A DNA stretch of 64,000 nt. It comes from Pararhodobacter aggregans (GTDB lineage: Bacteria > Pseudomonadota > Alphaproteobacteria > Rhodobacterales > Rhodobacteraceae). The DNA lies in contig NZ_QDDR01000004.1 in assembly GCF_003075525.1 (NCBI RefSeq), positions 186,001-250,000 of the forward strand, given 5' to 3'. The notes under the pieces are model-generated. The model was not told the origin of the DNA and ran no database searches. It saw only the letters and a program-made list of their open reading frames with translations. Below, in pieces: positions 1 through 64,000 of the stretch. Position 1 is the stretch's first letter. Each line of letters starts with the position of its first letter. Position numbers and translations under genes: made by a program.

Positions 1-1137
1 ACGGCCCCAGAGCATCAGCAGGCCCGCCGCCAGCAGATTTGCGATGACGATGGTCCAGATCATGCTGACCGTAAGGTCCAGATGCTCTGTCATCATCATC
101 CGGCCTGGGGTCAGTCCATGGATCAGCAGCGCGCCAAGCAGGATCGCCATCGCGCCCGTGCCGGGAATGCCCAGCACCAGGGTCGGGATGAGGGCGGCGC
201 CGACCACGGCATTGTTGGTGGATTCCGGCGCGATCACGCCGCGGATGTCCCCCTTACCGAATTGCGACTTGTCCTTGGCGGATTGCACGGCGTGGCCGTA
301 GGCGATCCAGTCCGCCACGGCATTGCCGATGCCCGGCAGCATGCCGATATAGGTGCCCAGAAGCGCGCAGCGCAGCGCCAGCCAGCGGTGCCGAAAGGCG
401 TCCTTGATCCCGTCGAGAAGGCCACCTCCCTCGGCCTGCCCCCGCGGCACGGATGAGATCGAGCTGTCGCGCAGCGACAGTCGCAGCATCTCGGCAATTC
501 CGAACAATCCCAGCACCACGGGCACCAGCGGCACCCCATCCATCAGAGACACCTCGCCGAACCAGTAACGCGGCGTCGGGCTCGAGACGGGAAAACCGAC
601 CTGCGACAGCAAGAGGCCGATCGCCGCCGCGCCGAGACCCTTGGCCAGGGACGCGCCCGAGACCGATCCCACCATCAGCAGCCCCAACAGGGCCAGCAGG
701 AAGAAATCGGGAGTGCCCAGCATCATGATGATCGGCATCGCCAGCGGCAGGAAAAGCAACAGCATCAACCCGCCGAAGACACCGCCGAAGGCCGAAACGG
801 TATAGGCCGCTCCCAGCGCGCGCTCGGCGTGGCCCTTCTGTGCCAGCGGATAGCCGTCAAGCACCGTGGATTGCGAACCCGCCGTTCCGGGCGTTCCCAG
901 CAGCACCGAGGACAAGGTGTCTGCCGTCGTGATCGGCGCGAACATCCCCAGCAGCAAGGCAAAGGCCTGCGCGGGTTCCATGCTGAAGGTGAAGGGCAGG
1001 ATCAGCACAAGGCCGGTGACACCGCCGAGACCGGGCACCGCGCCGAGCCAGATACCCAGAAGAACGCCCCCGACCAGATAGAGGGGCGTCGGCCATTGAA
1101 CGATCAGGGCAAAGCCCGCGAGAATGCTCTCAATCAC
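1..1137 (-). CDS. tctA: TctA-type large membrane subunit of a tripartite tricarboxylate transporter (3' end outside window)
   Basis: Integral inner-membrane permease of a TTT secondary importer that works with a periplasmic TctC protein. About 379 codons are visible of a family usually near 500, so the C-terminus lies off the left edge. The translation has the family's N-terminal signature: a membrane segment, then the glycine-rich stretch LGAVPGLGGVTGLVLILPF, then LLGTPGTAGSQSTVLDGYP and a series of hydrophobic helices. The start is a GTG at 1137 with AAGGA eight bases upstream; no in-frame ATG is nearby. It follows tctC by 53 bases with no room for the small TctB subunit between them, so tctB is either downstream, elsewhere or absent. 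Confidence 0.9.
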   Translation of the reverse strand, partial: MIESILAGFALIVQWPTPLYLVGGVLLGIWLGAVPGLGGVTGLVLILPFTFSMEPAQAFALLLGMFAPITTADTLSSVLLGTPGTAGSQSTVLDGYPLAQKGHAERALGAAYTVSAFGGVFGGLMLLLFLPLAMPIIMMLGTPDFFLLALLGLLMVGSVSGASLAKGLGAAAIGLLLSQVGFPVSSPTPRYWFGEVSLMDGVPLVPVVLGLFGIAEMLRLSLRDSSISSVPRGQAEGGGLLDGIKDAFRHRWLALRCALLGTYIGMLPGIGNAVADWIAYGHAVQSAKDKSQFGKGDIRGVIAPESTNNAVVGAALIPTLVLGIPGTGAMAILLGALLIHGLTPGRMMMTEHLDLTVSMIWTIVIANLLAAGLLMLWGR

Positions 1138-1190
1138 GATGTTTGTCCTTGGAACGAGAGTGGGGCATCGCCTGTCGGGTCCCCTTGGAC

Positions 1191-2270
1191 CTAGCGCGCA
1201 TAGCGGTCGATGAAGCCGCGCATCGTCTCCAGAATCTCGGGCGAGACATTCCGGACCTCGTCGACGATCGCAATGGCCTCGTCACGCAGGACGGGCTCGG
1301 GGGCGGTTCCCAGAACAGGGGTGATCGCGCCGATGTAATCCGGGTCCTCGACCATCTCGGCATAGGCGTCGGCAAGGCTTTGCAGGATCTCCTCCGGGGT
1401 TCCCGGAGGCGCCGCAAACAGCCAGGCAAGCCCGTCCGAGGTCCGCGTCAGGTAGCGCAGCAGATCATAGGCCGGGCCAGCAGGCGCACCGCCCAGATGG
1501 GCGACATGGAAGTCATGGAAAGTCGGCACGCCCTCCAGAGCGGGACTTGTCGCCTCTCCCCCGTCGATCGGTTGACCCCAATAATAGAGCGGCAGGCTTT
1601 CCCCGGTTTCAACCATCTCGGGAACCACGGTCGTCAGGTAGTTCGACACCGTCCCCGTCCGCAGGTCGACTTCACCACGGCGCATTGCGGCCAGGACATC
1701 GGATCCGCCGGTATGCCCGCCGATATAGGCGTTCTCGATGCCGAGAAGGTCGAGCGAGGCTGCGGTTCGGATATCTGTCGACACATTGGGCGCGATCCCC
1801 CCGCTGCGAATGGAGGGCAGGGCGAGAAACTCCTCGGCGCTTGCCGCAGAGCCGGTGCTTGTCTCGGTCCGGACATGGGTGACCCATTGCGTTGCGAGGC
1901 CGCCCAGAATGCCCATCTCATGAAACGGTACGCGCAGGGCTTCGGGGTCCAGAACCCGGGTCGATCCCCCCCATGCGAGCCAGCCCAGGGTCAGGCCGTC
2001 CGGGTCGGAGGCATAGACATACTGGATACCCCGCAGCAAGGCACCGCCGGGCATCGGGACCGCGATGACTTCAGGGGTCCCGGGGAGAAAGCGCCCAAGA
2101 TGCTGCGCCGCGATCTGAGCACTGAGGCCGACGGCACCGCCGGGGCCTGTGTTGAAGACGATCTCGATCGTCTCTCCGCTGAAATCAACCTCAGCGCTGG
2201 CCGGCGCCACCAACGAACAGACCACGAAGCTCGCCGCGATGGCGCCAAGGGTAAATCTATCGACCTGCAT
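1191..2270 (-). CDS. tctC: TctC-family periplasmic solute-binding protein, copy 1
   Basis: Periplasmic binding component of the TTT transporter, 359 residues. A signal peptide covers about residues 1-26 (hydrophobic core then APASA before EVDF). The mature protein begins with the family beta strand and P-loop-like FNTGPGGAVG. The ATG at 2270 has GGGAGG eight bases upstream, so an upstream extension is unlikely. It is the promoter-proximal gene ahead of tctA. It is a clear paralogue of the protein at 5080-6153: both share VDFSGET/ADFSGET, MPGGALLRGIQ and LTLGWLAWGG. The ligand cannot be read from sequence; TTT systems take carboxylates and related compounds. Confidence 0.92.
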   Translation of the reverse strand: MQVDRFTLGAIAASFVVCSLVAPASAEVDFSGETIEIVFNTGPGGAVGLSAQIAAQHLGRFLPGTPEVIAVPMPGGALLRGIQYVYASDPDGLTLGWLAWGGSTRVLDPEALRVPFHEMGILGGLATQWVTHVRTETSTGSAASAEEFLALPSIRSGGIAPNVSTDIRTAASLDLLGIENAYIGGHTGGSDVLAAMRRGEVDLRTGTVSNYLTTVVPEMVETGESLPLYYWGQPIDGGEATSPALEGVPTFHDFHVAHLGGAPAGPAYDLLRYLTRTSDGLAWLFAAPPGTPEEILQSLADAYAEMVEDPDYIGAITPVLGTAPEPVLRDEAIAIVDEVRNVSPEILETMRGFIDRYAR

Positions 2271-2393
2271 GATGCTGTCCTCCCTGACATGCACGAACGC
2301 GCGGTCTCCCCACCGCCAGAGCCATCGCTCCCGTTCATCTCCAAGAAAGCGCAGCACCGCCCCTCAGGGAAGCGGGTAAGGCGCGAAGCTACC

Positions 2394-2410
2394 TTTCGCC
2401 AATTGCGAAA
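2394..2410. promoter_or_regulatory. Candidate LysR operator upstream of tctC-tctA
   Basis: The 17 bases TTTCGCCAATTGCGAAA form a near-perfect inverted repeat (TTTCG-N7-CGAAA), 124 bases upstream of the tctC start and just beyond the 3' end of the lysR gene. LysR-type regulators often bind such interrupted dyads. A related copy lies at 4963-4979 in the other promoter region of this locus. Confidence 0.5.
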
Positions 2411-2421
2411 ACCAACGGATC

Positions 2422-3318
2422 TCAGGCACGGTCCCACGGGGCAACGGGCTGCGTCGCCGCAACCAACGCGTCGAGCAACAGCCGAACCGCCCGGCTTTGC
2501 ATGCGCCGCTCGGGTACCATCGCCTTGAGGTACAAGTCGGGCACGCGCCACTCCGGCAGCAGTTCGATCAGTTGGCCCGAGGCGAGCGCCTCGCGGGTCA
2601 GCGGCTCGGCGATGAGCGCCACTCCAAGCCCCCGTTCCGCGGCATGTCGCAAGATGCGGGTATCGGTGGCGCTGAACACGGCATTGACTTCAACGGCGAC
2701 TTCGCCAGCCGGACCGACGAGCGACCAGGTACTGCCGGACGCCCGGAACACCAGCCCATCCAACCGGTTCAGATCGCTCGGATGCTTTGGCATGGGACGC
2801 CCCTCGAAATATGACGGCGCCGCGACCAGTTTGCGTGGCAACGAGCAAAGCGCCGTTTCGTGGACCTGAGGGTATGTTGCCGGAAGCGCACCAATGGCGA
2901 TGTCATAGCCTTCTTCAATCGGGTTCACGGAGCGATCGACCAGGTTGAGGTCTATGCGGACACCGGGATGGGCAATCTGAAAATCGCAAAAGATGTCACT
3001 GAAATGCATGACCGACATCGTCGTCGGGCATTTGATGCGCAGCTGCTCGGACAGGCGGTTCCGAGCCGGACCGGCTTCGATCGTGGCCTCGATCTCGCTC
3101 AACAGTTCCGAGAATTTCTGCTGGCACGTTCGGCCGACCGAGGTGAGCTCCAGCCCACGGGTCGACCGCTCGAACAACTGAGCCCGGCACATGTGCTCCA
3201 GTTGCGACACACGCTTGGACACGACCGATGGCACGGTTCCGGCCTCGCGCGCCGCAGCAGAGAAGCTGCCGAGACGCGCGACGGCCAGAAAGGTCCGGAG
3301 ATTGACGATGAAATCCAT
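2422..3318 (-). CDS. LysR-family transcriptional regulator
   Basis: Cytoplasmic DNA-binding regulator of 298 residues, a normal LysR length. The winged helix-turn-helix occupies about residues 4-62 (FLAVARLGSFSAAAREAG then a VVSKRVSQLE recognition helix). The remainder is a periplasmic-binding-like effector domain. The gene lies 43 bases downstream of the FAD oxidoreductase on the same strand and is probably co-transcribed with it, sitting between the two tctC transcription units. That placement and the two matching dyads at 2394 and 4963 suggest it controls both. Its inducer is unknown, presumably the imported substrate. Confidence 0.9.
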   Translation of the reverse strand: MDFIVNLRTFLAVARLGSFSAAAREAGTVPSVVSKRVSQLEHMCRAQLFERSTRGLELTSVGRTCQQKFSELLSEIEATIEAGPARNRLSEQLRIKCPTTMSVMHFSDIFCDFQIAHPGVRIDLNLVDRSVNPIEEGYDIAIGALPATYPQVHETALCSLPRKLVAAPSYFEGRPMPKHPSDLNRLDGLVFRASGSTWSLVGPAGEVAVEVNAVFSATDTRILRHAAERGLGVALIAEPLTREALASGQLIELLPEWRVPDLYLKAMVPERRMQSRAVRLLLDALVAATQPVAPWDRA

Positions 3319-3361
3319 GCCTCAAGCCGTGCCGGGTCGCGACCGGGCTGTCAAGCGGGTG

Positions 3362-4837
3362 TCAGTTTGCGTCCACCGCATCCAGCGCCCGTGCCGGCGC
3401 GTCGGCCGAGTCCCGCAGATGCACACCCTGCTTGCGCAACGTCGCCTGCAGTTCGGCAATGTCGATATCGCGCGGCTGGAGGGCACGATTTGCGGCAATC
3501 CCGGCCGCCGCCCCGGCCGCATGACCGGTCAGCCAGCATTGCGGGATCTCGCGCATGAAGCCGTGGCTGTTGGCATCGCAGGAGATATGCCGTCCCGCTG
3601 CCAGCAGGCCGTTCAGACGCACCGGCACCAACGCGCTGTAAGGGACGGAGATTACCGGGAATTTCGGCGACATCGACGGCGAAACCCCGACTTCGTCCGG
3701 CAAGGCCTGCCCAGAGCTCCATTGGCCGCGCTCGATCCGACCCATCCCCCCCAGACGCCGTGTGTGCCGAACGCCGAGTTGCGGCGCGCTCAGCAGCATA
3801 TAGGCGTCCTTGAACCCGGGCGCATGCTGGCGGAAGAACTCACAATGGGCTTGCATGAAACGGTGCGAGCGGATCTCGACCTCGGTGATGTCGTCGACAT
3901 TCAGGGCGCTGAGCCCCGACTGCCGCGGCCCGAGGAACAGCGCGATGTCATCGCGCCACGAGACATAGGGTGCCTGGAAGAAGCCCAGCCTCTCGCGCCC
4001 CAGCTGGTTGATCTGCGAGAACCCGGCCTCGTCGTTGAGGCGGAAGTCGAGCCAGGTCTGCATGTCGACGCCACCCAGCATGAAGCCGGTGTTCATCGAA
4101 TGGTGGACGTCGCCCTCTTCGATATCGGTCTCGAAGCCGGCGCCAGCCCGGGCAAAGACGTCTCCATCGCCGGTGCAGTCGACGACGACCTTGGCCATCA
4201 GCGCCTGACGGCCTTCCTTGGATTCAAAGATCACCCCGGTGACAGCCCCGTCCTGCAACACCGGCACCGCGGCCCAGGAGTGATAGACGATGCGCACCCC
4301 GGCCTCGATCAGCATCTCCTGGCTCGTGAGTTTCAGGCGCTCCGGATCGATCGTCGGGGCCCAGGTGACGATGCCGTGGAAGGCCGAGGTGCGCAGCCGC
4401 CAGTATTTCGCCAAGGCATCGTCGCGGCGGCCCCAGAGCGTGCGATCCGGGCCGGCCTTTCCCTCGTCGGGGAGCCGGTCCAGCACCTCCTCGGCAAAAC
4501 CGCGGATCACCAGATTGCCGGACCAGTCGGTCATCCGGTCGATCCAGATCACCACGCCGCCGGTCGAAAGCCCGCCGAGGTGGTTGTAGCGCTCCATCAC
4601 CACGACATCGGCACCGGTGCGCGCGGCCGCCAGCGCGGCGGACGTCCCGGCCGGGCCCCCGCCCACCACCAGCACGTCGCATTCGTGGTAGACCGGCACC
4701 TCACGCGCAGGCTCGGCGACGCTCCCGCGCCCGTTGCGAGCCGAGAAGACGTACTTGCCGGATTCGAAGATATCAGAGCCAAGGAACCGGTTTTCGCTCT
4801 GCCGGATTTCCTGCACCTTCGGTTTGTCGTCGGACAT
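3362..4837 (-). CDS. FAD-dependent oxidoreductase (FAD_oxidored family)
   Basis: Flavoprotein of 491 residues, probably cytoplasmic. A dinucleotide-binding fold starts near residue 53 (DVLVVGGGPAGTSAALAAARTG), with GGGPAG at 59-64 and the acidic strand end E82. Further FAD contacts are VVVDCTGDGDVFARAGAG mid-protein and GLLAAGRHISC with GHAAGAAAGIAA near the C-terminus, as in the HdrA/FAD_oxidored group. The ATG at 4837 is chosen because GGAGGAG sits five bases upstream; an earlier in-frame ATG at 4849 lacks a site. It is divergent from tctC copy 2 and followed by lysR. The substrate is unknown; it is probably the first oxidation of whatever the TTT system imports. Confidence 0.82.
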   Translation of the reverse strand: MSDDKPKVQEIRQSENRFLGSDIFESGKYVFSARNGRGSVAEPAREVPVYHECDVLVVGGGPAGTSAALAAARTGADVVVMERYNHLGGLSTGGVVIWIDRMTDWSGNLVIRGFAEEVLDRLPDEGKAGPDRTLWGRRDDALAKYWRLRTSAFHGIVTWAPTIDPERLKLTSQEMLIEAGVRIVYHSWAAVPVLQDGAVTGVIFESKEGRQALMAKVVVDCTGDGDVFARAGAGFETDIEEGDVHHSMNTGFMLGGVDMQTWLDFRLNDEAGFSQINQLGRERLGFFQAPYVSWRDDIALFLGPRQSGLSALNVDDITEVEIRSHRFMQAHCEFFRQHAPGFKDAYMLLSAPQLGVRHTRRLGGMGRIERGQWSSGQALPDEVGVSPSMSPKFPVISVPYSALVPVRLNGLLAAGRHISCDANSHGFMREIPQCWLTGHAAGAAAGIAANRALQPRDIDIAELQATLRKQGVHLRDSADAPARALDAVDAN

Positions 4838-4936
4838 TGGCTCCTCCATTATTGCCGCAAGGCCCGCAACGGAGCCGTCGAGATGGACCCTAAATCCACG
4901 ATGCGCCTGCGCGGAAGCCGCTCATCCGGCAAGGCT

Positions 4937-4979
4937 GCTTTCGCGGATCGCGGCAGCTTCGCTTTCGCGATTGACGAAG
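4937..4979. promoter_or_regulatory. Divergent control region with candidate LysR operator
   Basis: The 242-base gap between the FAD oxidoreductase and tctC copy 2 holds GCTTTCGCG twice, 24 bases apart (4937 and 4961). The second copy is part of TTTCG-CGATTGA-CGAAG (4963-4979), the same TTTCG-N7-CGAA pattern as at 2394-2410. No convincing -35/-10 pair was read. Confidence 0.45.
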
Positions 4980-5079
4980 GCCGCTTTGCCTACGCGCGTG
5001 CTTCCCTTCGCTATCCGCATCAAGTGAAATGCGTCTGTCCGGGTCTCCGCCAGCGGAAATCCGATGGGAGGAGAGAACC

Positions 5080-6153
5080 ATGACCAGACTCAAAACCGGC
5101 GCGATCCTGCGCCTGACCGCCTGTACCCTCGCCCTCGCCGCGCCCGGCGCGGCCATGGCCGAGGCCGATTTCAGCGGCGAGACCGTGCGCATCGTCTACA
5201 ACGCCGGGCCGGGCGGGGCGACCGGCCTCTTTGCGCAGATCCTCGCCGCGCATCTGGGCCGTCACCTGCCCGGCAAGCCCGAAGTGATCGCGGAATCCAT
5301 GCCGGGCGGCGCTCTGCTACGGGGGATTCAGGCGGTCTATCACTCCGAGCCTGATGGCCTGACCCTAGGATGGTTGGCATGGGGCGGCGCGACGCGGGTG
5401 CTGGACCCGGAAGACCTGCGCGTCCCGTTCGGCGAATTCGGCCTTGCGGGGGGGCTGGGCAATACCTGGGTCACCCATGCCACCACCAGCGCCTCGATCA
5501 CCACCGGCGCCGATTTCGCGGAAACCGACCGTATCCGCTACGGCGGCTTCACGCCCGGATCGAGCGAGATCCGCACGGCGGCGTCGATGGACCTTCTTGG
5601 CATCCCGATGGACTTCGTCGGCGGGTTTCAAGGCGGCGCCGAGACCTTGGCTGCGATGCAGCGCGGCGAGGTCCAGTTGCGGAACGGGACCGTCTCGAAC
5701 TGGCTGACAAATGTCGTCCCCGAGATGGTCGATCCCGGGCAGAGCGTCGGTTTGTTCTACTGGGGCCGCCCACAGGAGGACGGAACCGAAGCGGAGAACC
5801 CGGAACTTGGGGATCTGCCGACCTTCTACGACTACGTCGTTGCCGCACGGGGACAGGCGCCTTCCGGGCCGGCCTATGACCTTGTGCGCTATCTCTCGAC
5901 CGCAGCGGACGGGATGACCTGGATCTTCGTCACCCCTCCGGAGACGCCCACTGACATCACCGACGCCGTGGCCCGTGCCTATGCCGAGGTGATGGAGGAT
6001 CCGGCGATGGTGCAAGCCGCCCTGAACGTTCTGGGCTCTACGCCCGAAGTCGTGCTGCAGGACGAAGCCCAACGCATCATGAGGGTCGTGGAAACCGTGT
6101 CGCCAGAGGTCCGTGCGACGATGCAAGACTACATCGACCAATTGTCGCGCTGA
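5080..6153 (+). CDS. tctC: TctC-family periplasmic solute-binding protein, copy 2
   Basis: Second periplasmic binding protein of the locus, 357 residues. The signal peptide ends near residue 27 (PGAAMA before EADFSGET), followed by the YNAGPGGATG strand-loop of the family. The ATG at 5080 follows GGGAGGAGAG. It closely resembles copy 1 over its whole length, so the locus has two binding proteins for one visible TctA. It is divergent from the FAD oxidoreductase and one base from the start of the glycosidase-like gene, so the two rightward genes are surely co-transcribed. It may feed the same TctA with a second ligand; this is inference. Confidence 0.92.
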   Translation: MTRLKTGAILRLTACTLALAAPGAAMAEADFSGETVRIVYNAGPGGATGLFAQILAAHLGRHLPGKPEVIAESMPGGALLRGIQAVYHSEPDGLTLGWLAWGGATRVLDPEDLRVPFGEFGLAGGLGNTWVTHATTSASITTGADFAETDRIRYGGFTPGSSEIRTAASMDLLGIPMDFVGGFQGGAETLAAMQRGEVQLRNGTVSNWLTNVVPEMVDPGQSVGLFYWGRPQEDGTEAENPELGDLPTFYDYVVAARGQAPSGPAYDLVRYLSTAADGMTWIFVTPPETPTDITDAVARAYAEVMEDPAMVQAALNVLGSTPEVVLQDEAQRIMRVVETVSPEVRATMQDYIDQLSR

Positions 6154-6154
6154 C

Positions 6155-7027
6155 ATGCTGACGGCACATAGACTACTGGACGCTCCTATCATCACAAAGG
6201 GCATGGATGCCCGGATGGGGAGCAATATCAACGGGCCGTCAGCGATCCGGGTGCCTGACTGGGTGCCCAACCCGCTGGGCCGCTATTACCTGTATTTCGC
6301 GCATCATCGCGGCGATTACATCCGGCTCGCCTATGCGGAGGAGCCAACCGGTCCCTGGACCGTGTACGAGCCCGGAGTGTTGCCGCTCGCCCTGTCTGGC
6401 TTCAGTCATCACCTCGCCTCGCCGGAGGTGGTGATCGACCACCAAGCGCGCCGGATCCGGCTATTCTATCACGGCGGAGACGAGATCAAGTTCCAGTTCA
6501 CGCGGCTCGCGGACTCGAGCGACGGGCTGGTCTTCACGGGCGGGCGCGAGAACCTGATGAATCCCTATGTGCGGATCTTCCGACACGGGGGTTGGACCTA
6601 TGCGATCGGCATGCCCGGCCAGTTCTATCGGTCGAAGGATGGTCGTACCGCGTGGCAGATCGGGCCCCGGCTTTTCACCCCTGACATGCGCCATTCTGCG
6701 GTCAGAGTGGTGGGAGACATTCTCACGGTCATCTGGTCGAACCGCGGTGACGCGCCGGAATCTCTCTGGCAATGCGAGATCGACCTCACGCCTGACTGGA
6801 TGTCCTGGTCAGAGGGCCCCCACCGGCTTCTCCTTGCGCCCGAGCGTGACTGGGAGGGGGCGCAGCTGCCGATCGCACCGTCGGTGATCGGCCCCGTGGA
6901 CGAGCCCGTCAACCAACTTCGGGATCCAGCGATTCTGGAGGACGAGGGACGGCTGTTCCTGTTCTATTCGGTCGCCGGAGAATGGGGGATCGCCGTCGCC
7001 CAATTGACGGAAACGAGCCTCGCCTGA
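6155..7027 (+). CDS. Five-bladed beta-propeller glycosidase-like protein (GH43/GH32 clan)
   Basis: About 290 residues, no signal peptide, so likely cytoplasmic. The sequence shows repeated beta-propeller blade features typical of GH43/32/62-like proteins: GPSAIRVPDWVPNPLGRYYLYFAHHRG near the start, SHHLASPEVVID in the middle and the LRDPAILEDEGRLFLFYSVAGEWGIAVA blade at the end. The start at 6155 lies one base after the tctC stop with little ribosome site, suggesting translational coupling. Downstream in-frame ATGs (MDARMG) are alternatives. The acidic catalytic residues cannot be assigned with certainty, so it may be a sugar-binding or lyase-type propeller. It hints that the imported compound is a glycoside or sugar acid. 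Confidence 0.7.
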   Translation: MLTAHRLLDAPIITKGMDARMGSNINGPSAIRVPDWVPNPLGRYYLYFAHHRGDYIRLAYAEEPTGPWTVYEPGVLPLALSGFSHHLASPEVVIDHQARRIRLFYHGGDEIKFQFTRLADSSDGLVFTGGRENLMNPYVRIFRHGGWTYAIGMPGQFYRSKDGRTAWQIGPRLFTPDMRHSAVRVVGDILTVIWSNRGDAPESLWQCEIDLTPDWMSWSEGPHRLLLAPERDWEGAQLPIAPSVIGPVDEPVNQLRDPAILEDEGRLFLFYSVAGEWGIAVAQLTETSLA

Positions 7028-7260
7028 AGGCCGCTTCGACGCTCGGCACCCTCCGCGCGCGCTGACGCCACAGATTTGGGCATTTCCGGCTCGGGTCCGA
7101 ATGCGGGGCAGGCTTTTACCGGCATGCTCGACGGGGACATCCGCCGGACCACCCTGGACGCGGAGATCGCCGCGGGCGAGGGGACGAGCGGGGTCTCCCG
7201 CGGCGGCGCCATGGCCGAGATGGCGCGGCTGGCGCGGTCGGTGCCGCAGGCCCATCGAGC
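7028..7260. other. Intergenic stretch with an unclassified open frame
   Basis: Between the glycosidase-like gene and the degraded ABC gene. A + frame from about 7060 to 7290 reads LGISGSGPNAGQAF and later GGAMAEMARLARSVPQAHR, which looks protein-like, but it has no start, no ribosome site and runs into the ABC fragment in another frame. It may be the 5' part of the same pseudogene. No family was recognised. Confidence 0.3.
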
Positions 7261-8005
7261 GGTGATCGACAGCGAGGCCTGCCCGAGGGCTCGGCGCTGG
7301 GGCGCTCGCCCGGCGCGGTGGTGCTGGCGGCGGTGGCGATCGTGCTTCTGGACTGGCGGCTGGCCGCCTTCGTCCCCGTGATCGGGCCGGTGACCGTGCA
7401 GATCAGCGCCCGGGCCGCAAGGCTGCGCGAGGCGCTGAGCTATGGGCCGCAGGGGCACGCCGCCGACATGCAAGCCGCGGCGCACGAGACGCTCTCCGCC
7501 CCCGGGCATCATCCTTGCCCGCACCATGGGTCGCGGTCCTTGGCTCGCGCAGCGCTTCGCCCGCATCCCGCGCGGTCTGGCCGGGCTGGAGGTCTGCTCG
7601 CACACGCCAAGCGACTGGCAATGGTCGATGATCGGCTTCGCGCAGGCCATCCTGACCCTGCTGACGATGATCGCCTTGCAGGAGCAGCTTCTGTGCAAAG
7701 GCGGCTTCCGCTTCTCGGGCGGCGAGAAGCAGCGGCTGGCGCGGGCCCGCACGCTGCTGCGCGATCCGCCGATCCTGCTGCTGGACGAGGCGGCCGGCGC
7801 CCTCGATCCCCGGACCGAACGCACCATGCCGCAGGCGCTGGACGCACTGTCGAACGGCCGCCCGACGATCACCATCGCGCACCGCCCCTCGACCATCCGC
7901 GACGCCAGCCTGATCGTGGTCATGCCGAACGACCGGGTGGCCGAAACCCACAAGACCCCGGCCGCGGCGGGCGGTGTCGATGCCGCGCTCCGCGACGATA
8001 CCTAG
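7261..8005 (+). pseudogene. Degraded ABC exporter (ABCB type), frameshifted and internally deleted
   Basis: Two frames together give pieces of a fused membrane/ATPase exporter. The first (7261 to about 7500) reads VVLAAVAIVLLDWRLAAFVPV, a membrane helix like those of ABCB transporters. A second frame (to the TAG at 8003-8005) reads FSGGEKQRLARARTLL (signature motif), ILLLDEAAGALDP (Walker B) and a TITIAHRPSTIRDA switch histidine. Walker A and most of the membrane domain are missing. There is no intact reading frame linking the parts. The last codon is one base from the end of the truncated IS6 transposase, so a deletion junction probably lies here. Confidence 0.75.
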
Positions 8006-8006
8006 G

Positions 8007-8265
8007 TCATGTTGACAAACGGCGGATCCAGAGGCGGATTGGTTCACGGCTGACGACCACGCCGCGCTCCGCCAGAAGATCCTCCACATCCCCGGGGCTC
8101 GAGGCAAAGCGGTGTCGGGCCCAAACCGCACAGGCAATGATTTCACGCGGAAACCGAAAGCCCTTCAGGCCAGGCATGGACGAGGGGATCTACAGGCCGG
8201 ACCTCTACCGGCCACGGCGAACACAAACAACCTGGCAATGCCAATCGGCCGTTTGCGACACCGAT
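8007..8265 (-). mobile_element. Truncated IS6-family insertion sequence (5' end only)
   Basis: A leftward frame starting at ATG 8177 and ending at TGA 8007 encodes 56 residues. It reads KGFRFPREIIACAVWARHRFASS then GDVEDLLAERGVVVSREPI, which is the N-terminal start of IS6/IS26-type DDE transposases (normally about 230 residues). The catalytic domain is absent. Upstream, 8252-8262 read leftward gives GGTGTCGCAAA, resembling the terminal repeat of this family at a plausible distance from the start codon. The other end is missing, cut where the ABC pseudogene ends. The 175 bases from 8266 to 8440 hold nothing I recognise. Confidence 0.75.
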
Positions 8266-8440
8266 CGGACGGGAAAAGACCATCGAACGCCGGCCGATAT
8301 CGCCTTGTCGCACCGGCGGCGAGGCGATGTCCCGCAGCCTCGGGGCAGGGTCGGAAACCCGCGGGACCGGAGGGTCTCGGCAGCGCCTCACGCAGCGACA
8401 GTGCTCAGACCATGGATCTGTCCGCCGATCCCCGGGCCTG

Positions 8441-9451
8441 TCAGCCGAAGGGGTCGATCAGCACCTTGCACTGGGTCGTCCGCTGCCGCAGCGCCTCGAA
8501 GGCTGCCGGCGCCGTGTCGAGGCCGACCACATCAGACACCAGATGCTGCGGCGCGAAGCGGCCCGTGTCCAGCGCGTCGATCGAGGTGCGGAATTCGTGC
8601 ATGTCGAAGAACACCGACATGAGGATTGTCACCTCTTTCGAGATCGCGCGGAAGCTGTCCAGCCGGTCGGTCCCGGTGCAGAGCCCCAGCACGCAGACAA
8701 TCCCGCGCGGGCGCACGAGGTCGATGCACTGGTCGATCAGCCCGACCTTGCCCACGCATTCGAACACGATGTCGGGCGCTTCGCCGCAGGCCTCGGCCAC
8801 GCGCTGCGCCATATCCGGCCCCGATTGCACGAAGGCTGTCGCGCCCAGACTGCCGGCGCGGTCCTCCTGATGGCGGTGCAGGTCGGCGGCGACGACCGAC
8901 TGCGCCCCGAGCCTGCGCGCCCAATAGACCACGGCGAGGCCGATGGCCCCTGCCCCCACCACCAGCACCCGGTCGCCGGGCTTCATGCCGGACCGCATCA
9001 CCCCGTGCAGCGCCACCGCCAGCGGTTCCGCCAGCGCGCCATCGGCCAGCGACACGTCGACCGGCATCTTGCGCAACTGGTGATGCGCGAGCGCGGTGAA
9101 CTCGCCATAACCGCCGCCGATCAGGGTCATGCCGTTCTCGCACCACGCCGGTTGCCCCGCGCGGCAGGCGGCGCAATGGCCGCAGCCCCGGATCGGCGCG
9201 GCCGCGACCAGATCGCCGGGCCTCAGCGTCGTGACAGCGCGCCCGACCTCCAGCACCTCGCCCGCGAATTCGTGGCCGATGACCTCGCCGCCCTGCAGGC
9301 CGAAGGTCTGATCCTCGGTCATGTGCAGGTCGCTGCCGCAGATTCCGCAGCGGCAGATCTTCAGCACCACCTCATCGGCGCCGCAGGTGGGATCGGCCAC
9401 CTCGGCCTTGCGCAGCGGCTGCCCGAAGGCGTCGAACACCAGCGCCTTCAT
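8441..9451 (-). CDS. Zinc-containing alcohol dehydrogenase (MDR family)
   Basis: NAD(P)-dependent medium-chain dehydrogenase of 336 residues, cytoplasmic. Catalytic zinc ligands are visible as C38 (CGICGSD) and H60-E61 (GHE). Four structural zinc cysteines lie at 90, 93, 96 and 104. The Rossmann motif is GAGAIG at 166-171. The ATG at 9451 overlaps the livM stop by four bases, so it is the last gene of the Liv-type operon that begins at 15516. Similar enzymes oxidise sorbitol, threonine or aromatic alcohols; the exact substrate is not readable. It probably acts on the compound imported by the adjacent transporter. Confidence 0.88.
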   Translation of the reverse strand: MKALVFDAFGQPLRKAEVADPTCGADEVVLKICRCGICGSDLHMTEDQTFGLQGGEVIGHEFAGEVLEVGRAVTTLRPGDLVAAAPIRGCGHCAACRAGQPAWCENGMTLIGGGYGEFTALAHHQLRKMPVDVSLADGALAEPLAVALHGVMRSGMKPGDRVLVVGAGAIGLAVVYWARRLGAQSVVAADLHRHQEDRAGSLGATAFVQSGPDMAQRVAEACGEAPDIVFECVGKVGLIDQCIDLVRPRGIVCVLGLCTGTDRLDSFRAISKEVTILMSVFFDMHEFRTSIDALDTGRFAPQHLVSDVVGLDTAPAAFEALRQRTTQCKVLIDPFG

Positions 9452-10452
9452 GCCTTGTCTCCGTCCAGCCGGATCAGTCGGCGCCTTGTGGGGAACCACG
9501 GCGCCTCGACCCATTTCGACCACAGGCCCCAGATCCCGCCCCGGAAGTACAGCGCGCAGACGAGGGTCAAGAGGCCCAGCACGATCAGGTAGCTGGCGCC
9601 GTATTCGCCGAACCAGCGGTCCGCGAAGAAATAGATCACCGCACCGATGATGACGCCTTCAAGGCTGCCGATGCCGCCGACCATGACGATGAAGATCGCA
9701 AGGTTCGCCCAGTTCGCGTCGAAGGCGGACGGCGGGGTGATCCTGAGTTGCGCCATGAAATAGACCGCGCCCGCGAAACCCGTGCCGACCGCCGTGGCGA
9801 TGAAGATCAACAGCCGCAGCCGCCCCACATCGACGCCCTGACTGGCCGCCGCGACAGGGTTGTCGCGCATCGCCGTCAGCGCGATGCCATAACGCGAGCG
9901 CAGCAGCAGGTAGCTGCCGCCCAGCGTGACCAGCAACAGCGCCGCCGCCAGCAGGGACGAGGCCACGGCGCGCTCATGCGCCGAGAATTGCGTCATCACC
10001 CGCAGGCTCATGCCCGCGCCGCCGTTCAGCATCGGCATGTTGGTAGCAACAAGGCGCAGCGCCTCGGCCACGACCCAGGTGCCGATGGCGAAATAGGCCC
10101 CTTCCAGCCGGTGCAGCAGGCCGTAGATCGGCACCGCCAGGATCGCCGGCGCCAACAGGCTGAGGAACACGGCGAGGAACGGGTTCACGCCGAAGGTTTG
10201 GGCGAGGACGAACATCGCATAGGCGGCAACGCCGACAAAGGCCTGCTGCCCGACCGAAACGACCCCGCCGTAACCCGCCAGCATGTTCCACATCTGCGCC
10301 ACGGCGATATAGCAGGCGAGCGTCACCACGTCGCGGATCAGACCTTGCGAGGCCCACCACGGCATGGCGCAGATCCCCACAAGCGCGGCGGTGAACAGGA
10401 CCAGCGCAACCCGGCCCGAGAGGGTCATGCGCGCGACACGATACTTGGACAT
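9448..10452 (-). CDS. livM: Branched-chain amino acid-type ABC transporter permease LivM, cluster 1
   Basis: Inner-membrane permease of 334 residues with about nine hydrophobic segments. It has the LivM hallmarks: VSVGQQAFVGVAAYAMF early, YFAIGTWVVAEALRL mid-protein, the cytoplasmic coupling region GIALTAMRDNPVAAASQGVDV, and GGIGSLEGVIIGAVI near the C-terminus. GAGGGGG precedes the ATG at 10452. It forms the membrane channel with LivH and is driven by LivG/LivF. In this family the substrate is set by the binding protein and is often an aromatic acid or amide rather than an amino acid. Confidence 0.93.
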   Translation of the reverse strand: MSKYRVARMTLSGRVALVLFTAALVGICAMPWWASQGLIRDVVTLACYIAVAQMWNMLAGYGGVVSVGQQAFVGVAAYAMFVLAQTFGVNPFLAVFLSLLAPAILAVPIYGLLHRLEGAYFAIGTWVVAEALRLVATNMPMLNGGAGMSLRVMTQFSAHERAVASSLLAAALLLVTLGGSYLLLRSRYGIALTAMRDNPVAAASQGVDVGRLRLLIFIATAVGTGFAGAVYFMAQLRITPPSAFDANWANLAIFIVMVGGIGSLEGVIIGAVIYFFADRWFGEYGASYLIVLGLLTLVCALYFRGGIWGLWSKWVEAPWFPTRRRLIRLDGDKA

Positions 10453-10461
10453 GGGGCCCCC

Positions 10462-11322
10462 TCAGGCTCTGCGCTGGAAGATGCCTTGCGGGCGGATCGC
10501 CAGCACGGCCAGAAAGACGAGGTGCCCGGCAAGGATGCCGAAGCCCGGAGAGATGCGGAAACCGATGGCCTGACTGATGCCGAGGATCATCGCCCCAGCG
10601 AAAGCGCCCCAGATCGAACCCAGACCGCCGATGATCACCGCCTCGAAGGCAAAGATCAGCTGGAACGGGCCATCCGCCGGGGCCACGGTCGAGCGCATGG
10701 CCTGAAAGGTCGCGGCAAAGCCCAGGATGCCGACGGCGATCGCGGTCGCGGCGGCATAGACGTTGCGCGGGTTTACCCCCACCATCGCCGCCGCCTCGAC
10801 ATCCGCCGAGGCCGCGCGCAGCGACCGGCCGAAGCGGGTGCGGCGCATGGTCAGATCAAGGCCCCCGGTCAGCAGCGTGGCGCAGATCAGCACGATCAGC
10901 GGCAGCACGCCCACAAAGATCGGCCCCAGCGAGATCGAGGCCTGCTGGATCCCGCCGCCCGACAGCGACCGTGTGTCGGCCGACCAGATCACCAGCATCG
11001 CGTTCTGCAGCGCGATGGACAGCCCGAAGGTGGCGATCAGCGAGGGCAGCGGGTCGTTGCCCACCACCCGGTTCAAGAGCGCACGCTGCAACAGCCAGCC
11101 AAGCGCCGCGCCGATGGGCACCAGCGTCGCCAGCACCGCCCACGGCCCCAGCCCGGCGACATTGGCCAGCGAGATGCCGATCAGCGCCAGCAACACGACC
11201 AGATCGCCGTGGGTGACGTTGACGATCTTCATCACGCCGAACATCAGCGCCATGCCGAGGGCGTATTGCGCATAAAGGCCGCCCAGAAGGACGCCTTGGA
11301 CGATGCCGTCAATCCAGTGCAT
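10462..11322 (-). CDS. livH: Branched-chain amino acid-type ABC transporter permease LivH, cluster 1
   Basis: Inner-membrane permease of 286 residues. It begins with [36 protein letters not shown], the conserved N-terminus of LivH proteins, and contains the coupling loop RRTRFGRSLRAASADVEAA and EAVIIGGLGSIWGAFAGA. The start at 11322 is preferred over one 36 bases upstream because homologues start at this MHWIDG position. It overlaps the end of livF by 14 bases, consistent with tight co-translation. Confidence 0.92.
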   Translation of the reverse strand: MHWIDGIVQGVLLGGLYAQYALGMALMFGVMKIVNVTHGDLVVLLALIGISLANVAGLGPWAVLATLVPIGAALGWLLQRALLNRVVGNDPLPSLIATFGLSIALQNAMLVIWSADTRSLSGGGIQQASISLGPIFVGVLPLIVLICATLLTGGLDLTMRRTRFGRSLRAASADVEAAAMVGVNPRNVYAAATAIAVGILGFAATFQAMRSTVAPADGPFQLIFAFEAVIIGGLGSIWGAFAGAMILGISQAIGFRISPGFGILAGHLVFLAVLAIRPQGIFQRRA

Positions 11323-12034
11323 GGCTGGCTCCGAAATAGGCGGCCGAGATCGCGTCACGGCTGATCTCGCCGGAGGTGCCGTGCAGGGTCACGCGCCCTT
11401 CCAGCAGACAATAAAGACGATGCGAGGCACGCTGCGCGAGGCCGACATCCTGTTCGACCAGCACCAGCGCCGTGCCGTTCGCGGTGATTTCCGGCAGGGC
11501 GGCATAGATCTCGCGCACCACCTTGGGCGCAAGGCCGAGGCTGATCTCGTCGCACAGCAGGATGCGCGGCTGGGCCAGAAGCCCTCGGCCGATGGAGACC
11601 ATCTGCTGCTGGCCGCCCGACAGGTTCTCGACCGGCGTGCGGGCCTTTTCCCGCAGGATCGGGAACAGGGCAAAGACCCGCTCCAGTGTCCAGGGCTCGG
11701 CCACGGGCTTTGCGGCGTGTTCGCTGGCGACGCGCAGGTTCTCCTCGACACTCATCCCGGTGAAGAGGCGACGGCCCTCGGGCACGATGGCCAGCCCCTC
11801 GCGCACCATGCGATGCGGGGCGCGGCCGCCGACCGGCTGGCCGTCGAGGCGGATCATCTCGGGCGCGACGGGCAGAAGTCCCATGATCGCGCGCAACAGG
11901 GTGGATTTTCCGGCGCCGTTCGCGCCGATCAGCGCAACGGTCTCGCCGGAGTTCACGGTCAGGTCGATGCCGTGCAGGGCGCGCATGTCGCCGTAGCCGG
12001 CGATCAGGCCGTGGGTGGACAGAAGGGGCGTCAT
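11309..12034 (-). CDS. livF: ABC transporter ATPase LivF, cluster 1
   Basis: Cytoplasmic ATPase subunit, 241 residues. Walker A is GANGAGKS at 37-44; the signature [16 protein letters not shown] and Walker [14 protein letters not shown] follow. The C-terminus has the short LivF tail. It overlaps livG by four bases. It pairs with LivG to power LivH/LivM. Confidence 0.94.
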
Positions 12035-12768
12035 GCCTCGACTCCCATATAGACGCGCTTCACGTCCGGGTCTTCGATCACGGCGGCGGGCAGGCCCTCG
12101 GCGATCTTCTCACCGAAGTTCAGCACCATCAGCCGGTCGGCCACCGCGAAAAGGGCGTGCAGGACGTGCTCGATCCAGACAATCGTGGTTCCGCCGTCAC
12201 GGATGCGGCGGATCAGGGCGACGAGCGCCTTGCCCTCGTCATCCGTCAGGCCGCCGGCGATCTCGTCCAGCAGCAGCAGGTCCGGCTTCGAGGCCAGCGC
12301 CCGCGCCAGTTCCAGCCGCTTGCGATCCAGAAGCGTGAGCGAGCCTGCCTCGGTATTGGCGCGCGGCGACAGCTCGCAATCCTCGAGGATCCGCGCGCAA
12401 TGGTCATAGGCCTGCGCCTCGGTCATGCCGCCGCCGAAGGTCGCGGCGACGAGCAGGTTCTCGAAGGTGGTCATGCCGGCATAGGGGCGCGGGATCTGGT
12501 AAGTGCGCCCGATCCCGGCCCGCGCGCGGCGGAACGGGGGGCCGGCCAGAGGCCGGCCCCGGAAACGGATCTCTCCCGCATGGTCGCGGATGTCGCCGCT
12601 GACAAGGTTGAACAGCGTGGTCTTGCCTGCCCCGTTGGGGCCCAGGATGCCCAGAACCTCGCCCTGCCGGACCTCGAAATCGAGATCATGCAGAACCCGG
12701 ACCGCCCCGAAGGACTTGCCCAGCCCGCGCGCCACCAGCAGCGGCGCGCTGTCTCCGTTTCGTTCCAT
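12031..12768 (-). CDS. livG: ABC transporter ATPase LivG, cluster 1
   Basis: Cytoplasmic ATPase subunit, 245 residues. Walker A is GPNGAGKT at 43-50. The LivG-type signature is the variant [15 protein letters not shown] rather than LSGGQ, followed by Walker [12 protein letters not shown] and the switch histidine in [11 protein letters not shown]. It lies 12 bases after the binding protein gene. Confidence 0.94.
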
Positions 12769-12780
12769 CGTCCTATGACC

Positions 12781-14070
12781 TCAGACCGACCAGGGCAGCG
12801 GCACCATCGCCTGTTCCGGTTCGAACAGGGGATTGACGGTGTTGTCCACGATCTTCAGCTCGAAGGGCCAGCGCTCGCCGCGCACCCACTGACCGCCGAA
12901 GATCGGCGTGGTGGAGACGTTCGGATGCGGCCCGGACCCGAAATCGACCGGCCCGATCAGCGTCTGCATCGAGGTCGCGCGCAGCGCGTCGCGGTTGGCC
13001 TCGCGGTCCATGGGGTTGGTCGAGCGTTTCAGCGCGTCGATGGCGACTTCCCAGATCGCGTGACTGTAGCCCAGGGGCTGCGTCCATTGACGCCCGGTCT
13101 CGGCCTCCCAGGCATCGGCGACTGCGCGGCTGGTCTGGCCGGTGATCGACGACTGGAACGGGAAGGCGGGCGTCCACCAGACCTCGGACGACATGCCGAC
13201 GCCCAGATCCCCCAGCGCCTCGATCCCCGAGGGGAAGAGCAGCGCGGCGGCGACGGTGATCGCCTTGGGATGGAAGCCCTGCTGCGCGCATTGGTTCACG
13301 AAGGTGGTCAGGTCGTCCACATAGGTGATACCGCCGACGATATCCGCCTCGAAATTCTTGAAGGACGAGATGATCGACGAGAAATCGTTGGTGCGCGGCT
13401 GGAAGAAGCCCGGCATGTTGGTCTGGAACCCGGCTGCCTGCGTGGGCGAGGGCAGGCCGTAATCGGTGTTGCCCCAGGTCTCGCCATCGGCGTTCTGCGG
13501 GAACAGCAGGCCGACATTGCGGTTCGTCTCGAGGCTGTTCCAGAGGCCCACGAAGGTGTTGAGCGCCTCGTCCAGACCCCAGAAGAAGTGGTAGGTCCAC
13601 TCGAAGGGCTGCTCGCCGCCGCCGCGCGGAAAGACGATGGCCTGCCACGGCGCCGCGGTCGACAGGCAGGGCACGCCATAGAGTTCCGCCTGATCCGCCG
13701 CCGGGTTGATGATGTCGGTGGTCGACGCGGGCAGCAGCATGTGCACCTCGTCGTTCAGGATCAGGTTCGCTGCGACCTCGGCGGCACGGTTCGGGTCGGA
13801 CTGGCCGTCACGCACCAGGATCTCCAGATCGTAGGTGCCCGCCGCCGTCTCGATACGCCCGCCGAGCGCCTCGCGGATGCGGTCCACGGTGAAGCCGTCG
13901 GTCTCGCCGAACAGCGCCAGCGGTCCGGTGGCCGGGGTGATGAAGCCCACTTTGATGGTGCCCGCGCTCTGGGCGCGAACGATGGACGGGGCCGACAGGG
14001 CCGCGACGCTGGCCCCCATCCCCTGCAACACGGTCCGCCGCGACGGCGTCCAGTTCATCGACTTGCTCAT
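12781..14070 (-). CDS. Periplasmic ligand-binding protein of the cluster 1 Liv-type transporter
   Basis: Leu/Ile/Val-type (Peripla_BP_6) binding protein, 429 residues. The N-terminus carries a twin-arginine-like motif SRRTVLQG at 10-17, a hydrophobic stretch and a likely cleavage near residue 33 (VRAQSA), so export may be through Tat. The mature protein starts IKVGFITPATGPLALFGE, the usual first strand. GGGAGG precedes the ATG. It is a paralogue of the proteins at 44274 and 46246: all share NRA-EVA-LIL-DEV and a PWQ segment near residue 150. These differ enough from classical LivJ to suggest a non-amino-acid ligand. Confidence 0.9.
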   Translation of the reverse strand: MSKSMNWTPSRRTVLQGMGASVAALSAPSIVRAQSAGTIKVGFITPATGPLALFGETDGFTVDRIREALGGRIETAAGTYDLEILVRDGQSDPNRAAEVAANLILNDEVHMLLPASTTDIINPAADQAELYGVPCLSTAAPWQAIVFPRGGGEQPFEWTYHFFWGLDEALNTFVGLWNSLETNRNVGLLFPQNADGETWGNTDYGLPSPTQAAGFQTNMPGFFQPRTNDFSSIISSFKNFEADIVGGITYVDDLTTFVNQCAQQGFHPKAITVAAALLFPSGIEALGDLGVGMSSEVWWTPAFPFQSSITGQTSRAVADAWEAETGRQWTQPLGYSHAIWEVAIDALKRSTNPMDREANRDALRATSMQTLIGPVDFGSGPHPNVSTTPIFGGQWVRGERWPFELKIVDNTVNPLFEPEQAMVPLPWSV

Positions 14071-14146
14071 TCCATTTCCTCCCTGGGAAAAAGCTGATCT
14101 GTGGTAGGCGCGGCGCCTCCTCGGTCCCCGCGCGGTGCAGTCGGGA

Positions 14147-14965
14147 TCACCCCCTGAGCGAGGATCCCCCGTCGATGGTCATCTGCGCCCCGGTCACATA
14201 GGCCGAGGCCGGCGAGGCGAGGTACAGCGCCAGGCCCTTGATCTCGTCTGGATCCGCGATCCGCCCGAGCAGCGATTGCGCCTCGAAGGCCGCGCGGTCG
14301 GCGGGGTTCTTCAGCCGTCCGCCGCCGATGTTGGTCGCAAAGGGCCCCGGCGAAATGCAGTTCACCAGAATCCCGAAGGCGCCCAGTTCCATCGCCGCAT
14401 TCCGCACCAGGTGATCGACCCCGGCCTTGGCGGGCATGTAGGGGGTGCCGACGAAGCTCTCGTTCACCCGCGCCGCGACGGACGAGGTGACGATGATCCG
14501 CCCGCCGCCCGTGGCCTTCATGTGCCGCGCCGCGTGGCGGATGGTCAGGAACACCGCCGTCAGGTTCACCGCGATCACGCGGTCCCAGTGATCCTCGGGC
14601 ATGGCGTCGATCTGGCCACGGGGGTCGCGCGCGCCCTCGGGCGTCAGGAAGCCCGGACCGGCGTCAACGCCCGCATTGGCAAAGACAACGTCGATGCGGC
14701 CGTGTGCGTCCGCCACCGCATCGAAAGCCTCGGCCAGCGCCTTGCGGTCGCTGACATCCAGCCTGCGTGCCCAGACGGTGCCGGGCCAGCCCTGCGCGGC
14801 GATCTCGGCCACGGTGCGGTCCAGCCCCGGCTGGTCGAGGTCCAGCACGCAGACCCGCGCGCCCCTCTCGACCATGATTTCGGCATAGGCCCGTCCGATC
14901 CCCGAGGCCCCGCCGGTCACGATCACCGACTTGCCCGCCACGTCGAACATCGTCTCCAGGGACAT
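14147..14965 (-). CDS. Short-chain dehydrogenase/reductase, cluster 1
   Basis: NAD(P)-dependent SDR of 272 residues, cytoplasmic. The cofactor motif TGGASGIG is at 17-24, NAG at 97-99, and the catalytic S161/S162, Y176 and K180 (YMPAK) are all in place. The C-terminal IDGGSSLRG ending is typical. The ATG at 14965 follows GGGAGGAGAA. It lies between the cupin gene and the binding protein gene of the same leftward operon. It probably interconverts a hydroxyl and a ketone of the imported substrate. Confidence 0.9.
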   Translation of the reverse strand: MSLETMFDVAGKSVIVTGGASGIGRAYAEIMVERGARVCVLDLDQPGLDRTVAEIAAQGWPGTVWARRLDVSDRKALAEAFDAVADAHGRIDVVFANAGVDAGPGFLTPEGARDPRGQIDAMPEDHWDRVIAVNLTAVFLTIRHAARHMKATGGGRIIVTSSVAARVNESFVGTPYMPAKAGVDHLVRNAAMELGAFGILVNCISPGPFATNIGGGRLKNPADRAAFEAQSLLGRIADPDEIKGLALYLASPASAYVTGAQMTIDGGSSLRG

Positions 14966-15000
14966 GCGCGTTCTCCTCCCCGCATCCATCCGAGCCGGGC

Positions 15001-15516
15001 TCAGATGAACATGTCCTTGTTGATGGCGATGCCGTTGGCCTCGCAGTAGCTGACGTAATGGTCGATGAACCAGAAGACATCGGCGGTGAAATCGTACTTG
15101 CCGTTGTCGTCGAAGAACTCGATTGCCCCGTTGAGCCAGAACAGCGCCTTCATGCCGTTCGGATCGTCGGAATAGAGCGTGTGCGCGGTGCCCGGCAGCT
15201 CGTAGACGAAATCGCCGGGACGGGCGACCCAGTCGTATTCGTAATAGCCCCACGACCCCTCGAGCGTGACCGCCGAGACGACGCCGCGATGCTTGTGCGT
15301 GCCGATCCGCCCGCCGCCCTTCACCCACAGGATGTTTGCGGCCGTGTTGGTGCGCACGTCGAAAGCCAGGTGCTTGATCGCCGCCTGATCGCCGAAGGGC
15401 ACCCAGGGGTTATTCGCGTCGTCGCCGGGAATGAAAGCGCCTTCCTTGCCGAAGCGACGAATCATCGCCTCATGCGGTTCGGGCGGCAGGGCGGTGATGA
15501 ATTCGGGTTTGGGCAT
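15001..15516 (-). CDS. Cupin, 2,4'-dihydroxyacetophenone dioxygenase-like
   Basis: Single-domain cupin of 171 residues, first gene of the cluster 1 operon. Cupin motif 1 has H74 and H76 (THKH) after a glycine-rich turn; motif 2 supplies H112 (PGTAHTLYSDD). The overall sequence resembles the family of 2,4'-dihydroxyacetophenone dioxygenases, non-haem Fe(II) enzymes that cleave an aryl-ketone C-C bond. Whether this protein does that reaction is not shown. GAGGAGG precedes the ATG. The neighbouring SDR, alcohol dehydrogenase and XylR-like aromatic sensor fit an aromatic-ketone substrate. Confidence 0.75.
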   Translation of the reverse strand: MPKPEFITALPPEPHEAMIRRFGKEGAFIPGDDANNPWVPFGDQAAIKHLAFDVRTNTAANILWVKGGGRIGTHKHRGVVSAVTLEGSWGYYEYDWVARPGDFVYELPGTAHTLYSDDPNGMKALFWLNGAIEFFDDNGKYDFTADVFWFIDHYVSYCEANGIAINKDMFI

Positions 15517-15766
15517 CTGGTCCTCCTCTGACCTTGCCGATGGGATGCCTTTATCCGACAGGTCGCCCCCGGAATCGGTCAAACGGAAAAAGCGTGGCCT
15601 CGCATCCGATTTCAGCATCGCTGCGCGCAAAGGCTTGCCAGAAAGGCAGAAATTGATCCGGAAAGGGGGGCGAGGCCGCGCCGGGGGCCCGTCCACGCCC
15701 CGGCTTTCTGCACTGCCGCGTTATCATTTGGTGACATAGGAATAACGATATGATGAAGTGCGCCCC
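15517..15766. promoter_or_regulatory. Divergent promoter region between the cupin operon and the XylR-like regulator
   Basis: 250 bases separating two oppositely directed units. It is AT-richer close to the regulator (15721-15760). No convincing sigma-54 or sigma-70 promoter was found on the operon side; a TGGC-TTGC pair near 15650 has the wrong spacing. Confidence 0.3.
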
Positions 15767-17371
15767 ATGAAGACCGATAGCGCCCAGAACGATCTGTTGA
15801 CCCGCGGCGGGCGTCCGACACTGCGCGACCTGCTCGACCTGCTGGAATTCAACCCGGCCAAGGGCACGATTCTGCTCAATGGCGAGCGGATGCTGCTGAC
15901 CCGGGCAAGCCTCGGCGCGGACATCCGCGACCAGCTGATCCGCCGCTATTCCGAGCACGAGGCGATGGTGCTGATGCTGCGGCTGGGCTTCCGCGCCGGG
16001 CGCGAGGACGCCGAGTTCATCCGCAAGTCCTGGCCCACGCTCGACCCCGGCGATGCCTTCACCGCCGGCACGCGGCTGCACATGGTCACGGGAACGGTGA
16101 AGGTCGAAACCCTGTCCAACGATTTCGACTTCGACAACGACCGCTTTTCCGGCGATTTCCTCTGGCACGATTCGGTCGAGGCCTCGGCCTATCACCGCTC
16201 GCACGGGCGGGCGACGAAGCCTGTGTGCTGGATGCAGACGGGCTATGCCGCGGGCTATGCCAGCGTCTTTTTCCGCAAGCTGGTGATCTACAAGGAGACC
16301 AGCTGCTCGGCCATGGGCCACAAATCCTGCCGCGTGGTCGGCAAGACCGTGGACGGCTGGGGCCGCGACGATCCTTTCGTGCGCATGTTCCTGGACGAGG
16401 TGCTGGGCAACACCAGCGAGCCCTCGCTTGCCCCGACGCGCGTGCTGCGCCCCACTGTGCCCGAGGATCTGGACGCGCTGATCGTCGCCCCGGTGCGCGA
16501 CCGGCTGGAGATCCTCGCGCGGTCCGGCGCGCCGGCCCTCATCACCGGGCCATCGGGCGCCGGGCTGCGGTCCGCGGCGCGCTGGCTCCACCGGCAGCGC
16601 GCGGCCGAGACCGGCTTCATCATCACCCATGCCCAGGCGGCCGAGCTGGGCGACCGGCTGGCCAGCCTGCGGCAGACCCACGGGCTGCGGCGCAGCACCA
16701 CGCCGCTGCTGGCGATCTCCGCCATCGAGACGTTGCCTGCCGACCGTCAATGGATGCTGCTGGATCTGCTGACGGCCGAGAAGGGCCGCCCGCCGCAGGT
16801 GGTCGCCCTGGCCGGGTGCAGCCCCGAGGCGTTGTTTTCCTTGCCGGATTTCCTGCCGGAATTGGCCCATGCGCTGAATGTGCTGCCGATCCCGATGCCC
16901 GCGCTGGCGCAGCGACGCGCCGACATTCCGGCCATCGCCCGCGGGTTGCTGCCGGCCATGGCCTCGGCCGAGGGCGCCGTAAGCCAGGTGTTGAGCGACG
17001 ATGCGCTGGCCCGGCTGGCGCAGATCGACTTGCCTGGCAACATCCCGCAGTTGCGGACTCTGATCCGGCGTGCCGCGCTGCTGGCGGCGACGCCCGGGAT
17101 CATCCGGGCCGAGGACCTGGCAGCCGCGGAAGCCGTCGCCGCGCCCATCGGCACAGCCGTTGCCGGAACCGATCCCTGGAGCCGTGTTGCCGATGAGTTC
17201 CGCGCCGGCACGATCACCCTCGACAGCCTCAACGCGACGCTGCTTCGCGGTGCCCTGAGTGACGCAGGCGGCAATATCGCCGCGGCCGCGCGCCTTCTTG
17301 GCCTCACGCGGCCGCAGATGGCCTACCGCCTCGCCCAGATCGGCGGCGGGGCGACGGAGACGCGCGACTGA
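15767..17371 (+). CDS. XylR/DmpR-like regulator with V4R sensor and degenerate AAA+ domain
   Basis: Regulator of about 534 residues. Residues 15-200 match the XylR_N plus V4R aromatic-sensing module, including the ESC-like SCSAMGHKSC metal/ligand cysteines near 178-188. Residues 230-465 resemble a sigma-54 activator AAA+ domain, but Walker A reads GPSGAGLRS (catalytic Lys replaced by Leu), the Walker B acidic pair is lost (AISAIE), and no GAFTGA loop is present. The arginine-finger region QRRADIP is kept. A Fis-type helix-turn-helix ends the protein. It likely works without remodelling sigma-54. The ATG at 15767 is chosen; a GTG nine bases upstream is equally possible. Confidence 0.82.
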   Translation: MKTDSAQNDLLTRGGRPTLRDLLDLLEFNPAKGTILLNGERMLLTRASLGADIRDQLIRRYSEHEAMVLMLRLGFRAGREDAEFIRKSWPTLDPGDAFTAGTRLHMVTGTVKVETLSNDFDFDNDRFSGDFLWHDSVEASAYHRSHGRATKPVCWMQTGYAAGYASVFFRKLVIYKETSCSAMGHKSCRVVGKTVDGWGRDDPFVRMFLDEVLGNTSEPSLAPTRVLRPTVPEDLDALIVAPVRDRLEILARSGAPALITGPSGAGLRSAARWLHRQRAAETGFIITHAQAAELGDRLASLRQTHGLRRSTTPLLAISAIETLPADRQWMLLDLLTAEKGRPPQVVALAGCSPEALFSLPDFLPELAHALNVLPIPMPALAQRRADIPAIARGLLPAMASAEGAVSQVLSDDALARLAQIDLPGNIPQLRTLIRRAALLAATPGIIRAEDLAAAEAVAAPIGTAVAGTDPWSRVADEFRAGTITLDSLNATLLRGALSDAGGNIAAAARLLGLTRPQMAYRLAQIGGGATETRD

Positions 17372-17406
17372 AGCGCCGAAGCCAGCCGCGCAAGATCGGG
17401 CGCTTC
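17370..17406. terminator. Possible bidirectional stem between convergent genes
   Basis: GAAGCGCC (17370) pairs with GGCGCTTC (ending 17406) in the gap between the convergent XylR-like regulator and the amiR-like gene. The stem overlaps the upstream stop codon and has no T tract on either strand, so termination activity is doubtful. Confidence 0.3.
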
Positions 17407-17424
17407 ACTCAGCCGGCCGGGGCG

Positions 17425-18051
17425 TTAGCGCTTGAAGGACAGGATGCTGTTGGCATTGATGATGGCATTGGCGATTTCTTCGGTGCTGACCCGTTTCGAC
17501 ATCGCCTGTTCACGGATGACCTGATAGGCCTCCTTGTCCGAAATTCCGCGTGTTTCCATCAGGATGGACTTCGCTTCGGAAACTTTGCGGATCCCGAACA
17601 GCTTGCCTTCGAGACGGGCGATCTGTCTGTCCTTGGTTCTGGCCTGCTCGCTGACATGCCGGGCGACCACCAAGGCAGAAAGCAGGCCAAACGACCTCAC
17701 CGGAGAGGCGATGACGCTTTTGGCCCCCAGCCTCAGGAGGGCATCGACGATGACCGGGTTCTCGTAATTCACGACCGCGATGATCGTCGGGGCGTTCTCG
17801 GCCTTTGACCAGGGGAATTCGAGCTTGATGACATCCGGCCGCACCGCGAGGAAAACGACATTGGTATCGGCGGGCGGCTCGGGCAAGGGCGGCCAGAAGG
17901 CCTGAACCTGGCAGCCGATGCGCTGCAGCTGCTGGGTGAGCTGCTCTCCGTCAGAATCCTGTGGGTGAAAGACCGCGACGCGCAAGGCGCGGAGCTCTCT
18001 CAGAAGCTTCGGCGTCTCCAGCGCCCGCTTGTCCCGACCGTCGCTTTTCAT
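17425..18051 (-). CDS. amiR: AmiR-like ANTAR-domain antitermination regulator
   Basis: RNA-binding regulator of 208 residues. Residues 20-140 form a pseudo-receiver in which the normal phospho-acceptor strand reads VVFLAVRPD, so no phosphorylation is expected. A helix near 140-160 (TKDRQIARLEGKL) is followed by a C-terminal ANTAR domain with KAYQVIREQAM-type helices (DKEAYQVIREQAMSKR). The ATG overlaps the amiC-like stop by four bases, as in the Pseudomonas amiCR pair, where AmiC holds AmiR inactive until an amide binds. It is the last gene of the formamide operon. Its likely RNA target is the leader at 21705-21828. Confidence 0.88.
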   Translation of the reverse strand: MKSDGRDKRALETPKLLRELRALRVAVFHPQDSDGEQLTQQLQRIGCQVQAFWPPLPEPPADTNVVFLAVRPDVIKLEFPWSKAENAPTIIAVVNYENPVIVDALLRLGAKSVIASPVRSFGLLSALVVARHVSEQARTKDRQIARLEGKLFGIRKVSEAKSILMETRGISDKEAYQVIREQAMSKRVSTEEIANAIINANSILSFKR

Positions 18052-19190
18052 TTGTCCAGCTTCGCCGTCCAGTCGCCGAGAGAATGGGTCACAAGATACG
18101 GATCCGGAGAGACCGGGCGCCGTGCCTCTCGGACGATGGTGAATTGCCCGTTGGCATTCGCCTGGCCGATCCGGGGATAGAGACAGGTGTGATGGTTGGA
18201 CGGGTCGATGCGGACCCGCCCCTGCGGCGCTTCGAATTCGGACCCGAGCAGTGCCGGCATCAGGGCGTCGATGACATCGGTGCCGGTCTGGCGAAACGCA
18301 TTCGCGAAGAGATGCACCTGGACATAGGCCGCTTCCCAGGTCTGGTTGGGCTGGATCCCGCCTCCGAAACGGGAGCGGAAACTCTCCAGGCAGCGCCGGT
18401 TGTTCTGCGTGCCGATCGACTGGAAATAGGGGGCCGAGGTGAAGTGCCCGGCGGCGGCCTCGCCTCCCATCTGCGCGATCTCGGCCTCCGAGGTCGACAG
18501 GCTGCCGATCGGCATTTCCTTCGGGTTCAACCCGGCCTGCGCGTAGGCGTGGTAAAGGTATTGGGTCGGATTGCCGACGACGGTCGAGAAGATGAAATCC
18601 GGTCGCTCGGCCTTGATATCGGCAATGATGTCGACGAAGTCCTTTTCGGTCGCATCCAGGGGCACATAGCGTTCGCCGACTTTCGCGCCATCCGTCCGCT
18701 GCTGGATCAGGTCGGTCATGATCCGGTTGGATTCATAGGGGAATATGTAATCCGACCCCACGATATAGACCCGCGCACCGAAGTTCGAGGTCATGAACTC
18801 GGCCAGCTGGACGCTGTTCTGATTCGGCGCCGGGCCGGTATAGATCACGTTGTTGGAATGCTCGAACCCCTCGTAGAGCGTGGGATAGAACAGCAGCCGG
18901 TTCCACTTTTCGATGACCGGGATCACGGCCTTTCGGGTGTGCGACATGAAGCATCCGAAGATGACATTCACATTGTCCCTGATGATAAGCCGCTCGGCCA
19001 GAACCCGGTAATGCCCGGCCGAAGCATGGGGATCGTACTGGATCGGCACGATCTCGCGGCCGTCCAGACCCCCGGCTTCGTTGATCTCCTGGATGGCAAA
19101 GAGGGTGCCCTTCAGATGCGCGGTCTCGCTGGGCGAGACCGCGTCATTGTCCGAGAACAGCACCCCTACCCTGATCGGTTCGGTCGACAT
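18048..19190 (-). CDS. amiC: AmiC-like cytoplasmic amide sensor (periplasmic-binding-protein fold)
   Basis: 380 residues with a type I binding-protein fold. It starts directly with PIRVGVLFSDNDAVSPSE and has no signal peptide, so it stays in the cytoplasm. Further family features are GLDGREIVPIQYDP and the VNVIFGCFMSHTRKAV pocket strand. In Pseudomonas, AmiC binds AmiR and releases it on amide binding. The tight overlap with the ANTAR gene supports that role here. Related proteins bind urea or short amides (UrtA/FmdD group), but those are exported; lack of a leader favours the sensor reading. The ribosome site is weak. Confidence 0.87.
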   Translation of the reverse strand: MSTEPIRVGVLFSDNDAVSPSETAHLKGTLFAIQEINEAGGLDGREIVPIQYDPHASAGHYRVLAERLIIRDNVNVIFGCFMSHTRKAVIPVIEKWNRLLFYPTLYEGFEHSNNVIYTGPAPNQNSVQLAEFMTSNFGARVYIVGSDYIFPYESNRIMTDLIQQRTDGAKVGERYVPLDATEKDFVDIIADIKAERPDFIFSTVVGNPTQYLYHAYAQAGLNPKEMPIGSLSTSEAEIAQMGGEAAAGHFTSAPYFQSIGTQNNRRCLESFRSRFGGGIQPNQTWEAAYVQVHLFANAFRQTGTDVIDALMPALLGSEFEAPQGRVRIDPSNHHTCLYPRIGQANANGQFTIVREARRPVSPDPYLVTHSLGDWTAKLDK

Positions 19191-19238
19191 CTGAACGTAT
19201 CCGCTATGAGCCCCGATATTCCGCGCGCGCGCCCCTCG

Positions 19239-20246
19239 TCACCCCTGGTAACGGCGGGTCGGTCGTGGAAATCCGCAGGACGTGCCATCCGTCACCTTAA
19301 CAGCGCCGTCCCAGGGAAGGCGATACTGTCCGGCGGCTAGGTCGGTCATATAGGTATACGGACAATCCTGTGCCCCGCCTTCCACGGCGACATAGCCGCG
19401 ATGACCGAACTGGTAGATGTTGTTTTCGACCCCCCAGAGCTGGCGCGCCTCGTCGGCAAGGCGCGGCCGGACTTCGGCCGTGATGATCTCGTCAGGCGCA
19501 CCATTGCCGGTGACCAGCGGCACGCCGTCGAAGCCGACGATCGTGCCCTCGCCCATCGAGTTGAACACGCCATCTGTCCCGGCCATGCAGACATTGGCCG
19601 AATACATCAGGTTGCAAAAGGAATTGGCCTGATTGGTGATCGTCCAGGCATGCCGGATCGGCGCCGTGTAGCCGGCCGTGCGGATCATCACATTCGCCCC
19701 CTTGTAGGCACATTCCCGCGCCATCTCGGGGAACATGCCATCATGGCAGATGATCAGGGCCAGTTTGCTGCCATTCGGCCCGTCGCAGACCGGGATGCCC
19801 AGATTGCCCGGCTCCCAGGGTTCGACCGGCACCCAGGGGTGCATCTTGCGGTAATAGAGGCGGATCTCGCCGGTGTTGTCGATAATCAGACCGCTGTTGT
19901 AGGGGTTGCCTGCCGGGTTGAGCTCCATGATCGAGAAGCATCCCCAGATGTTCTCGCGCAGGCAGGCCGACTTGAAGGCGGCAACCTCCGGCCCGTCAAG
20001 GCGGCACATGATCTCGGGGTTGGTGTCCATCGACAGGCCGTGCAGGCAGTATTCGGGAAAGACCACCAGATCCATCGTCGCAAAGGCGCGCCGCGCCTTC
20101 GTCACCATGGCGCAGACTTTCTCGGTCTGCCGGGCCAGATCCGCTTTCGTCACCACAATCGGAAGCTGCAATTGCACCAGACCGATGACGACCCCATCCG
20201 GCGATTTGTTCAGTCCGCCCAGTCCGCTCATTCTCGACACATCCAT
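19239..20246 (-). CDS. amiF: Formamidase AmiF
   Basis: Nitrilase-superfamily amidase of 335 residues, cytoplasmic, hydrolysing formamide to formate and ammonia (EC 3.5.1.49). The catalytic triad is E65 (FPEYCLHG), K134 (YYRKMHPW) and C167 (IICHDGMFPE), almost the numbering of the Helicobacter enzyme (60/133/166). The C-terminus ENNIYQFGHRGYVA and DLAAGQYRLPW is typical of AmiF rather than the longer-chain aliphatic amidase AmiE, so AmiF is preferred. It lies between the permease gene and the sensor gene in one leftward operon. The ammonia would serve as nitrogen source. Confidence 0.92.
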   Translation of the reverse strand: MDVSRMSGLGGLNKSPDGVVIGLVQLQLPIVVTKADLARQTEKVCAMVTKARRAFATMDLVVFPEYCLHGLSMDTNPEIMCRLDGPEVAAFKSACLRENIWGCFSIMELNPAGNPYNSGLIIDNTGEIRLYYRKMHPWVPVEPWEPGNLGIPVCDGPNGSKLALIICHDGMFPEMARECAYKGANVMIRTAGYTAPIRHAWTITNQANSFCNLMYSANVCMAGTDGVFNSMGEGTIVGFDGVPLVTGNGAPDEIITAEVRPRLADEARQLWGVENNIYQFGHRGYVAVEGGAQDCPYTYMTDLAAGQYRLPWDGAVKVTDGTSCGFPRPTRRYQG

Positions 20247-20264
20247 GATTTGCTTTGGCAGGAA

Positions 20265-20327
20265 GGCAGGGCCAGCCGCTGGCCCTGCCCATGACCGCCC
20301 CCCGCGCGCGCGGCGTTACGGGGGCGG
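20265..20327 (-). promoter_or_regulatory. Tandem intercistronic hairpins between permease and formamidase genes
   Basis: Two stable stems fill the 89-base gap: GGCAGGGCCAG/CTGGCCCTGCC with a three-base loop (20265-20289, perfect 11-bp stem), and CCGCCCCC/GGGGGCGG (20295-20327). Neither is followed by a T tract, so mRNA processing or stabilisation is more likely than termination. Confidence 0.5.
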
Positions 20328-20335
20328 CAGGGTCG

Positions 20336-21676
20336 TCACGATGCCCTGTAGCGCAGCTCGGCGTTCGCCCGACGCTCCTCGCCGGTCAGCGCCCAATAGG
20401 CGAGCGCCCCGATCACGAAGGCCGAGACCGCGGTGGACAATCCGGGGAACATCCCCTCGACGAGGAAGGCGGCCAGCGACCCGATGATCCAGGCGGCAAA
20501 GGACTTGCCCCGCCAGGCGTAATCGGCCACCCGAGGCGTCCGGGTGAAATAGAGATCCACGATCATGATGGCGCCGATCGGGGGAACCAGGATGCCCAGC
20601 AGCGACAGCCACGGGACGAACATCGCCCAGACATTGGTCGCGGCAATCGCGATCCCGAAAACCGCCAGAATGACGGCCATCACCCGCATCCTGCTCTTGG
20701 CAATCCGCGACCAGCCCACCGCGGAATTGTAGAGGCAATGCGCGCAGACCGAACCGAGGTTGCACAGGACGAAGGCGAAGGCGATCACCGACAGCCAGGG
20801 CAGGTTGAGATTGACCAGATAGCCGAACATGTTGTCGCTGCCGAAGGGCTGCGGGTCCGGCAGGGCGAGCGCCGCGGTCATGATGCCGCCGACCAGCATT
20901 CCGTAGAGGTTGGCGAATGGGAAGGCGCTGAAGGTGGCGATCAGCGACCCTTTGGTATCCTTGGCCCAGCGGTTGAAATCGGCCGTCACCGTCCCGGCGT
21001 CGATGAAGAGCGCGATCACCATGGTCAGCCCGATGCCGAACGCCATGGACAGCTCCGGATTGGCGCCGGCGTAGGAATAGACCGCCGACCACCCGACCTG
21101 GCTGGCGGAATCGTAGGCCACCCAGGTGCCCAGAACCACGAACAGCGGCACCGATATGAGGCCGATCCAGTGCAGGCCGCGAATGCCGACGAAGGTGATG
21201 CCCAGATAGATCACCCCGGCGACGATCGTCATCAGCAGGTAACTCACGCCATAGGCGGTATGAATCAGGTTTCCGGTGATCCCGGTCTGGACGGCGAACC
21301 ATCCCAGCAGCAGCGTCGACAGCAGGCCGGAGGCGATCACATAGCCTTTCCGCCCGAATACCAATGTTGCCAGCAGCGCGAAATTCATCCCCGTACGCGT
21401 TCCCAGCACGCCCAAGGCGCCGACATAGGCGAACATCATCGCGTTGCCGATCACCATTGCCCACAGGGCCTTTTCGAACCCCATGCCGGCCACCATCAGT
21501 GACCCGGTCATGGCGCTGGTCAGGATCATCGGAAAACCGATCCAGACGGTGGATACTGAGAATGTACTGTGTCGCGCCTGCAGCGGCACGGGTTCGTGCT
21601 CGTATTCGCTGCCCAGGACGTCGTCGACCTGTCCTTCAAGCTCGTCCAGCGCTTTGGAATTGTCTCTTGCGGTCAT
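20336..21676 (-). CDS. NCS1-family permease (cytosine/allantoin/formamide type)
   Basis: Inner-membrane secondary transporter of 446 residues with about 12 hydrophobic segments. The first helix region STVWIGFPMILTSAMTGSLM and the MIALFIDAGTVTADFNRWAKD stretch are typical of CodB-like NCS1 carriers. The ATG at 21676 is chosen for GGGGAG eight bases upstream; longer in-frame starts would run through the leader terminator. It is the first gene of the formamide operon, so it probably brings in formamide or a nitrogen compound that yields it. Classical ami operons use the channel AmiS instead, so this pairing is unusual. Confidence 0.88.
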   Translation of the reverse strand: MTARDNSKALDELEGQVDDVLGSEYEHEPVPLQARHSTFSVSTVWIGFPMILTSAMTGSLMVAGMGFEKALWAMVIGNAMMFAYVGALGVLGTRTGMNFALLATLVFGRKGYVIASGLLSTLLLGWFAVQTGITGNLIHTAYGVSYLLMTIVAGVIYLGITFVGIRGLHWIGLISVPLFVVLGTWVAYDSASQVGWSAVYSYAGANPELSMAFGIGLTMVIALFIDAGTVTADFNRWAKDTKGSLIATFSAFPFANLYGMLVGGIMTAALALPDPQPFGSDNMFGYLVNLNLPWLSVIAFAFVLCNLGSVCAHCLYNSAVGWSRIAKSRMRVMAVILAVFGIAIAATNVWAMFVPWLSLLGILVPPIGAIMIVDLYFTRTPRVADYAWRGKSFAAWIIGSLAAFLVEGMFPGLSTAVSAFVIGALAYWALTGEERRANAELRYRAS

Positions 21677-21704
21677 GTTCGCTCCCCAGTTTATCTGCGG
21701 GTCA

Positions 21705-21758
21705 AGTGACCAAAACGCAAAAGGCCCGACCCAGACGCGAACGTCTGGATCGGGCCTT
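21705..21758 (-). terminator. Leader intrinsic terminator of the formamide operon
   Basis: Read leftward, AAGGCCCGATCCAGACG pairs with CGTCTGGGTCGGGCCTT around a TTCG tetraloop (one mismatch), followed by TTTTGCGTTTT. It ends 28 bases before the permease ATG, so transcription into the operon must pass it. This is the arrangement expected for ANTAR antitermination. Confidence 0.82.
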
Positions 21759-21828
21759 GTTGCCCTGTGCCTGACCGGCAATGCTGGCGGTCGGTACAAA
21801 TATCCCGCAGGCGCCTCTCATAAGGCGC
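21752..21828 (-). promoter_or_regulatory. Candidate two-hairpin ANTAR target RNA
   Basis: Upstream of the leader terminator, read leftward: stem 1 is GCGCCT-TATGAG-AGGCGC (21811-21828, 6 bp with a six-base loop). Stem 2 is GGGC-AACAAG-GCCC (21752-21765, 4 bp with a six-base loop) and uses the 5' arm of the terminator, so the two structures exclude each other. Known ANTAR targets are paired hexaloop hairpins with A1 and G4; loop 1 has G4 but not A1, loop 2 has A1 but not G4, so the match is partial. Confidence 0.6.
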
Positions 21829-22032
21829 TGGGGAAAGGGTAGCAGTTGCCAGATTCGTGTCAAGCGATGTCTCGGCGCGACGGATTCGGTCTGACCGGCA
21901 GCCACGGCGCCTCGCCCCGTGGCCTCCGCTGGAAGGGCATTCTGGCCCGTCCCGGCCGCGCCACCTTTGAGCGCGAAGACGTTCTTGTCCGCCACATGCG
22001 GCAGGGCGCACACAAGGGGTGCGACTTGGGCT

Positions 22033-22611
22033 TCATAGGTCACACGCGCCACTGTCGGTTTCCGGATTCACGAAATCTTCCGGCACCATGATCCGATAGC
22101 GCGGGTGGATCTTGCCGCCTCGGACCACGGCCCGGTCGCCGCTACCGAAATCAAATGCCTGCTGGTCGATCCGTTTGCACCAGGGATGGTCGTGGCGGGC
22201 GGCGACGACGAGGAACAGACGCTTGACCTTGATCTACCGGCAGGACTGCAGGAGGTCGCACAGCAGTCACGGGCGCAGGGTCGTCAGGCTTTCGAAATCC
22301 ATGTGTGCGTGTGGAAGCCTTCATGGTCGGGCAGTTCGTCCATGGCTACCGGGATTGCACACGCCGGCGCCGACATCATGAGCCCCCGGTCCCATGGTTG
22401 GCCGGTCGTCTTGCCCTCGATCAAGCCCAGCTTCGGGTCGGCAAACAAGGATCGGGGGCGGGGTCTGATCGGGGCATCGATCGGCAGTTTCACCAGCAAA
22501 TTAGGGATATTGTCCCGGTAGATCCAGATAGGTGCGCTTTCGCCGAGGCCGAGGATGCCTCCGACATACAGGGCCGCGAAATCCCGCGTCGACCAGATCG
22601 TCGACTGGTTG
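22033..22611 (-). pseudogene. Degraded AbiEi-family antitoxin
   Basis: Leftward frames with several stops and at least one frameshift near 22310 reconstruct the middle and C-terminus of an AbiEi antitoxin. Pieces in order are APIWIYRDNIPNLLVKLPI, RSLFADPKLGLIEG, GQPWDRGLMMSAPA, AMDELPDHEGFHT, ESLTTLRP (then a stop), KVKRLFLVVAARHDHPW and RAVVRGGKIHPRYRIMVPED. These match the conserved order in AbiEi proteins. The N-terminal helix-turn-helix is gone and no AbiEii toxin gene follows. It is a dead remnant of a type IV toxin-antitoxin or abortive infection module. Confidence 0.75.
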
Positions 22612-22721
22612 TGCTATCGGTGGGCGTCCTCGTTTTCCCGGACAATGGCATCCAAGAGAACCTCGCCGACAAGGCCATGACGCTGGGCATCCCGGTCATG
22701 AGGTTCGAGAAGGGGGCGTGA
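22596..22721 (+). pseudogene. C-terminal fragment resembling a SLOG/DUF2493 plasmid protein
   Basis: A + frame ending at TGA 22719-22721 reads VGVLVFPDNGIQENLADKAM then LGIPVMRFEKGA. I recall this ending from DUF2493 (YspA/SLOG-type) proteins common on alphaproteobacterial plasmids. Only about 40 residues are recognisable and there is no start. It abuts the AbiEi remnant on the opposite strand, consistent with a recombination junction. Confidence 0.4.
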
Positions 22722-23067
22722 GGCGCGCAGACGCTTGCGATGGAGCGCGGTAGGCTTCGGCGTACACTGTTGCCCCGGTCGGGAGCGCCGGGGCGCAGGC
22801 CGAGCGCGTCCCACGATTTGAGGATCCGCTGCACTCCCCCGCCCTGATCGCTTTCCCCCGGCAGGTCAGACGATGGTGTGGGTCGGCTCATGAGTTCCGC
22901 CTACCACACTCGATTCGCGAAATTGGCGCGTCACAACGTGTGTCCAACCGAGCCTTCGGACCAGGTGTCGTCGCTTCCCCTGGTTCTGACTCTGCGCGCA
23001 ACCGGGCACGGGTTGCGTTGCACGCCGGGGCGACCCTTCCTGCGACGGTTCCGGGGCAACCGCCGGT
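22722..23067. other. 346 bases with no recognisable gene
   Basis: Between the plasmid-gene fragment and the potC-like stop. Leftward frames contain protein-like words (RILKSWDALGLRPGAPDRG) without a start, a ribosome site or a family I know. Probably more debris of the same decayed block. Confidence 0.4.
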
Positions 23068-23925
23068 CTAGCGAAGGCCCCGCAGCCGCTCGTTGCGCCG
23101 ACGCAGGAGTTCCAGCGTGGCCAGCAGCAGCACCGAAAGCAGGATCAGCAGCGTGGCGACGGCCAGAATGCTGGGGCTGATCTGTTCGCGGATCCCGGAC
23201 CACATCTGCCGCGGCACGGTGCGCTGGCTCGCCCCCGAAAGGAACAGCACCGCCACCACCTCGTCGAACGAGGTGACGAAGGCAAACAGCGCCCCCGAGA
23301 TCACCCCCGGCGCGATCAGCGGCACCACGACCTGAAAGAAGGTGGTGGCGGGTGGCGCGCCCAGGCTGGCCGAGGCGCGCATCAACGAGCGGTCGAAGCC
23401 GCTCAGCGTGGCGGTGACGGTGATGACCACGAAGGGCGTGCCGAGCGCGGCATGGGCCAGGATGATGCCGGGGAAGGTCTGGCTGAGCCCGACATTGGAA
23501 AAGAAGAAATACATCCCCGCCGCCGAGATGATCACCGGCACGATCATCGGCGAGAGCAGCAGCGCCATCACCGAAGCGCGGTAGGGCATGCGCGAATTTG
23601 ACAGGCCCAGCGCGGCGACGGTGCCCAGCAAGGTGGCGATCAGCGTGGCGAAGACGCCGATGACGAAGCTGTTGCGGAACGCGTTCAGCCAGTCCTCGCT
23701 GCCCAGCACGTCGCGATACCAGCGCAGCGAATAGCCGGCGGGATCAAAGTGCAGCATCTCCGGGGTGAAGGTGAAATAGGGCTCGGCGTTGAAGGACAGC
23801 GGGATGACCACCAGGATCGGCGCGATCAGGAACAGGTAGATCAGCCCGCAGAGCAGCTTGTAGCCGAGGGTCCAGAGGCGGTCGCCGAGCGTGACATAGG
23901 GGGGAAGTTTGGCCATCGCGCTCAT
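23068..23925 (-). CDS. Spermidine/putrescine-type ABC permease, PotC-like
   Basis: Inner-membrane permease of 285 residues with six hydrophobic helices. The BPD-transporter coupling loop is visible as MRASASLGAPPATTFFQVVVPLIAPG (EAA-type loop, about residues 185-210). It overlaps the PotB-like gene by four bases and is the last gene of the leftward three-gene operon. It forms the channel with the PotB-like protein. The substrate could be a polyamine or another small amino compound; the neighbouring nitrilase and RpiR genes do not settle it. Confidence 0.9.
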   Translation of the reverse strand: MSAMAKLPPYVTLGDRLWTLGYKLLCGLIYLFLIAPILVVIPLSFNAEPYFTFTPEMLHFDPAGYSLRWYRDVLGSEDWLNAFRNSFVIGVFATLIATLLGTVAALGLSNSRMPYRASVMALLLSPMIVPVIISAAGMYFFFSNVGLSQTFPGIILAHAALGTPFVVITVTATLSGFDRSLMRASASLGAPPATTFFQVVVPLIAPGVISGALFAFVTSFDEVVAVLFLSGASQRTVPRQMWSGIREQISPSILAVATLLILLSVLLLATLELLRRRNERLRGLR

Positions 23926-25178
23926 CCCATCTTGAGGTTGTCGATGCCGACCAGCCGGTCATAGATCCAGTAGAGCGCCAGCACCCCGACCAAGAGGATC
24001 GTGCCCAAAGCCGCGGCCAGACCCCAGTTGAGCGAGCTTTGCATGTGATAGGCGATCTCGCTGGAAATCAGCTGGCCGGTGCGGCCGCCGACCAGCGCGG
24101 GGGTGATGTAATAGCCGATGCAGAGGATGAAGACGAGCACCGAGCCGGCGCCAAGGCCGGGGATGGTCAGCGGGAAGAACACGTCGATCCAGGCGCGCGA
24201 AGGCGTGGCACCCATCGAGATGGCGGCACGACGGTAATTCGGCGGGATGGTCTTCATCACCGAATAGAGCGGCAGCACCATGAAAGGCAGCAGGATATGG
24301 GTCAGCGCCACGATGGTGCCGGTCATGTTGTAGATCAGCTGCACCCGCCCCTCGTCGTCGAGGATCCCCAGCGCCACCAGAATGTCGTTCAGCACCCCCT
24401 GCGACTGCAAAAGCACGATCCAGGCGGTGGTGCGCACCAGAAGCGAGGTCCAGAAGGGCAGCAGCACCAGGATCATCAGCAGATTGGCCCGCCCGGTGGG
24501 CAGCGTCGCGAGTTGGTAGGCGATCGGATAGGCCAGCAGGACGCAGAACAGGGTCACCAGCAGGCTGACCCAGAGCGTCTTGAGATAGAGGCCGATGTAG
24601 ATCCGGGTATTTTCGGGCTGCAGGACGATGTCGCCGTCGACGTCGCGTGTCCGGTCGGTGGCGGCGAGGTAATAGGCGCCGGTCAGGCGACCGTCGAGCG
24701 CCTTGAGGCCGGCCCAGATCTCGGGTTCGGACCAGCGCGGATCGACCTCTTCGAACAGCGCGCGATAGCTCTGGCCGTCCTCGGCCCCGCGGCGCAGCGC
24801 CCGGCCAAGGCGGGTGAGCGCGCTGCGGCTGCCCGGCAGGTCGTAATTGAGCCGGCTGGCAAGCCTGCCCAGATCGCCTGTCTCATCGGCGGCCAGCAAT
24901 TCCTCGGCAAAGAGCCGGTAGGTGGCCTCGGCCGGCAGGGTGGGCGGGGTCCAGCTTTGCAGCGCCTCAAGGGTCTGCGGGATCGCCCGCACCGGCACCG
25001 GATTGTCGACAGAGCGGGCGATCATCAGCAGGATCGGGAACACGAAGGTGACCAGGATGAAGGCCAGCAACGGCACGGTCAGCCCGAAGGTCTTCAGCTT
25101 GTTCCGGCGCTCGGCCTGCCGGAGCTTGGCCTTCAGGGTCAGCCCGTCGTCACCGAGGATCGGCGTGGAATCGGCCAT
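23922..25178 (-). CDS. Spermidine/putrescine-type ABC permease, PotB-like, with large periplasmic insertion
   Basis: Inner-membrane permease of 418 residues, well above the usual 280-300. Helix 1 (GLTVPLLAFILVTFVFPILLM region, about 30-50) is followed by roughly 130 mostly soluble residues before the next helix (LWVSLLVTLFCVLLAYPIAY), so there is an extra periplasmic domain. The coupling loop RRAAISMGATPSRAWIDVFFPLTIPG is normal. Some alphaproteobacterial Pot/Opp-like permeases have such an insertion. The ATG at 25178 is chosen for GGGGGACAG upstream. It lies 20 bases after the ATPase gene. Confidence 0.88.
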   Translation of the reverse strand: MADSTPILGDDGLTLKAKLRQAERRNKLKTFGLTVPLLAFILVTFVFPILLMIARSVDNPVPVRAIPQTLEALQSWTPPTLPAEATYRLFAEELLAADETGDLGRLASRLNYDLPGSRSALTRLGRALRRGAEDGQSYRALFEEVDPRWSEPEIWAGLKALDGRLTGAYYLAATDRTRDVDGDIVLQPENTRIYIGLYLKTLWVSLLVTLFCVLLAYPIAYQLATLPTGRANLLMILVLLPFWTSLLVRTTAWIVLLQSQGVLNDILVALGILDDEGRVQLIYNMTGTIVALTHILLPFMVLPLYSVMKTIPPNYRRAAISMGATPSRAWIDVFFPLTIPGLGAGSVLVFILCIGYYITPALVGGRTGQLISSEIAYHMQSSLNWGLAAALGTILLVGVLALYWIYDRLVGIDNLKMG

Positions 25179-25198
25179 GGTTCTGTCCCCCGACCCGG

Positions 25199-26287
25199 TC
25201 AACCGTCGAGCGCGCGGCAATCGCCGGCATTCCAGCCGAAATGCACATTCGCGCCGGGTTCGAGCATCGCATGGCGGTCGGAATTGGGCAGCTTGACGAT
25301 GAAATCGTCCTGCCCGCAGAGCGACACCCGGGTGCGGATGTGGTCGCCGAGATAGATCAGTTCCTCGACCTTGCCGGCAAATACATTGTCGATTTCGCCA
25401 GCCTTGGCATGGACCGTCACCCGTTCAGGGCGCAGCGACAGCGTGGTCCGGCTGCCCACCCCGCCGATATTGACAGCCAGCGATCTGACCATCGAGCCGT
25501 CGCCCAGTTCGACCTGGCATATGTCGCCGTCACGGCTGCGGACGATGCCGTCGAGGCGGTTGTTCTCGCCGATGAAATGCGCCACGAAGGCATTGCTCGG
25601 CCGCTCGTAAAGCTCGGTCGGCGGGGCCAGCTGCTGGATCACCCCGTCATTGAACACGGCGATCCGGTTGGACATGGTCAGCGCCTCGGACTGGTCATGG
25701 GTGACATAGACCACGGTGACGCCGATCCGCTCGTGGATATGCTTGATCTCGTATTGCATCTGCTCGCGCAATTGCTTGTCGAGGGCGCCCAAGGGTTCGT
25801 CCATCAGTACGATGTCGGGGTCGAAGACCAGCGCCCGCGCCACCGCCACGCGCTGCTGCTGACCGCCTGAAAGCATGCCGGGCCGCCGGTTGGCAAAGGG
25901 CGCCAGCTGCACCATATCGAGCGCCCGCAGCACCCGCGTCTCGCGCTCGGCCTTGTCGATGCCGCGCACCTTCAGCGGATAGGCGAGGTTCTCGGCCACG
26001 CTCATATGCGGGAACAAAGCGTAATTCTGGAACACCATGCCGATGTTGCGCTTGTGCGGCGGCACCCGGTTGATCGAGCGCTGGCCGATATAGATCTCGC
26101 CCCGCGTCGCGGTCTCGAAGCCTGCCAGCATCATCAGACAGGTGGTTTTTCCCGAACCGGACGGGCCCAGCATGGTGACGAATTCACCCTTGGCGATGCT
26201 GAGGTTGAGGTCCTTCACCACCAACGTCTCACCGTCATAGCTCTTTTGCACGCCCTCGAAGCGCACGGCGGCCTGCGTCGCGTCCAT
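25199..26287 (-). CDS. Spermidine/putrescine-type ABC transporter ATPase, PotA-like
   Basis: Cytoplasmic ATPase of 362 residues. Walker A GPSGSGKT is at 41-48, the signature LSGGQQQRVAVARAL and Walker B IVLMDEPLGALD follow, and a C-terminal TOBE domain is present (about 280-362), giving the normal PotA/CysA-type length. GAGGGGG precedes the ATG. First gene of the leftward unit, divergent from the binding protein gene across a 209-base control region. Confidence 0.93.
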   Translation of the reverse strand: MDATQAAVRFEGVQKSYDGETLVVKDLNLSIAKGEFVTMLGPSGSGKTTCLMMLAGFETATRGEIYIGQRSINRVPPHKRNIGMVFQNYALFPHMSVAENLAYPLKVRGIDKAERETRVLRALDMVQLAPFANRRPGMLSGGQQQRVAVARALVFDPDIVLMDEPLGALDKQLREQMQYEIKHIHERIGVTVVYVTHDQSEALTMSNRIAVFNDGVIQQLAPPTELYERPSNAFVAHFIGENNRLDGIVRSRDGDICQVELGDGSMVRSLAVNIGGVGSRTTLSLRPERVTVHAKAGEIDNVFAGKVEELIYLGDHIRTRVSLCGQDDFIVKLPNSDRHAMLEPGANVHFGWNAGDCRALDG

Positions 26288-26355
26288 CTGTCGCCCCCTC
26301 AGGAAAGCCCGAATCCGATCATCGGATCAGCCTAGCATGAGGGTGTTTCAAATGA

Positions 26356-26402
26356 TACATTTTTGTAGATAACTTGAACATATGCAAAATACATGCTATG
26401 GA
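26356..26402 (+). promoter_or_regulatory. Candidate RpiR operator and sigma-70 promoter of the Pot-type locus
   Basis: In the AT-rich divergent region, TACA-TTTT-TGTA (26356-26367) is a perfect 12-base palindrome. It is followed by TTGAAC (26374-26379), a 17-base spacer and TATGGA (26397-26402), a plausible -35/-10 pair pointing to the binding protein gene. The nearby RpiR regulator is the natural candidate to bind here. Confidence 0.5.
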
Positions 26403-26496
26403 ATCAATGCTGGGCCGTCTGGTCCGACACTGCTGCCGGGCTCCGAATCCGGTCGAAATCAAAAGCGCCGCAGGCGCGATAAACGGGGAGAAGATG

Positions 26497-27582
26497 ATGA
26501 AGATTGGTTTCACACCAATGCGGCTCGCCTGTCTGGCGGCGGGTCTGTCGCTGCCGGTCCTCGCGCCTCTGAGCGCGGGCGCCGACAGCCTGACGGTCGT
26601 CGGATGGGGTGGTGCGCTGAGCGAGGCCGAGGCGCAGGCCTTCGAGGCGCCGTTCACCGCCGCCACCGGCGTCGAGATCATCTCCGAGGTCTATAACGGC
26701 GGCCTGGCGCAAGTGCGCGCGCAGGCCGAATCCGGCCATGTGACCTGGGACGTGATCGATGCCGAGATGACCGATGCAACGCTCGGCTGCGACGAGGGGC
26801 TGCTGGAGGAGATCCCGACCTCCTCGCTGGCGCCGGGGGCTGACGGTTCGACGCCGCAGGACGATTTTTTCGGCGATGCGCTGCAGGATTGCGGCGTGGC
26901 CAATTACGTCTGGGCCAATGTCTTTGCCTTCGATGCGCGGCAATTCCCCGATGGCGGGCCGACCAGTGTCGCCGATCTGTTCGACACCGAGCGTTTCCCC
27001 GGCCGTCGCGGCCTGCGCCGCAGCCCGCGCGCCAATCTGGAATGGGCGCTGATGGCGGATGGTGTGGCGCTCGATCAGGTCTATGCCGTGCTGTCGACGC
27101 CCGAGGGGGTGGACCGCGCCTTTGCCGTGCTCGACCGCGTCAAGGACGATGCGATCTGGTGGGAAGCCGGCGCTCAGCCGCCGCAATTGCTGGCGGACGG
27201 CGAGGTGGCGATGACCTCGGCCTATAACGGGCGGCTGTTCAACGCCATCGTGCGCGAGGGTCAGCCCTTCGAGATCGTCTGGGACGGGCAGGTCTGGGAT
27301 TACGGCGCGTTCATCATCCCCCGCGGCGCCCCGAACCGCGAGCGGGCGCTGGAATTCGTCCGCTTCGCCACCGCGCCGGAGCAATTGGCCGAGCTGACCA
27401 ATTACATTTCCTACGGCCCGGCGCGGGCCTCGGGTGTGACGCTGGTGCCTGCCGAGATGCAGGCGCAGCTGCCGACCGCCGAGGCGAACTTCGCGTTGGG
27501 CTTGCGTTCCAGCGCTGAATTCTGGTCGGATTACGGCGAACAGCTCGAAGCGCGGTTCAACGCCTGGCTGGCGGCGAACTGA
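26497..27582 (+). CDS. Spermidine/putrescine-type periplasmic binding protein, PotD-like
   Basis: Extracellular solute-binding protein (SBP_bac type) of 361 residues. The signal peptide runs to about residue 28 (LAPLSAGA before DSLTVVGWGG). The mature start DSLTVVGWGGALSEAEAQAFEAPF is typical of PotD/iron-binding-like proteins. Of two adjacent ATGs (26494, 26497), the second has better spacing from GGGGAG. It is divergent from its ATPase and permease genes. A strong terminator follows at once, so it is expressed as its own unit, which would allow excess binding protein. Confidence 0.9.
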   Translation: MKIGFTPMRLACLAAGLSLPVLAPLSAGADSLTVVGWGGALSEAEAQAFEAPFTAATGVEIISEVYNGGLAQVRAQAESGHVTWDVIDAEMTDATLGCDEGLLEEIPTSSLAPGADGSTPQDDFFGDALQDCGVANYVWANVFAFDARQFPDGGPTSVADLFDTERFPGRRGLRRSPRANLEWALMADGVALDQVYAVLSTPEGVDRAFAVLDRVKDDAIWWEAGAQPPQLLADGEVAMTSAYNGRLFNAIVREGQPFEIVWDGQVWDYGAFIIPRGAPNRERALEFVRFATAPEQLAELTNYISYGPARASGVTLVPAEMQAQLPTAEANFALGLRSSAEFWSDYGEQLEARFNAWLAAN

Positions 27583-27589
27583 AGCCGTC

Positions 27590-27623
27590 AGGGCGCGCCG
27601 CAACAGGCATGGCGCGCCCTTTC
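27590..27623 (+). terminator. Intrinsic terminator after the PotD-like gene
   Basis: AGGGCGCGCC (27590) pairs perfectly with GGCGCGCCCT (27611-27620) around an 11-base loop, followed by a short T run (TTTC). It starts seven bases after the stop codon. The T tract is short but the stem is very stable. Confidence 0.7.
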
Positions 27624-27676
27624 GACCACGGCAGGCGGGGCGGGGCGACGAGGCGAGAGTAACAGGGGGGATCGGG

Positions 27677-28573
27677 GTGAACGAGTTTGACGATATCCAG
27701 GAGCGGCTGACGCGCCTTTATCCCAGCCTGCCGCCGACGCTGCAGCGCGCCGGTGCCTATATGCTGGAAAACCCCGGCGCCATCGCCACCCAGTCGATGC
27801 GCCGGATCGCCGAACATTCGGGCATCGCGCTGCCGAACTTCGCCCGTCTGGCCAAGTCGCTGGGTTTCGACACCTACAACGAATTGCGCGAGGTCTATCG
27901 CCAGCGGGTCACCGGCGGCGCCCTGCCCGGCTATCCCGAGCGCGCCGAGGGGCTGCAAAGTTCGGGCAAGACCTCGGGCGACGAGGCGATCTGGGCCCAG
28001 TTCCGCGATTCCGCCCTGGCCAATGTCGCCAGCGTCTTTGCCCGCATTGATCCGGTCACCATCGCCGAGGTGGCCGAGACACTGTTGAGCAAGAACACGA
28101 TCTATGTCGCCGGCATGCAGGCTTCGTATCCCTTCGCCAACTACCTCGCCTATGTCGGTGGCATGGTGGCGGGGAAAATCCGGCTGCTGGGTCGGCGCGG
28201 CGGCATCATCGCCGACGATCTGGTGGATATCGGGCCCGGCGACGCCCTCGTATGCCTTGCCATCCAGCCCTGCGCGCGGCTGACCGTGCAGGTGGCCGAA
28301 CTGGCCTATGAGCGGGACAGCTATGTGGTCGGCATCACCGACAGCCTGGCCTCGCCGCTGGCCCCCTATTGCAGCAAGGTGCTGGTCACTTCCTGCACCT
28401 CGCCGCTGTTCTTCGAATCCTATGTGGGTTCGACGGCGATCCTCGAATTGCTCATCGGCTTCATGACCCTGCGCGCCGGCCACGAGGCCATCGACCGGAT
28501 CTCCGAGATCGAGACCGACCGCCGCCGGCTGGGCGAGTATTGGAACACCGAGCGCGACGGAGCGTCGAAATGA
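27677..28573 (+). CDS. RpiR/MurR-family transcriptional regulator 1
   Basis: 298 residues, cytoplasmic. N-terminal RpiR helix-turn-helix about residues 1-77 (QRAGAYMLENPGAIATQSMRRIAEHSGI), then a SIS domain about 115-260 (NTIYVAGMQASYPFANYLAYVGG) that normally binds a phosphosugar or other small ligand. The GTG start at 27677 follows GGGGGGATCGGG. It overlaps the nitrilase-family gene by four bases. It probably controls the Pot-type importer and the hydrolase. It resembles the regulator at 33893, and both precede or accompany FAD-dehydrogenase genes, so the two loci are likely related by duplication. Confidence 0.88.
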   Translation: MNEFDDIQERLTRLYPSLPPTLQRAGAYMLENPGAIATQSMRRIAEHSGIALPNFARLAKSLGFDTYNELREVYRQRVTGGALPGYPERAEGLQSSGKTSGDEAIWAQFRDSALANVASVFARIDPVTIAEVAETLLSKNTIYVAGMQASYPFANYLAYVGGMVAGKIRLLGRRGGIIADDLVDIGPGDALVCLAIQPCARLTVQVAELAYERDSYVVGITDSLASPLAPYCSKVLVTSCTSPLFFESYVGSTAILELLIGFMTLRAGHEAIDRISEIETDRRRLGEYWNTERDGASK

Positions 28574-29439
28574 ATCCCGGAGACAGTCTGAGCCTGCTGG
28601 CGTGCCAGATCGAGGTGCCGGTGACGCGCAGCGCCGCCGCCCGCGACGCGCATCTGGCGGCGATGCGCGCCAAGGTCGAAACGGCTTTGTCGCGCGCCAC
28701 CGCGGATCTGGTGGTGCTGCCGGAACTCTCCAGCATCGAATATTCGCGCCTCGCCTTCGAGGCCCTGGACGCGCTGGCGGAACCGGCCGAGGGGCCGTCC
28801 CTCGCCACCTGGTCGGCGGTGGCGCAGCGCTTCGGCTGTCACGTCGCCTTCAGTTTTCCGCGCCGCGAAGGGGGGGCGGTGTTCATCACCCTGGCGGTGG
28901 TCGGGCCGGACGGGCGGCTGGCCGGTTCCTACGACAAGATCTATCTGGCCCAGTTCGGGGCCTCGATGGAGAAGGAATTCTTCACCCAGGGCGACGGGCT
29001 TTCCGTCTTCGATATCAAGGGCTTTCGCGTCGGTCTGAGCATCTGCGCCGATATCCGCATCCCGGAATTGTCGCGCGCCCTGACCCTTGATGGCAGGGCC
29101 GACCTGATCCTGCATTCGGGGGCCTATTACCGCGATTCCACCTTCCATTCCTGGCACAGTTTCGTTGTCGCCCGCGCGCTGGAGAACCAGGTGTTCTTTC
29201 TCAGCCTCAACCGCGCCGGAACCGATTACGGCGCCTCGATGTTCTGCCCGCCCTGGGTCGATGAGATCCGCAAGCCCTATCTCTTCGCCGATACCGGCGA
29301 GGAGCTGGTTCGGCTGGTGGCCGACCGGGCCGAGATCACGCTGGCGCGCGAGAACTACGCCTTTCTCAAGGACCGCAAGGCGCAGCACGCGCTGCGCGAC
29401 GCCCCTGCCTCCAACCCTGAACCGGTGCCCCATGAGTGA
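28570..29439 (+). CDS. Carbon-nitrogen hydrolase (nitrilase superfamily)
   Basis: Cytoplasmic amidase-type hydrolase of 289 residues. The catalytic triad is E52 (LPELSS), K123 (YDKIYL) and C159 (SICADIRIPE). The sequence is closer to omega-amidase/N-carbamoyl hydrolases than to true nitrilases. The start ATG overlaps the regulator stop (ATGA). It likely hydrolyses an amide derived from the compound taken up by the Pot-type system. Its end overlaps the start of the FAD-oxidoreductase stump by eight bases. Confidence 0.87.
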   Translation: MNPGDSLSLLACQIEVPVTRSAAARDAHLAAMRAKVETALSRATADLVVLPELSSIEYSRLAFEALDALAEPAEGPSLATWSAVAQRFGCHVAFSFPRREGGAVFITLAVVGPDGRLAGSYDKIYLAQFGASMEKEFFTQGDGLSVFDIKGFRVGLSICADIRIPELSRALTLDGRADLILHSGAYYRDSTFHSWHSFVVARALENQVFFLSLNRAGTDYGASMFCPPWVDEIRKPYLFADTGEELVRLVADRAEITLARENYAFLKDRKAQHALRDAPASNPEPVPHE

Positions 29440-29509
29440 CACACAACTGCCTGCCAGCGCCTCTGTCGTGGTGCCGGGCGGTGGTGTCATGGGCTGCCCG
29501 ACGCTCTGA
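29432..29509 (+). pseudogene. 5' stump of an FAD-dependent dehydrogenase gene
   Basis: A 25-codon frame starts at ATG 29432 inside the nitrilase gene end and stops at TGA 29507-29509. It reads SASVVVPGGGVMGCPTL, the start of the protein at 34943 (HASVVVIGGGIMGCSTL) with an altered glycine-rich loop. Everything after the FAD motif is missing. The following 276 bases (29510-29785) carry no recognisable gene apart from the operator described at 29666. The operon thus once ended with a dimethylglycine-dehydrogenase-like gene that has been lost. Confidence 0.75.
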
Positions 29510-29665
29510 CACTGGGACGGACTCCGGGTCTTTGATCCATGTATCACCACCGCAATCCCTTCAGTGGCGATCGTCAATCTGGGACCGCAAGGGGCGCCGA
29601 CACGGGCGTCCGCTCGCCCGGCGCGACGGCATCGCTCGAGTCGGCGGGCGATCTGCTTCGTGTCA

Positions 29666-29681
29666 AAAAACATTAGTTTTT
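29666..29681. promoter_or_regulatory. Candidate RpiR operator upstream of the TAXI-TRAP operon
   Basis: AAAAAC-ATTA-GTTTTT is a perfect 16-base palindrome, 105 bases before the TAXI gene. The core AAC-N4-GTT recurs at 34806-34817 (TAAC-AAGC-GTTA), in front of the RpiR gene. The two share half-site and spacing, as expected for one dimeric regulator. Confidence 0.5.
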
Positions 29682-29785
29682 CGGTGACTTTCGGCGGGCG
29701 GCTGTTCCACGCTTGTGCAGCCGGGCGTCGTGGCGCCCGTCGAGATCCAACCGAAAACCCTCGACACAACAACCCGGAGATCCCC

Positions 29786-30754
29786 ATGCTCATCAAGAGA
29801 CTGACCCTTGGCGCTACCCTGCTGGCATCGATGACGATCGCTTCCGGGGCCTTTGCGCAGCAGCAGTTCATCACCATCGGCACCGGCGGCGTCACCGGCG
29901 TCTATTACCCGACCGGCGGCGCGATCTGCCGATTGGTGAATGCCAACCGGGCCGAGACCGGCATCCGTTGCGCGGTCGAATCCACCGGGGGTTCGGTGTA
30001 CAACACCCGCACCATCCGTCAGGGCGAGCTGAACTTCGGCGTCGTGCAATCCGACGTGCAGGCGGCAGCTGTCGCCGGCTCGGGCAGCTTCGAAGCCGAC
30101 GGCGCCTATCCGGGGCTGCGCTCGCTCTTCTCGATCCATCCCGAACCGCTGCACGTCATGGCGCGCCGCGATTCCGGGATCACCAGCGTCGCCGACTTCC
30201 CCGGTCACCGGGTCAATATCGCCAATCCCGGTTCGGGCACGCGGGTCCTTGCCGAGACGCTGCTGTCCTATTACGGGGTCGATGTGAGCGCGCTGTCGCT
30301 TGCCGCGGAACTCAGCTCGGCCGAACAGGCGGCGGCGCTCTGCGACGGCAATATCGAGGCCACGGTCTGGGCCGCCGGCCTGCCCAACGGGTCCAGCCAG
30401 GAGGCGACCTCGACCTGCGACGTGGCGATCCTGCCGCTCGCCGGGGAAGAAATCGACCGCCTGCTTGCCGAGAACAGCGCCTATGCGGCGGCGACGATTC
30501 CGGGCGGCATGTATGCCGGGAACCCGGACGACATCCCCTCCTGGGGTCCCCGCGCGACAATTGTCACCGACGCCAGCACGCCTGACGACGTGGTCTATGC
30601 CGTGGTCAGCGCGGTGTTCGAGAATTTCGAGGAATTCAAGCGCCTGCACCCGGCTTTCGAGCGGCTGGACGTGGCCGAAATGATCGCCTCGGGGCTGACC
30701 GCCGAACTGCACCCCGGCGCCGTGCGCTACTATCAGGAGCGCGGCTGGATGTAA
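29786..30754 (+). CDS. TAXI-family TRAP transporter solute-binding protein
   Basis: Periplasmic binding protein of 322 residues. The signal peptide ends at AFA-QQ (residue 24). The mature N-terminus FITIGTGGVTGVYYPTGGAIC is the hallmark of TAXI proteins, followed by RCAVESTGGSVYNTRTIRQGELNFG. CCGGAG precedes the ATG. It supplies the fused permease downstream. The TAXI class imports glutamate, 2-oxoglutarate and unknown substrates. The adjacent amine dehydrogenase genes suggest an amino or N-methylated acid, by inference. Confidence 0.93.
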   Translation: MLIKRLTLGATLLASMTIASGAFAQQQFITIGTGGVTGVYYPTGGAICRLVNANRAETGIRCAVESTGGSVYNTRTIRQGELNFGVVQSDVQAAAVAGSGSFEADGAYPGLRSLFSIHPEPLHVMARRDSGITSVADFPGHRVNIANPGSGTRVLAETLLSYYGVDVSALSLAAELSSAEQAAALCDGNIEATVWAAGLPNGSSQEATSTCDVAILPLAGEEIDRLLAENSAYAAATIPGGMYAGNPDDIPSWGPRATIVTDASTPDDVVYAVVSAVFENFEEFKRLHPAFERLDVAEMIASGLTAELHPGAVRYYQERGWM

Positions 30755-30763
30755 TCCGACCCT

Positions 30764-30793
30764 GCGCCCGCCCGTCTTGCGGCGGGTGGGCGC
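30764..30793 (+). promoter_or_regulatory. Intercistronic hairpin between TAXI gene and permease gene
   Basis: GCGCCCGCCCG pairs with CGGGTGGGCGC (one G-T wobble) around an eight-base loop, starting 10 bases after the TAXI stop. There is no T tract. Such stems often keep binding-protein mRNA more abundant than permease mRNA. Confidence 0.6.
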
Positions 30794-30823
30794 GACCAAC
30801 GACCCCCTGCCCGGAGCCCTGAT

Positions 30824-33412
30824 GTGACCAGCAGCCAGATTGACGCCGCCGACAGCCGCGACTTCATCGCCGAGGCCGATACCGGCGCGCGCGCCCCGAC
30901 CGGGGGGTTCAACCGGCGCGTCCTGTGGTTCGTGCCGCTGTTGTGGTCGGTGTTCCAATTGTGGATCGCGTCGCCGCTGCCCTATGAGCTGGGGATCTTC
31001 GTCGTCAACAACGGGCAGGCGCGCTCTATCCACCTGGCCTTCGCGGTGTTCCTGGCCTTCACCGCCTTTCCGACCTTCAAGCGCAGCCCGCGCCACACGA
31101 TCCCGCCACAGGACTGGGTCCTGGCGCTGGTGGGCGCCTTCTGCGCGGGCTACCTGTATCTTTTCTGGCGCGAGCTCGCCGCACGCTCGGGCGCCCCCAA
31201 CACCACCGACATCGTGAGCGCCTGCATCGGCGTGGTGCTGCTGCTCGAAGCCGCCCGCCGGTCGCTGGGCCTGCCGCTGATGGCCGTGGCCGTGGTCTTC
31301 ATGGGCTATGTCTTCTTCGGTTCGTCCGAATGGCTGCCCGATGTCATCCGCTGGCGCGGCGCCTCGATCGAGCGGGCGATGAGCCATTTCTGGCTGACCA
31401 GCGAGGGCGTCTTCGGCGTGGCCCTGGGCGTCTCGTCGGGCTTCGTCTTCCTCTTCGTGCTGTTCGGTGCCTTGCTCAACCGCGCGGGGGCGGGCAATTA
31501 TTTCCTGTCGCTGGCCTTCGCCACGCTGGGCCATCTGCGCGGCGGCCCGGCCAAGGCCGCGGTGATCGCTTCGGCGGCGACGGGCCTGATCTCGGGATCG
31601 TCCATCGCCAATGTGGTCACCACCGGCACTTTCACCATCCCCCTGATGAAGAAGGTCGGCTTCAGCCCGGCCAAGGCGGGGGCGGTCGAGGTCTCATCCT
31701 CGATCAACGGCGTGCTGACGCCGCCGGTGATGGGCGCCGTCGCCTTCCTGATGACCGAATATGTCGGGATCAGCTATGTCGAGGTGGTGCGCACGGCGAT
31801 CATTCCGGCCGCCATCTCGTACATCGCGCTGCTCTATATCGTGCATCTTGAATCCCTGAAGATGGGCCTCAAGGGCACCAGCCGGATGAATCCCGTGCTG
31901 TTCCTGTTGCGCGCGGTGCTCGGCGTGTCGCTCGGCATCATCGCTGCCGGATCGGTGCTGTGGCTGTCGGGCAAGGCGGTCGACGCGCTCGAATTCGGGC
32001 TGGGCGGCATGGCCAGCCCGGTGCTGATCGCGCTGTTTCTGCTGGTCTATGTCTTGCTCGTGCGCATCGCCGCGCGCCAGCCCGATCTCGACCTCTCGGT
32101 CGAGGCGATGCAGCATCTGCCGCCGTTGCCTGTCATTCTGCGCAGCGGGTTTCACTACCTGATGCCGATCTTCCTGCTGATGTATCTGCTGATGGTCGAG
32201 CGACGCTCGCCGGGCTATGCGGCCTTCTGGTCGGCCTGTTTCATGCTGCTGGTGCTGCTGTCACAGGGCACGCTGAAGGCCCTGTTCCGCGGCGAGGGCA
32301 ACTGGGGCGCGACGCTGCGCCATGGCCTGTCCGAGGCCTGCGAAGGGCTGATCGAGGGCGCGCGCAACATGATCGGCCTCGCCTGCGCCATGGCGGTCGC
32401 GGGGATCATCGTCGGGTCGGTGACACTGACCGGAATCGGTCAGGTGATGGCCGAATTCGTCGAGTTCCTGTCCGGCGGCAACCTGATGCTGATGCTGGTC
32501 TTCGTGGCGCTGATCTCGATCGTCCTCGGCATGGGGCTGCCGACCACCGCCAATTACATCGTCGTCTCGTCGTTGATGGCGGGCGTCGTGGTCGAACTGG
32601 GGGCGCAGAACGGGCTTCTGGTGCCGCTGGTCGCTGTGCATATGTTCGTCTTCTATTTCGGGATCATGGCCGACGTGACCCCGCCCGTGGGGCTGGCCAG
32701 CTTCGCCGCCGCCGCCATTTCGGGGGCGGATCCGATGCGCACCGGTTTTCAGGCGTTCTTCTATTCGATCCGTACCGCGCTTCTGCCCTTCCTGTTCATC
32801 TTCAACACCGATCTGTTGCTGATCGACGTGACCTGGGCGCATGGGATCGTCATCTTCATCGTCGCGCTGATCGCGATGCTGGTCTTTGCGGCCGGAACCA
32901 TGGGCTGGTTCCTGACCCGCTCGCGGCTGTGGGAATCGGCGGTGCTGGTGCTGGTGGCGCTGACGCTGTTCCGCCCGGGATTCTGGCTGGACCGCCTGTG
33001 GGAGCCCTTCGACCAGCGCCCCCCCGCCGAGATTTTCGCCATCGCCGAGGCCGCGCCCGGGGGCGGAACGATAAGGGTCGCGCTGGAGGGCATGACCATC
33101 GATGGCCGCGAAGTGTCGTCCTATTACCGCCTGCCGATGGGCGAGGCCGGGCGACCGGGCGCCGAGCGCCTTGCCCAGAGCGCCGGGCTGGAACTGGTCG
33201 AGCGCGACGGCGCGGTGATCGTCGACCTGATCACCTTCGGCGGACCCGCCGAACAGGCCGGAATCGACTTTGACTGGACCGTGACCCGTGTCGAGCTGGC
33301 GAACGACCGTCCACCCAAGGAGATCTTCTTTCTGCCCGCCTTCCTGCTGCTGGGTCTGGTTGCCTTTATGCAGCGCCGGAGGCTGGGGCGCAGCGCCGTG
33401 GTGACCGCATGA
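30824..33412 (+). CDS. TRAP transporter fused permease (4TM + 12TM) with C-terminal DUF3394-type domain
   Basis: Inner-membrane protein of 862 residues fusing the small DctQ-like and large DctM-like subunits, as is usual in TAXI systems. Residues 25-150 contain about four helices; residues 160-700 contain the DctM-like core, with GLISGSSIANVVTTGTFTIPLMKK and a GMGLPTTANYIVVSSLMAGV loop. The last roughly 130 residues after helix LVALTLFRPGFWL are soluble and resemble the DUF3394 extension. The start is GTG at 30824 with CCCGGAG upstream. It overlaps the UspA-like gene by four bases. Confidence 0.93.
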   Translation: MTSSQIDAADSRDFIAEADTGARAPTGGFNRRVLWFVPLLWSVFQLWIASPLPYELGIFVVNNGQARSIHLAFAVFLAFTAFPTFKRSPRHTIPPQDWVLALVGAFCAGYLYLFWRELAARSGAPNTTDIVSACIGVVLLLEAARRSLGLPLMAVAVVFMGYVFFGSSEWLPDVIRWRGASIERAMSHFWLTSEGVFGVALGVSSGFVFLFVLFGALLNRAGAGNYFLSLAFATLGHLRGGPAKAAVIASAATGLISGSSIANVVTTGTFTIPLMKKVGFSPAKAGAVEVSSSINGVLTPPVMGAVAFLMTEYVGISYVEVVRTAIIPAAISYIALLYIVHLESLKMGLKGTSRMNPVLFLLRAVLGVSLGIIAAGSVLWLSGKAVDALEFGLGGMASPVLIALFLLVYVLLVRIAARQPDLDLSVEAMQHLPPLPVILRSGFHYLMPIFLLMYLLMVERRSPGYAAFWSACFMLLVLLSQGTLKALFRGEGNWGATLRHGLSEACEGLIEGARNMIGLACAMAVAGIIVGSVTLTGIGQVMAEFVEFLSGGNLMLMLVFVALISIVLGMGLPTTANYIVVSSLMAGVVVELGAQNGLLVPLVAVHMFVFYFGIMADVTPPVGLASFAAAAISGADPMRTGFQAFFYSIRTALLPFLFIFNTDLLLIDVTWAHGIVIFIVALIAMLVFAAGTMGWFLTRSRLWESAVLVLVALTLFRPGFWLDRLWEPFDQRPPAEIFAIAEAAPGGGTIRVALEGMTIDGREVSSYYRLPMGEAGRPGAERLAQSAGLELVERDGAVIVDLITFGGPAEQAGIDFDWTVTRVELANDRPPKEIFFLPAFLLLGLVAFMQRRRLGRSAVVTA

Positions 33413-33840
33413 AACCGCCTGTCCTCGCCGCCCTGGACCTCGTGGACGAGGCCCTGCACGACGCCATCCTGACCAAGGCCGCCCAGCTCGCGCGGCTCGA
33501 TGATGCGCCGCTGGCGGTGGCGACTGTCCTGCCCGATTTCGGCCTGTCGATGGTCGGCACCTATTTCCCGGCCGACACTGCCCAACGGGCGCTCGCCGAT
33601 GCCTCGGTACGGCTGCACGCGCTGACTGACCGCATTCTGCCCGGCCTGCCGGTCAGCCATATCGTCACGCAGGGCGCCATCTATCACGAGATCCTCGAGC
33701 AGGCCGATCGCATTGGCGCGGGGCTGATCGTGATGGGGGCCCATCGTCCCGAACTGGCGGATTACCTCCTTGGCCCCAATGCCGCGCGCGTGCTGCGTCA
33801 TGCGCGGTGCTCGGTCTTCGTGCTGCGCGACCCGGGGTGA
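33409..33840 (+). CDS. UspA-family universal stress protein
   Basis: Cytoplasmic nucleotide-binding protein of 143 residues. The C-terminal motif GLIVMGAHRPELADYLLGPNAARVLRHA matches the G-x2-G-x9-G ATP-binding pattern of UspA proteins (with H and N variations). It overlaps the permease stop (ATGA). TRAP operons often end with such a protein (TeaD in Halomonas), which tunes transport; that role is likely here. It is the last gene of the rightward TRAP operon and faces the convergent RpiR gene. Confidence 0.88.
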   Translation: MKPPVLAALDLVDEALHDAILTKAAQLARLDDAPLAVATVLPDFGLSMVGTYFPADTAQRALADASVRLHALTDRILPGLPVSHIVTQGAIYHEILEQADRIGAGLIVMGAHRPELADYLLGPNAARVLRHARCSVFVLRDPG

Positions 33841-33892
33841 TTCGCAGGCAAAGGACATCGGAACAAACTGGCCGTCTTGCGCAGAAAGATAA

Positions 33893-34780
33893 CTAATGTT
33901 TTTTCTTCGCCACCCAATACGCCTGATGCTCGCGCCGAAGCTCCTCGTAGGACCTGATTCGCTCGCGGGCCGGTTCGCCCGCCTCGGCGACGATCATCGC
34001 CACCAGCACCTCGATGACCGCCAGCGTGCCGACATAGCAGGCCAGATGATGCGTCGAGAGCGGCGAGGTGATCAGCGTCTCGTCCGCGCTGAAGTCCGGC
34101 GAAACGATGTCGCTGTCCGAGATCAGGACCAGCGTCACCCCTTTGCGTTGGGCAAAGCGACAGGCGTCGATCGTCTCACGCGAATAGGGGGTGACCGTGA
34201 TCGCGATCAGCACGTCGCCGGGGCCGGCATTGTGCAGCTCGTCGATGGCGCTGTTCATGTGACGCGGGATCAGTTGCAGGTTCGGCAGCGCCATCCGGCC
34301 GACATAGTGCAGGTAATAGGCCATCGCGTAGCTGGCGCGGACGGCGGTCAGGTAGACGGTCCTTGCCTCAAGCAACGTGCGCACCACCCGGTGCAACTGG
34401 TCCGGCAACAAACGCTCCAGCGATCGCTGTACGGTCGCCATCTCGTTCAACGAGGCCTCGGCCTGGGCCAGCCCCAGCGGACCCTGCTCGCGCAGATGGC
34501 TCACCCATTCCGGCTGATCGACGGTGGCCGATGCCGAAACCAGCGCATGGCGAAACGGCTCGCGGAACTCGTCATAAGTCGCGAAGCCCATGCGCTCGGC
34601 CAGCCGCACCAGCGTATAGGTGCTGACCCTCGACTTGCGCGCGGTCTCGCGGATCGAATCGAGGCCAAAATCCGAAGGGTGGTCGACGACATATTTCGCC
34701 ACCGTGCGCAGCCTGCGCGGCAGGTCGGGCAGCCGGGATTTCAGGTCGTTGCTGATCCGCGTGCGAAGGGTCGGATCCAT
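33893..34780 (-). CDS. RpiR/MurR-family transcriptional regulator 2
   Basis: 295 residues. N-terminal helix-turn-helix (PRRLRTVAKYVVDHPSDFG then SIRETARKSRVS) and a SIS ligand-binding domain about 120-260 (TVYLTAVRASYAMAYYLHY). The ATG at 34780 is preferred over one at 34786 because GGAG sits at the right distance. It lies between the TRAP operon (convergent) and the dehydrogenase operon (divergent) and probably regulates both, through sites at 29666 and 34806. It resembles regulator 1 in length and domain order. Confidence 0.88.
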   Translation of the reverse strand: MDPTLRTRISNDLKSRLPDLPRRLRTVAKYVVDHPSDFGLDSIRETARKSRVSTYTLVRLAERMGFATYDEFREPFRHALVSASATVDQPEWVSHLREQGPLGLAQAEASLNEMATVQRSLERLLPDQLHRVVRTLLEARTVYLTAVRASYAMAYYLHYVGRMALPNLQLIPRHMNSAIDELHNAGPGDVLIAITVTPYSRETIDACRFAQRKGVTLVLISDSDIVSPDFSADETLITSPLSTHHLACYVGTLAVIEVLVAMIVAEAGEPARERIRSYEELRREHQAYWVAKKKH

Positions 34781-34805
34781 TGGCATCTCCGGGGCGAAAG
34801 GCGCG

Positions 34806-34859
34806 TAACAAGCGTTATTTTCTGATACTATTGACGATTTTTGTTTTTCCCACAACATC
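34806..34859. promoter_or_regulatory. Divergent control region of RpiR 2 and the dehydrogenase operon
   Basis: TAAC-AAGC-GTTA (34806-34817) is a perfect dyad sharing AAC-N4-GTT with 29666-29681. TTGACG (34831-34836) followed 17 bases later by AACATC (34854-34859) is a weak sigma-70 candidate toward the dehydrogenase gene at 34943. Confidence 0.4.
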
Positions 34860-34942
34860 GAACCCGCCAACGCCGACCACCCTGCTCGCCCACTCGCCCA
34901 CTCGCCAACGACAGGGCCTCGCCCGAACCCAAGGAAACCATC

Positions 34943-37336
34943 ATGGCCGATTCCCTGCCCTCTCATGCCTCGGTCGTCGTCATCGGCGGCGGCATCATGG
35001 GCTGCTCGACGCTCTATCACCTCGCCAAGCTGGGGGTTTCCGATGCCATCCTGCTGGAGCGCAACGCGCTGACTTCGGGCACCACCTGGCATTCGGCGGC
35101 GCAGGTGCGGGCGCTGCGCAATTCGCAGAACCTGACGCGGATGATCCAGTATTCGGTCGACCTGTACTCGCGGCTCGAAAAGGAGACCGGGCAATCGGTG
35201 GGCTGGATCCAGAAAGGGTCGCTGTCGATCGCCACCAATCCCGACCGGCTGACCCATATCAAGCGGCAGGAGGCGCTGGCGCGCGCCTATGGAATCGACG
35301 CCCGTTCAATCAGCGCCGCCGAGGCCAAGGAGCGCTGGCCGCTGATGAATGCCGATGACGTGCTGGGCGCGGTCTGGTCGCCCGATGACGGGCGCGTCTC
35401 GCCCTCGGATGTCTGCGCGGCGCTGGTGAAGGCCGCGAAGGGGCTGGGCGCGCGGATCTTCGAACGAACGGGCGTCACCGGCATCCTGACCGAGAACGGG
35501 CGGATCAAGGGGGTGGAGACCTCGCAGGGTACGGTGATGTGCGACGCCATCGCGCTCTGCACCGGACTCTGGTCGCGCGAGTTGGGGGCGATGGCAGGGG
35601 CCGAGGTTCCGGCGCTGGCCTGCGAGCATTTCTACCTGCTCACGAAGCCCATCGCCGGCATCGCGGGCAACATGCCGACGCTCTCGGACCACGACAACCA
35701 TCTCTACATCCGCGACGACAGCGGCGGCCTTCTGGTCGGTTGCTTCGAGCCGATGGGCAAGCCGATCGCGCCAGGTGTCCTGAACGAGAGCTTCGAATTC
35801 GGGCTTCTCCCCGAGGATTGGGACCATTTCGAGCCGATGATGATGAACGCCCTGCACCGGTTGCCGGCGCTTGAGACGGCCGAGGTGAAGATGCTGCTCA
35901 ACGGACCCGAGAGCTTCACCCCCGACGGCACCTTCATGCTGGGCGAGACGGCCGAGACGCGCGGCCTGTTCCTGGGCTGCGGCATGAACTCGGTCGGCAT
36001 GGCCTCGGGCGGGGGTGCGGGGATGAACCTCGCGCATTGCATCGTCCACGGGCATACCGCCTATGACCTGTCCGAGGCCGATGCCAAGCGCTTCGCGCCG
36101 GTGTTCAACTCGCTCGACCACCTGATGGCCCGCGCACCCGAGATCCTGGGTACGCATTACGACATCGCCTATCCCGGCAAGCAGCTGAAGACCGCGCGCA
36201 ACCTGCGCGCCCTGCCGCTGGACGCCGAATACCGCGCCGCGGGGGCGCATATGGGCCAGGTCTACGGCTGGGAGCGCCCGCTCTATTTCGGCAAGACGTC
36301 CGAGCCGACGCCGCGCTTCGAACGCCCCGACTGGTTCACCAATGTGGGTGCCGAGGTCAGGGCCGCGCATGAGAAAGCCGCGATCTTCGACGCCTCGCCC
36401 TTCGGCAAGATCGAGGTCGAGGGAAAGGATGCCGAGGCCTTCCTGATGCGCGTCTGCGCCGGCCACATGAACCGCAAGCCGGGATCGGTCATCTACACCG
36501 CGATGCTGAATGATCGGGGCACCTTCGAATCCGACCTGACCGCGCAGCGCCTCGGCCCTGACCATTACCGTCTGTTCACCGGCACCGCCGCCATCAAGCG
36601 CGACATGGCCTGGCTCAGCCGCCACGCCGAGGGCTTCGACATCACCCTGACCGACAGCACCGAGGCTTATGCCGTGCTGGGCCTGATGGGCCCCGAGGCC
36701 GCGCGCATCGTCGCCGAATGCGGCGCGCCCGAGCTGAACGAGCTGGGCTATTTCCGGCAGACCGGCGCCCATCTTGCCGGGATCCATGTCCGCGCCGCGC
36801 GGCTGTCCTATGTCGGCGAGGCGGGCTGGGAGCTGACCTGCAAGGCCACCAACGCGCCCGCGCTCTATGCCGCGCTGACCGCTGCAGGGGCTGTGCCCGC
36901 AGGAATGTTCGCGCAGACCTCGATGCGGGTCGAAAAGGGCTTCTGCGCCATGGGCCACGAACTGGACAGCGACATGACGCCGATCACCGCAGGTCTCGAC
37001 TTCGCGGTGCGCAAGTCGGGCGGATTCATCGGGGCGGAGGCATTGGCGGCCGCGCGCGCCAGCGGGACGCGCTCGGTGATCGTCTCGCTGGTGCTGGACG
37101 ATGCGGAGGCCGTGCCGTTGGGCCACGAGCCGGTCTATCGGGGCGATTCCATCGTCGGCAAGACCTCGTCCGCCGCCTTCGGCTACCGTATCGGCAAGCC
37201 GGTGGCGCTGGCCGCGGTCAAGGTTCCCCTGGCGGAGGGCGAGCGCGTCAAGGTCGATATCGCGCGACGGCTTTGCGACGCGACGGTGACGCTCGGGCCG
37301 GTCTTCGATCCCTCGGGCAGCAGGATGAAACCGTGA
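34943..37336 (+). CDS. FAD-dependent dehydrogenase with GcvT-type C-terminus (dimethylglycine/sarcosine dehydrogenase-like)
   Basis: Two-module flavoenzyme of 797 residues. The FAD-binding GGGIMG is at 15-20 and H50 in TSGTTWHSAAQ matches the histidine that carries covalent FAD in dimethylglycine dehydrogenases. Residues from about 420 on form the aminomethyltransferase (GcvT)-like folate module, with FGKIEVEGKDAEAFL and GEAGWELTCKA. AAGGA precedes the ATG. It probably oxidises an N-methyl amine or secondary amino acid and passes the C1 unit to tetrahydrofolate. First gene of a rightward operon with GNAT, BKACE and aminotransferase genes. Confidence 0.88.
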   Translation: MADSLPSHASVVVIGGGIMGCSTLYHLAKLGVSDAILLERNALTSGTTWHSAAQVRALRNSQNLTRMIQYSVDLYSRLEKETGQSVGWIQKGSLSIATNPDRLTHIKRQEALARAYGIDARSISAAEAKERWPLMNADDVLGAVWSPDDGRVSPSDVCAALVKAAKGLGARIFERTGVTGILTENGRIKGVETSQGTVMCDAIALCTGLWSRELGAMAGAEVPALACEHFYLLTKPIAGIAGNMPTLSDHDNHLYIRDDSGGLLVGCFEPMGKPIAPGVLNESFEFGLLPEDWDHFEPMMMNALHRLPALETAEVKMLLNGPESFTPDGTFMLGETAETRGLFLGCGMNSVGMASGGGAGMNLAHCIVHGHTAYDLSEADAKRFAPVFNSLDHLMARAPEILGTHYDIAYPGKQLKTARNLRALPLDAEYRAAGAHMGQVYGWERPLYFGKTSEPTPRFERPDWFTNVGAEVRAAHEKAAIFDASPFGKIEVEGKDAEAFLMRVCAGHMNRKPGSVIYTAMLNDRGTFESDLTAQRLGPDHYRLFTGTAAIKRDMAWLSRHAEGFDITLTDSTEAYAVLGLMGPEAARIVAECGAPELNELGYFRQTGAHLAGIHVRAARLSYVGEAGWELTCKATNAPALYAALTAAGAVPAGMFAQTSMRVEKGFCAMGHELDSDMTPITAGLDFAVRKSGGFIGAEALAAARASGTRSVIVSLVLDDAEAVPLGHEPVYRGDSIVGKTSSAAFGYRIGKPVALAAVKVPLAEGERVKVDIARRLCDATVTLGPVFDPSGSRMKP

Positions 37337-37752
37337 TCCGCGTGGTTCCACTTCAGCGCGCGGCCGAGGCCGCGCCGCTGCTGCGGGTCCTGCGGGCGAC
37401 GCTGGATGACGCGACCTTTGCCCTGCGCCTTGAACGGGCCGAGGCGCAAGGCTACCGCGTGCTTGCTGCCCTTGATGGGTCGGCAATGGTCGGCGCGCTG
37501 GGGTATCGCCTCAGCGATGATCTGACCTGGGGGCGGACGCTTTATGTGGACGATCTGGTGGTCGCGCCCGACCGGCGCAGTTCCGGCATCGGCAGGGCGC
37601 TTCTGGCCGAGGCGCGGGCGCAGGCCGCCACCAGCAACTGCGATCACCTGCGGCTGTGCAGCGGGCTGAGCCGCATCGATGCGCACCGTTTCTATGAAGC
37701 GAACGGGCTGCAGCGGTTCAGCCTGCAATTCGTCGCCCGGATGGAGGAGTAA
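37333..37752 (+). CDS. GNAT-family N-acetyltransferase
   Basis: 139 residues, cytoplasmic. The acetyl-CoA motif A is LVVAPDRRSSGIGRALLAEA (R/Q-x2-G-x-G/A as RSSGIGRA), and the C-terminal strand ends DAHRFYEANGLQRFSLQFV, as in small GNAT enzymes. The GTG start overlaps the dehydrogenase stop (GTGA). It may acetylate an amine intermediate or a toxic by-product of the pathway; the substrate is unknown. Confidence 0.85.
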   Translation: MIRVVPLQRAAEAAPLLRVLRATLDDATFALRLERAEAQGYRVLAALDGSAMVGALGYRLSDDLTWGRTLYVDDLVVAPDRRSSGIGRALLAEARAQAATSNCDHLRLCSGLSRIDAHRFYEANGLQRFSLQFVARMEE

Positions 37753-37755
37753 GGC

Positions 37756-38511
37756 ATGCGCCCCCCTGTCATGGTCGCCCCGAACGGCGCCCGGCGCGGC
37801 AAGGCGGATCATCCGGCCTTGCCGGTGACCCTCGCCGAGACCGTCGAGACCGCCCGCGCCTGCCATGCCTCAGGCGCCGAGGCGCTGCATCTGCACATCC
37901 GCGACGAGGCCGGCGCGCATTCGCTCGACAGCGGGCGCTACCGCGAGGCCTTGGCCGAACTGGCCCGGCAGATCCCGGGGATGGCGGTGCAGATCACCAC
38001 CGAGGCGGTCGGAATCTACGACGTGGCGGCGCAATTGCGCTGCCTGACCGAGGTGCAACCAGGCTGGGCCTCGGTCGCGGTGCGCGAGACGGCGCGCGAT
38101 CTGGCGCTGGCGCCCCGCCTCTACGCGACCTGCGCCGCGCAGGGCACGCGGGTGCAGCATATCCTCTACGATACGGACGACATCGCACTGCTGCGCGACT
38201 GGCAGGCGCGCGGGATCGTCCGGCCGGGGCAGGACGGGGTGCTCTTCGTGCTCGGCCGCTACAGCGCTGGTCAGGTCTCGTCGCCCGACGACCTGACGCC
38301 GTTCCGCACCGCGCTGCCCGAGGCCGGTGACTGGATGGTCTGCGCCTTCGGTCCCGACGAACATGCCTGCCTTGCCGCTGCCGCCGCCCAGGGCGCGGCG
38401 CTGCGCGTGGGTTTCGAGAATTCGCTGACCGGCGCGGACGGTCAGCCGCATCCCGACAACGCCGCCTCGGTCGCAGCGCTGCGGCAACGCCTGGAAAGGA
38501 CCAGAGCATGA
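37756..38511 (+). CDS. BKACE-family beta-keto acid cleavage enzyme (DUF849), short form
   Basis: 251 residues, a little shorter than the usual 270-310. The zinc-binding LHLHIRD supplies H45 and H47. BKACE enzymes condense a beta-keto acid with acetyl-CoA and cleave it to acetoacetate and a new acyl-CoA; the first known member acts on 3-keto-5-aminohexanoate. ATG 37756 lies three bases after the GNAT gene and the end overlaps the aminotransferase gene. Its place beside an aminotransferase suggests an amino-beta-keto acid substrate. Confidence 0.88.
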   Translation: MRPPVMVAPNGARRGKADHPALPVTLAETVETARACHASGAEALHLHIRDEAGAHSLDSGRYREALAELARQIPGMAVQITTEAVGIYDVAAQLRCLTEVQPGWASVAVRETARDLALAPRLYATCAAQGTRVQHILYDTDDIALLRDWQARGIVRPGQDGVLFVLGRYSAGQVSSPDDLTPFRTALPEAGDWMVCAFGPDEHACLAAAAAQGAALRVGFENSLTGADGQPHPDNAASVAALRQRLERTRA

Positions 38512-39833
38512 GCCATGTCTTCCCCCGCCATTGCCACACCGATCTGCCGACCGCCGTGTCGGGCGACGGCTGCTACCTGATCGACGCCGAGGGACGGCGC
38601 TATTTCGACGGCTCGGGCGGCGCCGCCGTCTCGTGCCTGGGGCATTCCAACGAACGGGTGCGCGCGGCGATCAAGGCGCAGGTCGATGCGCTGGCCTATG
38701 CCCACACCAGTTTCTTCACCTCGGAACCGGCCGAGGCGCTGGCCGACCGGCTCATCGCCCGGGCGCCCGGCGATCTGGACCGGGTCTATTTCGTCTCTGG
38801 CGGGTCCGAGGCGGTGGAATCGGCGATCAAGCTGGCGCGGCAATACCATCTGGAGCGCGGCGAGCCGCAAAGGCGGCACCTGATCGCCCGGCGCCAGAGC
38901 TATCACGGCAACACGCTGGGCGCGCTGTCGGCGGGCGGCAATGCCTGGCGGCGGGCGCAATTCGCGCCGCTGCTGGTCGAGATGAGCCATATCGCGCCCT
39001 GCTACGAATACGCCGAACGCGCCGAGGGCGAGAGCCTGCACGATTACGGCCAGCGCACGGCGAACGCGCTGGAAGCCGAGATCCTGCGCCTCGGTCCCGA
39101 CAGCGTCATGGCCTTCATCGCCGAACCGGTCGTGGGCGCGACCCTGGGCGCAGTGGCGGCGGTCCCCGGCTATTTCACCCGCATCCGCGAGATCTGCGAC
39201 CGCTACGGCGTGCTGCTGATCCTCGACGAGGTGATGTGCGGCATGGGCCGGACCGGGCATCTTTTCGCCTGCGAGGCGGATGGTGTGGCGCCCGATATCC
39301 TGTGTATCGCCAAGGGGTTGGGGGCTGGCTATCAGCCCATCGGGGCGATGCTGTGCTCGAAGGCGATCTATGACGCCATTGCTGCCGGCACCGGGTTTTT
39401 CCAGCATGGCCATACCTATCTCGGCCATCCCATCGCCGCCGCCGCAGCGCTGGCCGTGCTGGAGGAATTCGAGGAACAGGACCTGATCGGCCGCGTGTCC
39501 CGGCTGGGCCCGGTCTTCGAAACCCTGCTGCGCGACCAATTGGGCCAGCATCCCCATGTCGGCGACATCCGCGGACGCGGGCTGTTCTGGGGGATCGAGC
39601 TGGTCGAGGACCGGGCAACCAAGGCGCCGTTCGATCCGGCGCGTGGCCTTGCCGGAAGGGTGAAGCGGATCGCGAAATCCCGGGGGCTCCTGTGCTATCC
39701 GATGCCCGGCACACGGGACGGCCGGCTCGGCGATCACATCCTGCTGGCACCGCCTTTCATCGCCGATGAAACTCAGCTGGCCGAGGTCGCAGCCGTGCTC
39801 AAGGCGGCGTTGGATGGCGCCCTGGCAGGTTGA
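38508..39833 (+). CDS. Class III PLP-dependent aminotransferase
   Basis: 441 residues, cytoplasmic. The phosphate-binding SGGSEAVE is at 98-105, the PLP-ring aspartate is D240 in LLILDEVMCGMGRTG, and the Schiff-base lysine is K269 in CIAKGLGAGYQPIGA. It belongs to the omega-aminotransferase group that handles beta-alanine, GABA, polyamines or amino-ketones. It is the last gene of the operon; 135 bases separate it from the convergent BKACE gene and no clear terminator is visible there. Confidence 0.92.
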   Translation: MSHVFPRHCHTDLPTAVSGDGCYLIDAEGRRYFDGSGGAAVSCLGHSNERVRAAIKAQVDALAYAHTSFFTSEPAEALADRLIARAPGDLDRVYFVSGGSEAVESAIKLARQYHLERGEPQRRHLIARRQSYHGNTLGALSAGGNAWRRAQFAPLLVEMSHIAPCYEYAERAEGESLHDYGQRTANALEAEILRLGPDSVMAFIAEPVVGATLGAVAAVPGYFTRIREICDRYGVLLILDEVMCGMGRTGHLFACEADGVAPDILCIAKGLGAGYQPIGAMLCSKAIYDAIAAGTGFFQHGHTYLGHPIAAAAALAVLEEFEEQDLIGRVSRLGPVFETLLRDQLGQHPHVGDIRGRGLFWGIELVEDRATKAPFDPARGLAGRVKRIAKSRGLLCYPMPGTRDGRLGDHILLAPPFIADETQLAEVAAVLKAALDGALAG

Positions 39834-39968
39834 CGATGCGGCAGGATCGGACCCTCGTTGCCCTCAGGGATCCCATCCTCCCGGCAAGCCGGATCGCTTT
39901 GGCGCCCCCGACCCTCGTGGCGCCATCGACATCCTCCGCCGGATGGCATGCGACGCGCAGCGCGTTGT

Positions 39969-40901
39969 TCAGAACCCGACCCGATCCCCGCCCTTCAGGT
40001 CCAGGATCGCCCGCGCCTCGTCGGGGGTGGCGATGTCGTGCCCCAGATCCTCGATGATCCGGCGGACCTTTGCCACCTGTTGGGCATTCGACTCGGCCAG
40101 TTCCCCGCGCGAGATGAACAGGCTGTCCTCCAGCCCGACACGAACATGGCCGCCCATCTGGCTGGCCGTCACCGCCAGCGGGATCTGGACCGCCCCCGCC
40201 GCCAGCACCGACCAGCGGTACTGATCGCCGAACAGCTTGTCGGCGGTGCGCTTGAGGAACACGAGGTTCTCCACATCCGCGCCGATCCCGCCCAGGATCC
40301 CCAGCACGAATTGCAGGAAGATCGGCGCCTTGAAGTGGCCCTGATCCATCATGAACTTCAGGTTGTAGAGGTGGCCAACGTCATAGATTTCATGCTCGAA
40401 CTTGACGCCATGCGGGGCCAGTGTCTCGGCCGCTTCCTTGATGTCCTTGAAAGTGTTGCGGAAGATATTGCCCTCGGAGCCGGCGACATAGTCGCGTTCC
40501 CACGGAAATTTCCACTCGGTGTAGCGCGCCGCCAGCCCGTGGAAGCTGAAGTTCAGCGACCCCATGTTCATCGAGCACATCTCGGGCGAGAAGGCCTTGG
40601 CGGGCGCGATCCGCTCCTGGATCGTCGCGGTCAGCGAGCCGCCGGTCGAGATGTTCACCACCGCGTCCGTCGCCTGCTTGATGCGCTGGAGGAAGGGCGC
40701 GAAATCATCGGGGTTGATCGAAGGCGCACCCGTCTCGGGGTTCCTCGCATGCAGGTGCAGGATCGAGGCCCCGGCCCCGGCCGCCGCGATCGCCTGGTCG
40801 GCGATCTGGTCGTAGGTGTAGGGCAGCGCGTCCGACATGGTGGGCGTGTGGATTGCGCCGGTGACGGCGCAGGTGATGATGGTCTTGGGTTTGCGGGCCA
40901 A
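39969..40901 (-). CDS. BKACE-family beta-keto acid cleavage enzyme (DUF849), cluster 2
   Basis: 310 residues, the full family length. Zinc ligands are H49 and H51 (SILHLHARN), with the HVRVGLEDSLF strand carrying the glutamate near residue 245. A TTG start at 40901 is proposed: AAGGAGG lies six bases upstream and the codon follows the livM stop by one base; no ATG is near. Last gene of the large Liv-type operon. Together with the hydrolase and 3-hydroxyacyl-CoA dehydrogenase it would feed a beta-keto acid into acyl-CoA and acetoacetate. It is only distantly like the BKACE at 37756. Confidence 0.87.
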   Translation of the reverse strand: MARKPKTIITCAVTGAIHTPTMSDALPYTYDQIADQAIAAAGAGASILHLHARNPETGAPSINPDDFAPFLQRIKQATDAVVNISTGGSLTATIQERIAPAKAFSPEMCSMNMGSLNFSFHGLAARYTEWKFPWERDYVAGSEGNIFRNTFKDIKEAAETLAPHGVKFEHEIYDVGHLYNLKFMMDQGHFKAPIFLQFVLGILGGIGADVENLVFLKRTADKLFGDQYRWSVLAAGAVQIPLAVTASQMGGHVRVGLEDSLFISRGELAESNAQQVAKVRRIIEDLGHDIATPDEARAILDLKGGDRVGF

Positions 40902-40902
40902 A

Positions 40903-41919
40903 TCAGGCCTCCTTCTTGGCAAGGCCGCTCACCCGTCGGCTGAGCGGGAACAGTTCGAGGCCCCAGCGGTCGCGCAGGAACCCCCAGAGACCGCGCGGGG
41001 CGAACAGCATGATGACGATGGCAACGACACCGAGCGCGATCAAGTAGAGCGTGCCGAGATCGGCCAGCGTCTCGCGCAGGGCGAAGAACACCAGCGTTCC
41101 CAGGATCGGACCCTCCAGCGTGCCGATCCCGCCGATCACGACGATGAAGATGACGAAAGCGGTCCAGTCGTTGGCGCTGAAGGCGGCATCGGGCGAAATG
41201 CGCAGCTTCTGCAGGAAGATCAACGCGCCGATCAGCGCCGTCAGGCCCGAGACCACGACATAGACGGTGAACTTCGTGCGCCAGATGTCGATGCCGAGCG
41301 ACCGCGCCGCCAGCTCATTGTCGCGGATCGCCGTCAGCGCCACGCCCTGACGCGACCGCAGCAGCCAGACCACCGTCCCGATCACCAGCATCCCGGCGCC
41401 GAGCGCCAGCCACCAGGCCACGGCCTCGCGCGCGTCGCGGCCCTCGGCCAGCGAGCGGACGATATCCGGCGACAGTGAGGTGCCCGAGCCGCCGCCGAGG
41501 CTGGCCATCTGGGCAAAGGACAGCCGGAACACCTCGGCCACGACCCAGGTGCCGATGGCGAAATAGGCGCCGCGCAGGCGGAAGATCAGCACGGCGACCG
41601 GGGCCGAGATGACGAAACCCGCCAGCACCACCAGAGGCAGCGCGGCATAGGGATGCAGCCCCGCCAGCATGGTCAGCGCGAAGAACAGATAGCCGCCGAA
41701 GCCGACATAGGCCTGCTGGCCCACCGACACCAAGCCGGCATAGCCCGCCAGCAGGTTCCACAGCACGGCCAGCGACATGTAGAGCGCGATCTCGCCCATC
41801 AGCCGCAGGTCGGCCCGTCCCGCCCACCAGGGCGCGGCGATCAGCAGAAGGACGATCGGCACCAGCACGATCAGCCAGGCGGTCGACAGGCGGGTGCGGC
41901 GCGTGACTGACAGGCTCAT
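40903..41919 (-). CDS. livM: Branched-chain amino acid-type ABC transporter permease LivM, cluster 2
   Basis: Inner-membrane permease of 338 residues. LivM features are VSVGQQAYVGFGGYLFF, YFAIGTWVVAEVFRLSF, GVALTAIRDNELAARSLGIDI and GGIGTLEGPILGTLVFF. Overlaps livH by four bases. Closely parallels the cluster 1 protein in length and motif order. Confidence 0.93.
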   Translation of the reverse strand: MSLSVTRRTRLSTAWLIVLVPIVLLLIAAPWWAGRADLRLMGEIALYMSLAVLWNLLAGYAGLVSVGQQAYVGFGGYLFFALTMLAGLHPYAALPLVVLAGFVISAPVAVLIFRLRGAYFAIGTWVVAEVFRLSFAQMASLGGGSGTSLSPDIVRSLAEGRDAREAVAWWLALGAGMLVIGTVVWLLRSRQGVALTAIRDNELAARSLGIDIWRTKFTVYVVVSGLTALIGALIFLQKLRISPDAAFSANDWTAFVIFIVVIGGIGTLEGPILGTLVFFALRETLADLGTLYLIALGVVAIVIMLFAPRGLWGFLRDRWGLELFPLSRRVSGLAKKEA

Positions 41920-42779
41920 CCGTCGATCCTCGGAAACAGGCCGCGCGGACGCAGGGCCAGGATGATCAGGAAGACGATGTGACCGGCGAGGATCTGATAG
42001 CCCGGGTCGATCTTGGCGCCGATGGTCTGCGCCACGCCCAGGATCACCCCGCCCGCCAAGGTGCCCCAGAGGTTGCCGAGCCCGCCGATGATCACCGCCT
42101 CGAAGCCGAAGATCAGCCGCGCGCCACCCGCTGCCGGGTCAAAGGCCGTGCGGATGCCGAGGAACACGCCCGCCAGCGCGGTGACGGCCAAGGACAGGGC
42201 CATCGCCAGCCCGAAGATATGCGCGCGGTTGAGCCCCATCAGCTGCGCGACGTCCTGCCGGTCCGAGGTCGCGCGGAACGCCCGCCCCAGCGCGGTGCGG
42301 TAGAACATCCATTGCAGCGCGGCGATCACCACGACCGCGGTGACGAAGACCATCACCGGCATCACCCCCACCGCCAGCGGCCCAAGGGTCACCGAGGCCG
42401 TCTCGATGGCCCCGGCCTGCAGGTTCTGCGGATCGGCGGAATAGCCCATCAGCAGCACGTTCTGCAGGATCACCGACAGGCCGAATGTGACCAAGAGCGG
42501 CGGCAGCAGATCCTCGCCCATCGTGCGGTTCAGGATGAGCCGCTGCAGCGCATAGCCAATGAGCGCCATCGTCGGCACCACCAGCAGCAGCGCGACCAGC
42601 GGGTTCAGCCCCAGGCTGACGCCAAAGCTGAGCGCAATGTAGGCCGAGAGCACGATCAGGTCGCCATGCGCGATGTTGACGAGGCGCATCACCCCGAAGA
42701 TCAGGGACAACCCCGCCGCAAAGAGGGCGTAGAGCCCGCCCAGCAGCGTCCCCTGAAGAATGGCGTTGAGCCAATCCAT
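41916..42779 (-). CDS. livH: Branched-chain amino acid-type ABC transporter permease LivH, cluster 2
   Basis: Inner-membrane permease of 287 residues. Begins LNAILQGTLLGGLYALFAAGLSLIFGVMRLVNIAHGD, the LivH N-terminus, with the coupling loop YRTALGRAFRATSDRQDVAQ and EAVIIGGLGNLWGTLAGG. Starts three bases after the livF stop. Confidence 0.93.
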   Translation of the reverse strand: MDWLNAILQGTLLGGLYALFAAGLSLIFGVMRLVNIAHGDLIVLSAYIALSFGVSLGLNPLVALLLVVPTMALIGYALQRLILNRTMGEDLLPPLLVTFGLSVILQNVLLMGYSADPQNLQAGAIETASVTLGPLAVGVMPVMVFVTAVVVIAALQWMFYRTALGRAFRATSDRQDVAQLMGLNRAHIFGLAMALSLAVTALAGVFLGIRTAFDPAAGGARLIFGFEAVIIGGLGNLWGTLAGGVILGVAQTIGAKIDPGYQILAGHIVFLIILALRPRGLFPRIDG

Positions 42780-42782
42780 GCG

Positions 42783-43487
42783 TCAGACTCCGAAATAGGC
42801 GCGGGTGATGTCGTCGCGCGGCACGGTTTGCGATTGGCCTTCCAGCGAGACGCGGCCCTCCTGCAGGCAATAGACCCGCTGCGAGACCGAGAGCGCCTTG
42901 GCGATGTCCTGCTCGACGATCACCGCCGTCAGCCCCTCGCCGACAATGCCCGGCAGGGCCTCGTAGATCTGGCGGATGATGACCGGGGCGAGGCCGAGGC
43001 TGATCTCGTCCATCAGCACGAGGTCCGGGTTCGCCATCAGCGCGCGGCCGATGGCGACCATCTGCTGCTGGCCCCCGGACAGCGAGGTGGATTGCTGGAG
43101 GCGGCGTTCCTTGAGGATCGGGAACAGATCGTAGACGCGCTGCAGGCTCCACGGCCCCTTGCGCCCCAGCTGCCCGCCGATGACGAGGTTTTCCTCGACA
43201 CTGAGCGAAGGGAACAGAAGCCGCCCCTCGGGCACCAGCGCGATCCCCAACGCCGCGACCTGATCGGCGCGCAGCGCACCGATGAGATGCCCCTTCCACC
43301 GGATCGCCTCGGGCGCGTTGCGCAAGAGCCCGGCGATGGAGCGCAGCATGGTCGTCTTGCCCGCGCCATTGGCGCCGATCACCGCCACGACCTCGCCGGG
43401 GTTGACCGTCAGGTTGACGCCATAGAGCGCCTGAAAATCTCCGTAATGCGCATTCAGCGCCTGAAGGCTGAGGATCGCGTCAGCCAT
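42783..43487 (-). CDS. livF: ABC transporter ATPase LivF, cluster 2
   Basis: Cytoplasmic ATPase of 234 residues. Walker A GANGAGKT at 38-45, signature [16 protein letters not shown], Walker [14 protein letters not shown]. Overlaps livG by eight bases. Confidence 0.94.
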   Translation of the reverse strand: MADAILSLQALNAHYGDFQALYGVNLTVNPGEVVAVIGANGAGKTTMLRSIAGLLRNAPEAIRWKGHLIGALRADQVAALGIALVPEGRLLFPSLSVEENLVIGGQLGRKGPWSLQRVYDLFPILKERRLQQSTSLSGGQQQMVAIGRALMANPDLVLMDEISLGLAPVIIRQIYEALPGIVGEGLTAVIVEQDIAKALSVSQRVYCLQEGRVSLEGQSQTVPRDDITRAYFGV

Positions 43488-44208
43488 CGGCTTCGATCCC
43501 CAGATAGATTTCCCTGACCTCGCGCGACTGCATGATCGCCTGCGGTTCGCCCTCGGCGATCTTGCGGCCGAAATCGATGACCATCAGGCGGCCGACCACG
43601 GCAAGGAGGGCGTGCACGACATGCTCGATCCAGACGATGGAAACGCCGGTCGCGTGAACGTCGCGGATCGTCTGGATCAGCGACTGGCATTCGTGTTCGG
43701 TCAGCCCCCCGGCGATCTCGTCCAGCAGGATGACGCGGGGCCTGGCACAAAGCGCGCGGCTGAGTTCCAGCCGCTTGCGTTCCAAAAGCGTCAGCCCGCC
43801 CGCCTGCCCGTTCGCCTTGGCGATGAGCCCGGTGCGGTCCAGCACGTCGAGGCACAAAGCCTCGGCCGCGCGGCCGGACAGGCCCGCGCCTTGGGTTGCC
43901 GCGACATAGGCATTCTCGAACACCGTCATATGCGCGAAGGGCTGCGGCACCTGAAAGCTGCGGGCGATCCCGGCGCGGCAGCGCTTCGCCGCCGACCAGC
44001 CGGTGATGTCCTGCCCGCCCAGCCGGATCTGGCCCGCATCCGCCCTCAGCGTCCCGGTCACGAGGTTGAACATCGAGGTCTTGCCCGCGCCGTTCGGGCC
44101 GATCACCCCCAGCGCCTCGCCGGGGGCGAGCGACCATGACTGGTCGTCCGCCACCACGACGGCGCCGAAGGCCTTCTTCACGCCCTGAAGTTCGAGGATC
44201 GCTGACAT
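43480..44208 (-). CDS. livG: ABC transporter ATPase LivG, cluster 2
   Basis: Cytoplasmic ATPase of 242 residues. Walker A GPNGAGKT at 37-44, LivG-type signature LTLLERKRLELSRAL, Walker [12 protein letters not shown], and IVWIEHVVHALLAV at the switch histidine. The ATG at 44208 is chosen for GGGAGAG upstream; a longer frame has no site. Gene order livG-livF-livH-livM equals that of cluster 1. Confidence 0.94.
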   Translation of the reverse strand: MSAILELQGVKKAFGAVVVADDQSWSLAPGEALGVIGPNGAGKTSMFNLVTGTLRADAGQIRLGGQDITGWSAAKRCRAGIARSFQVPQPFAHMTVFENAYVAATQGAGLSGRAAEALCLDVLDRTGLIAKANGQAGGLTLLERKRLELSRALCARPRVILLDEIAGGLTEHECQSLIQTIRDVHATGVSIVWIEHVVHALLAVVGRLMVIDFGRKIAEGEPQAIMQSREVREIYLGIEADG

Positions 44209-44273
44209 GGTCTCTCCCGCAGGTTCGGGTTCAAGGGTCGCGGGCTGCCGTCCGCCGGCGGCCCCCTTCGCAA

Positions 44274-45542
44274 TCACGCCAGCAGCATCAGCTCACCGGT
44301 GGTGGGGATGTTCGGCGCGGTGGCGTTGGCGATGATCTTCAGGTCGATCCCGTCGCCCTCGCGTTGCCATTGCCCGGCGACCAGCGGCGTCTTGGTGACA
44401 TTCGGCACCGGCCCGGCCGCCCAGTTCACCGGGCCGACGATGGTGTTCATGTCGGTCGCGGCGATGGCGGCAATGATCGCCTCGGGGTCGTCCAGATCCT
44501 CGGCGCGGGCGACGACATCGGCCACGACCTCGAACAATGCGTGTTTGAAGCCGATGGGCTGGGTCCAGGGACGGCCCGTCGCCTGCATGTAGCCGCCCGC
44601 CAGATCGCCGGCCGAGGCGCCGGTCAGCGAGGACGAGAACGGATGGGACGGCGACCACCAGACCTCGGACGAGAGGCCAATGCCCCGCTCGCCGAGCCCC
44701 TGGATCACGGACGGGAACAGCAGCGCCTTGCCGATGGTGACGATCTTCGGGTTGAAGCCCTGCTGCGCCGCCTGACTCCAGAAGGTGCCGAAATCGGGCG
44801 GGATCATGTTGCCGGTGACGATCTCGCAGCCCGCTTCCTTGAAAGCGTTGATGTAGTTCGAGAAATCGTCGGTCATCGGCTGGTAGCGGCCCGGATCGAC
44901 CAGATCGTAACCTGCCGCGGCCAAAGGCGTGGGCAGGCCCCGCTGCGGATCGCCCCAGGCGTTGCCGTCGGCGTCGTTCGGGAAGAGGCCGCCCACCGCC
45001 TTCGCCACGCCCGAGCCGTCCCACATGGCCAGGAAGGCGCCGATCACGTCCTCGAGCCCCCAGAAGAAATGGTAGGTGCTGGCGAAGCCCTGAGCCGGAT
45101 TGCCGCCGCGGCCGAAGAAATAGGGCTGCCACGGGCAGTCGGTGGTGATGCAGGGCACCTCGTTGATCTCGGCCTGATCCGAGACCGGGTTCACGGTGTC
45201 GGGGGTCGAGGCGGCGACGATGATGTCGACCTCGTCGGACAGGATCAGCTCGCTGGCGACTTCCGCCGCGCGGTTCGGGTTCGACTGGCTGTCCTTCGAG
45301 AGGATCTCGATCTGCCAGCTGCGGCCGTTGTTGTCGATGCCAGCCCCGAAACGCTCGGTTATCGCCTGCAGGATATAGTCGTCGGCTTCGGCGAAACCGG
45401 CCAGCGGGCCGGTGCGCGGGCTCACATGGCCCACCTTGATCGTGGGGGTCTGCGCATAGGCCCGGGTTGCCCGAAGGATCGCAGGCGCCGCCAGCAGCGC
45501 CGAGGTTCCGGTCAGGAAATGCCGTCTGTTCAGGGTATTCAT
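44274..45542 (-). CDS. Periplasmic ligand-binding protein A of the cluster 2 Liv-type transporter
   Basis: Peripla_BP_6-type binding protein of 422 residues. The N-terminus NRRHFLTG (residues 5-12) is twin-arginine-like, with cleavage likely after TRAYAQ near 31. The mature start IKVGHVSPRTGPLAGFAE and NRAAEVASELILSDEV match the paralogues at 12781 and 46246. GGGGAGG precedes the ATG. It lies directly before livG, the position the single binding protein has in cluster 1, so it is probably the principal ligand-binding subunit. Confidence 0.9.
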   Translation of the reverse strand: MNTLNRRHFLTGTSALLAAPAILRATRAYAQTPTIKVGHVSPRTGPLAGFAEADDYILQAITERFGAGIDNNGRSWQIEILSKDSQSNPNRAAEVASELILSDEVDIIVAASTPDTVNPVSDQAEINEVPCITTDCPWQPYFFGRGGNPAQGFASTYHFFWGLEDVIGAFLAMWDGSGVAKAVGGLFPNDADGNAWGDPQRGLPTPLAAAGYDLVDPGRYQPMTDDFSNYINAFKEAGCEIVTGNMIPPDFGTFWSQAAQQGFNPKIVTIGKALLFPSVIQGLGERGIGLSSEVWWSPSHPFSSSLTGASAGDLAGGYMQATGRPWTQPIGFKHALFEVVADVVARAEDLDDPEAIIAAIAATDMNTIVGPVNWAAGPVPNVTKTPLVAGQWQREGDGIDLKIIANATAPNIPTTGELMLLA

Positions 45543-45570
45543 CGTCTCGTCCTCCCCAGTTCGAGAATGT

Positions 45571-46233
45571 TCAGAAGCGCGCATCCTGTGTGACCTGCCG
45601 GTAGAGAACCGGCAGGAGGTCGGCCAGATAGCCCATCTCCTCGATGGCATGACGGTGCAGGCGGGTGCAGAAATCCTCGGTCAGCGCCTCGCGCCGGATT
45701 GTCTGGACAACCGCGTCCGGCAGCTGGGTCGTCAGGTCCTGATGATGCACGTCGCCCATCCAGAACCGGGTCCGCATCTCGCAGCCGTAGTCCGTGTTGC
45801 GCACGAAATGGGTCATGTGGCCCAGGTTGATCGGCCGCTCAAGGCTGCCGGGACGGGCGCAGACGGCGATGCCGTCGACGGCGTCATAGCCTGCCGGATC
45901 GAAGACCTCATGCGGGTCGCGGAAATGGATGCGCAGTTTGTGGACCTCGCCGTCGCCGCCGAGGGTTTCGTGCACCAGATGCTTGGCACCATAGTAATTG
46001 CCGCCGTTGCCCCGGTCCTCCCAGTCGCTGAAGATATGGTCGACCGGGTGCCAGAGCTTGTACTGGTCGGTGCCCCCCAGCCATCCGAACCACCAATGCA
46101 CCATCTTGGCGCGGCAATGCGGCATCCGGGTCAACGCGGCGATGGTCACCGAGCCGTCGTCATGGCGGATGATCCCCGATTCCAGCGGCAGATAGCCGGG
46201 CTTCAGCATCTCGTTACGGTCTTCAAAGCGCAT
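45571..46233 (-). CDS. DAPG-hydrolase (PhlG)-like C-C bond hydrolase
   Basis: 220 residues, no signal peptide. The stretch MVHWWFGWLGG (residues 44-54) followed by LWHPVDH (H62, H66) is the recognisable core of the DAPG hydrolase family, zinc enzymes that remove an acetyl group from 2,4-diacetylphloroglucinol or cleave phloretin. It is shorter than PhlG (about 290), lacking part of the N-terminus. The GHMTHFVRN-GCEMRTRFW region supplies further histidine and glutamate ligands. GGGAGG precedes the ATG. It sits between two binding protein genes. A substrate with an acyl-phenol or beta-diketone group is likely; the exact one is unknown. Confidence 0.75.
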   Translation of the reverse strand: MRFEDRNEMLKPGYLPLESGIIRHDDGSVTIAALTRMPHCRAKMVHWWFGWLGGTDQYKLWHPVDHIFSDWEDRGNGGNYYGAKHLVHETLGGDGEVHKLRIHFRDPHEVFDPAGYDAVDGIAVCARPGSLERPINLGHMTHFVRNTDYGCEMRTRFWMGDVHHQDLTTQLPDAVVQTIRREALTEDFCTRLHRHAIEEMGYLADLLPVLYRQVTQDARF

Positions 46234-46245
46234 GGCGGGCCTCCC

Positions 46246-47496
46246 TCACATCACTTCCATCGGCCGGGTGACAGGCACCGGCAGATCCGTCGGATTGGCG
46301 GCGATCTCGATGGACCAGCCGTCGGCACCGTGGTGCCATTGCCCGCCCATCATCGCAGACTTGGCCACGTTCGCGATGGTCGAGGCATTCCAGTCCGCGA
46401 TGCCCAGCGTCGTCTCGCAGCGTGTGTCCCGGATCGCGGCGATGACGCTTGCAGCGTCGTCGGGGTCCGAGGCCCGCTTCAGCACATCGACGGCAAGGTC
46501 CAGCAGCGCATGTTTCATGCCGAGGGTCTGAACCCAGGGACGGCCGGTCGCCGTGCGCCAGGCCTCGGCGATCTGCGCGGCGCTCTGCCCGGTCGAGGCC
46601 GAGGTGAAGGAAAATGCCGGATGCCAGCCCAGCTCGCAGGACAGCCCCTCGCCACTGTCACCGGCGGCTTCGAGGATATTGGGCAAAAGCAGGCTCTTGC
46701 CGATGGTCGTGACCCTGGGCCGCAACCCCTGCTGATGCGATTGCGTCCAGTAGGTCAGGAATTCCGGCGGGATCATCGTGCCCATGACGATATCGACATC
46801 GGCCGACTGGAACTGGCCGATGATGGTGCTGAAATCGTCGGTCATCGGCGTGTAGCGGCCGGGATCGACGACCTCGTAGCCGGCTTGGGCCAGCGCCGGC
46901 GGGAAGCCGAACTGCGCGTCGCCCCAGGCGTTGCCATCGGCGTCGTTGGCCAGCAGAAGGCCGACCCTGCGGTTTGTCGCGACCCCGTCCCAGAGCTTGA
47001 GATAGGCAGCGATCACGTCCTCAAGGCCAAAGGCGAACAGATAGGTCATCTCGAACCCCTGCCCCGGGTTCGATCCGCGTCCCATCACGAAGGACTGCCA
47101 CGGGCAGGCGGTGGACAGGCTCGGCACGCCATTGAGTTCGCATTGATCGGCCACCGGGTTCACGGTGTCCGGCCCCCCGGCCGAGAGGATCAGCGAAACC
47201 TCGTCGCGCAGGATCAGTTCGGACGCCACTTCCGACGCGCGATTGGCCGACGACTGGCTGTCCTTGACGATGATCTCGATCGGGCGGCCATTGGCGCCCT
47301 GCGACAGCACCCCGGCGTATTGCGCCAACACGAACGTGTCCGGCTCGGCGAAGAAGGCCAGCGGTCCGGTCGTCGGTGTCACCAATCCCACGCGGATCGG
47401 CCCATCGGCGGCCCGCAAGCCGGTCGGCAGCAGCGCCGGAACGGCCAGCGCCGCGCCGGAGGTTCCCAGGAATGCCCTGCGGTTCAGTCGTCCCAT
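46246..47496 (-). CDS. Periplasmic ligand-binding protein B of the cluster 2 Liv-type transporter
   Basis: 416 residues, same family as binding protein A. Twin-arginine-like NRRAFLGT at residues 5-12, cleavage likely near GLRAAD (about 30). Mature start IRVGLVTPTTGPLAFFAEPD, then NRASEVASELILRDEV. GGGGAGG precedes the ATG. A second, diverged binding protein in the same operon suggests the one transporter serves two related ligands. It lies just before the DAPG-hydrolase-like gene. Confidence 0.9.
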   Translation of the reverse strand: MGRLNRRAFLGTSGAALAVPALLPTGLRAADGPIRVGLVTPTTGPLAFFAEPDTFVLAQYAGVLSQGANGRPIEIIVKDSQSSANRASEVASELILRDEVSLILSAGGPDTVNPVADQCELNGVPSLSTACPWQSFVMGRGSNPGQGFEMTYLFAFGLEDVIAAYLKLWDGVATNRRVGLLLANDADGNAWGDAQFGFPPALAQAGYEVVDPGRYTPMTDDFSTIIGQFQSADVDIVMGTMIPPEFLTYWTQSHQQGLRPRVTTIGKSLLLPNILEAAGDSGEGLSCELGWHPAFSFTSASTGQSAAQIAEAWRTATGRPWVQTLGMKHALLDLAVDVLKRASDPDDAASVIAAIRDTRCETTLGIADWNASTIANVAKSAMMGGQWHHGADGWSIEIAANPTDLPVPVTRPMEVM

Positions 47497-47531
47497 GTCT
47501 CGTCCTCCCCAGTCCGATGTGTCGAAAAGCG

Positions 47532-48458
47532 TCAGTCGTCCAGAATCTTGTCCAGCTTCCCCAGATGCGTGGTGACCCGGTTGCGGACCGCGGTGGCCTG
47601 TTCGGGCGTCCATTTTCGGAACCCCGCGCCTGATTTCATGCCGAGTTTGCCGTCGGCGACCAGCTGCCTGAGATACGGCGAGGGGCCCGGACGGTTCTCG
47701 ATATCGGCCAGAACCGTTTCGTGGATGGCCAGCGTCAGGTCGGTGCCCACCAGGTCGGCATTTTCCAGCGGACCCAGCACCGAGAGCCTGCGCCCGAAGC
47801 AGGATTTCACCACGGTATCGACGGATTCCGCGTCGCAGATCCCGCGCTCGACCAAGCTCACCGCCTCGCGCCAGAGCGCGTGCTGCAGCCGGTTGCCGAT
47901 GAACCCGGGCACGTCCTTGTCGACGCGGACGGGCGTTTTCCCGGCTTCGGCCAGCAGCGCCATCATCGAGGCCATCGCGGGTTCGGCGGTCCATTCGGTG
48001 CGGATCACTTCGACCAGCGGGATCATGTGCGGCGGGTTCCACCAATGCGTCCCCAGCGCGCGGTCCTTGTGCGTCAGCCCCTGCATGATCCCGGTGATCG
48101 GCATGACCGAGGTATTGGACGCAAGGAGGCAGTCGCGCGGCGCATGGGCCTCGATCTCGGCGAAGATCGACTGCTTCAGCGCCATCGCCTCGGGCGCGGC
48201 CTCGAACACCGCGCTGGCCTGCGCCACGGTCGACGCGAGGGTGTCATGCACCGCGATCCGCGACAGAGCGGCGGCGATTTCCGCTGCGTCATGACCCATG
48301 AGGGTCATCGATTCACGCACGCGGGCGGGTAGCGCGGCCCGCGCCTCGGGCATGGGATCAGTGATCGCCACGCCCAGCCCCGCGCGGGCCATGACAAGGG
48401 CGATGCCGTGGCCCATGAGCCCCGCGCCGATCACCCCGATGAGACGGTCCTGCACCAT
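47532..48458 (-). CDS. 3-hydroxyacyl-CoA dehydrogenase-family enzyme
   Basis: NAD-dependent dehydrogenase of 308 residues, cytoplasmic. The Rossmann motif GAGLMG is at 11-16; the catalytic region GTHWWNPPHMIPLVEVI contains the H...E pair; the C-terminal dimerisation domain is present (ENADLVGTDLTLAIHE). The THWWNPP pattern is closer to L-gulonate/carnitine or hydroxybutyryl-type dehydrogenases than to FadB. It starts three bases after the SDR stop. It probably oxidises a 3-hydroxy acid (or its CoA ester) to the 3-keto acid that the BKACE enzyme would use. Confidence 0.88.
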   Translation of the reverse strand: MVQDRLIGVIGAGLMGHGIALVMARAGLGVAITDPMPEARAALPARVRESMTLMGHDAAEIAAALSRIAVHDTLASTVAQASAVFEAAPEAMALKQSIFAEIEAHAPRDCLLASNTSVMPITGIMQGLTHKDRALGTHWWNPPHMIPLVEVIRTEWTAEPAMASMMALLAEAGKTPVRVDKDVPGFIGNRLQHALWREAVSLVERGICDAESVDTVVKSCFGRRLSVLGPLENADLVGTDLTLAIHETVLADIENRPGPSPYLRQLVADGKLGMKSGAGFRKWTPEQATAVRNRVTTHLGKLDKILDD

Positions 48459-48461
48459 GGA

Positions 48462-49256
48462 TCAGCCCGCCGTATAGCCGCCGTCGGCATAAAGGATATG
48501 CCCGGTGTAGAAATCGGACGCCTTCGAGGCGAGGAACAACAGCGGCCCCGCCAGATCCTCGGGCTCGCCCAGCCGGCCCTTCGGCACCCGGGCCAGGAAC
48601 CCGCCGCGCACGGCCTTGGCGTTGTCATCCTCGCCGAACATCCACGCGGTCAGCGGGCTGCGGAAGACCGTCGGCGCGATGGCGTTGACGGTGATCCCGG
48701 TCGGCCCCAATTCGCATCCCAGCGCCTTGGTGATGCCGTCGACCGCCGCTTTCGAGGCGCAATAGGCGGTGTACCCCGCCGGATGTCCCAGCAGCCCCCG
48801 GGCCGAGGACACGAGCACGATCTTGCCCCCCCTCCCCTGCGCCTTCATCTGCCGTGTCGCCGCGCGGGCCATCAGCCAGCTTTGCGTGACATTGGCATCC
48901 ATCACGGACAGGAAGGTGTCGGGCGCCATCTCGTCGATCTTCGCAACCTTGTTCGTCCCCGAGGCGACGACGAGGATATCGCAGGCTCCGAAGGCCGCGA
49001 CCGCCGCCGCGATCAGCCCCTCGCAGGCGGCTTCGGTCTCGGGGCGGACATTGGCCTCCAGCACTTCGGCGCCGCTGTCGCGGCATTCCCCGGCGATCTC
49101 GGCCAGCGCGGAGGCATTGCCCGCCGCCAGCACCAACCGGCAACCGGCGCCCGCCAGCACGCGGGCCGCGACCATGCCGAAGGCGCCCGAGGCCCCGGTG
49201 ATTACGGCAACCTTGCCCGCCACCTCGAACATCGACAGGGGATTCATCAGGCGCAT
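48462..49256 (-). CDS. Short-chain dehydrogenase/reductase, cluster 2
   Basis: 264 residues. Cofactor motif TGASGAFG at 20-27; catalytic S150/S151, Y165 and K169 (YCASK). The usual NAG is replaced by ASG (98-100), a mild deviation. C-terminus ILYADGGYTAG is typical. Start at 49256 just after the cupin stop; an ATG nine bases in is an alternative. It has the same neighbour (a cupin) as the SDR of cluster 1. Confidence 0.88.
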   Translation of the reverse strand: MRLMNPLSMFEVAGKVAVITGASGAFGMVAARVLAGAGCRLVLAAGNASALAEIAGECRDSGAEVLEANVRPETEAACEGLIAAAVAAFGACDILVVASGTNKVAKIDEMAPDTFLSVMDANVTQSWLMARAATRQMKAQGRGGKIVLVSSARGLLGHPAGYTAYCASKAAVDGITKALGCELGPTGITVNAIAPTVFRSPLTAWMFGEDDNAKAVRGGFLARVPKGRLGEPEDLAGPLLFLASKASDFYTGHILYADGGYTAG

Positions 49257-49260
49257 GGCC

Positions 49261-49614
49261 TCACTCGCTTTTCGGCTGACGCGGATAGGGGATGACGACC
49301 AGCATCTTGCAGACGTGGTTCGAGCGGTTCTCGATGCGGCGCAGCTGGCCCGGCGGGATGGTGCAGCTGTCCAAGGCCCGCAAAACCTCGGTCCGGCCGT
49401 CCCATTCGAGGGTCATCTCCCCCTCCAGAACCACATAGACCTTCTCGAACGGCGTCTGATCCGGCCCCGCGCCGCCGCCCGGCAGAAACTGGCTGTAGCC
49501 GATCCACTGGTTGGTCGGCCCGCCCTCTTCGAAGCCTTGCAGGCGAAGTCCCACGACGCCCCAATGGTTCGGCGCGTCATAGGGCCGGGCCTCGGCGTAT
49601 CGCTTGATGTGCAT
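49261..49614 (-). CDS. Small single-domain cupin protein
   Basis: 117 residues. The double-stranded beta-helix motifs are weakly conserved: a motif 1 region around FEKVYVVLEGEMTLEWDG and motif 2 around LDSCTIPPGQLRRIENRSNH. The usual metal-binding histidines of motif 1 are not evident (VYVVLEGE has E only), so a metal-dependent reaction is uncertain. GGGGGGAGAG precedes the ATG. It may be an isomerase, a dioxygenase-like or a binding cupin. Second gene of the operon. Confidence 0.8.
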   Translation of the reverse strand: MHIKRYAEARPYDAPNHWGVVGLRLQGFEEGGPTNQWIGYSQFLPGGGAGPDQTPFEKVYVVLEGEMTLEWDGRTEVLRALDSCTIPPGQLRRIENRSNHVCKMLVVIPYPRQPKSE

Positions 49615-49638
49615 GATCTCTCCCCCCGACCGGCGCCG

Positions 49639-49666
49639 GTAGGATGGGCAATATTGCCCATCCTAC
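49639..49666. repeat. 28-base perfect palindrome
   Basis: GTAGGATGGGCAAT followed at once by its reverse complement ATTGCCCATCCTAC, in the gap between the cyclase and cupin genes. No loop, no T tract. It looks like a palindromic repeat unit of the intergenic type seen in alphaproteobacteria. No second copy is in the window. Confidence 0.8.
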
Positions 49667-49673
49667 GTCCCGC

Positions 49674-50510
49674 TCAGATCGCGTTGCCGCGTTCGATGCG
49701 GTAGTCGCCGGACTTGTCGATCATCGCCACCAGACGGATGATACAGCCGTCGCCCCGGTCCCAGTTCCAGGGGAAGAAGGCGAAGGTGCAGCGTTTGCCT
49801 GTCACCGCATCCAGATCGCCGCCGACATTCTCGATGCCCATGATCCCGTTCCTGAACAGGATGTTGTGCACCGGCTCCCACTCCGGGAAAGCGTCCTTCC
49901 AGTCCACGCCGCCCGACCATTCCTTGTATTCCTCGGCCAGATGCGGCAGCAGCGGACCGTTGCGCTGCGGACCGATCGCGGTCGCCAGCGGATGGTCGTT
50001 GGCCTGCGTGTCGTGGCCCACCACCTTCACGCCCTTCTCGACCATCCATTCACCGGCGGATTTCACGAAGCCCGGGCAATAGGCGAAGTAATCGCCATCC
50101 TCGTACTGCTTGTGCCAACCGGTGTTGACGATCAGCACGTCGCCCTTGCGGATCGACTTGCCGCAGGCCGCTTCCAGATCGTCATAGGTGATCGGCTCCC
50201 ATTTCTTCTTGGGCATCGACACCACGATGCCCGAGCCGAAGAAATGCGGCAGCGGCACCTCGTCGATGAAGGGCGTGCCCTGCACCACATGGGCGGGCGC
50301 GTCGATATGGGTCGTCGCATGCATGGTCGTCGTGATACGCTGCGACAGCACCCCCGACTTCGCCATGTAATGGATACGCTCGATCTTCGTATCCTCGAAA
50401 TACGGCCAGTTCGGGTTCTGGAAACCGAAGCGGTGGCTCAGGTTGTAGAATTCCAGACCCATGCTGTTGTCGAGGTTCCCCTCGAATTCGATGCCGCGGA
50501 CCTTGACCAT
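49674..50510 (-). CDS. Cyclase-family metal-dependent hydrolase (kynurenine formamidase-like)
   Basis: 278 residues, no signal peptide. The cyclase motif HxTHxDxPxH appears as TTMHATTHIDAPAH, with H64, H68, D70 and H74 as metal ligands; a later GHDTQANDHPL supplies further conserved residues. Members hydrolyse N-formylkynurenine, isatin or cyclic amides and lactones. GGGAGG precedes the ATG. First gene of the large leftward operon, divergent from the IclR regulator, so it may catalyse an early ring-opening step. Confidence 0.85.
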   Translation of the reverse strand: MVKVRGIEFEGNLDNSMGLEFYNLSHRFGFQNPNWPYFEDTKIERIHYMAKSGVLSQRITTTMHATTHIDAPAHVVQGTPFIDEVPLPHFFGSGIVVSMPKKKWEPITYDDLEAACGKSIRKGDVLIVNTGWHKQYEDGDYFAYCPGFVKSAGEWMVEKGVKVVGHDTQANDHPLATAIGPQRNGPLLPHLAEEYKEWSGGVDWKDAFPEWEPVHNILFRNGIMGIENVGGDLDAVTGKRCTFAFFPWNWDRGDGCIIRLVAMIDKSGDYRIERGNAI

Positions 50511-50546
50511 CTCGGCTCCTCCCTCCCGATACGTCTTGCCGATCTT

Positions 50547-50563
50547 GCACCGCAATATGGTGC
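50547..50563. promoter_or_regulatory. Candidate IclR operator in the divergent cluster 2 promoter region
   Basis: GCACC-GCAATAT-GGTGC is a 17-base interrupted palindrome 37 bases upstream of the cyclase gene and 128 bases before the IclR gene, in a locally AT-richer stretch. Position fits autoregulation and operon control. Confidence 0.45.
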
Positions 50564-50690
50564 GTTCGGTTCGTTATACGGTACATCCACGAGTCGCGCC
50601 GCGTCAACAAAATTCTGGGGCACCTGTACCGCATTGCAGATCAGGTCATTCCTGCTGTATTGCTACGCGGACAAGAACAACGGGGCAGCC

Positions 50691-51446
50691 ATGAGCGACA
50701 GCGATCACGGACGGTCGGGCATCCAGGTGATCGCGCGTGCCGCGGCGATCCTGCGCGTGTTGCGCGACAACACCGAGGGGATGAGCCTGGGGCAGATTGC
50801 CGACCGGGTGGAGCTGCCCCGCTCGACGGTCCAGCGCATTGTCGGGGCCCTTCAGGCCGAGCGGCTGGTCATCGCCACCTCTTCGGGCGGCTCGATCCGG
50901 CTGGGCCCCGAGATTACCGCCCTGTCCGAGGCGACGCGCTACAACGTTGTCGAGGAATGCCGGTTGCACCTGTCCGAACTCTCGCGGCGGTTGGGCGAGA
51001 CGGCGGATCTGTCGGTATTGCGGGGCGCCGGGATGATCTTCCTCGACCAGGTGCCCGGGACGCACCGCCTGCGCACCATTTCCGCCGTGGGCGATGTCTT
51101 CCCGCTGACGACAACCGCCAATGGCCGCGCCGCCCTGGCCCTCCTGCCGGAGGCCGAAGCCCGGAGCCTGGTCGAGGCGGAGTGGAAACGCGCGCATCAG
51201 CCGGGTGACTGGATGGCCTTCGCGCGGATGCTCACCGATATCCGCAGCCAAGGCATCGCCGAGGACGCCGATGAGCATACGATCGGCATCTCGGCGCTGG
51301 GTGGCGCCTTCCGCGACCGCAACGGCGAGATCCACGCCATCTCGGTTCCTGTCCCCACGCCGCGCTTTCTGGCGATGCGCGGAACCGTCGAGGCCGAGCT
51401 GCGCGTAACACTCGACCGCGTGCGCCAGCACTTCGGCGGAAGTTAG
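50691..51446 (+). CDS. IclR-family transcriptional regulator, cluster 2
   Basis: 251 residues. N-terminal winged helix about 10-72 (MSLGQIADRVELPRSTVQRIVGAL) and the GAF-like effector domain about 85-250 with TANGRAALALL and ADEHTIGISALGGAF. Divergent from the big catabolic operon; IclR proteins usually repress or activate such neighbours in response to a ring-cleavage or aromatic intermediate. After it, 295 bases contain only the Rrf2 promoter elements. Confidence 0.9.
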   Translation: MSDSDHGRSGIQVIARAAAILRVLRDNTEGMSLGQIADRVELPRSTVQRIVGALQAERLVIATSSGGSIRLGPEITALSEATRYNVVEECRLHLSELSRRLGETADLSVLRGAGMIFLDQVPGTHRLRTISAVGDVFPLTTTANGRAALALLPEAEARSLVEAEWKRAHQPGDWMAFARMLTDIRSQGIAEDADEHTIGISALGGAFRDRNGEIHAISVPVPTPRFLAMRGTVEAELRVTLDRVRQHFGGS

Positions 51447-51677
51447 CAGCTGCCACTCGTTTCTGGTCTGATCCCGGAAGACGGGACCGTCCGACCTGGC
51501 GCTTCCGGGTGGATCATCGGCCTGAGTGGGGGGCTGGACACGTCCGGAAGCGCGCAAACTTCCGCAGCGCGGGCCATCGGGTCGGATCCGCAGAAGGGGT
51601 GCTTTTGTGCAGCGTGCTGGCTGGTCGCGGTGTCACCGTCGCCCGCGGCAGGTATCCGGCAAGCCGGCCTTTCCGTG

Positions 51678-51704
51678 AAATCACGACTGCTTCCTGCGTG
51701 ATTT
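51678..51704. promoter_or_regulatory. Candidate Rrf2 autoregulatory operator
   Basis: AAATCACG-N11-CGTGATTT is a perfect inverted repeat 38 bases before the Rrf2 gene. The same AATCACGA word occurs twice upstream of cysP (52267 and 52303), linking the regulator to the sulfate operon. Confidence 0.6.
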
Positions 51705-51741
51705 TCATTGAGCCGGGATTTCGGGTGTCGTATCGACAGAC

Positions 51742-52209
51742 ATGATCACGCAGAAGATGAAATACGGCCTTAAGGCGCTGATGATTCTGGCCGCTGAGCG
51801 GGCGGGCGAGGGTCGTGCTTTGCGGATCGAGGAGATCGCGACGCGCTCGGGAACGCCGAAGCGGTTTCTGGAACATATCCTGCTGGAAATCCGCAACGCG
51901 GGTTTCATCGCCTCGGTACGCGGCCGACATGGCGGCTACGCGCTGATAAAAGAGCCGCGCGAGGTATCGCTGAGCGAGCTGATGCGGCTGATCGACGGGC
52001 CGATCGCCCCCCTGCCCTGCCTGTCGCGCCGGGCCTACCAGAAATGCGAGGATTGCCCGGACGAGGAAAGCTGTCGGCTTCGGCAGGTCTTCGGCCAGGT
52101 CTTCTGGTCCTATCTTCTGCTGATCGATTCCCTGACCCTGGCGGATCTGGTCGATCAGCCCGAATCCTCCGGCGGGACCGCGGCCGCGGCGTTGAAGCTC
52201 GGGCTCTGA
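51742..52209 (+). CDS. Rrf2-family regulator with four cysteines
   Basis: 155 residues. Winged helix about 1-65 (MKYGLKALMILAAE, RFLEHILLEIRNAGFIASVRGRHGGYAL). A cysteine cluster C93, C102, C105, C111 could hold an Fe-S cluster, although spacing differs from IscR (C92, C98, C104). It lies upstream of the sulfate importer in the same direction, separated by 344 bases holding shared operator words and a short ORF. Probably represses or activates cysPTWA according to sulfur or iron-sulfur status. Confidence 0.88.
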   Translation: MITQKMKYGLKALMILAAERAGEGRALRIEEIATRSGTPKRFLEHILLEIRNAGFIASVRGRHGGYALIKEPREVSLSELMRLIDGPIAPLPCLSRRAYQKCEDCPDEESCRLRQVFGQVFWSYLLLIDSLTLADLVDQPESSGGTAAAALKLGL

Positions 52210-52266
52210 ACCCCCTGCAAGGGCGGAAGCCACGCAGGCCCCCTTGGCGGGAGAATGCTCTTCCAA

Positions 52267-52322
52267 AATCACGACAGATTTAGCCGTAATTATTCCGTTG
52301 CTAATCACGATTATCTCTGTCG
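52267..52322 (+). promoter_or_regulatory. Sulfate operon control region with repeated AATCACGA and a dyad
   Basis: AT-rich block. AATCACGA occurs at 52267-52274 and 52303-52310. CGACAGA (52272-52278) and TCTGTCG (52316-52322) form a widely spaced inverted repeat framing it. These match the half-sites at 51678-51704, so the Rrf2 protein is the likely binder. Confidence 0.5.
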
Positions 52323-52368
52323 TTATTATGCTCATGAAGACCTCGGCTTCCCAGGACAGGAGGACAAG

Positions 52369-52479
52369 ATGTTCCCATGCAGCCCTTTCCCGCCCGCCCC
52401 GACACGACCGGTCGAAGACCAGAACGCCGCCCGCCCCGAGGCCGCCGCTTCCCTTCGCCGCTCGGACCGGGGGGCGTGA
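52369..52479 (+). CDS. Short upstream ORF (36 codons) coupled to the sulfate operon
   Basis: ATG 52369 has a strong CAGGAGGACAAG ribosome site, better than that of cysP. It encodes MFPCSPFPPAPTRPVED and on to a TGA at 52477-52479 that overlaps an in-frame upstream ATG (52479) of the cysP frame. The peptide is rich in proline and has one cysteine. It may be a leader peptide that tunes cysP translation. It could also be a chance ORF, but the ribosome site argues otherwise. Confidence 0.5.
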   Translation: MFPCSPFPPAPTRPVEDQNAARPEAAASLRRSDRGA

Positions 52480-52553
52480 TGACCCATATCCCCCGTCTTT
52501 CGTTTCACACGCTCCCTGCCCCTCTGCGCCGTGCGACACAGGAAACCCGACCG

Positions 52554-53609
52554 ATGACCTTCGATTCCGACATCCTGCCCTCGGCCCGTGCTGCCAGCCC
52601 CCAGGGGCCTGACGCCTGGACAAGTCTTGCCGCGGCGACGCTGCTCGGCCTTGCCGCGCTGGTCGGCTTTGCCCAGGCGGCACCGGCGCAGGCCCTGCTG
52701 AACGTGAGCTACGACCCGACGCGCGAGCTTTACCGTGACTACAACGCCTGGTTCGCCGATTGGTGGGTCGCGCAGGGCCACCCGCGGCCGGAGATCCAGA
52801 CGTCACACGGCGGATCGGGTGCCCAGGCCCGTGCGGTGATCGACGGGCTGGGCGCGCAGGTGGTGACGCTGGCCCTTGCCAGCGACATCGACGCCATCGC
52901 CTCGCGGACCGACAGGATCCCGGCGGAGTGGCAGCAGGCGCTGCCGCAGAATTCCTCGCCTTACACGTCGACAATCGTGTTCCTGGTGCGCGAGGGTAAC
53001 CCCGAGACCATCCAGGACTGGGATGACCTGATCCGCGACGGGATCGAGGTCATCACGCCGAACCCCAAGACCAGCGGCGGCGCCCGCTGGAACTACCTGG
53101 CCGCCTGGGGCTATGCGCAAGAGAACGGGCTCGACCCGCGCGCATTCGTCGGCGCCCTCTATCGCAACGTGCCGGTGCTGGACACGGGCGCCCGGGGCGC
53201 GACCACGACCTTCGTACAACGGGGCCTGGGCGACGTACTGCTCGCCTGGGAAAACGAGGCCTATCTGGCGCTGGCCGAACTGGGCGACGATCAGTTCGAC
53301 ATCGTCGTGCCGTCGATCTCGGTGCTGGCCGAGCCGCCGGTGGCGCTGGTGCCGGGCAATGTCACGGATGACGCGACGCGGGCGCTCGCCTCGGCCTATC
53401 TGGAGCAGCTCTATTCGCCCGAGGGGCAGGCCATCGCGCTCAGAAACTTCTACCGCGCCTGGGATACTTCGGCCGCGGCACCCGAGGATGTTGCCCGCTT
53501 CCCCGAGGTGAACCGCCTGCCGATAGACTATTTCGGCGGCTGGGCGGTCGCGCAGCCCGAACATTTCGCCGATGGCGGTGTCTTCGACCAGATCTATACG
53601 GCGCCCTGA
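52554..53609 (+). CDS. cysP: Sulfate/thiosulfate periplasmic binding protein
   Basis: 351 residues. After a long N-region (about 30 residues) a hydrophobic stretch (SLAAATLLGLAALVGFAQAAPAQA) serves as signal peptide; the mature protein begins LLNVSYDPTRELYRDYNAWF, the hallmark of Sbp/CysP. Other family motifs are SHGGSGAQARAVIDG, NPKTSGGARWNYLAAWGYA and the LLAWENEAYLA strand. The ATG at 52554 has AGGAAA seven bases upstream; an alternative at 52479 overlaps the short ORF and would add 25 residues. Sbp and CysP cannot be told apart with certainty. Confidence 0.9.
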   Translation: MTFDSDILPSARAASPQGPDAWTSLAAATLLGLAALVGFAQAAPAQALLNVSYDPTRELYRDYNAWFADWWVAQGHPRPEIQTSHGGSGAQARAVIDGLGAQVVTLALASDIDAIASRTDRIPAEWQQALPQNSSPYTSTIVFLVREGNPETIQDWDDLIRDGIEVITPNPKTSGGARWNYLAAWGYAQENGLDPRAFVGALYRNVPVLDTGARGATTTFVQRGLGDVLLAWENEAYLALAELGDDQFDIVVPSISVLAEPPVALVPGNVTDDATRALASAYLEQLYSPEGQAIALRNFYRAWDTSAAAPEDVARFPEVNRLPIDYFGGWAVAQPEHFADGGVFDQIYTAP

Positions 53610-53612
53610 GCC

Positions 53613-54464
53613 ATGGCGACGCGGCCCTTCATCCTCAAGGCGCCCACCCCGATGCCGGGGTGGGGGCTGTCCTTCGGGATCTTGCTGACGATGCTGTCAA
53701 TCATCGTGCTGATCCCGATGGGCGTGCTGCTCTGGCGCGGATTTGTCGGCTTCGGCGCGGCCGAGATCTGGGCGGTGGTCAACCGCCCCCGGGTCTGGGC
53801 CGCGCTGGCATTGAGCTTTCGCGCGGCGCTGGTCGCCGCGCTGTTCAATCTGGTGTTCGGGGTCCTGCTGGCCTGGATTCTCGTGCGCTACCGCTTCCCG
53901 GGAAAACGGCTCATCGACGCAGCGGTCGACCTGCCCTTCGCGCTGCCCACCGCCGTCGCAGGCATCGCACTGACGGCGATCTACGCCCCGAACGGCGTGT
54001 TCGGCTCGGTGATCGGACAGGCCTTCGGCATCCGTGTGGCCTATACCGAGCTGGGCATCTGGATCGCGCTGATCTTCGTCGGACTGCCCTTCGTTGTGCG
54101 CACCGTGCAGCCGGTGATCGAGGAGATCGACCGCGAGACCGAGGAGGCCAGCGCAACCCTGGGCGCCAGCCGATTGCGCACCCTGACCCATGTGGTCCTG
54201 CCGATGCTGGCCCCCGCCGCGCTGACGGGCTTTGCCCTCGCCCTGGCCAGGTCAGTGGGGGAATACGGATCGGTCATCTTCATCGCCGGCAACCTGCCGA
54301 ACGTGACCGAGATCGCGCCGCTGCTCATCGTCATCCGGCTGGAGGAATTCGACTATGACGGCGCGGTCGCCATCGCCATCGCCATGCTGGCCATCTCCTT
54401 CACGCTGCTGCTGGCGATCAACCTGATCCAGATCTGGAGCCGACGCCGCATGGGCGCGGTGTGA
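53613..54464 (+). CDS. cysT: Sulfate ABC transporter permease CysT (CysU)
   Basis: Inner-membrane permease of 283 residues with six helices. Family motifs are [19 protein letters not shown] and the coupling loop [23 protein letters not shown], followed by [22 protein letters not shown]. Three bases after cysP. Forms the channel with CysW. Confidence 0.93.
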
Positions 54465-54475
54465 AAGGGGAACCC

Positions 54476-55354
54476 ATGGCCCATTGCGTGCCTCTCGCGG
54501 CGCGTCCCCGCCGCCTTCGATCCGCCACCACCGAACCCCGCGTGGTCAAGGGGGTGCTGATCGCGCTCTGCCTTGCCGTGCTGAGCGTTCTGCTCTTCGC
54601 CCCGCTGATCGCGGTCTTCGACGAGGCGTTGCGACGCGGCTGGGCCTTCGCGCTGGCGTCCCTGGGGGAACCGGACGCCCAGGCGGCGATCCGGCTGACG
54701 CTGAGCGTGGCGGCCCTCGTCGTGCCGCTGAACGCGGCCTTCGGCATCGCCGCCGCCTGGGCCATCACCAAGTTCGACTGGCGTGGCAAGGCCTGGGTCA
54801 TCACGCTGATCGACCTGCCCTTCTCGATCTCGCCGGTCGTTGCGGGCCTGTTGTTCGTGTTGATGTTCGGCGCGAACTCGGCCTTTGGCGCCTGGCTGGT
54901 GGCCAGCGGCTTTCCCATCGTCTTTGCCGTGCCGGGGATCGTGCTGGCGACGCTGTTCATCACCTTCCCCTTCATCGCCCGCGAATTGATCCCGGTCATG
55001 CTGGAACAGGGCCGGGCAGAGGAAGAGGCCGCGCTGACCCTCGGGGCGTCGGGGTCGCGGGTCTTCCTGACCGTGACGCTGCCCAACATCCGCTGGGCGC
55101 TGCTCTATGGCGTCCTGCTCTGCAATGCCCGGGCGATGGGCGAGTTCGGCGCGGTCGCGGTCGTCTCGGGCAAGATCCGCGGCCAGACCACCACGATGCC
55201 GCTGATGATCGAGATGTTCTACAACGAATACCTCTCGGTCGCGGCCTTCACCATGGCGAGTGTCCTCGCGCTTCTGGCTTTCGTCACGCTTGTCCTGAAA
55301 TCGGCCCTGGAATGGCGCCATGCCGATCAGCTGGCCGCCACCCACCGCCACTGA
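54476..55354 (+). CDS. cysW: Sulfate ABC transporter permease CysW
   Basis: Inner-membrane permease of 292 residues. Motifs: [20 protein letters not shown], coupling loop [23 protein letters not shown], and [21 protein letters not shown], which distinguishes CysW. The ATG at 54476 has AGGGGAA upstream and is preferred to the GTG at 54461 that overlaps cysT. Confidence 0.93.
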
Positions 55355-55365
55355 TGGAGACCCCC

Positions 55366-56085
55366 ATGAACATCGAGATCGAGGAAATCTGCAAGGATTT
55401 CGGAACCACGGCGGCGCTGCAGCCCGTGTCGCTGTCGATCCCTGCGGGCTCGCTCGTGGCCCTGCTGGGTCCGTCCGGGTCGGGCAAGACGACACTTCTG
55501 CGCATCCTCGGGGGGCTCGAATTTCCGTCGGCGGGACGCGTGCTGTTCGACGGCGCGGACGCCACCGGGCTGACAGTGCAGGAGCGCCGCGCGGGCTTCG
55601 TGTTCCAGTCCTACGCGCTGTTCCGGCATATGAGCGTGTTTGACAACATCGCCTATGGCCTGCGCGCCCGGCCCCGCAAGACGCGGCCCGCCGCTGCTGA
55701 AATCGCCCGGCGCGTCACGAGGCTGCTGGACCTGATCAAGCTGCCCGACATCGGCGGGCGCTATCCCAGCCAGTTGTCGGGCGGCCAGCGGCAGCGTGTC
55801 GCCCTGGCCCGTGCCCTGGCCATCGAACCGCGGATGCTGCTGCTCGACGAACCCTTCGGGGCGTTGGACGCCAAGGTGCGCAAAGAGTTGCGGCAGGGCC
55901 TGCGCGACATCCACGACACCACCGGCCTGACCACGATCTTCGTCACCCACGATCAGGACGAGGCGATGGAACTGGCCGATCTGATCGTGGTGATGTCCAT
56001 GGGCCGCATCGAGCAGATCGGCAGACCCGCCGAAATCCGCGCCAGGCCCGCCAGCGATTTCGTCCGGCAGTTTCTGGACCTGTGA
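55366..56085 (+). CDS. cysA: Sulfate ABC transporter ATPase CysA, short form without C-terminal regulatory domain
   Basis: 239 residues; CysA is usually 330-365. Walker A GPSGSGKT at 35-42, signature [15 protein letters not shown], Walker [13 protein letters not shown] and the switch histidine FVTHDQDEA are intact. The protein stops soon after the ATPase domain (DFVRQFLDL), so the TOBE-type regulatory domain is absent. The stop is genuine in this frame and no continuation was seen in others, so it looks like a naturally short form. ATG 55366 follows GGAG; the gene is 11 bases from cysW. Confidence 0.92.
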
Positions 56086-56256
56086 GCGGCTTTGCGGGGC
56101 GGACGATCATGGCACGATCCGGGAATCCGCAGACGACCGCCCGGTGTCGGGGGCCTGTCCCGCCCCTGCCGCCCGGTCGGCCATTTCCGGTTGCCGCGCC
56201 GGTGCCCTGACAATCCTCGGCCGCGAACCGGCGCAGCCCCGCTCTGGAGGAGCACG

Positions 56257-56760
56257 ATGACCCTTTCAAACCCTGACCGCACCCGCCCGGTCACTTTCGA
56301 TCGCATCGACCGCAAGATCCTGTTCGAACTGATGCGCGACGCGACCCTGCCGGTTGCGCAACTGGCCGAAAGGGTCGGCCTGTCGCAGACACCGTGCTGG
56401 AAACGGGTGCAGAAGCTGGAGGCGGCAGGCGTCATCACCGGCCGCGTCGCCCTGGTCGACCCCGCCGCCATCGGTCTCGGCCTCACCGTCTTTGTCGAGA
56501 TCGAAGCCGCCGATCACACGCCGGAATGGCGGTCGGCCTTCGCTGGCGTGGTGGCGGATTATCCCGCCATACAGGAAGTGCACCGGATGGCGGGCGAGGT
56601 GGATTATCTGCTCAAGGTCGTGGTCAGCGGCATGGCCGCCTATGATGCCTTCTATCTCGACCTGACCCAGCGCCTGCCCTGCCGGAACGTGACCTCCAAA
56701 TTCTCCATGGAACGCATGAAGGCCACGACCTCTCTGCCCATCGACACCGAAACCGCGTGA
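56257..56760 (+). CDS. Lrp/AsnC-family transcriptional regulator
   Basis: 167 residues. N-terminal helix-turn-helix about 14-62 (DRIDRKILFELMRDATLPVAQLAERVGLSQTPCWKRVQKLE) and a RAM ligand-binding domain. GGAGGAG precedes the ATG. It follows cysA by 171 bases in the same direction. Relatives respond to an amino acid; DecR-like members sense cysteine, which would fit the sulfur genes nearby, but this is inference. Confidence 0.9.
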   Translation: MTLSNPDRTRPVTFDRIDRKILFELMRDATLPVAQLAERVGLSQTPCWKRVQKLEAAGVITGRVALVDPAAIGLGLTVFVEIEAADHTPEWRSAFAGVVADYPAIQEVHRMAGEVDYLLKVVVSGMAAYDAFYLDLTQRLPCRNVTSKFSMERMKATTSLPIDTETA

Positions 56761-56904
56761 CAGCGGGTGATCTGGCCAGAGGAACGGAAGGATCATCGCG
56801 CTGCAGGCGGTGACACCGCAACGACGCTGCCCCCCCGGCGGGGCCGCAGGCATCCGGAGACTCAGGTTCTATCTGGCAGGCAGACTTTGGAATTCCAATA
56901 CACG

Positions 56905-56922
56905 ATAATCTTGCTAGATTAT
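56905..56922. promoter_or_regulatory. Candidate operator before the alpha/beta hydrolase gene
   Basis: ATAATCT-TGCT-AGATTAT is a perfect 18-base interrupted palindrome ending 20 bases before the hydrolase start, in the promoter zone. It is preceded by CACGATAATC, similar to CACGATTATC in the cysP control region (52306-52315). The Rrf2 or Lrp regulator could bind; undecided. Confidence 0.5.
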
Positions 56923-56942
56923 TGTTTGAAAGGAAAGCCGCC

Positions 56943-57521
56943 ATGATCCGCACCCTGCTCATTCCCGGCCTCGACGGCTCGCCCGCCCCGCATTGGCAGC
57001 ACTGGTGGCAGGCCACGGACCCGACTGCCAAGATCGTTGAACAGATCTCGTGGTCGAGTCCCACGCCCGAGGCCTGGGTGACCGAGATTGCCGGTGCCAC
57101 GATGATCCACCCCGATACGGTGTTGGTCGGCCATTCGCTGGGCGCCATCGCCATCGTCCGGCTGCTGGCCAGCTGGCCGCAGGTGCGCATCGCCGGTGCC
57201 CTGCTTGTCGCCCCCGCCGAGCCGCAGATCAGCCCGCGTACCGCCGCCTTCGGCCGTATCCCCGAACGCCCCCTGCGGGTGCCGGTCGTGGTCGCCGCCA
57301 GCACGAACGACCCCTGGATGCCCCAGACCCGCGCCCGGCAACTGGCCCGCGTCTGGCGCGGCGACTTCGTCGATATGGGCGAGGCCGGGCATATCAACGT
57401 CGAGGCCGGTTTCGGCCCCTGGCCCGAAGGCAAGGCGCTGCGCCATCTGCTGTGGCACGGGGCACGATCCGCCGGCGTCCAGCCGTTCCACAGCCTGAAA
57501 CACCGCAGGATTCTCGCATGA
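56943..57521 (+). CDS. RBBP9/YdeN-type alpha/beta hydrolase
   Basis: 192 residues, cytoplasmic serine hydrolase. The nucleophile elbow is GHSLG with S65; the acid lies in ASTNDPWM and the histidine in GEAGHINVEAGFG, the order found in the RBBP9/YdeN (DUF1234-type) family. The start HWQHWW after LIPGLDGSPAPH is characteristic. AAGGAAAG precedes the ATG at 56943. It overlaps the small membrane peptide gene by four bases. The substrate is unknown. Confidence 0.9.
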   Translation: MIRTLLIPGLDGSPAPHWQHWWQATDPTAKIVEQISWSSPTPEAWVTEIAGATMIHPDTVLVGHSLGAIAIVRLLASWPQVRIAGALLVAPAEPQISPRTAAFGRIPERPLRVPVVVAASTNDPWMPQTRARQLARVWRGDFVDMGEAGHINVEAGFGPWPEGKALRHLLWHGARSAGVQPFHSLKHRRILA

Positions 57522-57619
57522 AGCGCCTCACCTTACTCAACACGCTCCGCCGCAGCTTTCCGTTGGTGGTGAGCGGCATGCTCTATCTCTGGCTCCTCGC
57601 TTTCGTCCTGTTCTCGTAA
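57518..57619 (+). CDS. Small single-helix membrane peptide (33 residues)
   Basis: ATG 57518 overlaps the hydrolase stop (ATGA). The peptide is MKRLTLLNTLRRSFPLVVSG followed by a hydrophobic MLYLWLLAFVLFS. Basic N-terminus and one strong membrane helix from about residue 14 predict inner-membrane insertion with the N-terminus inside. Coupling to the hydrolase suggests it is real and may anchor or partner it. No family is known to me. Confidence 0.6.
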   Translation: MKRLTLLNTLRRSFPLVVSGMLYLWLLAFVLFS

Positions 57620-57803
57620 CGCTGCCCGCGCAAGAAAGGGTCACTCCTTGTTCGGCACGCTCCCGGACGGGGGCGAGGAGTGGGATGCAGAGCGCAGCGC
57701 GTGAAACCGGCGCTCTGGCCTTCCTGCCTTCCTGTCCGGGCCGGGCGCAGGTGCATGGTCCGGGTTTTTCCGCACACCGCGTCACCCGCTGCCAAGCGGC
57801 GGA

Positions 57804-59048
57804 TCAGGCCGTACCGGCCGCTGCCCGAGGGCGTTTCTGCCCGATGACGCTGTGCAGCGCTGACAGGACCTCGGCGGCGAAGGCTGGGTCATTGGCATGG
57901 GCTTTGTGCACGTCGACGGGAATCCCGGAAGGAAACGCTTCGCGGCATTGGTCGGCGAAGACCCCGGGAAGATCGGGGCGGTGCAGCGTGCCCTCGGGGC
58001 TGTCGTGATGCGACAACCCGTCGAGGGGCACGAGGAAGCGCACGGGCCCCGCGGCGTTCTGCAGGATGGCGCCCATATGCACCGCCAGGCGGTTCAGATC
58101 GTCGGCCGTGGTTCGCACGGCGGTCAGGGCGGCGTTGTGGACGTGAAAGGTCCGTCCGCCGAAGGGATCAGCGCCCTTCGCCAGATCGCTGGGCATGATG
58201 TAGAAATCGGTGTTGCCCGGCACGAAGACCACCGGAATGCCACGGGTCACCGCCGTTGTCGCCCGCTCAGGCCCGACGGCGCAGATGCCGCCGTGGAGAA
58301 AATCGTTGACCTCGACAAGGGACAGGTCCGCCACGGCCGCGACCTCGCGCTCGGCGCAGATGGCCTCCAGGGTGCGCCCGCCATTGCCGGTGGTGTGGAA
58401 CACCATCACCTCGCAACCATCCGCTTCCATGCCTTCGCGAACGGCGCGGGCCAGCCGTTCAGTGGTCCCCAGGGTCGAGACCAGCACCAGCGGCTTTTCC
58501 CTGTGCCGCACCGGCTGGTAGCCTCGGGCCATGCCCGCCAGAGCAAGGGCGCCGTTGCGGTAGACATCGCGCGAGATGCTGTTGAGCCCCGAGATGTCGC
58601 AGACCGAATTGAGCATGGCGATGTCGGAGATCCCCACGAAGCCCGCCGTCATCCCCGAGGCCAGGGTTGAAATCATCAGCTTGGGCAACCCGTAGGGAAA
58701 GCTCTGCATGATCTGCGTGCCCAGCGTCGTGCCCATCGAGCCGCCGATCGACAGGATCCCCGACAGCGGCACGCGCGCGTGGGTTTCGTGGGCCAGCCGG
58801 ACCGAGCCTTCGATCATCTTCTCCAGGATCTTGCCCTCGTGCCTGATGGCGCGGATCTGGTCCAGGATCATGCCGAGGGCCGCGGCGACAGCATCCGGCC
58901 CGATCTCGGCCCCGCCCAGGTCCTGCCGGACCGAAGGGTCGAGATGGATCACCGCCACACCGGCGGCTTCGAGCGTTTCGCGCAGGAAACGCCCTTCTTG
59001 CTGTTTGGTGTCCTGCGTGACGACCAAAAGGACAGTTTTCTTGCTCAT
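57804..59048 (-). CDS. UPF0261/Tm-1-like ATP-binding domain protein
   Basis: 414 residues, cytoplasmic. Belongs to the Tm-1-like/UPF0261 family: N-terminal VLLVVTQDTKQQEGRFLRETLEAAG, GILSIGGSMGTTLGTQIMQ, PKLMISTLASG, and C-terminal VFVPGNTDFYIMPSDL. Plant Tm-1 relatives bind ATP and inhibit tobamovirus replication; bacterial members sit in catabolic operons and their reaction is unknown. CGGGAGAA precedes the ATG. It follows the P450 gene by 68 bases, so it is part of the same leftward unit. Often paired with a TIM-barrel partner, which is not seen here. Confidence 0.88.
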   Translation of the reverse strand: MSKKTVLLVVTQDTKQQEGRFLRETLEAAGVAVIHLDPSVRQDLGGAEIGPDAVAAALGMILDQIRAIRHEGKILEKMIEGSVRLAHETHARVPLSGILSIGGSMGTTLGTQIMQSFPYGLPKLMISTLASGMTAGFVGISDIAMLNSVCDISGLNSISRDVYRNGALALAGMARGYQPVRHREKPLVLVSTLGTTERLARAVREGMEADGCEVMVFHTTGNGGRTLEAICAEREVAAVADLSLVEVNDFLHGGICAVGPERATTAVTRGIPVVFVPGNTDFYIMPSDLAKGADPFGGRTFHVHNAALTAVRTTADDLNRLAVHMGAILQNAAGPVRFLVPLDGLSHHDSPEGTLHRPDLPGVFADQCREAFPSGIPVDVHKAHANDPAFAAEVLSALHSVIGQKRPRAAAGTA

Positions 59049-59116
59049 GATTTTCTCCCGGTGGAGCGGCAGGGGGTGACGCGGCGGGGGCGCGCTCAGG
59101 CGCCCCGCGCGCGGCC

Positions 59117-60298
59117 TCAGACGAAGCGGGTTTCCAGATAGCCGAGGCTTTGAACGGTGTTGTTGAGATGGCGCCGCGAATCGCCGATCTCGATCCGGTC
59201 GAGGTGGATCACCATCGCCGACAGAAGCGCGTTGGCCTCCATCCGGGCCAGCGACTGCCCCGCGCAATTGTGTCGCCCGATGCCGAAAGCCATATGGTCG
59301 CCTGCATTGCGCGAGATGTCGAACCGCGCGGGATCGGGGTAACGGCGCGGATCCTGATTGGCCGCGGCATAGAGCACCACGACATCCGAACCCGCGGCGA
59401 TCGGCACCCCGCCGATTTCGGTATCCCGCGACGCGACGCGCTTGAAGCACAGCGCAGGCGAGGCGAGGCGCAGCACCTCGTTATAGGCGCGCGAAACCAT
59501 CTGCGGATTGGCCTTCAGCTTGTCCCATTCCCCGGGATGGCTGCCGAAGAGATGCAGCATGAACGAGATCGACGCGACGGTCGTGTCGATCCCGGCCACC
59601 AGATAGGCGGCCATCAGCGGCGGACATTGTTCGTGGCCGATGATGCCGCGATCGGCCGCATCGTACAACGCCCAGCCCAGCCCGCCCTCGCGCAGGCGGT
59701 TGCGCGGGTCCTCGTGCAGCCAGCCGATATAGGCAAAGCACTCGCCGAAGATCGGCAAGGAGGCCTCGAACCGGGCGTTCCTGGGCCCGATCACGTTGAA
59801 ATTCGCGTCACCCCAGGCGATGAGCTGATCCACCCCCTCCTCGGGAAGGCCGATCAATTCGCCCACCATCTGCAACGGATAGACCCGGGCGAAATCGGCC
59901 ACGCCATCGAAACGCCCCTTCCCCTTCAGGCCGAGGACCAGTTCATCGGCCATGGTGGTTGCCCGCTCGCGCAGGGGGGCCAGCCCCCGGACCGACATCT
60001 GTTCGGCCAGCGCGGCCCGCAGCGGCCTGTGGTCGTCGCCGTCGCTCTGGATGATCGTGCCGGTGAAGGCCTCGTTCAGGACCTCGTTGAAGCCGACGCC
60101 CCTGCCGGAAACGAAGGTGGCGTCGTCGTTGAGCACATCGCGCACCTCCTGATATCCGGCGCAGGCATAGGCATTCAGCCGGTCCATCCAGACCACCGGC
60201 CCGGCCTCGCGCAGCTCGGCGTAGGCGGGATAGGGATCTGCCAAAACGGCGTCCGCAAACAGGTCCAGATCGGACCTCGCGATCACTTCCTGGGTCAT
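59117..60298 (-). CDS. Cytochrome P450
   Basis: Soluble bacterial P450 of 393 residues. The I-helix oxygen-binding motif is VAGIDTT, the K-helix EVLR and the haem-binding FGIGRHNCAG with C345 are all present. Class I P450s need a ferredoxin and reductase, neither of which is in the window. GGGAGGAG precedes the ATG at 60298. It lies between the AraC regulator and the UPF0261 gene. Likely substrate is an aromatic ether or other ring compound that enters the extradiol pathway nearby, for example by O-demethylation; this is inference. Confidence 0.93.
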   Translation of the reverse strand: MTQEVIARSDLDLFADAVLADPYPAYAELREAGPVVWMDRLNAYACAGYQEVRDVLNDDATFVSGRGVGFNEVLNEAFTGTIIQSDGDDHRPLRAALAEQMSVRGLAPLRERATTMADELVLGLKGKGRFDGVADFARVYPLQMVGELIGLPEEGVDQLIAWGDANFNVIGPRNARFEASLPIFGECFAYIGWLHEDPRNRLREGGLGWALYDAADRGIIGHEQCPPLMAAYLVAGIDTTVASISFMLHLFGSHPGEWDKLKANPQMVSRAYNEVLRLASPALCFKRVASRDTEIGGVPIAAGSDVVVLYAAANQDPRRYPDPARFDISRNAGDHMAFGIGRHNCAGQSLARMEANALLSAMVIHLDRIEIGDSRRHLNNTVQSLGYLETRFV

Positions 60299-60397
60299 TC
60301 GGTTCTCCTCCCTGAGAACCGTCACGATAGGAGCGAGGGCGACCCCGGTCTTTCACAGCAGCGCAAAGGCCTTGCCCGCCGGGGAAATCCGGGGCGG

Positions 60398-61333
60398 TCA
60401 GTGCCCGCGCCAGGCCCGGGGCGAGGCGCCATAGCGCGCGGCAAAGGCGCGCGAGAAATAGGACGAACTCGAAAAACCGCAGTCGAAGGCGACATCGGTG
60501 ATCGAGGCATCGGGCCGGGCGCGCAGCATCTCGGCGGCATGGGCCAGCCTGCGGTCCAGAATGTAGCGGCTGGCGGTGGTGCCGACGGCTTCGAAGGCCA
60601 ATTGCACCGAGCGACGGCTCACCCCCAGCCGCGCCGCAATGACCGTGGAGCTGAGCTGTTCGTCAAAGAGATGCGTGCGCACATCGGCAATCACCGCGCT
60701 GCGCAACCGCACCGAGGGCCCGGCCGCGCCATCCTGCGCCGGGCCTGCCACCGCGGTGGTAAGCAGGTCGGTGACCGACCGTTCCACGCTGAGGGCCCAA
60801 TCGCTGTCACGCGACAGAAGCTCATAGTCGCGGACCAGCGACTGCAGCAGCGTGCACAGGATGCGGCCCTGACGGGGGTTCAGACTGGCCCCGCCCTGCC
60901 GGTGCAGGGTGTAGTCGGGTCTGCGCTCCAGCAGGTTGGCGACGGGGACATCGACCACGAAAAGCCGGTAATGGCCGGAAAAGTCCAGCCAGTGGTGGCG
61001 GTCCGGGTCGGTCACGGCCATGTCGCCGGGTGCCAGCTCGACCACACGACCAGACTGCGAATGCTGGCAGCGGCCATGCTCCAGGATCGTGGCCAGGGCG
61101 TTGGCCGGACGCGCGGCCTGACGGGCATCCTGGCGAGCATAATGCGAGCGGATCCCGGCGATGTGGCGAAAGCCGAGGCTGCCGATCCGGTAGTGGTTCA
61201 GATGCGCCACGAATTCCTGCCGCTGGGCGTCGATGCACGAACCCGGGAAGGCCGCATCGACCGAGGCGTTCCAGTCGTCGAGGTCGCGCGAATACCGCAC
61301 CTGTCGGCTCACGGCTTGCGGCGCAGGCCCCAT
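60398..61333 (-). CDS. AraC-family transcriptional regulator
   Basis: 311 residues. An N-terminal AraC-binding-like domain (about 20-190; LEHGRCQHSQSGRVVELAPGD) is followed by two helix-turn-helix units about 205-305, ending in the typical DVAFDCGFSSSSYFSRAFAARYGASPRAWR. It lies 99 bases upstream of the P450 gene in the same direction and probably activates it. XylS and similar AraC proteins sense aromatic acids, which fits. Confidence 0.92.
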   Translation of the reverse strand: MGPAPQAVSRQVRYSRDLDDWNASVDAAFPGSCIDAQRQEFVAHLNHYRIGSLGFRHIAGIRSHYARQDARQAARPANALATILEHGRCQHSQSGRVVELAPGDMAVTDPDRHHWLDFSGHYRLFVVDVPVANLLERRPDYTLHRQGGASLNPRQGRILCTLLQSLVRDYELLSRDSDWALSVERSVTDLLTTAVAGPAQDGAAGPSVRLRSAVIADVRTHLFDEQLSSTVIAARLGVSRRSVQLAFEAVGTTASRYILDRRLAHAAEMLRARPDASITDVAFDCGFSSSSYFSRAFAARYGASPRAWRGH

Positions 61334-61682
61334 GTCAGGACAGGTCCCGCTCGGACGCCGGATGGGTCAAGATCCGCTGTTCTTGCCGCGCCACTGTCAC
61401 CCCCCTTCGCCCTGCCGGCGAGACTAGAGGAGCGCAGCGTCCGGGGTCAAGGAGGTGGCACTGCATCGCCGGAGCCCCCTGGACCCGCGCCGCCCTGCCG
61501 GTCAGGTCCCCTCCGCGCATCCCACCCCCCCCCTCTCGAGGACCGCGCGGGCCGGGGGAGCGGATCAGCAACCCCGGACCATGTTGACTTTGCCCGGTGA
61601 CAGGACAATTTTTCCCACAATATGATAGCAGCAACTGCACGATTGCCGCCACGACCCATTCCACAGGACAGAAAGCAAAACC
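61334..61682 (+). promoter_or_regulatory. Divergent intergenic region of AraC and IclR genes
   Basis: 349 bases without a gene. Near the right end GTGACA (61597-61602), an 18-base spacer and TATGAT (61621-61626) form a plausible sigma-70 promoter toward the IclR gene. The AraC side holds C-rich tracts (about 61495-61540). A 12-base word TTTTTCCCACAA (61609-61620) also occurs at 34844-34855; it may be chance. Confidence 0.4.
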
Positions 61683-62435
61683 TTGACCGCACTGTCGACG
61701 CAAACAACGCTGATGATCCTCGATCTCTTCCAGGGGCCGCAGGCCGAGCTTTCGACCGAAGACATCGCCTCGGCGTTGGGAAAGCCGGTGTCTACCTGCT
61801 ACCGCTATCTCAAAGTCATGAGCGACATGGGATATCTGGTCAGCACCTCGGGCTCTGGCTACAGCCTTGGCCCCAAGATCATGCTGCTGGGCTTTCACCT
61901 GCGCCAGAATGACCCGGTGATTGCCGTCAGCCGCAGACACGCCGACAGCATGGTCCGGTCGTTTCATGGCACGGCGACGATCAACCGCGTCTTTCGTCAG
62001 TCGTTCATCTGCATCTACACAACCCACTCCAAATCGGAAAAGCGCAACAGCTTCGGCCCCGGCGATTCGATGCCGATCCTGTTCGGCGCGAATGCCATGG
62101 TCATTCAGGCGTTCCTGTCGCGCCATCTGCAAAAGAAACTCTACGACGAGAACCAGGAAAAATTGGCCAAAGGCGGCCGCGGCGAGACCTTTCAGGAATT
62201 TCGCGACAATCTGGCCGCCGTGCGCCAGGCCCGGGTCTGGAAGGTGGATGGCGCGATCCGTGCCGATTCCTCGGGGATCGCGGCTCCGCTGCTGGGGCTG
62301 AAGGGTCAGATCCTGGGCACCTTCTCGTTTTCGGTCCCGACCGAGATCCTCACGCCCGAGATGGAAGAGACGTTGAAACTGCGCGTCCATGAGATCGGCA
62401 TACGCGTCAGCGAGATGCTGGCCCGCCCGACCTGA
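61683..62435 (+). CDS. IclR-family transcriptional regulator
   Basis: About 250 residues. Winged helix about 5-65 (LSTEDIASALGKPVSTCYRYLKVMSDMGYL) and the effector domain with SGIAAPLLGLKGQILGTFSF near the C-terminus. The TTG at 61683 gives the natural family N-terminus; the first in-frame ATG is 30 bases later and would remove part of helix 1. Rightward, 206 bases before the extradiol dioxygenase gene, which it probably regulates. Confidence 0.85.
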   Translation: MTALSTQTTLMILDLFQGPQAELSTEDIASALGKPVSTCYRYLKVMSDMGYLVSTSGSGYSLGPKIMLLGFHLRQNDPVIAVSRRHADSMVRSFHGTATINRVFRQSFICIYTTHSKSEKRNSFGPGDSMPILFGANAMVIQAFLSRHLQKKLYDENQEKLAKGGRGETFQEFRDNLAAVRQARVWKVDGAIRADSSGIAAPLLGLKGQILGTFSFSVPTEILTPEMEETLKLRVHEIGIRVSEMLARPT

Positions 62436-62547
62436 CAGCCCTTCGCAGCCGCCGGATTGCGGGGCGCCGTCGGCAGGCGGGCGCCCCCTCGCGCATGCGG
62501 CGTCCTGCCGGAAAGCTCATAAATAAATTACCGATATACGAGAATAT

Positions 62548-62576
62548 TTGACAGGGATAATCCTGCCTGCTATCGA
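62548..62576 (+). promoter_or_regulatory. Candidate sigma-70 promoter of the extradiol dioxygenase operon
   Basis: TTGACA (62548-62553), a 17-base spacer and TATCGA (62571-62576), in an AT-rich stretch (62518-62565) 66 bases before the dioxygenase start. The only perfect -35 hexamer noticed in the window's promoter regions. Confidence 0.55.
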
Positions 62577-62641
62577 CGGCTGACCAGAGCCGGACCTGCC
62601 CGATGGGCCGCAGGGCTCTTGCAACGGGAAGGAGAGCGAGC

Positions 62642-63661
62642 ATGGCCGATATCGTCGGGGTCATCACGACAGCGCATGGTCCGCAACTGCACACGACCCC
62701 CGATCAATGGCTCTTGCGGCTGGCGTCCGACAAGGCGCGCAAACATCCGTTCAAGGGCGGGCTCTATACCTTTGACGAGCTGGTCGAGCTGCGCCGAGAC
62801 GAAGGCCTGGCCGAGAAATCCTCGATGGAAGCCATGGTGCGCAACCACCATCTGTGCAACGCGGCGACCGAGCGTCTGGCAGAGGCCTATGACGCGATGA
62901 ACGCCGATGTCGCGGTGATCTTTGGCAACGACCAGCACGAGATGTACGGCGACGACCTGATGCCGCCCTACATGGTCTATTACGGTGACAGGATCCCGCA
63001 TTTCCCGGCCACCGAAGAGGGGCGCGCCCTGCTGCCGCCGGGGATCAAGGAGGGCGAGCACGGCCACGCGCCCGACGAATACCGCGAATACGTCTGCCAG
63101 TCGGACCTGTCGCGCCACATCATCGCCGAGCTGGTCGAAGCCGAATTCGACATCACCGTCTCGCCAAAGCTGCCCAGTCACAACCCGCGCACCAACGGCG
63201 TCAGCCACGCGTTCGGCCATATCTACCGGCAGATCATGCGCGATCGGGTGATCCCCAACGTGCCGATCTACCAGAACACGTTTTTCCCGCCCAACCAGCC
63301 CACCGCGCGCCGGTCCTTCAACTTCGGCAAGGCCGTGGGGCGCGCGATCCGCAGCTGGAAAAGCGACGCGCGGGTTGTCGTCTTCGGGTCGGGCGGCATG
63401 AGCCATTTCACCATCGACGAGGAATGGGACCACCGTTTCATGCGCGCGATGCGCGAAAAAGACCGGGAATTCCTGCAATCGATCCCTCTGGCCGAGCTGC
63501 AATCGGGCACCTCCGAGATGAAGAGCTGGATCTCGGCGGCGGGCGTGATGGATGAGCTGGAAACCGAGATGCACGAGATCGCCTATGTCCCCTGCTACCG
63601 CTCGGCAGCGGGGACCGGCACCGCGCAGGGCATGTATTGGTGGGAGGTGAAGAGCGCATGA
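62642..63661 (+). CDS. Class III extradiol ring-cleavage dioxygenase (LigB superfamily)
   Basis: 339 residues. The LigB-type Fe(II) ligands are visible as H12 (ITTAHGP) and the H65/H66-region histidines (MVRNHHLC), with the glutamate toward the C-terminus. Motifs VAVIFGNDQHEMYGDD and VVVFGSGGMSH are typical of protocatechuate 4,5- and related dioxygenases. AAGGAGAG precedes the ATG. It cleaves a catechol-type ring between a hydroxylated and an adjacent carbon; the natural ring substrate (protocatechuate, gallate or homologue) is not known. It overlaps the aldolase gene by four bases. Confidence 0.88.
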   Translation: MADIVGVITTAHGPQLHTTPDQWLLRLASDKARKHPFKGGLYTFDELVELRRDEGLAEKSSMEAMVRNHHLCNAATERLAEAYDAMNADVAVIFGNDQHEMYGDDLMPPYMVYYGDRIPHFPATEEGRALLPPGIKEGEHGHAPDEYREYVCQSDLSRHIIAELVEAEFDITVSPKLPSHNPRTNGVSHAFGHIYRQIMRDRVIPNVPIYQNTFFPPNQPTARRSFNFGKAVGRAIRSWKSDARVVVFGSGGMSHFTIDEEWDHRFMRAMREKDREFLQSIPLAELQSGTSEMKSWISAAGVMDELETEMHEIAYVPCYRSAAGTGTAQGMYWWEVKSA

Positions 63662-64000
63662 ACTCACCTCTCGACAGACTGGCGCGTCTGGACACCTGTG
63701 CGGTGTCGGATGCCAAGGATTCCCTGGGGCTGAGCGCGGCGGTCAGCGGCATGGGCCGGGCCTCGGGTCAGGGTGTGCTGGCCGGGCGGGTCAAGACCGT
63801 GCAGCTTGCCGCGGGCAAGCCCGCTCCCGATGCGCCCAAGGTCCATCTGGGCGCCCGCGCCATCGCCGCCGCGACGGCAGAGACGGTGATCGTCGTCGCC
63901 CATCCGGGCATTGACGCCGGGGGCTGGGGCGGGGTTCTGTCCACCGGCGCGCAGCTGGCGGGGGTGCGCGGTGTCATCATCGACGGGCCGACGCGCGACG
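63658..64000 (+). CDS. RraA-family aldolase (4-carboxy-4-hydroxy-2-oxoadipate aldolase-like), cut by window end
   Basis: The first 114 residues are visible. The RraA fold signature WGGVLSTGAQLAGVRGVIIDGPTRD is present; in class II aldolases of this family D in DGPTRD and R nearby bind metal and pyruvate. The start ATG overlaps the dioxygenase stop (ATGA). Members cleave 4-carboxy-4-hydroxy-2-oxoadipate to pyruvate and oxaloacetate, the last step of the 4,5-cleavage pathway, which matches the dioxygenase next to it. True RraA RNase E inhibitors are excluded by context. Confidence 0.82.
   Translation, partial: MNSPLDRLARLDTCAVSDAKDSLGLSAAVSGMGRASGQGVLAGRVKTVQLAAGKPAPDAPKVHLGARAIAAATAETVIVVAHPGIDAGGWGGVLSTGAQLAGVRGVIIDGPTRD

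Follow-up and report, generated by a model that had tools for sequence, protein, structure and literature searches.

A predicted phloroglucinol catabolic operon of Pararhodobacter aggregans with an added short hydrolase of the DAPG/phloretin-hydrolase family and a second binding protein

A 64,000-nucleotide stretch of Pararhodobacter aggregans DNA (hereafter, the window) contains twelve minus-strand genes between positions 39969 and 50510, neighbouring genes overlapping by up to 20 bases or lying up to 65 bases apart. An open reading frame check of the window recovered every gene of the leftward operon described in a first-pass annotation, and the Pfam assignments were borne out for all nine proteins scanned. 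In the direction of transcription, the operon encodes a cyclase-family protein (49674..50510; Cyclase, PF04199), a cupin (49261..49614; Cupin_2), an SDR (48462..49256; adh_short_C2), a 3-hydroxyacyl-CoA dehydrogenase-like protein (47532..48458; 3HCDH_N/3HCDH), the binding protein SBP2 (46246..47496), a 220-residue hydrolase (45571..46233; DAPG_hydrolase, PF18089, 154.4 bits against a cut-off of 22.7), the periplasmic binding protein SBP1, which has a twin-arginine-like signal (44274..45542), livG- and livF-type ATPases (43480..44208 and 42783..43487), livH- and livM-type permeases (41916..42779 and 40903..41919), and a BKACE protein (39969..40922; 354 bits). Both binding proteins belong to Peripla_BP_6. 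Identities of the four liv genes were taken from ordered orthologs in relatives rather than from an HMM scan, and their Aminobacter homologs are annotated by NCBI as parts of a branched-chain amino acid ABC transporter. For SBP2 (47496), the cyclase gene (50510), and livG (44208), the start codon was chosen by ribosome-binding site and homology, while the TTG start of the BKACE gene at 40922 is uncertain. Neither a chalcone isomerase nor a CoA ligase is among the operon genes.

An IclR-family regulator (50691..51446; IclR_C and HTH_IclR) had been described as facing the operon; it lies on the plus strand and is, thus, divergent from it. The 180 bases between them (50511..50690) are the likely location of the operon promoter and IclR operator, and no sigma-70 consensus was found there. 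Within the operon, the hydrolase and SBP2 genes are inserted between the 3HCDH-like and SBP1 genes and are flanked by copies of a 17-base leader repeat, ACTGGGGAGGACGAGAC, one before SBP1 (45544..45560) and one before SBP2 (47497..47513).

The SDR finds only two distinct PDB sequences at 1e-40 or better, both representing the protein of 5g4k/5g4l (best match E 1.8e-51), which we take to be phloroglucinol reductase, and the two proteins share a PTVFRSxLTxWMF stretch. The first-pass annotation was not aware of any pathway described for such a set of genes, a view superseded by work on Clostridium scatologenes, in which phloroglucinol reductase (PGR, an SDR), dihydrophloroglucinol cyclohydrolase (DPGC, cyclase family), 3-hydroxy-5-oxohexanoate dehydrogenase (TfD, 3HCDH-like), and a BKACE enzyme acting on 3,5-dioxohexanoate, or triacetate (TAL), were reconstituted in vitro as a phloroglucinol pathway (Zhou 2023, PMC10470551). 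Pfam, NCBIfam, and PDB sequence searches place all four families together in the window operon, as they are in one cluster in C. scatologenes. The core ring-opening pathway is, by that account, known since 2023. The same paper reports clusters in marine alphaproteobacteria, Mesorhizobium, and Bradyrhizobium, as well as phloretin hydrolase in Mycobacterium clusters, and its cluster lists may already contain the window operon. Unlike the C. scatologenes cluster as described there, the window operon has an ABC importer, two binding proteins, a cupin, and an IclR regulator, and its PGR lacks the arginine of the NADPH motif.

The assignment of the individual enzymes is graded. TAL passes the curated model for 3,5-dioxohexanoate BKACE enzymes (NF053538, 519.7 bits, cut-off 430). 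In the clostridial TAL, Trp16 is reported to replace Glu14 of the lysine-pathway enzyme (Zhou 2023, PMC10470551). The window protein reads TGAIHT, and TG[AGSN]IHT occurs in 54 of 58 aligned rows. If this motif is in register with Glu14/Trp16, isoleucine would occupy the Trp16 place. The TR(S/N) motif of PGR is reported to bind the 2′-phosphate of NADPH (Zhou 2023, PMC10470551); the position of its arginine, missing from the window PGR, is glycine in 66 of 68 aligned PGRs and arginine in two (L123 and L174), and 5g4k has GRN. Absence of this arginine suggests that the window PGR is NADH-linked and that this version of the pathway is redox-neutral. The best PDB match of TfD is 4om8, a pyridine-carboxylate dehydrogenase. 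The metal motif of the cyclase family is present in DPGC as HATTHIDAPAH, the eight commonest forms in 75 rows all being Hx[TG]THxDxPxH, and LEFYNLSH lies in the approximate region of Trp20 and Tyr22, the residues given for the C. scatologenes enzyme (Zhou 2023, PMC10470551).

The C. scatologenes residues missing from PGR (the arginine) and, if the register above holds, from TAL (Trp16) could also mean that these enzymes merely descend from the phloroglucinol set and act on another 1,3-diketone or polyketide-type substrate, such as a methylated or chlorinated phloroglucinol, a phlorotannin unit, or a cyclohexanedione. Identity of only 35–44% between the four enzymes and the clostridial cluster of Acetoanaerobium, whose SDR lacks the PTVFRS motif, points the same way. 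We regard this reading as quite unlikely, given the curated TAL match, the stretch common to PGR and 5g4k, and the finding that matches to all four enzymes adjoin one another in alphaproteobacteria, on a Mycobacterium plasmid, and in Acetoanaerobium.

The operon recurs in the alphaproteobacterial family to which the window belongs. Of 394 genomes, 39 encode a cyclase with 79% or higher identity, and the complete ten-gene core operon is present at 28 of 37 family cyclase loci, with the same gene order in all 28, an arrangement far beyond chance. In Novosphingobium, an MFS gene takes the place of the transporter at the same position. This conserved order and substitution, together with scores of 31 bits for both binding proteins against a LIV-binding cut-off of 477, make it very improbable that a branched-chain amino acid importer lies beside unrelated dehydrogenases by accident, even though the permease genes are of the LivGFHM type and the fold matches of the SBP2 model begin with leucine-binding proteins. 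Neither the hydrolase nor SBP2 was found at any of the 37 loci. Because 28 of these loci are complete, the hydrolase is dispensable for the core pathway.

The cupin is conserved alongside the core enzymes, being present at 35 of the 37 family cyclase loci and at all 27 DPGC-bearing loci in a set of 80 hydrolase loci. No canonical HxH motif was found in its alignment, and the word ‘cupin’ is absent from the main text of Zhou 2023 (PMC10470551). It is possibly a missing part of the phloroglucinol pathway.

Membership of the short hydrolase in the DAPG/phloretin hydrolase family, as first proposed from its motifs (WWFGW at residues 47–51, HPVDH at 62–66), is supported by the PF18089 profile, the predicted fold, and the zinc-ligand positions. 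Its AlphaFold model (pLDDT 95.3, pTM 0.91) has the Bet v1-like fold of PhlG and Phy, with Foldseek matches to 5xey, 5xe5, and 3hwp (5xey_B, E 1.0e-13, TM 0.82 by query length; 3hwp_A, E 5.1e-13). Residues H66, E89, H195, and E199 correspond to chain positions 137, 168, 278, and 282 of 3hwp, which, at an offset of 8, are H129, E160, H270, and E274, the residues that we take to be the PhlG metal ligands. The comparison with PhlG, thus, came out in favour of the family, all four ligand positions being kept. These four residues are invariant in all 59 rows of the hydrolase alignment (A3), and one of 10 rows of a wider alignment (L084, 32% identity) deviates at E89.

The enzyme is nonetheless not PhlG proper, but, judged by sequence, its kin. 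It scores 53.8 bits against the PhlG equivalog NF047887, far under the cut-off of 600, and is 22% identical to PhlG (3hwp, 2,4-diacetylphloroglucinol hydrolase) and 27–29% identical to its top fold match, the M. abscessus phloretin hydrolase (5xe5/5xey), also of PF18089. Phy of Eubacterium ramulus is a phloretin hydrolase of the same family. With 220 residues, against M. abscessus chains of 279–280, the window protein lacks the N-terminal region that precedes the Bet v1-like domain in both PhlG and M. abscessus Phy: the alignment to 3hwp pairs its residue 3 with chain position 73, that to 5xey pairs its residue 5 with position 61, and 12 bases separate the SBP2 stop codon from the hydrolase start. 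While the window gene lies in a catabolic operon, phlG is located with DAPG biosynthesis genes, and PhlG is reported to be specific for DAPG and not to cut MAPG (PMC8003664). Because known members differ in substrate in this way, the acyl group is not readable from the family. A literature search found no reported activity for short-form hydrolases of the window clade.

In the 80 named hydrolase loci, two or more of the four core genes lie beside 25 of the 31 hydrolases at or above 51.5% identity, compared with two of 49 less similar ones (Fisher p 6e-13, a value overstated by relatedness of the loci). The identity limit is not sharp, because a 39%-identical hydrolase in Yoonia (L171) lies ~7 kb from a BKACE-livM-livH stretch. 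For six of the 31 closer hydrolases, at most one core gene lies within the stretch examined, which ends at contig ends in L112 and L131 and spans 12.8–20.7 kb in L115, L116, L118, and L120. The window-type order, with hydrolase and SBP2 between TfD and SBP1, recurs at 12 of the 80 loci. In a second architecture, the hydrolase comes immediately after TAL, alongside different liv genes (L109, L111, L112, L114, and L117), and it adjoins TAL in L098 as well. Members of this family cut vinylogous beta-diketones, and such proximity, along with a hydrolase locus whose 20.7 kb contain no match to TAL (L110), would fit an enzyme that acts within the pathway, bypassing DPGC or TAL without CoA by hydrolysing dihydrophloroglucinol or 3,5-dioxohexanoate, SBP2 then being a spare binding protein. 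This is unlikely, as the pathway is complete without the hydrolase in most family loci, neither enzyme is replaced where the hydrolase is linked to at least two core genes (DPGC in 24 and TAL in 23 of 25 loci), and a separate clade of binding proteins points to a different imported substrate.

SBP2 is 51% identical to SBP1 (blastp), which also occurs where a complete operon has no hydrolase. SBP2-type proteins group in a separate 15-row clade (support 99/96), each member directly before a hydrolase, including two loci, L115 and L118, with no core pathway gene within the stretch examined. For both binding proteins, the best PDB sequence match is 4ey3, titled as a p-hydroxybenzoic acid complex, although the matches are weak (E 1.9e-7 and 4e-8). 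This entry and two other aromatic-compound-binding proteins of Rhodopseudomonas palustris (4f8j and 4eyg) are among the 22 best-ranked structures when SBP2 is compared by fold; because leucine-binding proteins rank first, the fold does not predict the ligand.

Taken together, the operon probably represents import-coupled phloroglucinol catabolism extended to C-acylated phloroglucinols. SBP1 would carry phloroglucinol, a plant phenol, and SBP2 a C-acylated phloroglucinol (a dihydrochalcone, e.g., phloretin, or a mono- or diacylphloroglucinol), to the same LivGFHM-type permease, and the short zinc hydrolase would split the aryl-acyl C–C bond to yield phloroglucinol and a carboxylic acid. PGR would then form dihydrophloroglucinol, DPGC would open the ring without oxygen to give 3-hydroxy-5-oxohexanoate, TfD would oxidize this to 3,5-dioxohexanoate, and TAL would convert the latter with acetyl-CoA to acetoacetate and acetoacetyl-CoA. 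The last four steps were shown in vitro for homologs (Zhou 2023, PMC10470551); for the window, the case is drawn from family membership, zinc-ligand positions, predicted fold, synteny, and clade structure. Use of NADH by PGR would balance the TfD step, and the IclR effector is probably phloroglucinol or a pathway intermediate. The union of import, C–C hydrolase, and BKACE steps anticipated by the first-pass annotation is retained, but since PGR, DPGC, TfD, and TAL are already reconstituted as a phloroglucinol pathway, the BKACE step is placed at the end of ring breakdown and not in the fate of the acyl part.

What is new is the genomic context, i.e., the addition of the hydrolase and SBP2 to a phloroglucinol operon; no description of this pair as an add-on was found in the literature. 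Judged by sequence, the alphaproteobacterial family of the window seems to carry, in an operon of fixed gene order coupled to import, an O2-independent ring-opening pathway established in an anaerobe. The A ring of most flavonoids has the phloroglucinol pattern, and the cassette provides an assayable candidate for phloroglucinol release from acylated or dihydrochalcone precursors in rhizobia and relatives. A 1994 report attributed to Rao and Cooper is said to describe the breakage of nod-inducing flavonoids by rhizobia through C-ring fission, which the cassette makes directly testable. A more tentative and rather doubtful extension is that SBP2 and the short hydrolase constitute a transferable two-gene cassette that retunes the phloroglucinol importer and ring-opening operon to C-acylated phloroglucinols, with two binding proteins serving one permease, and that TfD is balanced by an NADH-linked PGR, which would let aerobic alphaproteobacteria run a redox-neutral form of a pathway studied in anaerobes. 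If this were true, the cassette would give rhizobia a final step that is missing from flavonoid C-ring fission, and root and marine bacteria could eat phloretin or the Pseudomonas antibiotics MAPG and DAPG.

Twelve minus-strand genes at 39969-50510, in a genome of 5.08 Mb, and a divergent IclR gene (50691-51446, +) match the operon described in the first-pass annotation; read from the IclR side, the genes are cyclase, cupin, SDR, 3-hydroxyacyl-CoA dehydrogenase-like (3HCDH-like) protein, binding protein SBP2, hydrolase, binding protein SBP1, livG, livF, livH, livM, and BKACE. Among all PDB sequences, the SDR best matched 5g4k/5g4l (E 1.8e-51; next other protein, 2.9e-40), which we take to be the phloroglucinol reductase (PGR) of Clostridium sp. 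ATCC BAA-442. The window SDR and 5g4k share a PTVFRSxLTxWMF stretch, exact in 60 of 68 aligned PGR rows and found in 66 (all but loci L123 and L174) when either Y or W is permitted at the end. The cyclase carries the family metal motif, and the 3HCDH-like protein (TfD) is closest to PDB entry 4om8, a pyridine-carboxylate dehydrogenase (1.3e-56), with CoA-type enzymes behind (3.7e-40). The BKACE scored 519.7 bits against a cut-off of 430 with the curated NCBIfam model NF053538, 3,5-dioxohexanoate:acetyl-CoA acetone transferase. Conversion of phloroglucinol to acetoacetate has been reconstituted in vitro with four enzymes, and the text of that study notes that a structure of a phloroglucinol reductase exists (Zhou et al., 2023; PMC10470551). 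The window SDR, cyclase, 3HCDH-like protein, and BKACE belong to the same four families as this set, as its text describes them. Because the BKACE matches both NF053538 and the published pathway, the earlier proposal of an undescribed pathway was rejected for the core of the operon, which, as judged from its sequence, is the known phloroglucinol pathway.

The reading of the 45571-46233 product as a DAPG-hydrolase-like enzyme was borne out by structure prediction. The protein scored 154 bits with PF18089, and its only PDB matches at E up to 1 were phloretin hydrolase (5xe5, 5xey) and PhlG (3hwp). An AlphaFold model (pLDDT 95.3), built from a 59-row alignment of the window protein and loci from the best 80 of 365 relatives, again found the phloretin hydrolase and PhlG structures as its first fold matches. 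Residues H66, E89, H195, and E199 align with 3hwp chain positions 137, 168, 278, and 282. After subtraction of an offset of 8, these become H129, E160, H270, and E274, which we take to be the zinc ligands of PhlG, the offset fitting the numbering of those ligands. All four are invariant in 59 of 59 alignment rows; in a wider 10-row set, locus L084 departs at E89. Alignment with the PDB sequences shows that the hydrolase has no counterpart to the N-terminal region found in PhlG and phloretin hydrolase (Phy).

In the family to which the window belongs (Rhodobacteraceae as formerly delimited), 394 genomes were searched with the cyclase; 39 of them, counting the window's own, have a match of at least 79% identity, below which identities drop to 51%. 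The 37 loci then retrieved come from 36 of the remaining 38 genomes, and 28 contain all ten core genes (the operon minus the hydrolase and SBP2, 46246-47496), in one order throughout. A branched-chain amino acid operon was rejected as an explanation because the transporter and the enzymes keep this single order in 28 of the 37 loci. The other nine loci are partial. In L047, livM is split in two; short contigs cut off L048, L065, and L072 (in L072, TfD is also missing from its place between SDR and SBP1); and L074, L077, and L078 have no BKACE in the stretch covered. L058 has solely cyclase, cupin, and IclR, and L071 solely cyclase and IclR; since about 9 and 7 kb downstream were covered, respectively, and the remaining genes were absent, the operon is either broken or located elsewhere in these two. 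Tandem cyclase paralogs (43-51% identity) with SDR and TfD homologs were seen in L081 and L082 (genomes G162 and G027 of the same family) and could belong to a sister pathway that acts on a different ring.

Neither the hydrolase nor SBP2 occurs in any of the 37 family loci. PF18089 was detected in four of the 394 genomes, and only the window's copy lies within the operon. In a genome of the same genus (G222, locus L044), the genes of the operon are each 87.5-94.3% identical in nucleotides to the window's (IclR, 84.4%), and SBP1 comes immediately after TfD. Of 385 genomes of the class, four have the cyclase (E up to 1e-40) and two, the window's and G462, have a hydrolase of at least 60% identity; both of these carry the cyclase.

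Synteny with the hydrolase recurred among the best 80 of 365 hydrolase relatives from a scan of named genomes: 12 loci (L094-L096, L099-L104, L106-L108) match the window in the gene order cyclase-cupin-SDR-TfD-SBP2-hydrolase-SBP1-livGFHM. The BKACE lies at the end in 11 of the 12, and L107 has none in the stretch covered. Variations include an esterase-type gene, signal-like at its start, that lies between the cyclase and the cupin (L095), two hydrolases in tandem whose copies fall in different tree branches (L099, L101), and an MFS gene before the BKACE (L103, L104, L106, L108). The L104 MFS protein has aromatic acid/H+ symporters as its nearest match (262 bits, short of the model cut-off of 418), and the other three grouped with it by blastp. 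In L097, the hydrolase is present and SBP2 is absent. A second architecture has BKACE followed by the hydrolase and another SBP-livHMGF set (L109, L111, L112, L114, L117), or occurs with divergent TfD/BKACE (L119, L122, L143).

Among the same best 80 of 365, 31 hydrolases are at least 51.5% identical; at 25 of these loci, the stretch covered contains two or more core genes, and the other six are L112 and L131 (contig ends), L115, L116, L118, and L120. Of the 49 hydrolases below 51.5%, 2 have that many core genes (L123, L141). L130, L148, and L171, with less similar hydrolases, have one core gene under the thresholds used. In the hydrolase tree, 28 rows were marked as belonging to a cluster, and 26 of them fall in one alphaproteobacterial clade of 31 rows (97/96); the mark requires 3 changes versus about 19.5 in shuffles; because the loci are related, these tests show clustering and not independent events. 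Searched viral contigs yielded no hydrolase relatives.

Several more distant arrangements were also observed. In Yoonia sp. I 8.24 (L171, 10001-20624), a 39%-identical hydrolase lies about 7 kb from BKACE-livM-livH (74-79% identity), the remainder of that operon being beyond the stretch covered. Caldarchaeales archaea have a PF18089 hydrolase homolog beside cyclase, SDR, and cupin homologs (L148, 1933-9830) or near SBP, liv, and TfD-like homologs (L130, 10001-19721 onward). On a Mycobacterium riyadhense plasmid (L177, L178), a phloroglucinol-type cluster and a PF18089 homolog (35%) are about 190 kb apart, and Acetoanaerobium noterae (L174, 6616-11331) has two cupin matches, SDR, TfD, cyclase, and BKACE in a row that includes a weak hydrolase match (26%, E 1.2e-6). 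Amidohydro_2 genes, a Pfam family that includes resorcylate-type decarboxylases, lie near hydrolase-bearing loci with cluster genes (L096 16445-17416, L098 2218-3186, L119 15437-16510, L143 15351-16517, L141 11082-12146); we would guess at a 2,4,6-trihydroxybenzoate decarboxylase.

A binding-protein tree was built from 48 of the 69 sequences collected, 21 family SBP1 rows having been dropped beforehand for thinning. A 28-row SBP1 clade (97/91) is separate from a clade (99/96) that unites 13 SBP2 rows with the SBPs from L115 and L118; all 15 members of the latter directly precede a hydrolase. L115 and L118 have no core pathway gene in the stretch covered, which for L115 extends just 2 kb past the hydrolase. 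This distribution indicates that SBP2 belongs with the hydrolase, SBP2-type proteins without one having been sought in the window's genome. The two groups are separated by 23 positions highly conserved within each (49 SBP1 and 15 SBP2 rows). Recent tandem duplication was rejected, as SBP1 and SBP2 are 51% identical and fall in separate clades. For both, the best PDB sequence match is 4ey3, titled as a p-hydroxybenzoic acid complex. Fold matches of the SBP2 model (pLDDT 83.5) start with leucine-binding proteins, with aromatic-binding ones mixed in, so the fold search does not discriminate the ligand. The window encodes a third such SBP (12781-14070; 43% identical to SBP2) in a paralogous liv-type operon (9448-14070, -) that adjoins an SDR gene (14147-15328, -) and a divergently oriented gene (15758-17371, +) for a sigma-54 activator of aromatic catabolism with XylR_N/V4R domains; the nearness of this SBP to the activator fits aromatic ligands for the SBP group.

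An identical 17 bases precede SBP1 (45544-45560) and SBP2 (47497-47513), and the unit between the repeats is 1,953 bases. The L044 TfD-SBP1 junction resembles the left border up to the repeat and, from the repeat onward, the right border, which makes clean gain or loss of this unit plausible from the sequence; the repeats also contain ribosome-binding sites, which alone could conserve them. Recent gain of the cassette (SBP2 and hydrolase) by the window alone is not supported: relative to L094, nucleotide identity is 87.6% for the hydrolase and 87.1% for SBP2, about as for the other ten genes (87.1-93.2%) and IclR (82.5%), so that gain before that split and loss in G222 are both possible. Nor does composition set the cassette apart (G+C of 0.638 and 0.667 versus 0.662 for the window). 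On Aminobacter sp. MSH1 plasmid pUSP2 (L175, 15048-15350), only short matches to SBP2 and the hydrolase remain, followed by an MBL-fold gene, and SBP1 is missing, so that loss probably occurs.

The cupin (49261-49614), which in alignment lacks the canonical HxH metal motif, accompanies the cyclase in all 27 cyclase-bearing loci among the best 80 of 365 hydrolase relatives, in 35 of 37 family loci (the exceptions are L071 and L065, the latter where a contig ends), and in Acetoanaerobium, Novosphingobium, and Mycobacterium plasmid records; the word does not appear in the main text of Zhou et al. (2023; PMC10470551). Promoter and Rfam scans found nothing useful. Beside the operon, the plus strand carries a separate catabolic cluster (34841-39833), in which a DAO/GCV_T oxidoreductase gene is followed by a second BKACE (37756-38511), scoring under all of the curated BKACE cut-offs listed, and by an aminotransferase (38508-39833).

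TfD has an Asp in its cofactor-binding region, which we read as NAD-type. At a position where 5g4k has Arg, 66 of 68 PGR rows have Gly: the window's, 64 others belonging to alphaproteobacteria or unclassified proteobacterial assemblies, and one from Mycobacterium. The two remaining rows, L123 (from a deltaproteobacterial assembly) and L174 (from Acetoanaerobium), share the Arg. A TR(S/N) motif is tied to NADPH use in the text of Zhou et al. (2023; PMC10470551), and we infer that the window-type PGR would use NADH. With an NADH-using PGR and an NAD-type TfD, the reduction by PGR and the oxidation by TfD (steps 3 and 5 of the proposed pathway) would cancel in redox terms, in contrast to the Clostridium scatologenes enzymes, of which, according to the same text, CsPGR uses NADPH and CsTfD prefers NADH. 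In the literature searched, including the text of Zhou et al. (2023), we found no account of an alphaproteobacterial operon that combines this hydrolase with a dedicated binding protein. As far as this search extends, the import-coupled form with a short hydrolase and its own SBP would be an undescribed variant of the phloroglucinol pathway, with a predicted substrate.
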